A stretch of 21,873 bases of DNA from a virus: IMG/VR virus record IMGVR_UViG_3300037961_002543, positions 1-21,873 of that record. One strand, given 5' to 3'. The notes below the pieces were generated by a model. The model did not search any database. It was not told where the DNA came from and saw nothing but the letters and a program-made list of their open reading frames with translations. This document shows, one piece after another, positions 1-21,873 of this stretch; the stretch's first letter is position 1, and each line of letters begins with the position of its first letter. Position numbers and translations under genes: made by a program.

Positions 1-1
1 C

Positions 2-598
2 GTTGCTACGGAGGTCGCGCTTGCCGACACTGCGACCCGAACAAGAAACGGACGAAGAATAAAACAAGTTGAGGATATGATTCGCAAGGCGTCCCAACGC
101 GTGGTCGCAGTGTACGAGGAGTTCCTGCCTTCTGACACCAACTTGCCTGTTCGTCTGACGGATAGTCAGGAAGTTCTTAAGGTTAATCGCGAGACGTTGC
201 GTCTGAAGGACGAGCGAGATCCGGGGCAACAGCCTATGGACTACGATTACGAAACAATCCCGTACTCGCCTACCGAGAATAATCGACTTGTTCAGCTTCA
301 GAAGTTACAACAGTACATGCCTTTGCTTCAACAATCACCAGTAGTGGACCAACAAAAGTTGATTATCAAACTTTTGGACCTACTTCAGTTGCGTGACGTA
401 ATCGCACCACCTAAACCTCCGGCACCACCGGCACCTCCCGGACCTCCGGGTATGCCACCGGGCGGACCTCCGGGTATGCCACCCGGAATGCCGCCAATGC
501 CCGGAGGCGACAATATAGCTACGGGGGCTCTGCCGCCCGGAACTGAACCCCCAGCAGTCCCGACACCTATGGGTGGACCGGGCAATCCAATGATATAG
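2..598 (+). CDS. Portal protein, C-terminal part (5' end outside the window)
   Basis: The frame is open from the first bases of the window, so the ATG at 77 is an internal methionine; 198 codons of the gene are visible. The start of the visible part (ATEVALADTATRTRNGRR) followed by long amphipathic helices looks like the C-terminal helical wing/crown region of phage portal proteins, the dodecameric ring through which DNA enters and leaves the capsid. Its place just ahead of scaffold and capsid genes fits. The last ~70 residues are unusual: after a Leu/Gln-rich helix comes a Pro/Gly-rich low-complexity tail with PPG and PPGMPPG units, likely extended and disordered. The TAG stop is part of the TAGGAG sequence that forms the SD of the next gene. 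The portal call rests on pattern recognition and gene order; the N-terminal body cannot be seen. Confidence 0.75.
   Translation, partial: VATEVALADTATRTRNGRRIKQVEDMIRKASQRVVAVYEEFLPSDTNLPVRLTDSQEVLKVNRETLRLKDERDPGQQPMDYDYETIPYSPTENNRLVQLQKLQQYMPLLQQSPVVDQQKLIIKLLDLLQLRDVIAPPKPPAPPAPPGPPGMPPGGPPGMPPGMPPMPGGDNIATGALPPGTEPPAVPTPMGGPGNPMI
439..483 (+). repeat. Direct repeat coding for the portal's collagen-like tail
   Basis: A 21-base unit at 439-459 is repeated exactly at 463-483, a period of 24 bases or eight codons. It encodes the G-P-P-G-M-P-P-G units of the portal C-terminus. Shorter imperfect Pro/Gly codon runs flank it. The exact match suggests a recent local duplication or slippage. Confidence 0.85.
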
Positions 599-608
599 GA
601 GATATAAA

Positions 609-1070
609 ATGGCTAAAAGTTTAATGCCCAACCTTCAAACCATCGCTCGAAACGCAATGAGCAAAGAAACCGGAGGCTATGCCTCTGAAGATGAGCGTAA
701 GTCTCGTCAGGAAAAGAGAGCCGAACGTAAAGCCGACCGTCAGGCGAAAAGAGCCGAACGTAAAGCCGGTCGAGCAGTAGCTAAACAAAAGAGAGGTCCT
801 AAGTCGGCACGTCGAAAGGGGCAGGAATCACGAGCCGCCCGTCGCAGCGCCGCAGATACGGAAAAGAAGCTAGAGAGTGCCAAAAAGACGGCACCAACGG
901 ATAAAAAACACTCAAACGTAGCTATGGCGAAAACAGGCAAATCGGGCACAGCGGACACGCACAAAGGATCACACGGCACTGCCCCTACAAGCAAGAAGCT
1001 GACACACGGAACAACACCCGCTACGGCCGCTAGTGGTGCCAAGCCGGGTAAACCCGGCGGCAAGGGCTGA
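609..1070 (+). CDS. Highly basic low-complexity protein, function unknown
   Basis: This 153-residue protein is very rich in Lys, Arg and Ala. After a short N-terminus (MAKSLMPNLQTIARNAMSKE) comes a charged segment, about residues 29-70, with an 11-residue repeat (KRAERKADRQA then KRAERKAGRAV), likely a single charged helix. The C-terminal half is Gly/Ser/Thr/Lys/His-rich and probably disordered, ending GAKPGKPGGKG, like a histone H1 tail. There are no Cys, no membrane segment and no enzyme motif. The SD GGAG at 598-601 precedes the ATG, and its TGA overlaps the next ATG. I do not recognise a family. Non-specific binding to nucleic acid, for example DNA or an acidic partner inside the capsid, is an inference from charge and position only. 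Confidence 0.8.
   Translation: MAKSLMPNLQTIARNAMSKETGGYASEDERKSRQEKRAERKADRQAKRAERKAGRAVAKQKRGPKSARRKGQESRAARRSAADTEKKLESAKKTAPTDKKHSNVAMAKTGKSGTADTHKGSHGTAPTSKKLTHGTTPATAASGAKPGKPGGKG
717..768 (+). repeat. Direct repeat in the basic protein gene (33-base period)
   Basis: A 19-base unit at 717-735 recurs exactly at 750-768, in frame with a spacing of 33 bases. It encodes R-A-E-R-K-A twice and creates an 11-residue (hendecad-like) periodicity in the basic helix. Confidence 0.85.
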
Positions 1071-1171
1071 TGCGTCTACCCGTTAAAAAAATCCTTGATA
1101 TTGTAGGCTCTGTCCTTCGTCTTGTGGTCCCCTTGGTCCGCAAGAAGAAGGACAAGTCTAGGGAGGAGTGA
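1070..1171 (+). CDS. 33-residue small protein with a hydrophobic segment
   Basis: The start ATG overlaps the TGA of the preceding gene (TGATG at 1068-1072), and its own TGA overlaps the next ATG in the same way (1169-1173), so it fits exactly between two coupled genes. The product begins MRLPVKKILDIVG, has a hydrophobic stretch at about residues 9-23 (LDIVGSVLRLVVPLV), then a charged tail RKKKDKSREE. This is the look of a short membrane-associated or amphipathic peptide. A short AAGGG lies just before the start. No family is recognised. The double stop/start coupling is the main support; it could also be a translational bridge whose peptide has no role. Confidence 0.5.
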   Translation: MRLPVKKILDIVGSVLRLVVPLVRKKKDKSREE

Positions 1172-1326
1172 TGCACGCTTACGGCGAGCCAAGAGCAGTC
1201 GCAACGACGATTATTCTTAAAAAGTTAAAGAAGCCTAAGAAGCACGTTTTTAACGGCGATAACAAAGGGAAAACACAACTCGACGCGCACGGACGCGCCA
1301 TGAAGGGACCTTGCGGTGCAAAGTGA
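1171..1326 (+). CDS. 51-residue basic protein, function unknown
   Basis: The ATG overlaps the stop of the 33-codon gene and is preceded by a strong SD, GGGAGGAG at 1161-1168. The product has a Lys-rich middle (LKKLKKPKKH) and ends HGRAMKGPCGAK, with one Cys near the C-terminus. It is basic, without a membrane segment. The reading frame is tightly packed: the next gene starts inside its last codons. No family is recognised. It shares the Lys/Gly-rich character of the genes on both sides, so these may act together, but that is inference. Confidence 0.6.
   Translation: MHAYGEPRAVATTIILKKLKKPKKHVFNGDNKGKTQLDAHGRAMKGPCGAK
1303..1308 (+). promoter_or_regulatory. SD deciding a GTG start at 1316
   Basis: AAGGGA lies seven bases before the GTG at 1316. 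This GTG is the only possible start in its frame, because an in-frame TGA lies at 1301-1303 and no ATG or TTG occurs between that stop and the GTG. Confidence 0.5.
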
Positions 1327-1465
1327 GTACAAGAAGCGGGCGTCTAAGAAGATTGCCAAACTTATCAAAAAGGGTAAGTCTAAAAAACAGGCTGTCGCTG
1401 CGGGGTACAATATGGCTAAGAAAGGCAAAGTAGGCCCAAAAGGTGGCTACAAAAAGAAGGGATAA
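1316..1465 (+). CDS. 49-residue basic protein with a KKGKSKKQAVAAGYNM-type helix motif
   Basis: The gene starts with GTG and overlaps the previous gene by 11 bases. The protein reads SKKIAKLIKKGKSKKQAVAAG, then a Lys/Gly-rich tail ending GGYKKKG. Small phage proteins with a similar core (KI..L..EGK.QKQAVAIA) are common in phage structural modules, sometimes next to portal or scaffold genes, but I know of no assigned function. The core is probably a short helix-turn-helix-like amphipathic unit. It is strongly basic. The frame, codon pattern and recognisable core make it likely real despite its size and the GTG start. Confidence 0.6.
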   Translation: MQSEYKKRASKKIAKLIKKGKSKKQAVAAGYNMAKKGKVGPKGGYKKKG

Positions 1466-1467
1466 TA

Positions 1468-1884
1468 ATGCCGTTTTACGACTTCAAATGTCCAGAGGGA
1501 TGTGGTTACTTTAACGACGTATTTGTGCCGTTGGCCCAGCACGGCAAGACCGAGTGCCCGGACTGCGGGGCTCTCCTGTCTACTGTTATTAGCGAAGTGG
1601 CTTTGATCGGACCTATGCCATCAAAGCCCTTGGTTGTAAAGCAGATTGGTAAGTCCTTTGAGTCAGAAAGTGCATGGAAGAAGTACCAGCGGGAGAACCC
1701 TGACTCTGCGATTGTTTCGGCGGACTCACAACAATGGAAGAAGCACCGGGATGCTGTACGGGAGAAAGCAGACGCCCGTTCCCGCAAAATGGGCTACCGT
1801 GATTTTGAACATCGGTCGGCACACCGTAAAAAAGAGAAAGCTAAACAGTCTGGTAAACTTGACAAAAAGATTTTTGTCCACTAA
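1468..1884 (+). CDS. FmdB-like zinc-ribbon protein
   Basis: The N-terminus MPFYDFKCPEGCG and the later ECPDCG give four cysteines, C8, C12, C30 and C33, arranged as a zinc ribbon of the FmdB type (normally MP.Y.F.C..CG ... CP.CG). The first knuckle has three residues between its cysteines instead of the usual two. Residues ~55-138 are helical and Lys/Arg-rich, with W, H and charged residues and no second metal site. FmdB-like ribbons are frequent in phage structural regions; their role there is unknown, with DNA, RNA or protein binding possible. An AGAAGG SD lies upstream, and a two-base gap separates this gene from the previous stop. Confidence 0.75.
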   Translation: MPFYDFKCPEGCGYFNDVFVPLAQHGKTECPDCGALLSTVISEVALIGPMPSKPLVVKQIGKSFESESAWKKYQRENPDSAIVSADSQQWKKHRDAVREKADARSRKMGYRDFEHRSAHRKKEKAKQSGKLDKKIFVH

Positions 1885-1905
1885 TCAGCTACAAAGGGGT
1901 GCCTT

Positions 1906-2262
1906 ATGCCAATGATGAATGACCTACTCGAAAAACTCCAAGACGATCCACCTTCTACCGAGCAAGAACTTATGGCTGTGCTTGCAGAGACTGGGTACGA
2001 TCTCACCATGAAAGAACCTTCTATGGCCGACGAAGAGGAGGAAGAAGGTGAGATGGAGATGATGGGTGAGGAGGAAGAAGAGGAAGAAGAGGACATGGGT
2101 CCTATGGACGAGCCGGAAGGTGGTGCGGTGGAAATGGAAATCATCAAAGAAATGATGCCAATGGGTGGTATCATGAAGGGAGCGCCCGAAGGTGCTAACC
2201 CGAGAATGATGATGCAAGCGCGGACACGAAAGGCCGCGAAGAAGGCTCTTAAGGAGGGATAA
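1906..2262 (+). CDS. Polyacidic, methionine-rich protein upstream of scaffold
   Basis: This 118-residue protein has a helical N-terminus (LLEKLQDD...TEQELMAVLAETG), a nearly pure Glu/Asp segment at about residues 42-69 with runs of five and eight Glu, and a basic C-terminus (residues 100-118). Roughly one residue in six is Met. The SD AAAGGGG at 1892-1898 precedes the ATG, and the TAA overlaps the scaffold ATG (TAATG). I recognise no family. The acidic run could be a partner for the basic products just upstream, or part of a scaffold-like chaperone. That is inference from charge and gene order. Confidence 0.75.
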   Translation: MPMMNDLLEKLQDDPPSTEQELMAVLAETGYDLTMKEPSMADEEEEEGEMEMMGEEEEEEEEDMGPMDEPEGGAVEMEIIKEMMPMGGIMKGAPEGANPRMMMQARTRKAAKKALKEG

Positions 2263-3143
2263 TGAGCGAAGAGTTAGAGGCGGGGGCTGCTCCTGCTGAA
2301 TCGGGTGACGCGGCTCCTGTTGAGGCGGCTGCGGTAGAAGCGGCTCCTATCGATACGGAAGAGTCTGCCTCAGAGGTGTCTGCCGAACCGGCGGAACACT
2401 CCCTCGCCGCTGAAGAAGAAGTGGTTGAAGAGGCCCCCGTCTCTTTTCCTTCCCATGAAGATTTTGGGTGGGACGAATGGGACGGTGACCATGAGGCGCT
2501 TCCCGAGCAACTTCGGGGCTGGGGCAACCAGTTTGGCGCATACTACCACAAAAAAATGGATTCTATGGCGGCGAGCATAGACCAAACCCGAGAAATCTAC
2601 GATGCGTTGATGGGCGGACATGAAGATCCGCGCATCGCACAGATGCAGTCAGATCTATCGGGCTGGCAGGAAAAGAACGCCCATACTGAAGGTCAACTTG
2701 AGTTCCTACAAAAGGAGTTCGACGAGTATCGTCAGATTGTAGAAGAAGCTATTAAGCAAGAAGCAGATGAGTATGCTGAGGAGTTTGCTCAAAGCAATCA
2801 GGACCTGTTTGAAAATGAGCAGTTGTCCGAGCCATTTGCGGAGTTGCTAGAAGAAGGTTGGATTCTCGAACATGCTGCGGTAGCTGCGCGTCTACCCCAG
2901 CATCTCAGAGATGTTGCACGGCAGGCTAAGAGCGATGGCGTCCCAGACGCTTACGCACTTAAACTGGCTCAGGGCGCGAAGAGCAAGCCCGCAAAGCCCC
3001 GTCCGGGGGCGGCACTTACATCGGGGGCTACGACCCCGGCGCGTTCGTCCGAGCAAGTACCACTTGCTACGAACACGCCGATGTCCTTGCGTGAGTTCCG
3101 TACTCAAGTTGCGCGTAACGCCCTATCTAATAAAAGGAGATAA
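2262..3143 (+). CDS. Capsid scaffolding protein (putative)
   Basis: This 293-residue, largely helical, acidic protein sits directly before the major capsid gene, the standard scaffold position. Residues 1-65 are Ala/Glu/Pro-rich and probably disordered. A helical, coiled-coil-like region follows at about 90-185, and after a Pro/Ala linker the last 20 residues form a basic helix (SLREFRTQVARNALSNKRR). A basic C-terminal helix is the coat-binding element in P22-type scaffolds. There is no protease motif, so cleavage by a fused maturation protease is not indicated. A strong SD (AAGGAGGG) precedes the ATG, which overlaps the previous stop. The assignment is by architecture and position, not by a catalytic signature. 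Confidence 0.7.
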   Translation: MSEELEAGAAPAESGDAAPVEAAAVEAAPIDTEESASEVSAEPAEHSLAAEEEVVEEAPVSFPSHEDFGWDEWDGDHEALPEQLRGWGNQFGAYYHKKMDSMAASIDQTREIYDALMGGHEDPRIAQMQSDLSGWQEKNAHTEGQLEFLQKEFDEYRQIVEEAIKQEADEYAEEFAQSNQDLFENEQLSEPFAELLEEGWILEHAAVAARLPQHLRDVARQAKSDGVPDAYALKLAQGAKSKPAKPRPGAALTSGATTPARSSEQVPLATNTPMSLREFRTQVARNALSNKRR

Positions 3144-3145
3144 TC

Positions 3146-4213
3146 ATGGCGATTTCACCAGATGTGCTGGCGACCGCGCTCAATGAGCTTATGCCGTCGT
3201 ACAGTGAGTTGTTTGTTAAGTTCCATCCCTTGATGGAAAAAGTAATGCTGAACGGGAACCTTTCCCGCGATGCCCTAAAGGGTCCGAAGCGAGAGTTCGC
3301 TGTTGTGACTGATGGTCCCGGTACTGTGACACAGGTGTCTACAGGTACAGAGATCATTGCCGGTGGTCGTGCTCAAAACGCCGTCCGTGGTAATGTCATT
3401 GCACCTCGACTCATCTATGCGTTCGACGTTCCCGGCAAGGACTTGGCTGAGGCTAACGGCGAGATGGACCTCGCACGAATCCTTCAGCACTACCCAGAGT
3501 TGGCGCTGTCTGACTTCCATGAGCGGATCTCGAATCAGCTTGGAACAGGTAACGGTAACGGCGTTGGCGGTTTCGCTACCCTGAACGGTAACGCAAACTT
3601 CACCCCACAAGGCGAGACACGACAGGGCTTCTTCGAGGCTGCTGCACCGTCTGCTCAGACCAACACTTGCCACGGCCTCGACAAGGCAACTACCAACGGC
3701 TGGCACAACCAGTACGAAGACATCTCTTCGTTCGCCACCAACGGTCGTAGCCAAATGCGTAAGGCTTACTTCGCTGCTTCTCGTCAAGGCAAGACCATGG
3801 GTCCTGTCGATTTGATGATCGGTGACGAGGCTTCTTACCTCAACTACATCGACGACTTGGACGATCAAGTCCGCGTTGTCAAGGTTGAAGGCGACAAGGC
3901 TCCACCTCTCGTCCGTCAGGGCGTGAAGTTCCTCGAAGCTGACTTCTACCTCGATGACTCCATTGACGTGTCTAGCGCCAACTTCTCTGCTCCAATGCAG
4001 GACGGCGTTATCTACGGAATGAAGACGCCGACTTGGCACCTGTTTACCCTTGGCCACGATTCAGGTCGCGAAACGAAGGGCGACTTCGCTCTCCGTGGAC
4101 CGTTCCGTATCCCTGACCAAGACATCTTCCGCTACGAGCTTGTGTTGATGATGGGCCTCCACACCACGCAACTCCGCGCTAACTTCCTCGTTACCGGCGC
4201 TGGCACGCCTTAA
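3146..4213 (+). CDS. Major capsid protein
   Basis: This 355-residue protein is close in length to podovirus capsid proteins such as T7 gp10A (345). It has a short helical N-terminus, then a beta-rich stretch (REFAVVTDGPGTVTQVSTG) and a long helical region (DLARILQHYPELALSDFHER), followed by mixed alpha/beta sequence with VDLMIGDEASYLNYIDDL and a C-terminal FRYELVLMMGLHTTQLRANF strand set, consistent with an HK97-type fold. The SD AAGGAGA at 3135-3141 overlaps the previous gene's stop. Codon use differs from the neighbours: C-ending Phe, Tyr, Asn and Ile codons dominate, and only one Leu codon of about 30 is CTA, while CTA is common in other genes here. That bias is typical of the most highly expressed phage gene. 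No slippery frameshift site is visible at its 3' end. Confidence 0.8.
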   Translation: MAISPDVLATALNELMPSYSELFVKFHPLMEKVMLNGNLSRDALKGPKREFAVVTDGPGTVTQVSTGTEIIAGGRAQNAVRGNVIAPRLIYAFDVPGKDLAEANGEMDLARILQHYPELALSDFHERISNQLGTGNGNGVGGFATLNGNANFTPQGETRQGFFEAAAPSAQTNTCHGLDKATTNGWHNQYEDISSFATNGRSQMRKAYFAASRQGKTMGPVDLMIGDEASYLNYIDDLDDQVRVVKVEGDKAPPLVRQGVKFLEADFYLDDSIDVSSANFSAPMQDGVIYGMKTPTWHLFTLGHDSGRETKGDFALRGPFRIPDQDIFRYELVLMMGLHTTQLRANFLVTGAGTP

Positions 4214-4222
4214 GGAGATACT

Positions 4223-4735
4223 ATGTCTGGATTTACAGCAGCGGGCATTAGCCCGACTACAGTTACTGCAACGCAACAAGCCCCACTTGGGTTCAAGCTC
4301 ACCGTTCCTAACGGTGACAACGGATTCCAAGTGTACACCTACATCAAAGCCGCAGTTAATGTTCTGCAAGGCTACGCTGTCCAGCGTGCCGGAACGTCCA
4401 CTGATGGCGGCTACGGTGCGTGTTCTCTAGCGATTGACGATAACAACCTACGGGCTGTCGGTGTAGCACAGCAGGCAAACGAGTTGGATCCCGCATCTAC
4501 GGGAACCAACTACGCTATCCCTGCGAACTACTACGGATTCGTATTGACCGAAGGCGTGGGTACAGTGTACACAGCTACCGCAGCGGCAGCATATGATACG
4601 CTTGTTATTCACACGACAGACGGTCAACTCGACGATGCCAACCCCACCGCGACAAACGGTGCGGTAGCATGTGTCGGCGGAACCGCGATCGGCGCAACAA
4701 GCACCGGCTTGGCCCTCGTCAAGTTTGCAGGCTAG
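4223..4735 (+). CDS. Capsid decoration / head protein (putative)
   Basis: This 170-residue protein is rich in Gly, Ala, Thr and Val, short on charged residues and predicted to be all beta. Features such as RAVGVAQQAN, NYYGFVLTEGVGTVYT and AYDTLVIHTTDGQLDDA resemble the beta-barrel or beta-tulip capsid decoration proteins found immediately after many phage capsid genes, where they sit on the capsid surface. The SD sequence TAAGGAG (4211-4217) contains the capsid gene's stop. The gene ends in a tandem TAG TAG directly followed, in the same frame, by the ATG of the adaptor gene. The decoration call is based on position and sequence feel; a minor head protein is the alternative. Confidence 0.55.
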   Translation: MSGFTAAGISPTTVTATQQAPLGFKLTVPNGDNGFQVYTYIKAAVNVLQGYAVQRAGTSTDGGYGACSLAIDDNNLRAVGVAQQANELDPASTGTNYAIPANYYGFVLTEGVGTVYTATAAAAYDTLVIHTTDGQLDDANPTATNGAVACVGGTAIGATSTGLALVKFAG

Positions 4736-4738
4736 TAG

Positions 4739-6463
4739 ATGAATCTCAAAGAGATTCGGGATGCGATGTTCGCTCAGGCGGACTACTCACCGAGTAGTTC
4801 TCCTGAAGCGATCACCCGCGTCAACGGCTTCATCAACCGGGCTTACAACACGTTGGCCTTGGAAGCCCCGTTTCTCTTCTTTGAGTCTAAGGTTGAGCTA
4901 GTCACTGAACCTGATGTAGTACCCAAAGCGGGTATCCCCGCCGTCCCGTTGCTCGACAGAGTGACGATGGCGGCGGACCATACCCTTCCAGCCGGTGCGT
5001 CGAGAGATGCATGGACTTGGAGAACGACTTACACACTTACCCAACAACAGAACGCTCCCGACAACTTTACGTTGTGGGATTTTGGTCGTGGTTGGGACGG
5101 TCGGATGATCGACATTATCGCTAATGATGCGGAAAGCACGATTCACCGACACCAGATTAGGTCTGTTTGGCTTAACAACGCCGACGGATACTTTTATTTT
5201 ACTACAGTGCGGCCTACCGCTTCGATAGGTACGCTGTCTACGGGGCAGTTTAAGTACCGTATCCACACCGAATCGTACCCACTGCCCGACAACGTAGTAC
5301 AACTCAAGTCAGCGTGCTTTCGCGACATTGACATGAACTACCCACTAAGCGTATTCGGCCAAGATGAGGCCGCGCAACGCCAGCTTAGTGGACCACCTAG
5401 CCAAGTAGCTAGCGGCATCCCACGGGTGATTTTCCGTGAAAGCCACATCCACATGCGTGGACCCAGTGTCCCTCCTGTTGCGTCACCTAGAACAGTGGCT
5501 CCTTGGCGCGGACCTGAACCTCCCGGATCGTTCCAATACAAAGTCACCTACACTTGGGGCAAGCGGGATTCGGACACAAAAGCACCGGGCCTCGGCCAGT
5601 GGGACGGTACGGCTATTACCTACCAGAACACGACTACCAATACTTTTCCAGCACCACCTGTGTCTTCGACATCGGGCGATAACTCATCTCGCAATCGCTT
5701 TAGGACTCCTAGGTTCGAGTCTCCAGCATCTCCCGAGTCTGAAGTGGCAGTTACCGAAGTTGTAACTGTGGGTGACGTGTCTGGATTCTCTCAGATTAAG
5801 GTGTCTCTACCTAACATCCAATACGCACTTGGCTTTCTAGCTGGTGTAGCGCAGGCAGGCACGGTATACGACAGAAGCTCTGTACCCCAGAGTGGAGTCT
5901 ACGTCCGCATTTACCGCCGACGTGTCAGTACGAACTTTGATGACTACTCGACAATGACTAATAAGGTAATCGACCTAGACAAGTCTCAACTAGACACCGA
6001 CGAGGGCTACTACCTGCTAGCGGAGACTCGCGTAGATAGGAACAACGACGGCATCTTTGTAGACGACGGCACATTCTTGCCCGACTACAGTGTGCGTCTC
6101 AAAGACATTCACGGCTACCAAGCCATGCAGTTTTATCCTAAGCCCGACAAGCGGTACGTCGCGGAGATCAGGGCTGTAGTCAAGCCCGAGAAGCTAGTAG
6201 CCGATACGGATACACCGTGGTTACACTCTGAAGCTATGAGCGTACTAATCGAAAAGGCAATGTCTCTATTTTACGAAAATCTAGGTCAAATGCCTCTAGC
6301 TCAAGTAGCTACTCAAAAGTATCGCGAAGCTCTACTGACTCTCTCAAAAAGATACGGTGACCTTCGACCTCCGAACACACCTGTGTTACGGAGAATGACG
6401 AGGGCAACGACCTCGTATCGAAGTAATCATTATTACCGGAAGTGGTGGACCACTTCAAGCTGA
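4739..6463 (+). CDS. Head-tail adaptor-like protein with an inserted beta domain
   Basis: The N-terminus (EAITRVNGFINRAYNTLALEA then FLFFESKVELVT) matches the helix-then-strand start of phage head-tail adaptor (tail tubular A / connector) proteins. The C-terminal part, MQFYPKPDKRYVAEIR at 463-478, TDTPWLHSEAM near 490 and the final helix bundle, also fits. Between them, about residues 255-450, lies an extra domain with strands FQYKVTYTWG (265-274) and VYVRIYRRR (387-395) and the FVDDG turn, typical of a fibronectin III/Ig-like insert. At 574 residues it is far longer than T7 gp11 (about 196), mostly because of this insert. The product would sit under the portal ring. The SD is weak (CAGG, seven bases upstream), suggesting translational coupling to the preceding gene. 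Confidence 0.65.
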   Translation: MNLKEIRDAMFAQADYSPSSSPEAITRVNGFINRAYNTLALEAPFLFFESKVELVTEPDVVPKAGIPAVPLLDRVTMAADHTLPAGASRDAWTWRTTYTLTQQQNAPDNFTLWDFGRGWDGRMIDIIANDAESTIHRHQIRSVWLNNADGYFYFTTVRPTASIGTLSTGQFKYRIHTESYPLPDNVVQLKSACFRDIDMNYPLSVFGQDEAAQRQLSGPPSQVASGIPRVIFRESHIHMRGPSVPPVASPRTVAPWRGPEPPGSFQYKVTYTWGKRDSDTKAPGLGQWDGTAITYQNTTTNTFPAPPVSSTSGDNSSRNRFRTPRFESPASPESEVAVTEVVTVGDVSGFSQIKVSLPNIQYALGFLAGVAQAGTVYDRSSVPQSGVYVRIYRRRVSTNFDDYSTMTNKVIDLDKSQLDTDEGYYLLAETRVDRNNDGIFVDDGTFLPDYSVRLKDIHGYQAMQFYPKPDKRYVAEIRAVVKPEKLVADTDTPWLHSEAMSVLIEKAMSLFYENLGQMPLAQVATQKYREALLTLSKRYGDLRPPNTPVLRRMTRATTSYRSNHYYRKWWTTSS

Positions 6464-6473
6464 GGGAGACAGT

Positions 6474-6698
6474 ATGGAACAGATGATTTGTGGCGCAGTT
6501 TATGAGGTTAAAGAAACCAACCGAGTTCGCCAAGGCACGCTTGTTGGTGTTACCTTTGAAAACAACAACACTGTAGGTGCTGTGCAGTTTGCAGGGCACG
6601 CACCAGAGCTTGTACAGCATGGCTCCGAACGATGGAACATGTTTAAGATGATTGGTCGCCCCGCTTCACCAAAGGTCGGTCGTCCGAAGAAGGGGTAA
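6474..6698 (+). CDS. 74-residue conserved-looking small protein, function unknown
   Basis: A GGGAG SD lies ten bases after the adaptor stop, ahead of this ATG. The protein begins MEQMICGAVYEVKETNRVR and has alternating strands (RQGTLVGVTFENNNTVGAVQFAG), a WNMFKMIGR segment and a basic tail RPASPKVGRPKKG. The central part looks like a small beta-sheet or SH3-like fold. GRPKKG resembles an AT-hook core, but one copy is weak evidence for DNA binding. It lies between adaptor and nozzle genes, so a minor virion or tail assembly role is possible. No family is recognised. Confidence 0.65.
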   Translation: MEQMICGAVYEVKETNRVRQGTLVGVTFENNNTVGAVQFAGHAPELVQHGSERWNMFKMIGRPASPKVGRPKKG

Positions 6699-6701
6699 CA
6701 G

Positions 6702-8936
6702 ATGGCGGACAAACAAGGAGTCGCCTCGTTAGGCCCCTATATCCTTCGGGTACAGTCGGGTAAGCTATTTACGCCCAACGACGTAGCGTCAGACATTAAC
6801 AACTTCTTCGCTACACCTGAAGGTACACTCCGGGCTGTTACGGGACCTGCGGGCCTTGTTTTGAACGATGGTGTATTGCCCCGTGCATTTACGGGTGACG
6901 GCACCAGTCCTAGTGGTACGATCAAGTACGGTAGTCGGATGCATGGCATTTACCATGCGTCTCTGCTGAACAATCAGCGTGATGTGCTTTTGCTGCATAC
7001 GAACGACGAGATCTGGGAGTTCACGGGCTGGGACCGTTGCTGGCGTAAGCTAGTAGCGAGTGTCAAACCTACTTATGGCGTAAGGGCCGACCTAGTAGAC
7101 TCGACCCAACCGCAGTTCCCTACTCAGTTTGAGTCAACCAGTAACGGTGTAGTTATTGTACCTCAAGACCAGCGGGCATTCTTCTACGATGGCGTTACGA
7201 TCGCCCCACTGGGCTTCTCACGCAAGCCGGGACCTCCGGTTGGTCGTGGCCCCTCTAGTAGTAAGCACCGTTCTAGCCAGCGTGGCGCGGGGATTAACGA
7301 CATTGGTTACGCCCACGACGGCACACCTTATGACGACGAACGTAACCTATACGAAGTTGGCATGGAGTCAGGCTTTGGGGTTTGCCGTGTAGGCACGTCG
7401 TCTAACCTAACGTTTGATTCTGCCGTATTTGGTACGTCAGACTCACCCGCAAACGCAGGCTGGCTGCTGAACGGTGAGTATAGGTGCAAGACGCAGTACA
7501 TTGATAAGTGGGGCAACCTATCTGCAATGTCCGCTCCATCTGATGGGGTTAGGTTCCAGTTTCAACCGTCTAAGATTCCTGCCCCCGGCACAGGCACCTC
7601 GGTGGCTTACGGTTCAGATCAAATGCTCAAGCAGATTGCTTGGACCAACATCTCTTTGGGTCCAGAGCACTGCATTGGCCGGGTACTCTACCGTACTAAG
7701 GACATGGTTAACTCCGGTACGCAGGACTACTTCCGACATACACAGAACGCTGCTGGCGTGGCGTCTGACTTTGCTACTCTGCCCGACAACATAACTCAGA
7801 TTTACCCCGACAATATCCCCGATGCGTTCTTGATCACCAAGGCTGAGGAGATCGATCCCGTACCTAACTTCAAGTTATGCCGCATGGCATTCGGGAGGCT
7901 TTGGATCGGCAATATGGCCGATACTCCCGGTATGATTAAGCCCTCGATGCCGGGACGTTTTGGTACGTTCCCTTCTAATCAGGAGTTGTACCCGGACCCA
8001 ACAGGCGGTGAGATCACAGGCATGTGGCGGGCCAATCGCGGTCTGCTTGTATTTACCCGTGCGGGCACGTTTGTAGTTGAGCCCTCGGACGACGGGGCTA
8101 GATTCAAGTCATCCGTATTGTCTTCTCAGGTAGGCTGTGAGGCCCCTAGTTCTATTGCTACACTGGACGATGGACGGACCATTTGGTTGGCTAAGGACGG
8201 GTTTTACACTTACGACGGTGCAAGTATTAAGTTTATCTCGGAAGAGCTTCGGGAGATCTTCAAACAAGTAACACCGTCAAGGCGCGTACAAGCTAACGCT
8301 GTGTATGACCCGAAGACTAAAGAGTATCGTTGTTGGGTGTCTACGAATGGCAATGTGGACAACGATACTTGCTTTGTCTACGACGGCAGGGGCTGGAGAC
8401 GGCGTACTGACTTTACAGCACGAAGCGTATGTGTGACTCAGGACCACAGGTCGTACCTTATCGGTGCTGGTTATAATGGAGTAAGGACCGGAGCTTTTGT
8501 CCTCGACACTCCTTCCAGCGACACTGCTTCAAAACAGGCGAACAACCTGCGTGAGGCGTCCATTGAAACTGCATGGATGCAAAGTCAGCAGTCGCTAAAC
8601 AAAAACACCACTCGTAAGATCTACCTCTGGCTCCGCGAAACGGCTAACTCGGACATCACCATTGACGTTTACCGTGACTGGCGCAGTCCTGTGACAGAGA
8701 CAGTTACGACCAAAAGATACGCGGGCGATGATGTACCTAAGTTTTACGAAAGCACAAAACTGGGCTCAGGTGCCACGTTCCACAGTCGCCGTCCGTTTTG
8801 GACCCGAGCATCTGTGTACGTTCCATCCAATGACACGTTTAAGTTTAAGATCTCCGGCACGGGTGACTGGGAGTTCATTGGGTTACAGGTAGATGTTGCG
8901 CCAAGAGCATACGGTGGTGCGATGGTTCCGCCGTAG
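6702..8936 (+). CDS. Tail nozzle-like beta-propeller protein
   Basis: This 744-residue, beta-rich protein follows the adaptor, where T7 carries the nozzle protein gp12 (794 residues), a beta-propeller hexamer that closes the tail. Blade-like repeats are visible: VLLLHTNDEIWEFTGWDRCW (~96-115), GVVIVPQDQRAFFYDG, LCRMAFGRLWIGN, GLLVFTRAGTFVVEP (~443-457), GCEAPSSIATLDDGRTIWLA (~477-496), KDGFYTYDG and EYRCWVSTNG. Within it, residues ~258-350 look like a fibronectin-type insert: GEYRCKTQYIDKWGNLSAMS, then GRVLYRTKD. The last ~140 residues form a separate beta domain ending WEFIGLQVDVAPRAYGG. An AGAAGG SD lies upstream. Its TAG forms part of the next SD (TAGGAGG). The nozzle role is inferred from order, size and propeller-like repeats. 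Confidence 0.65.
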   Translation: MADKQGVASLGPYILRVQSGKLFTPNDVASDINNFFATPEGTLRAVTGPAGLVLNDGVLPRAFTGDGTSPSGTIKYGSRMHGIYHASLLNNQRDVLLLHTNDEIWEFTGWDRCWRKLVASVKPTYGVRADLVDSTQPQFPTQFESTSNGVVIVPQDQRAFFYDGVTIAPLGFSRKPGPPVGRGPSSSKHRSSQRGAGINDIGYAHDGTPYDDERNLYEVGMESGFGVCRVGTSSNLTFDSAVFGTSDSPANAGWLLNGEYRCKTQYIDKWGNLSAMSAPSDGVRFQFQPSKIPAPGTGTSVAYGSDQMLKQIAWTNISLGPEHCIGRVLYRTKDMVNSGTQDYFRHTQNAAGVASDFATLPDNITQIYPDNIPDAFLITKAEEIDPVPNFKLCRMAFGRLWIGNMADTPGMIKPSMPGRFGTFPSNQELYPDPTGGEITGMWRANRGLLVFTRAGTFVVEPSDDGARFKSSVLSSQVGCEAPSSIATLDDGRTIWLAKDGFYTYDGASIKFISEELREIFKQVTPSRRVQANAVYDPKTKEYRCWVSTNGNVDNDTCFVYDGRGWRRRTDFTARSVCVTQDHRSYLIGAGYNGVRTGAFVLDTPSSDTASKQANNLREASIETAWMQSQQSLNKNTTRKIYLWLRETANSDITIDVYRDWRSPVTETVTTKRYAGDDVPKFYESTKLGSGATFHSRRPFWTRASVYVPSNDTFKFKISGTGDWEFIGLQVDVAPRAYGGAMVPP

Positions 8937-8944
8937 GAGGCAGT

Positions 8945-9763
8945 ATGGCTTGGAAGTTACCCCCACAACCGATACGAAGCGACTCTGTACTGGACATCGA
9001 ACCCATCAATCAGAACTTTCTTTCTGTGGTATCCGAGTCAGCGGGCTACCTAAATGAGCACAACTTCCGCAACACACCAAATCTAGTAGTACAGCGTAAG
9101 TCGCCATCGTTTGAGGCGTCTGCACTTAATACGCCAGCGCCAAAGCTACCTGAAGACATAGGTTTTAGATTATTCTACAGCAGAAAGGCCGGGGGCTCAG
9201 ACCCTTGCAGTCGAAGTGGCACAGGCTGGGAACCCATTTCTGCTAACGACTTCTACGCTACTAAAGCAAAAACAGGCTTTAGCCTAACCGCTACGTTTCG
9301 TGGAGGTAAAGTCTGGATTTGCGGCTCTTTCAACATACATACTCACGGCAAAGGCCGTCGTATCTGGGTTGAAGGTGGCGTGGACGATAGTGGTATTTTT
9401 GTTGACTCTGATGCTGCAAGCGACAAAGGCTTTGGCTTTAACTGTGCGCTTGAAGTAGACGGTGCCATTGTTAACGAATCACTTGTAGGCTCTGGCGACC
9501 CAACAAACGAAAACTACTTAGAGGGTGTACCCAATAAGAATACGACTCCAAGTCCACCTCAAATCTCATTTTTCAAACGTGGCGGCGGTGGCATTAACGG
9601 CGCAAACATCCCAGTCGTAGTAGACGCGGTGATTGACCTAACACCCGGACCACATACGATTCGGATTGCCATTATGGACATCCGGGCGTCTAATGGTGAC
9701 ATGACTGCGACCAAAACGTATGTGTCAACCAGCGAACTGTTTGCTTTGGAGATGGTCCGATGA
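8945..9763 (+). CDS. Virion spike/fibre-like protein 1 of a tandem set
   Basis: This 272-residue protein has a short N-terminal segment (IEPINQNFLSVVSESAGYLN) that reads like a virion-attachment helix, then a linker. A C-terminal beta domain follows with GKVWICGSFNIHTHGKGRR, CALEVDGAIVNES and LTPGPHTIRIAIMD, the signature look of a TNF/C1q-like jelly roll used in trimeric phage fibre and spike heads. There is no signal peptide or membrane segment. The start has a strong SD, GGAGG at 8936-8940. The end overlaps the next start by four bases (ATGA). Function in host recognition or as a tail appendage is inferred. The domain call is by eye. Confidence 0.55.
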   Translation: MAWKLPPQPIRSDSVLDIEPINQNFLSVVSESAGYLNEHNFRNTPNLVVQRKSPSFEASALNTPAPKLPEDIGFRLFYSRKAGGSDPCSRSGTGWEPISANDFYATKAKTGFSLTATFRGGKVWICGSFNIHTHGKGRRIWVEGGVDDSGIFVDSDAASDKGFGFNCALEVDGAIVNESLVGSGDPTNENYLEGVPNKNTTPSPPQISFFKRGGGGINGANIPVVVDAVIDLTPGPHTIRIAIMDIRASNGDMTATKTYVSTSELFALEMVR

Positions 9764-10623
9764 GTTATAAATACCTTGAAGACGGGACTGAGTTTAAGGC
9801 AAAGGAGATCAACGACCGAACAGAAGCTGCGGCAGATTCTGTAAATAGTCTAGACTCAAACTCCTTAGCCTTCGGGGCTCTACGCCATGAGCACCTACCG
9901 CAACTGATTGGCCCGTCTGGTTACGCTAAAGGCGGGTTTACCAAGTTTGTATCTAATCGTCACTTGCCTTTCGACGGAAACGCTGTGTCTGACGTAGCAT
10001 ATGTCAGTGGGGCCTACTTACCTACAAATGTGACGTACCCCGATCCGATTAGCTTTGAAGACAGGGACATAGATGCATTTATCGTACTATTTAATGCAAA
10101 CGTCCGTAAGTTTGTAGAGCGTGTTGGCGGAAGTTACTTTGCGTTAAATCCAGAGGACAACCAGAAGAACGAGGACTTTCTGACGGCAAAGTTTGTGATT
10201 CGTGTAGACGTAGAATGGGATGATTCCCCATTTGGCCCGGAGGGTAACCTTTCGCTCGAACTACCACATACTGCTAGAGCGGTGTCACCCGGATACACTT
10301 TTTTTGGTATTAAAAACGCGGGTGCAGGTTCGACAAATAGATACCCCGGATCGCCTTTTTGGAACGACGAGGAGTCGTTTAGGGACATCTCTATCCGTAC
10401 AGTGATTCGGCCTAAAGACATTGTTCAGCATGTGTATGGTGACACAGAGGACCTGTCTTTAATCTCTAAGATTAGAGTACGAGGATTTGGTGTCGTTGTT
10501 TACCCGGAGTTACTACACTCAGGAACTAGTCAGGTTTTGACCGGCCAACCGGCTGTATTTGTGACAAAGAGCAACCTAACGGTTATTCCTATCCAAGCTA
10601 AACTTGTTTCCGTTGGAGAGTAA
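9760..10623 (+). CDS. Virion spike/fibre-like protein 2 of a tandem set
   Basis: This 287-residue protein is translationally coupled to the gene before it by an ATGA overlap, with GGAGA at 9749-9753 as SD. The N-terminus has the pattern EFKAKEINDRTEAAADSVNSL followed by ALRHEHLP, a helix plus short linker frequently seen at the start of phage virion appendage proteins. The rest is beta-rich (FVIRVDVEWDD, SLELPHTARAVSPG, IRTVIRPKD, KIRVRGFGVVVYPEL), probably a jelly-roll-like domain, but less clear than in its neighbours. No enzymatic motif is visible. Its place in a run of three similar-sized genes after the nozzle suggests components of one appendage. Confidence 0.5.
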   Translation: MSYKYLEDGTEFKAKEINDRTEAAADSVNSLDSNSLAFGALRHEHLPQLIGPSGYAKGGFTKFVSNRHLPFDGNAVSDVAYVSGAYLPTNVTYPDPISFEDRDIDAFIVLFNANVRKFVERVGGSYFALNPEDNQKNEDFLTAKFVIRVDVEWDDSPFGPEGNLSLELPHTARAVSPGYTFFGIKNAGAGSTNRYPGSPFWNDEESFRDISIRTVIRPKDIVQHVYGDTEDLSLISKIRVRGFGVVVYPELLHSGTSQVLTGQPAVFVTKSNLTVIPIQAKLVSVGE

Positions 10624-11364
10624 ATGGCTAAGATAACGCCATATACATTTACAGACGGTGAAGCTAACATTAGCGACGAACTATTTGACTTATTTTCCGG
10701 TCAAGGCGGTGATTACTTTACGGTCATCAACGGCGATCTTGACGGTGATAACTTTATTAATCTGCCTGATATTGACTACAAGAACATCCAGCACAATGCG
10801 TTTTCAGGTGGCGGTCAGGTTGCAGGTACAGCAAGTCTTGACTTTTTTGCTGGTGGCGTAGGCACACCCAAGGGCTCAGGCTGGTTCCGTGGAGCCAACG
10901 TATCTAATGAGGGCCGGTACTTACCTGTTCCGGGAGCATCTATTCAGTTTTACCTCCCCTACGAAGCGTATGTGCTGATCACATGGACGGTTACTTGGGT
11001 CAACGACAGTGACGACGACACGCAGACCTCAAACATGTGTTTCTTTATAAATGGCGAAACAGTAGGTGCAGATAAAGGTCCTTTGGAAACAGCGTTTGCC
11101 CGTCGAGTTGGCAGGACTATGTATGGTGGCACCGATGCTAGTATCAACACTGCAAACTGGGAATCCGCTACCGAGGCATCCTTACAGGATAGATACAAAG
11201 CACGGACATGGAGCGGACACTACTTTACTCCGGGAACCGCACCTCTCTCACCGGGCTGGCATACAGCCAGCATTCGTGTCTGCGCTCATCCCGCTGTAAA
11301 ACAAACCCGTGTCAGAGCACGCTCAATGAAATATATGTACTTTAAGTATGGAGCGACAAAGTAA
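10624..11364 (+). CDS. Virion spike/fibre-like protein 3 of a tandem set
   Basis: This 246-residue protein starts immediately after the previous stop, with GGAG just upstream. The N-terminus carries FTVINGDLDGDNFINLPDID, and later NIQHNAF, resembling the repeat-like attachment segments of phage fibre proteins. The C-terminal domain has SIQFYLPYEAYVLITWTVTW, NMCFFINGETVG and LSPGWHTASIRVCAHP, a jelly-roll pattern parallel to LTPGPHTIRIAIMD in the first gene of the set. The TAA overlaps the next ATG (TAATG). A role as a capsid- or tail-attached spike is inferred. The common design with the gene at 8945 suggests a shared origin, but overall sequence identity looks low. Confidence 0.5.
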   Translation: MAKITPYTFTDGEANISDELFDLFSGQGGDYFTVINGDLDGDNFINLPDIDYKNIQHNAFSGGGQVAGTASLDFFAGGVGTPKGSGWFRGANVSNEGRYLPVPGASIQFYLPYEAYVLITWTVTWVNDSDDDTQTSNMCFFINGETVGADKGPLETAFARRVGRTMYGGTDASINTANWESATEASLQDRYKARTWSGHYFTPGTAPLSPGWHTASIRVCAHPAVKQTRVRARSMKYMYFKYGATK

Positions 11365-11948
11365 TGGCTACTCGATCTGAAAAACTAAACGAACGTGCCG
11401 ATAAACTGGCGGCGAAGGGCAACCAAGCTAAAGCTAGTTTGCTTCAGATGAAGGCACAGTATGGCGCCGGGGGCGAGAGGGCTATGCTTCAATCCCGCTC
11501 GCGGCAGATGGCCAACCAGTTCTCTGAGGACCCGAGTCAGTCCGGACTGACCAAACAGCAGACCCAAGATCAAATCGCGGCTGCAACACAAGGCGCAGCG
11601 GCTGCGGCACAGCAACAGCAAGCAGCCCTCGCACAACAGGCTCTAGCGGCCCCCGGAGGCTTCCAAGCCGGTTATCTAACCTCTGCCTCCCAAGGACTCG
11701 GCAAGGGCACTGCGGAGGCTGCTATGGGCGCAGCAGGGCAGGCTGCGGCTCAGAGTCAGCAGATGATCGCGCAGCGTGAGGCACAAGTCAGCCAAGAGTT
11801 GGAGCGTGCGTTGCAACGTAAACGTGAAGCACAACAACAAGCATTCGACACTGTTAATCAAACAATCTCTACCGCAGGTAACGTAGCATCTGCGGCAAGT
11901 GGGGTCGGTGGCGCAGCGGGTGCTTTGAGTGCTGGTGGAATCGGCTAA
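11364..11948 (+). CDS. Internal virion (ejection) protein, T7 gp14-like
   Basis: This 194-residue protein is Ala/Gln/Gly-rich, almost the same length as T7 gp14 (196 residues). It has an N-terminal charged helix (SEKLNERADKLAAKGNQAKA), a Gln/Ala tract at ~62-93, an amphipathic helix at ~118-165 and a Gly/Ala/Ser-rich, weakly hydrophobic C-terminus (~166-194). Small ejection proteins of this type leave the capsid at infection and form a pore in the outer membrane. Its position as first of three genes of increasing size matches the gp14, gp15, gp16 order. GGAG at 11350-11353 serves as SD; stop and next start overlap (TAATG). The ejection role is inferred from composition, length and order. Confidence 0.55.
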   Translation: MATRSEKLNERADKLAAKGNQAKASLLQMKAQYGAGGERAMLQSRSRQMANQFSEDPSQSGLTKQQTQDQIAAATQGAAAAAQQQQAALAQQALAAPGGFQAGYLTSASQGLGKGTAEAAMGAAGQAAAQSQQMIAQREAQVSQELERALQRKREAQQQAFDTVNQTISTAGNVASAASGVGGAAGALSAGGIG

Positions 11949-13375
11949 TGGCGGACACTAAACCACAACCAAAGCAGTCAGGCGTTTCCTCTAGACTTCA
12001 AGGCAGGCTCGAAGAGTATCTACGCCAACGACGTAAGCAGCGAGGTAAAGCTGCTATGGCGTTGTTTGGTATTGATACGGAGCCTACTGTATCGGAGATG
12101 GCCGAGTACAACAGAGCTATGATGCCAGCGATTAACGACGTAATCGCGCTTCAGGGCAAGATGTACGATTCTGCCCAAGCCCGGAGTAAAGACCGCGCTA
12201 AGGTGCTTGGTGACATGCTAAGTAACGTGCGTGCTTTGATCGATAGTCGAGCTAGAAACTCCTCTGGCATGGCTAAAGCCAAGCTCATGGCACACTCCCG
12301 AAACGTGAGCAACATGCTCAAGGGCTTGGACCTAGCGCAGTCAGGTGGTACACAACGATTGTCGGATACGGCAGAAGGTCAAGACAAGATTCGTGAGTAC
12401 GCTGCTGCCGCTGTGCGTAAAGCAACTTCGGTAGGTGGACAAGATCCTCAAGGCGCAGGCGTGACGTTAGGACAAAAACTAGGTGACCCACAAGACAGGG
12501 CGCTAGCCATGCAGTATGTAGCAGAGTCTATTCGGGCAGGCGGCAAGGGAGTTCCCGGATTTACGTCGTCCGATAGGGACGTTATCAAGCAGGGAATGGA
12601 TGGTATCCCTCAAAGCACACTCCAACTACAAGAGTCGGACATCGAAAACGCTGGACTTCAGGACGCTACGTCTGAAGACCTAGCCTATGTCTCTTTGGGC
12701 AAACACGCTGCCGTAAGCAAGGAAGACATCGGCGCTGCTTTCCTGATGGAAAAGCAGATGATTGACGCTACTCAAGGCGGCTACGGGGGCTCATTCGGGG
12801 CTACTATGGCTGAGTTGATTAGCGCCACTACTTCTGGTCAGACGACAGACGTACAAGAGGCACTTGACGATTTGGTCGGTCAGATTGGTCTTAGCCCGGA
12901 TGAAGCGGCTACCGTAACCAACCAAGATATGTATCAAGAGATGCTACTTGGTCAGTTGTACAACCCAAATGCGCCATCCGCTGTGGAGCAGGCTCGCGAC
13001 CAACTACTGCAAGATCCGGGATTCCTGAAGTACAAAGAGTCAATGGGCTTCCACTCCGATAGGGCGGCTTTTAAGTCACTTAAGAAGCAACTACGTCGTG
13101 AACGTCGTCGGCAAAACAAAGAAGATAGGCAACTACTTAGGTACACAGGCAAGTCCGCTTCGCCTCAAGCCATCAGCGCCCTCAAAGCCTTGCAAGAGAA
13201 CGAGGATGCGGCTAAGAAAGAAGCAGATGACGCCGTGGCGTCCTCTTCGGCTAAGGTCGTTCAACCTGCCTCGCCGGAATCAACGTCAGTGAAGACCGGA
13301 GGCATCGGTGGCCGAACTCAAAATACCCAAGCCCCCGCAGGGCTCGGCAATACCAGCCAAAACCAAGGTAGTTAA
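11948..13375 (+). CDS. Putative internal virion (ejection) protein, middle of three
   Basis: This 475-residue protein is mostly helical with few aromatics and no Cys. It begins with a basic segment (SSRLQGRLEEYLRQRRKQRGK), continues with Ala/Ser-rich helices, and ends with a charged helix (RRERRRQNKEDRQLL, ~380-394) and a Ser/Pro/Gln-rich disordered tail. No enzyme motif is visible. Its slot between a gp14-like and a giant protein is that of T7 gp15, an ejection-channel component, although T7 gp15 is longer (747). SD is weak (GGTGGA), so translation probably depends on coupling to the previous gene. The last 68 bases also encode the start of the 2,200-residue protein in another frame. Confidence 0.5.
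   Translation: MADTKPQPKQSGVSSRLQGRLEEYLRQRRKQRGKAAMALFGIDTEPTVSEMAEYNRAMMPAINDVIALQGKMYDSAQARSKDRAKVLGDMLSNVRALIDSRARNSSGMAKAKLMAHSRNVSNMLKGLDLAQSGGTQRLSDTAEGQDKIREYAAAAVRKATSVGGQDPQGAGVTLGQKLGDPQDRALAMQYVAESIRAGGKGVPGFTSSDRDVIKQGMDGIPQSTLQLQESDIENAGLQDATSEDLAYVSLGKHAAVSKEDIGAAFLMEKQMIDATQGGYGGSFGATMAELISATTSGQTTDVQEALDDLVGQIGLSPDEAATVTNQDMYQEMLLGQLYNPNAPSAVEQARDQLLQDPGFLKYKESMGFHSDRAAFKSLKKQLRRERRRQNKEDRQLLRYTGKSASPQAISALKALQENEDAAKKEADDAVASSSAKVVQPASPESTSVKTGGIGGRTQNTQAPAGLGNTSQNQGS
13298..13302 (+). promoter_or_regulatory. SD deciding the GTG start of the giant protein
   Basis: GGAGG lies five bases before the GTG at 13308, inside the 3' end of the previous gene. The next in-frame ATG (codon 61 of this frame) has no comparable SD and would cut off a Lys/Pro-rich N-terminus, so GTG is the better start even though it creates a 68-base overlap. 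Confidence 0.7.
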
Positions 13376-16300
13376 AACCGAGAAGATACTCGAAACCGGA
13401 CCTCCTGAGAAGGAAGCTAAGAAGCAGGACGTACCTAAGCCCGCGCCGCTACCTCCGAAGAAAGAAGCGAAGATTGTCCGGTCATGGATGGGTATTAACC
13501 CGAACGACATGCCTGAGAATCTGCGTCCTTTGGTGCAGATGTATGGAGAGGCCGCACACAGGCTGGGTGCGGACAATGATGTAAGCAAGAGCATGAACTT
13601 GCCGGAGCGTCAGCGTATTAAGAACGCTGACCTTCAGGAGCTACAACGCCTAAAACGCATGATGCCCGATGCCGCAGCACGGGAGGAAATGAAGAAGGCG
13701 CTCTACAGAAAGCAGCCCCTCTACGAGGGCTGGGACCACTGGGGCATGAACCTAATCGAGCAACGGGACGCCCGTCTCGGTAAGCTCATGGAAGAGCGTG
13801 GTATAAAAGACACCGCAGAAAACAGGGACAGCGTACTCAAGGGGCTGATTGAAGGTGTACGCACCCAGCAGGAGTACGATCCTAATAATCCGCTGTTTGA
13901 CCCGAACAAAGCTGATACTCTGGATGAGAACGCACACGAGATCTTAAACATCTGGTCGATGGAGAACTTGAACACCAAGTTTGAAACCGCCAAAGATCTA
14001 CGAAACCAGTTTGGTGAGTACTACGACAAGCACTCTCAGCTTCAGAAAGACTACGAAGAGCTACTGGCGCGTCACTCTTCTGAGAACACACCCAAAGAAA
14101 TACGCAACATCGTACTGAACGGTAAGATTGTAGGGGCAGTACCAAAGTTTGGTGAGTTTATTGATTCTCAGCTAGCTACAGCGACAACCAACGAGTTGGC
14201 TCGTAACCTGTTTAGTAACAAAACAGATCGTAAGCTACTCGACCTATACGCAAGAGGAGCTACTAAAGATAAAACCGAAGAGCAGCTACTTCGGGCTTTC
14301 GGCAACGAGGTGGACGTAGCCACTTTCCGGCAGAACGCATTCGCTGCCTCTGAGGACGCGCTTCCGTCTGAATCGTATGTACCTATGACCATGACCCCTG
14401 ACGGGCGTATGGCTTTCGACAAAGACGGACTCCAGCAGGGTGTGTATCTGGCGCTGTACGATGTCGAACTGCAACGTATGGGCGTAGACGACGGAGACTT
14501 GTCACCGCAACAGATACAAGATTTACGCGAAAAGGTATGGCGAAAGACCAAGATGCATACCGAAGCCATGTTGGATGACGATGCACTTATGGTGAACGTA
14601 GATCCTGACGATGCGCTAAGGTCATTCTTAGACAAAAAAGGCTTCCGGGGTGGCCTGCTCAAGTTGAATGAAGCATTCAACACCGTGATTACGTTAGGTC
14701 AGAAAGAAAAACTGATGAACAACCTGCCTGACCGGGTGTTCAAGGGACTCCTAGCTATGACGCTGCCCCGCCGTGCAGGCGGAATCGTGACAGAAGGTGG
14801 TGAGGAGATTGGTTTTGTCCGCGAGGGCGAACTGTTTGCTGGACCGACTCTGGGTAACAACGCAGCCACCAACTCTATGGACTACCTACTTAGGGTGTTT
14901 GGTATTCTGGATGAGCCTGTTACTCGGTCGTTTGCACTTGCGGTAGATGATGAGGCCAAATCTCGTCAGCCGGATACTAAGGGTAGACCCTTACGAATCC
15001 TAAAACGTATGGCGGACAACTTTGGAACTGACCGCCACGTCTCTTTTATTACGGCAGATGCCCACGCAGGTGGTAGGTTCCTGACTGAGTTTGGTGATGC
15101 CTTTATCAATCCACTACTCGGTGACTATGGCAAGGAAAATCCCGGACTAGGCACAGCCCTCGGGGCCGTTGCAGCTATGGCGTTCTTTATCTACACACCA
15201 AGCGCGCTCGAACTCGGCTCACTCGGAGCGAAAGGAACTAAGCTACTAGATAAAAAAGTCGCGCGTAAGATGGGCTTCACTGACAGGTCTATGCTCGCTG
15301 CTGGATCTCGCGGAATACTCAACGTACTCAACACCGTAACAGAGCAGTTTAAGGTTGCGGGTAAAGTTAGCACAAAAGACGAGATTGCAAAGACAGATGC
15401 GGCAATCGAAAAGGCGGCTAAGTTAGATAAGACGGGCGCATTGGCTACGTTTAGTTTGCTTGCGTCCGCAGGTACGTTGATGAACCACGGACTAGCGGCA
15501 AACCTTCGGCAGGGCGCGATCAAGCGTATGACCGATATGTACAGTGGCCTGAAAGACCGTAGGGACAAACAGCTACAGGCGGCTCTAGACGCCGAGGAAG
15601 CGGCAAAAGGCCGGAAGAAAGATGCCAAACGGGTAGCCCTGACGCTACGGGCACTAAAGAACAGGATCACAGCGGCACAAGAGGGCTTACGCGCCGAAGA
15701 AGTAGTAGCGAAGTCCTTGGAGCTAGTAGCCGAATCGGACGAAATACAACGTGCTCTTAGTGAGTTGCTGACCAAAGCAAACAAGACGGAAGACGCTGAT
15801 TTTATTGCAGATGCGTTTGCCTTTTTGCGTAGTGACCTAGACGAAGTAGGTGACCTCGATCTATTCCTACAGAAGCACAAGCTAGTACCGGACGGTTTTA
15901 AGCTGTCTGACGATCCGGGGCTTCGCGTAGCACAAATCCGTACCTTGGTAGCCGACAAGTTCCGAAAGGTGATGGAGGCTACACCCGATACAAAGGCTAT
16001 TTTGGGTCGAAGTGAGTTTGCTGAGGGCATTCTCAAGTCAAAGGGTATTGTTCTTAACCTAGCCAAAGAGATCAACCTTCTAGAGAAGATGCTCCGTAAG
16101 TACACTGAAGACGTGTCCATACTTAGGAAGAATGGTCTAGCCCCGAAGCATGTCCTAGCTAGTTTTGACGACACACTACAGAAGTATGCTGGTCGTGTTC
16201 AGGACTTGGTAGATGACGCAAACGAACAGCAAAAGTACATCGAACGGCTAGCAGAACGTAAAAAGTCACTTAAAACCGCTACTGATGCTCAGATCGAACA

Positions 16301-19300
16301 GATGGCAGTAGACAGTTACAACGAGTACTTAGACCGACTTAGGTCCTTGGCCGAAGGTGCTCAAAAGGTGACGGACCTATCTGACGATGAGTTTGAAGCC
16401 GTAATGAAGGCAACCTACGGTAAGGGCCATGAGGCGTTTGCCAAAGGGCTCATCGAAGGTGACACGGACGAAGCGCGGAAACTGTCCGAGATGCTGATGC
16501 CCGCTAATGTGGATAACGCAGAGGAAGCGGCAAAGGAAATATCAGAGCGTCTGTTTGAAACCAAGACACTGGCAGGCATTCTTCGAGATCCGTTCAGTGA
16601 GATCCAGTTGCAGATACGGTCACAAGTACGCGCCGTAGATTTCTTCCGGGACATCCGGGCATGGAAAATCTACACCGTACTTAATCTGACGCCTACACTA
16701 CGGAAGTACCCTATCTTTACCACGCGCATCAGATTCTTGGAATCAACTGTTCGTCGAGAGTTAGACGATGCGGCAAAGGATACAGCACGCCGCACAACAA
16801 ACGTGATGGATTCGTTGAACCTTATCTACGTCCATGTTGAAGACCCTAAGCTAGCGGATAAACTGGCTATGGACTTGCTTCAAGGAACCTCAAAGGTCAT
16901 TGACATTGAAGCTAAGTACAAGATCCCTTTTACTAAATCAAACAAGCTCACATTAACGGGTATTGCAGATCGATCTGAGTCTCTGCTCGACACGTTTGTC
17001 GAGCGAACACTACAAATGCGTTCCGCAAAGAAGAAAGCAGGCAAACAGCAGGTGGGCGACACCGCTGACATGGGCTTACGGACAGCCATCAAAGCCTTCT
17101 TAGATGACAAAACACTTCTACGCGCAGACATCAAGGAAGATGTACTTAAGATTGAAGATGACGTAGCCGAAATGCTGTTCCAAGCAAAAGAGCAGGGCTC
17201 GATCATCACGGTATCTTACCTTATGGATGTGCTCGCTTCGGCAATCACAAAACAAGGACTTGAGGTCATAAACAAAGACTCCGGGGCTGTGGGCTTGAGG
17301 TCCAAAACGCTGCTATACCGGGGCATTATTGTAGGTGCGGCACAAGAAGACTTTCTTAAGCGTATCTTTAACATCATCGGCCCCCGTTTCAACGCACGCA
17401 TGGCACGCGCCATGAACTACCTACAGGGACAGGGCGGTGAGGCTGTCGATCAGTTCGCCGCCAAGAGCTTCCAAAAGGGAGATTGGGTAGTATTACGGGA
17501 GCAAAACCGGAACATGAACGCTTTGGTCGATGATGTCATAATCCGGGCCGAAAAGGATGACTTCGGTAAGCCCGTAGTCGATGAGTTTGGTAAGGAAGAA
17601 TCTATCCGTCCGTTTATCGCAGAACGGGAGGTAGACCCTAACTTCAAACTAACCCCCGGTGGTGTCGTGCCGAAACGGCTGGCTGAGGACAAAAGCTGGG
17701 ATGAACGCCTAGAAGCGAAGCGTCAGTACTATGACGTAGAGAAGCTAGAGTATAAACGTGCCCCTAAAATCGAAGAGAAGATGAGAGAGCTAAGTGGCGA
17801 TTCAGCTCTTCAGATCAACAAGATAGACGAAGACGGAACCGTACACCTTTTTAATCCCAACACAGGTGAGATGGACACAAAGACTCTAGATGAAATCGTA
17901 CATCGCGACGTTACCGTATCTGTCCTAGACGCTATTGACGGGTTTAGTATCTGGGGCATGGAAATGATGGACAACATCGGTAGGTCTAAAGCTACTGAAA
18001 ATATGCGTGGAGTACGGACTGCGTACCAGAAGATGGTTGCTATCGGAACCAACGGTGACGACTTGAGAATGGTGCCCGAATCTATACTCACACCACTAGT
18101 AGAATCCCTTACCAACATTGAGAAGGAACTGGACACCGCTTTGAGTGCAAAGGCGGCAGAGGGTGGCCTAGTGAGGATAAACATCCTTAGCTTCAAGAAG
18201 GTAATGAGATGGTGGAAGACGCACATCCTCACTGGGCTCATTGTCCCACGTCCTGCGTATTTTATGAACCAGCTATTCGGTGACTTCTCACAGTTGTTCG
18301 TAACTATGGGACCACAAACTGCTGCTGGACTCACATTCATGGGCTCGCTTGCTTACGTCCCAGTCTTTGGAAATGCCTTGCAGGAAGGCTACTTTCAGAT
18401 GATGGCACGGATGCCTCCCGGCAAAGTGCCATTGCCGGGTATGTTCTCCGCTATGTTCAACAACTCGATGGCCAAGATACTAAAGGGCTCGAATGAGTTG
18501 TCACCCGTCAAGGGCGCGGACGGTGAGTTCCTTACCTTTAACCAGCTACTTGGTGAGGCAGTAGGTGCCGGTGTCCGCGATAACATCGTAAGCCCCGAGA
18601 CTTCGGAGGCGGCAATCGAGGCACTACGACGTACCAAGAATCTAAATCCCACCCTCTGGGAGAGCTTGGCACAACGCGGGCAAGACCTGAAGTACATGCA
18701 GAACCTTACGCAGATTAAGATTCACCATGTGCAGACACGTCAGCGTCTACTCTTGTACTTGCACCTACGCATCAACAAGGGCTTGTCTGCGGACGACGCC
18801 CGGAAAGGCTTACACAATAGTCTGTATGATTGGTCGTACTCGGTGGGTCGTCAGGAGATGGATTTCATCGGACGAAAAGTCCTGTTCTACACCCTGTCTA
18901 AAAACGCTATGGCACAGGTGTTCCGCACTTTCTTTGAGCACGCAGATGTAGGTACAAAGGAGTACATGCGTAGGTATGCGCGGGGTCAGACCCAGTTGCA
19001 GCGGGTAGAAGGTATGGCTCGATTGCAGTCTAGCTTCCCCGGAGCACCGAACCCATTCGAGGAGTTGAGCCCCGAGGAGCAGCGTATCCAAGCCGAGCTT
19101 CAGTTCCGGCCTGATTACTTTGATGAGTACCCATTCATGTCGTTTGATGCTCTGTCAGAAGAGGCGCAGGACATCATGACAGACGGTGGCTTCCTCCGCA
19201 CCATGTACGGAAGATCTCTTCCTAAGTCAACAATCGTCGAGTATATGACCCAGATGTTCGACATCATTGGTAGTCTGTCTGCGGTGGCCGCCGCCGGGGG

Positions 19301-19910
19301 CTTGACCGTGGCCAGAACCGCTACGGGAACGGAAGTCATCCCTGTTTCTGTAGATTCTGCTGCGGCGATGGAACAGCTTTTAGAGTCTACGATTGACCAG
19401 TTTATGGTTCCCATGTACGGTGATGTAGCATCTAACTTTGCCGTGCAGTATTTGGGTACTAAGGACGTAAAACAATCAGAGTACGGACGACGTGTACGGC
19501 CCGGAGATTTGGCCCTAGCTCAAGTCATGGGCTTTATCGGCGGAAAGGACCTTATCACCGTCACTGCGGACCCGAACGATCCAAGGCAAAAGCGTATTGC
19601 ATTTAAGGGGGGCATGATTACCGACATGGTAATGAACATCCCGAGGGTAGAGTTACATCGTGCCCGCATGATTATGTCGATTGCGTTTCCGGGTATGGCC
19701 CCTTCCGAAATCAGAGCCCTTGCTGCCGAGGATGGCCCAACCAGAGCGCGTCTAGAAGCACTGGCCAATATCATGAACGTGGGCAAGGTCATCATGTTTA
19801 ACGGAAATAATAATAGATATTGGGAGCTGGATGAGATTCGCGACAGGGTTCGTGTTATTGAAAGAAAGAGTAAGAGAATAGCTAACTCAGCTATTGTACC
19901 GGAGGACTGA
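13308..19910 (+). CDS. Giant 2,200-residue internal virion/ejection protein
   Basis: This single gene fills 30% of the window. Residues 1-60 are Lys/Pro/Glu-rich; the rest is largely helical with long charged coiled-coil-like stretches. Hydrophobic segments occur at ~613-640 (ALGAVAAMAFFIYTPSALEL), ~710-727, ~1668-1692 and ~1986-2003. A conserved-looking patch at 1633-1668 reads MRWWKTHILTG, VPRPAYFMNQLFGDFSQLF; another at ~1842-1870 has RKVLFYTLSKNAMAQVFRTF. Similar W-K..., P.....N...D and R..FY...KN patterns occur, as I recall, in very large phage virion and polyvalent proteins. I see no lysozyme/transglycosylase, peptidase or polymerase motif. Its place as last and largest of three points to a T7 gp16-like role in the periplasmic/inner-membrane DNA-ejection channel; T7 gp16 has 1,318 residues. 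A tape measure is the alternative, less likely without tail tube genes. Start is GTG; TGA overlaps the next ATG. Confidence 0.6.
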   Translation: MAELKIPKPPQGSAIPAKTKVVKTEKILETGPPEKEAKKQDVPKPAPLPPKKEAKIVRSWMGINPNDMPENLRPLVQMYGEAAHRLGADNDVSKSMNLPERQRIKNADLQELQRLKRMMPDAAAREEMKKALYRKQPLYEGWDHWGMNLIEQRDARLGKLMEERGIKDTAENRDSVLKGLIEGVRTQQEYDPNNPLFDPNKADTLDENAHEILNIWSMENLNTKFETAKDLRNQFGEYYDKHSQLQKDYEELLARHSSENTPKEIRNIVLNGKIVGAVPKFGEFIDSQLATATTNELARNLFSNKTDRKLLDLYARGATKDKTEEQLLRAFGNEVDVATFRQNAFAASEDALPSESYVPMTMTPDGRMAFDKDGLQQGVYLALYDVELQRMGVDDGDLSPQQIQDLREKVWRKTKMHTEAMLDDDALMVNVDPDDALRSFLDKKGFRGGLLKLNEAFNTVITLGQKEKLMNNLPDRVFKGLLAMTLPRRAGGIVTEGGEEIGFVREGELFAGPTLGNNAATNSMDYLLRVFGILDEPVTRSFALAVDDEAKSRQPDTKGRPLRILKRMADNFGTDRHVSFITADAHAGGRFLTEFGDAFINPLLGDYGKENPGLGTALGAVAAMAFFIYTPSALELGSLGAKGTKLLDKKVARKMGFTDRSMLAAGSRGILNVLNTVTEQFKVAGKVSTKDEIAKTDAAIEKAAKLDKTGALATFSLLASAGTLMNHGLAANLRQGAIKRMTDMYSGLKDRRDKQLQAALDAEEAAKGRKKDAKRVALTLRALKNRITAAQEGLRAEEVVAKSLELVAESDEIQRALSELLTKANKTEDADFIADAFAFLRSDLDEVGDLDLFLQKHKLVPDGFKLSDDPGLRVAQIRTLVADKFRKVMEATPDTKAILGRSEFAEGILKSKGIVLNLAKEINLLEKMLRKYTEDVSILRKNGLAPKHVLASFDDTLQKYAGRVQDLVDDANEQQKYIERLAERKKSLKTATDAQIEQMAVDSYNEYLDRLRSLAEGAQKVTDLSDDEFEAVMKATYGKGHEAFAKGLIEGDTDEARKLSEMLMPANVDNAEEAAKEISERLFETKTLAGILRDPFSEIQLQIRSQVRAVDFFRDIRAWKIYTVLNLTPTLRKYPIFTTRIRFLESTVRRELDDAAKDTARRTTNVMDSLNLIYVHVEDPKLADKLAMDLLQGTSKVIDIEAKYKIPFTKSNKLTLTGIADRSESLLDTFVERTLQMRSAKKKAGKQQVGDTADMGLRTAIKAFLDDKTLLRADIKEDVLKIEDDVAEMLFQAKEQGSIITVSYLMDVLASAITKQGLEVINKDSGAVGLRSKTLLYRGIIVGAAQEDFLKRIFNIIGPRFNARMARAMNYLQGQGGEAVDQFAAKSFQKGDWVVLREQNRNMNALVDDVIIRAEKDDFGKPVVDEFGKEESIRPFIAEREVDPNFKLTPGGVVPKRLAEDKSWDERLEAKRQYYDVEKLEYKRAPKIEEKMRELSGDSALQINKIDEDGTVHLFNPNTGEMDTKTLDEIVHRDVTVSVLDAIDGFSIWGMEMMDNIGRSKATENMRGVRTAYQKMVAIGTNGDDLRMVPESILTPLVESLTNIEKELDTALSAKAAEGGLVRINILSFKKVMRWWKTHILTGLIVPRPAYFMNQLFGDFSQLFVTMGPQTAAGLTFMGSLAYVPVFGNALQEGYFQMMARMPPGKVPLPGMFSAMFNNSMAKILKGSNELSPVKGADGEFLTFNQLLGEAVGAGVRDNIVSPETSEAAIEALRRTKNLNPTLWESLAQRGQDLKYMQNLTQIKIHHVQTRQRLLLYLHLRINKGLSADDARKGLHNSLYDWSYSVGRQEMDFIGRKVLFYTLSKNAMAQVFRTFFEHADVGTKEYMRRYARGQTQLQRVEGMARLQSSFPGAPNPFEELSPEEQRIQAELQFRPDYFDEYPFMSFDALSEEAQDIMTDGGFLRTMYGRSLPKSTIVEYMTQMFDIIGSLSAVAAAGGLTVARTATGTEVIPVSVDSAAAMEQLLESTIDQFMVPMYGDVASNFAVQYLGTKDVKQSEYGRRVRPGDLALAQVMGFIGGKDLITVTADPNDPRQKRIAFKGGMITDMVMNIPRVELHRARMIMSIAFPGMAPSEIRALAAEDGPTRARLEALANIMNVGKVIMFNGNNNRYWELDEIRDRVRVIERKSKRIANSAIVPED

Positions 19911-20212
19911 TGTCCAGTTTAGACCAGCGGGTGTCAAACCTCGAAGAAACAGTTGGTGGTATTCGAGAAGCCCTCGCTATGGTTCAAAACGAACAAAAGC
20001 ACTCAGTCAAGACTCTAGACCGCATTGAATCCCAACTTACAGAGATGTGTCGGCGTAATCAGTTTGACTGGAGCACCGCCCTGAAAAACCCCCAAACCAT
20101 AGTTCTGGGGCTTATTCTCGTCGGGGGCCTACTTGGCCACGACACAATGATGCTAGCCAACGCAGCACTAAACCCTGCTTTGGCTACACCTATGGTTGAC
20201 ATAGTACCGTAG
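19910..20212 (+). CDS. Coiled-coil plus single membrane segment protein (holin-like candidate)
   Basis: This 100-residue protein has a near-perfect heptad pattern from L4 to M46 (L4, V8, L11, V15, I18, L22, V25, then L36, I39, L43, M46), followed by a basic CRRNQFDW turn and one membrane segment at about residues 62-76 (QTIVLGLILVGGLLG). A 24-residue Ala/Leu/Met tail comes last. N-terminal coil followed by one membrane helix is the layout of XhlA-type haemolysin/holin accessory proteins, so a lysis role is possible. A membrane-anchored virion or ejection partner of the giant protein is equally possible given the coupling. GGAGG at 19900-19904 is a good SD, and the ATG overlaps the previous TGA. 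No endolysin or spanin is next to it, which weakens the lysis reading. Confidence 0.6.
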   Translation: MSSLDQRVSNLEETVGGIREALAMVQNEQKHSVKTLDRIESQLTEMCRRNQFDWSTALKNPQTIVLGLILVGGLLGHDTMMLANAALNPALATPMVDIVP

Positions 20213-20224
20213 GTAGTTTATAAA
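20196..20224 (+). promoter_or_regulatory. Sigma70-type promoter upstream of the last structural genes
   Basis: A perfect -35 box TTGACA (20196-20201), a 17-base spacer, and the -10 box TATAAA (20219-20224), matching 5 of 6 consensus bases. The -35 lies in the last codons of the preceding gene and the -10 in the longest intergenic gap of the window (20213-20264). Transcription would start near 20231-20233, giving a leader of about 32 bases that holds the strong SD AAGGAG (20251-20256), eight bases before the ATG at 20265. No match of this quality was found upstream of the other genes. Confidence 0.7.
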
Positions 20225-20264
20225 GTTTACATCCGAAGAGGATAAGTCTTAAGGAGACGAACAC

Positions 20265-20696
20265 ATGGCAGCGCTATTCAAGCAACGACTCATCAAGCCC
20301 GGTCGCGACTTTAACTACGCAGAGGGTGTAAAGGTACTTAACTCTACAACATCTATTATCACTAAAGATACAGTTGTAATGGCAACGGGTTACGAAGGTC
20401 CGTTCATCAAAGTTACGACTGCGGTGGGAACAGCCAAAGGCGCACGGGGTCGGCTTCTTATTCTGAAGCATGATCTTCCCGCTTCTGGTTATGGTGTTGG
20501 TCTGCCTTGGAAGCTCGTAGTTACCGCACTAGACTTCTCCGCTGGTGCTGTTGGTGACCAAGTGTTCATCTCTGATGCAAGCGCACCTGCTCTGAGCGCA
20601 GGAACCAAGTCCCGTGTTATCGGCCACGTTGTTGATAACTCCGCAAGTGCGGGGGCCTACCTGTTCTGCGGTGAGATCAGCGACCAAGCTGCGTAA
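20265..20696 (+). CDS. Small beta-rich virion protein, decoration-like
   Basis: This 143-residue, all-beta protein opens with a basic segment (MAALFKQRLIKPGRDFNY) and continues through GPFIKVTTAVGTAKGARGRL, then FSAGAVGDQVFISDASAPAL and SRVIGHVVDNSASAGAYLF. The GD.V..S...G ... RVIG.V pattern resembles DUF2190-like/decoration beta-barrel proteins on phage capsids. It is the first gene after the promoter at 20196-20224 and has the best-placed SD in the window, which suggests high expression. An alternative is a fibre-attachment or tail-tip subunit, since the next two genes look like surface proteins. It shows no close identity by eye to the decoration-like protein at 4223. Confidence 0.55.
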   Translation: MAALFKQRLIKPGRDFNYAEGVKVLNSTTSIITKDTVVMATGYEGPFIKVTTAVGTAKGARGRLLILKHDLPASGYGVGLPWKLVVTALDFSAGAVGDQVFISDASAPALSAGTKSRVIGHVVDNSASAGAYLFCGEISDQAA

Positions 20697-20709
20697 AAGG
20701 GGGCTCTAA

Positions 20710-21321
20710 ATGAGCATCTCCCGAATCAGACCCTCTAGGTTCCTTTTCACCAAGACGTTTACCGCACCAGAGATGGCGGCGCTCCCCGTGAATGCTGCCT
20801 CTATGGTGACGTATTCGATTGGTGCAGGTACACTGCCAGATCGTGGACTCATCCATCGAGTTACGGTGGCAATGGTTAAGAATGCTGCATGGGACGCTAA
20901 TGACAACGATCTCGGCGTTTGGAATCTGCACACCAATGGTACTTCACTAGGTACTCAACTGCTGGATGCCGAGATTCCAACCGTGATTGGGCAGGCCCCA
21001 TTCAATCCACTAGCAGCCTCACTAACCGGGGCGGATGTCGCGGTACAAACAAATAAGTTCTTGTTTGTAACTGAACTTAACTTTGCAACAACCAACCTGA
21101 CCGCATTGGGTGCTGCCGCTGTGGGTAACCCCTCACGCGAAGGTTACCTCGCACCCGCACAGTCAAGCCCGATCTACTACGATGTGTCTGACAATGTGCT
21201 TGGGCCTGCTACGAATACAGGTACGTTGTACTTGTCCTTGTCTTCTGACGGATCAATGGATTACAAGAACAACTTAGTTGATTCTATTGTTATTACACTA
21301 GAAATCGAGCCCTGCTTCTAG
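20710..21321 (+). CDS. Tandem paralogous virion surface protein, copy 1
   Basis: This 203-residue beta-rich protein has no Cys except near the C-terminus. Landmarks are GLIHRVTVAMV (46-56), GQAPFNPLAAS (94-104), SPIYYDVSDNVLGP and TGTLYLSLSSDG. These line up in order with the next gene (GYIHRATLIWG, AQSPVNPGGAS, AGIFYDASLGKLGP, GATLFFTWIGD), so the two are diverged tandem copies. A jelly-roll-like surface or fibre domain is plausible, but the family is not recognised. AAAAGGGGG upstream of the ATG serves as SD. Its stop is part of TAGGAG, the SD of the next gene. Lying downstream of the promoter at 20196, it is likely a late virion protein. Confidence 0.55.
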   Translation: MSISRIRPSRFLFTKTFTAPEMAALPVNAASMVTYSIGAGTLPDRGLIHRVTVAMVKNAAWDANDNDLGVWNLHTNGTSLGTQLLDAEIPTVIGQAPFNPLAASLTGADVAVQTNKFLFVTELNFATTNLTALGAAAVGNPSREGYLAPAQSSPIYYDVSDNVLGPATNTGTLYLSLSSDGSMDYKNNLVDSIVITLEIEPCF

Positions 21322-21330
21322 GAGATTAAG

Positions 21331-21873
21331 ATGCCCCGTAGTGTTACTACATCCAGAATCGTCGTAGAGGGAACCATCGCCACGAGCGACATCCCTGCTT
21401 CCTCCGGCGACATGGTTACAATCGCTTTGGATGTCCCTCGCCGAGGCTACATCCACCGAGCTACGCTTATCTGGGGCAGGAGTTCCGCTTTCGGTCTATC
21501 CCAAGGGGGGTCTGGAGCTTACTTACACACAGTTTGTGCTGCGGGAGCCGGTGCTGGAGCGACACGGTTAACGTCAGCAGACGCGCAAAGTATCTTCGCT
21601 CAGAGCCCGGTCAATCCCGGTGGGGCCTCCGAATACGGGGGTCAACTAGCGGTTGGCTCTAGTATATACACTTGGGCACCGTCACTAGACTTCGCCCCCG
21701 GTATGAAGACAAATGCCGTTTCGTCGGGTGCATCCGGTGGCGGTCCTGCCGGTATATTTTACGACGCATCATTAGGCAAACTAGGCCCCAACGAAGGCGG
21801 AGCGACACTGTTCTTTACATGGATTGGTGATGCTGACCTAAGTGGTGACGCCATCTTCTGTAAACTACGGCTT
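21331..21873 (+). CDS. Tandem paralogous virion surface protein, copy 2 (cut by the window end)
   Basis: The frame starts at an ATG with GGAG at 21321-21324 (six bases upstream) and stays open for 181 codons to the last base of the window; the stop lies outside. It parallels the preceding protein: RGYIHRA (38-44), FAQSPVNPGGAS (89-100), GIFYDASLGKLGP and a final beta strand pair. It is richer in Gly and Ser (GAGAGA and SGASGGGPAG loops), so the copies differ mainly in loops, as expected for exposed, fast-changing surface proteins. Given the length of copy 1, the missing part may be only a few tens of residues, but further domains cannot be excluded. Confidence 0.6.
   Translation, partial: MPRSVTTSRIVVEGTIATSDIPASSGDMVTIALDVPRRGYIHRATLIWGRSSAFGLSQGGSGAYLHTVCAAGAGAGATRLTSADAQSIFAQSPVNPGGASEYGGQLAVGSSIYTWAPSLDFAPGMKTNAVSSGASGGGPAGIFYDASLGKLGPNEGGATLFFTWIGDADLSGDAIFCKLRL

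Follow-up and report, generated by a model that had tools for sequence, protein, structure and literature searches.

Between the portal gene and a zinc-ribbon gene of an uncultured virus lie four small genes, here called A to D, which form a variable, swappable cassette of accessory genes, each absent from many relatives. A short motif found at the C-terminal end of the predicted scaffolding proteins of this clade recurs at the start of A, at the end of the acidic protein E encoded before the scaffold, and at the ends of unrelated proteins of the clade, and it is concentrated at the ends of proteins encoded on the head side. From these sequence comparisons we read the cassette, with somewhat less than even confidence, as a set of accessory head-assembly genes, in which A and E would carry a version of the scaffold helix and co-assemble into the procapsid.

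Gene order and coding evidence

The whole stretch of DNA analysed, hereafter the window, spans positions 1 to 21,873 of a virus record of 40,949 bases, the start of which falls inside the portal gene. The gene order is portal, A, B, C, D, zinc-ribbon gene, acidic gene E, scaffold and major capsid protein, with the following features.

2..598, plus strand: portal gene, 3' part, with a proline-rich tail (open frame; full-length relatives)
609..1070, plus strand: gene A, 153 aa, net charge +26; N-terminal leader, then a low-complexity basic region
633..662, plus strand: candidate motif LQTIARNAMS in gene A, residues 9-18, scaffold-tail-like, 8.5 bits
705..768, plus strand: 33-base tandem duplication within gene A
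1070..1171, plus strand: gene B, 33 aa, net charge +6; amphipathic hydrophobic helix and basic tail
1171..1326, plus strand: gene C, 51 aa, basic, net charge +9; also in the related loci L002 and L010
1316..1465, plus strand: gene D, 49 aa, net charge +17, GTG start; modelled two-helix hairpin and basic tail
1468..1884, plus strand: zinc-ribbon gene, 138 aa (PF09723, E = 2e-8)
1906..2262, plus strand: acidic gene E, 118 aa, with a basic scaffold-like C-terminal tail
2224..2253, plus strand: candidate motif TRKAAKKALK in gene E, scaffold-tail-like, 8.4 bits
2262..3143, plus strand: predicted scaffold gene, 293 aa (position and helical model)
3099..3128, plus strand: scaffold tail motif RTQVARNALS
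3146..4213, plus strand: major capsid protein (phrog_9953, E = 4.8e-7; 55 related loci)

The run from A to D (609-1465) fills 857 of the 869 bases from the portal stop to the next gene; the A/B and B/C junctions both read TGATG, and D begins within C, sharing its last 11 bases. The coordinates, lengths (153, 33, 51 and 49 codons) and coupling of the four frames in the first-pass annotation proved exact, and three of the genes are, as it remarked, short enough to escape length cut-offs. It had placed the run between portal and scaffold; this position holds, except that the zinc-ribbon gene (1468-1884) and the acidic gene (1906-2262) intervene before the scaffold. Promoter-like sites were not in excess (2 against 2.1 expected), terminator-like sites numbered 8 against 5.6 expected, all 8 on the minus strand, and a tRNA search found none. 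Farther along the window, a frame of 2200 residues (13308-19910), possibly encoding a virion protein, had no PHROG match at E 0.01.

A full-length relative of the portal protein matches phrog_156 (E = 7.7e-21), and in locus L003 there is a match to PF16510, P22_portal (E = 1.2e-7); these matches support the portal assignment in the window, with a portal of the P22 type. The product of 2262-3143 is predicted to be the scaffold from its position and its helical model, and searches of Pfam and PHROGs gave it no confident family match. In its AlphaFold2 model (mean pLDDT 74.6, pTM 0.42) long high-confidence helices lie within residues 82-178, and the model ends in a flexible linker followed by a separate helix at 276-292, with pLDDT mostly 70-75. 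Residues R280 and A287 are invariant among 32 aligned scaffolds. The strong hits of a fold search, two in number, were to viral proteins without names (E = 1.4e-18 and 3.4e-10), and a third, weak hit carried the label scaffolding protein (E = 0.053). When the scaffold profile was compared with solved structures, the best match (E = 0.011) was to a designed helical protein, which we read as a chance likeness between helices and rejected.

A search with the capsid protein yielded 55 related loci. No cultured relatives were found in the phage collection with window DNA 1-4300, the capsid protein or the zinc-ribbon protein, and no relatives of the capsid protein were found among genome contigs. 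All but one of the 55 loci (54) have the zinc-ribbon gene after the cassette, and its pN/pS with L002, the nearest relative, is 0.10; for gene E a pN/pS of 0.19 was obtained. Cassette contents were counted in 51 loci, including the window and near-duplicate loci, in which both the portal and the zinc-ribbon gene could be placed. Family A was present in 15 of these, B in 23, or in 26 if a divergent form is counted, C in 3 and D in 13, three of the D loci holding forms of only 24-25 aa. Other families occupy the same site, namely H in 13 loci and HNH-class genes in 8, and 9 loci are empty (L040 doubtfully so). The gap between portal and zinc-ribbon gene ranges from 0 to 1,047 bases and is mostly tiled by small frames, with a one-base overlap the commonest junction (31 cases). 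HNH-type endonuclease-like genes were seen at the cassette site in L017, L018, L021, L027, L028 and L031. In a further locus, L072, we noted on the minus strand a DNA polymerase-like gene of 819 residues (3636-6095), the N-terminal part of which looks by eye like a uracil-DNA glycosylase, and a gene (6651-7415) that looks by eye like a C5 cytosine methyltransferase and is overlapped by a second long frame on the same strand.

Frames of the same families occupy the same place in relatives. Values of pN/pS with the window were 0.54 for A (one pair, with L002, the two differing by an in-frame 54-base indel), 0.07-0.37 for B (4 pairs), 0.36-0.50 for C (2 pairs) and 0.37-0.63 for D (3 pairs), to be read with the caveat that the genes are short and dS is saturated in some pairs. 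Because same-family frames exist in relatives and pN/pS is below 1 for all four, A to D are real coupled genes, and the possibility that they are spurious frames is ruled out. The first-pass annotation had named loss of the frames in close relatives as evidence against them. The outcome was mixed: L002 keeps A, B and C, while two other small genes replace D in it, and the nine empty loci lack the run altogether. A to D are therefore real but accessory genes.

Gene B is the most widespread member of the cassette. Its residues M1, P4, K6, L16 and R17 are invariant in 16 sequences, and a scan with its pattern found 22 loci, in every one of which the clade's portal is present. Among 47 D loci, 4 have a distant portal match (24-26% identity) 1.3-1.8 kb before D.

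Family H, examples of which are L002:6153-6317, L073:3995-4147 and L074:3962-4144, has five invariant histidines in 12 sequences (H19, H22, H23, H27 and H45), a pattern that makes metal binding possible; comparison with solved structures gave no match up to E 1. The family was confirmed in at least 501 viral contig stretches. Of 80 loci that were kept, 6 are from this clade, and 50 found no placement by the panel used. A scaffold gene of the type found in phage P-SCSP2 lies upstream of H in 24 of the 80; 18 of these 24 also have a capsid gene downstream, and the rest gave no capsid match.

The scaffold-tail motif at protein ends

The last element of the predicted scaffolds in this clade is a helix with the pattern SLxxxRxxVARNALxxxRR, and a core pattern of the VARNAL type is present in 54 of 56 loci. 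A position model was trained on the 36 unique scaffold tails from these 54 loci, and on nothing else. Applied to 561 non-redundant non-scaffold proteins, the model found 9 N-terminal matches of at least 12 bits, against a mean of 0.85 and a maximum of 4 for 200 column-permuted models, and 31 C-terminal matches of at least 8 bits, against a mean of 6.4 and a maximum of 20. At thresholds of 8, 10 and 12 bits alike, all 200 permuted models fell short of the real counts.

Matches were concentrated on the head side. At 8 bits, 11 of 218 head-side proteins matched at the N-terminus and 28 of 218 at the C-terminus, as against 4 and 5 of 870 proteins from outside loci and 3 and 1 of 269 from the side of the clade genomes comprising the major capsid protein and beyond; the reversed model matched 2 of the 218 head-side proteins at each end. 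With E excluded and the threshold raised to 10 bits, 16 of 193 head-side proteins matched, against 2 of the 870 outside proteins (p = 9e-11), which have the composition of other phages, a bias for which the 269 controls from the same clade partly compensate. Against these clade controls, 94 of which are minus-strand frames and many of those probably not genes, the comparison was 16/193 with 2/269 (p = 4e-5). At least two of the 16 matches look false (L021 and L049), and without these two p is 2e-4. Position within the protein mattered as well: among head-side plus-strand proteins of at least 80 aa, E included, 26 of 7866 terminal positions reached 10 bits, compared with 3 of 22713 internal positions, and downstream of the scaffold none of 8208 terminal positions did so.

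When families were compared with 254 controls by the Mann-Whitney test, scores were raised at the N-termini of A (13 sequences, p = 1.8e-4) and H (8, p = 4e-5) and at the C-termini of E (27, p = 3.5e-12). Because the N-termini of HNH-class proteins (9, p = 6e-5) and of D (9, p = 0.002) also exceeded the controls, basic composition explains part of the result for A and H. The tests on A, H and E are, moreover, partly after the fact, since the likeness was first spotted there by eye. Against shuffles of their own sequences, 23 of 28 unique E C-termini scored at p<0.05; the corresponding figures were 2/13 for A, 4/11 for H, 2/10 for HNH-class and 4/10 for unclustered proteins, and 0/18 for B, 0/3 for C and 1/9 for D. 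Genes directly before the scaffold scored at least 8 bits at the C-terminus in 25 of 45 cases and below 8 in the other 20. As the E orthologues are kin to one another, their matches represent roughly one origin.

Upstream genes of L020, L008, L039, L054 and L035 had played no part in that first impression. Motif-bearing proteins of 97-430 residues are encoded upstream of the portal in L020, L008, L007, L039 and L054. They include a 97-residue basic protein with the motif at an end (L020:56-349, MSLKEKRRKAARNALKP) and a 191-residue protein (L054:3454-4029); larger motif-bearing proteins before the portal are encoded at L008:2303-3520 (405 residues) and L007:1783-2928 (381 residues). In L039 the motif occurs in three adjacent genes before the portal (L039:1776-3805) and in one after it, and seven ends of six non-scaffold proteins score at least 7 bits there; the weakest match, of 7.3 bits, is on a 577-residue protein that is probably the terminase, to judge from its size and place. 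Three L054 genes (486-1217, 3454-4029 and 4029-4571) all begin MADLxxxKRxxxA, and the scaffold tail of that locus is SLDDKRMIVARRAL. Ten motif-bearing proteins of other loci gave weak family matches only, the best with E 0.0014.

In the window itself, the copy in A scores 8.5 bits, with p = 0.09 when compared with shuffles of its own sequence. Leaving close relatives out of the training gives 7.6 bits, and 3 of the 269 clade controls score as high. The A homologue of L002 has a stronger copy, VQAVARNALS, at 12.1 bits. No N-terminal copy is convincing in the A proteins of L010, L020, L023 and L024. We regard the tag in the window A sequence as moderate evidence. Its DNA agrees with that of the window's scaffold tail at 13 of 30 bases, which gives no hint that it was copied recently. 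The copy in E scores 8.4 bits (p = 0.0045 against its own shuffles) and 8.5 bits with close relatives left out, as high as which is 1 of the 269 controls. Across the clade, covariation between tags and scaffold tails within genomes was weak, 54 of 5000 draws being as high (53 tags). Matches that look false were on an HNH frame in L021, a frame overlapping another gene in L049 and a minus-strand frame in L032.

Possible roles of the small genes

If the cassette does consist of accessory head-assembly genes, it would be expressed along with the genes for the head, in an uncultured phage clade whose portal is of the P22 type. The VARNAL helix would form the coat-docking end of the scaffold and attach to the coat protein on its inner side, and docking of this helix would allow A and E to be co-assembled into the procapsid along with the scaffold. 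The flexible basic body of A would then stay with the DNA or exit the head. B, C and D, in which no convincing tag is found, may loosely be assigned as small head- or DNA-associated partners, and gene E is possibly a second scaffold. A coat-docking tag is proposed because of an analogy with the scaffold of phage 80alpha and with SaPI1 CpmB; by that analogy the scaffold tail may bind the coat, the tag may function and A may enter the head. The first-pass annotation had suggested that the small proteins are made with the head genes and serve as assembly factors or are packaged. Their genetic position agrees with this and the motif at the start of A lends it moderate support; its proposal of DNA condensation found no support.

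A broader form of the idea, which we consider doubtful, is a cargo-loading code, in which the coat-binding helix of the scaffold would have been reused as an address tag on the ends of many unrelated proteins. If so, a gene that gained the tag near the portal or the scaffold would have its product loaded into the procapsid, and the small basic genes of the window would be one swappable cargo set. To our knowledge, how proteins are chosen for tailed-phage heads is understood for a few models only. With a short scaffold-derived tag that can be recognised from sequence alone, packaged proteins could be predicted in uncultured phages, small unassigned genes would gain a testable role and protein cages a new loading peptide. 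Should the tag idea fail, the run would still stand as real genes.

It is rather unlikely that A and E are transient factors and not cargo, mini-scaffolds like CpmB that compete with or fine-tune the scaffold at the coat and exit together with it before DNA packaging. Such a role would suit E, an acidic protein with a basic scaffold-like tail, encoded directly before the scaffold at a position where 25 of 45 genes reach at least 8 bits, and passages of PMC5644958 describe CpmB as acting in this way on the 80alpha coat. It leaves unexplained, however, why many A proteins have a basic body of low complexity and why the motif occurs on proteins of 381-430 residues encoded before the portal.

That small genes unrelated to the head, whether mobile or accessory (HNH nucleases or host-directed factors, for example), simply use the site as a landing place seems to us improbable. 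The presence of HNH-class genes there in 8 of 51 loci, the variable content with 9 empty loci, and an H-family relative near the lysozyme gene in phage HTVC111P would be expected on this account, but the concentration of the motif at head-side protein ends would not, nor would the P-SCSP2-type scaffold gene some 0.8-1.1 kb upstream of H in 24 of 80 kept loci. We judge it equally improbable that the motif is a generic amphipathic helix rich in Ala, Arg and Lys with no coat-docking signal. Its residues are simple, HNH-class and D proteins exceed the controls, covariation is weak and some matches look false; against this, matches are far fewer with reversed or column-permuted models, outside these phages and at internal positions.

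The first-pass annotation also described all four products as very basic and the first as carrying a hendecad-like repeat. Families B, C and D are indeed basic throughout (+5 to +17), but net charge in family A runs from -9 to +26 across 15 loci, its body changing between them. The repeat is a local 33-base tandem duplication (705-768; 1.9 copies, 90% match) that is absent from L002. A high positive charge, to be expected of a DNA-binding protein of the histone H1 or HU type, is not conserved in the A family; B, C and D remain positive. Searches with A to D gave no DNA-binding family above the Pfam cut-off and none that was convincing in PHROGs. Gene D matches phrog_2423 (E = 6.1e-7; residues 6-42 on profile positions 9-45 of 52), a family without assigned function, over most of its profile, and AlphaFold2 models D as a two-helix hairpin (mean pLDDT 82.7, 7 sequences). 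Both of its Pfam matches are below threshold, one to z-alpha, a domain that binds nucleic acid (E = 0.064, with 13.8 bits against a cut-off of 21), and one to Ntox8 (E = 0.082); a fold search with D found nothing at E 0.001 or better, and matches in the phage collection were at chance level at best (E 3 or worse). That the small products are histone-like proteins packaged with the genome to condense DNA, the scaffold-like motif being incidental, is improbable, slightly more so than the two preceding alternatives: the basic B, C and D families, the +26 of the window A and the sub-threshold z-alpha match of D speak for it, but no DNA-binding family reaches cut-off, the charge of A is not conserved, its repeat is local and all of the genes are missing from 9 of 51 loci.

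Comparison with known systems

In phage T4, an N-terminal capsid targeting sequence directs small internal proteins into the prohead, where a prohead protease removes it. In this clade a leader motif recurs in several proteins and might act in a comparable way; unlike that of T4, it takes after the tail of the scaffold. The proteins scanned, which represent a subset of the genes, included no prohead protease.

Runs of tiny, mostly basic genes that include an H-family relative also occur in Prochlorococcus phage P-SCSP2, which passages of PMC9860041 describe as T7-like, and in Pelagibacter phage HTVC111P. The H-family relative lies between the scaffold and capsid genes in P-SCSP2 and elsewhere in HTVC111P; the window genes A to C were not seen in either phage. 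In the main text of the P-SCSP1u structure paper, a term search turned up neither mass spectrometry nor scaffold nor small proteins. In the limited, open-licence literature searched, we found no paper in which several head proteins of a single phage bear scaffold-like tags.

The clade is like P22 in having a P22-type portal and a C-terminal helix in the predicted scaffold. Passages of PMC9965877 describe C-terminal helices of the P22 scaffold that bind the N-arm of the coat protein; compared by description, the P22 helix-loop-helix differs from the single terminal helix of the window model.

The closest parallel is with 80alpha and SaPI1. According to passages of PMC5644958, the 80alpha scaffold touches the coat protein with its last 16 residues, and a near-identical C-terminal RIIK helix-and-hook enables SaPI1 CpmB to compete for the scaffold's site on the coat. 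As in that system, a short C-terminal helix of the scaffold recurs here in a second small protein, at the C-terminus of E; a terminal motif in common with the cognate scaffold is found in the E family and across the clade, and to a moderate degree in the window A. Unlike CpmB, the copies lie in the phage's own head region, on several unrelated proteins and at N-termini too, and the motif sequence is different. CpmB comes from a satellite that changes capsid size, whereas the genes described here lie, in relatives, between the phage's own terminase/portal and capsid genes. Because they are encoded by the phage itself, we do not class them as CpmB, though they may perhaps work alike.
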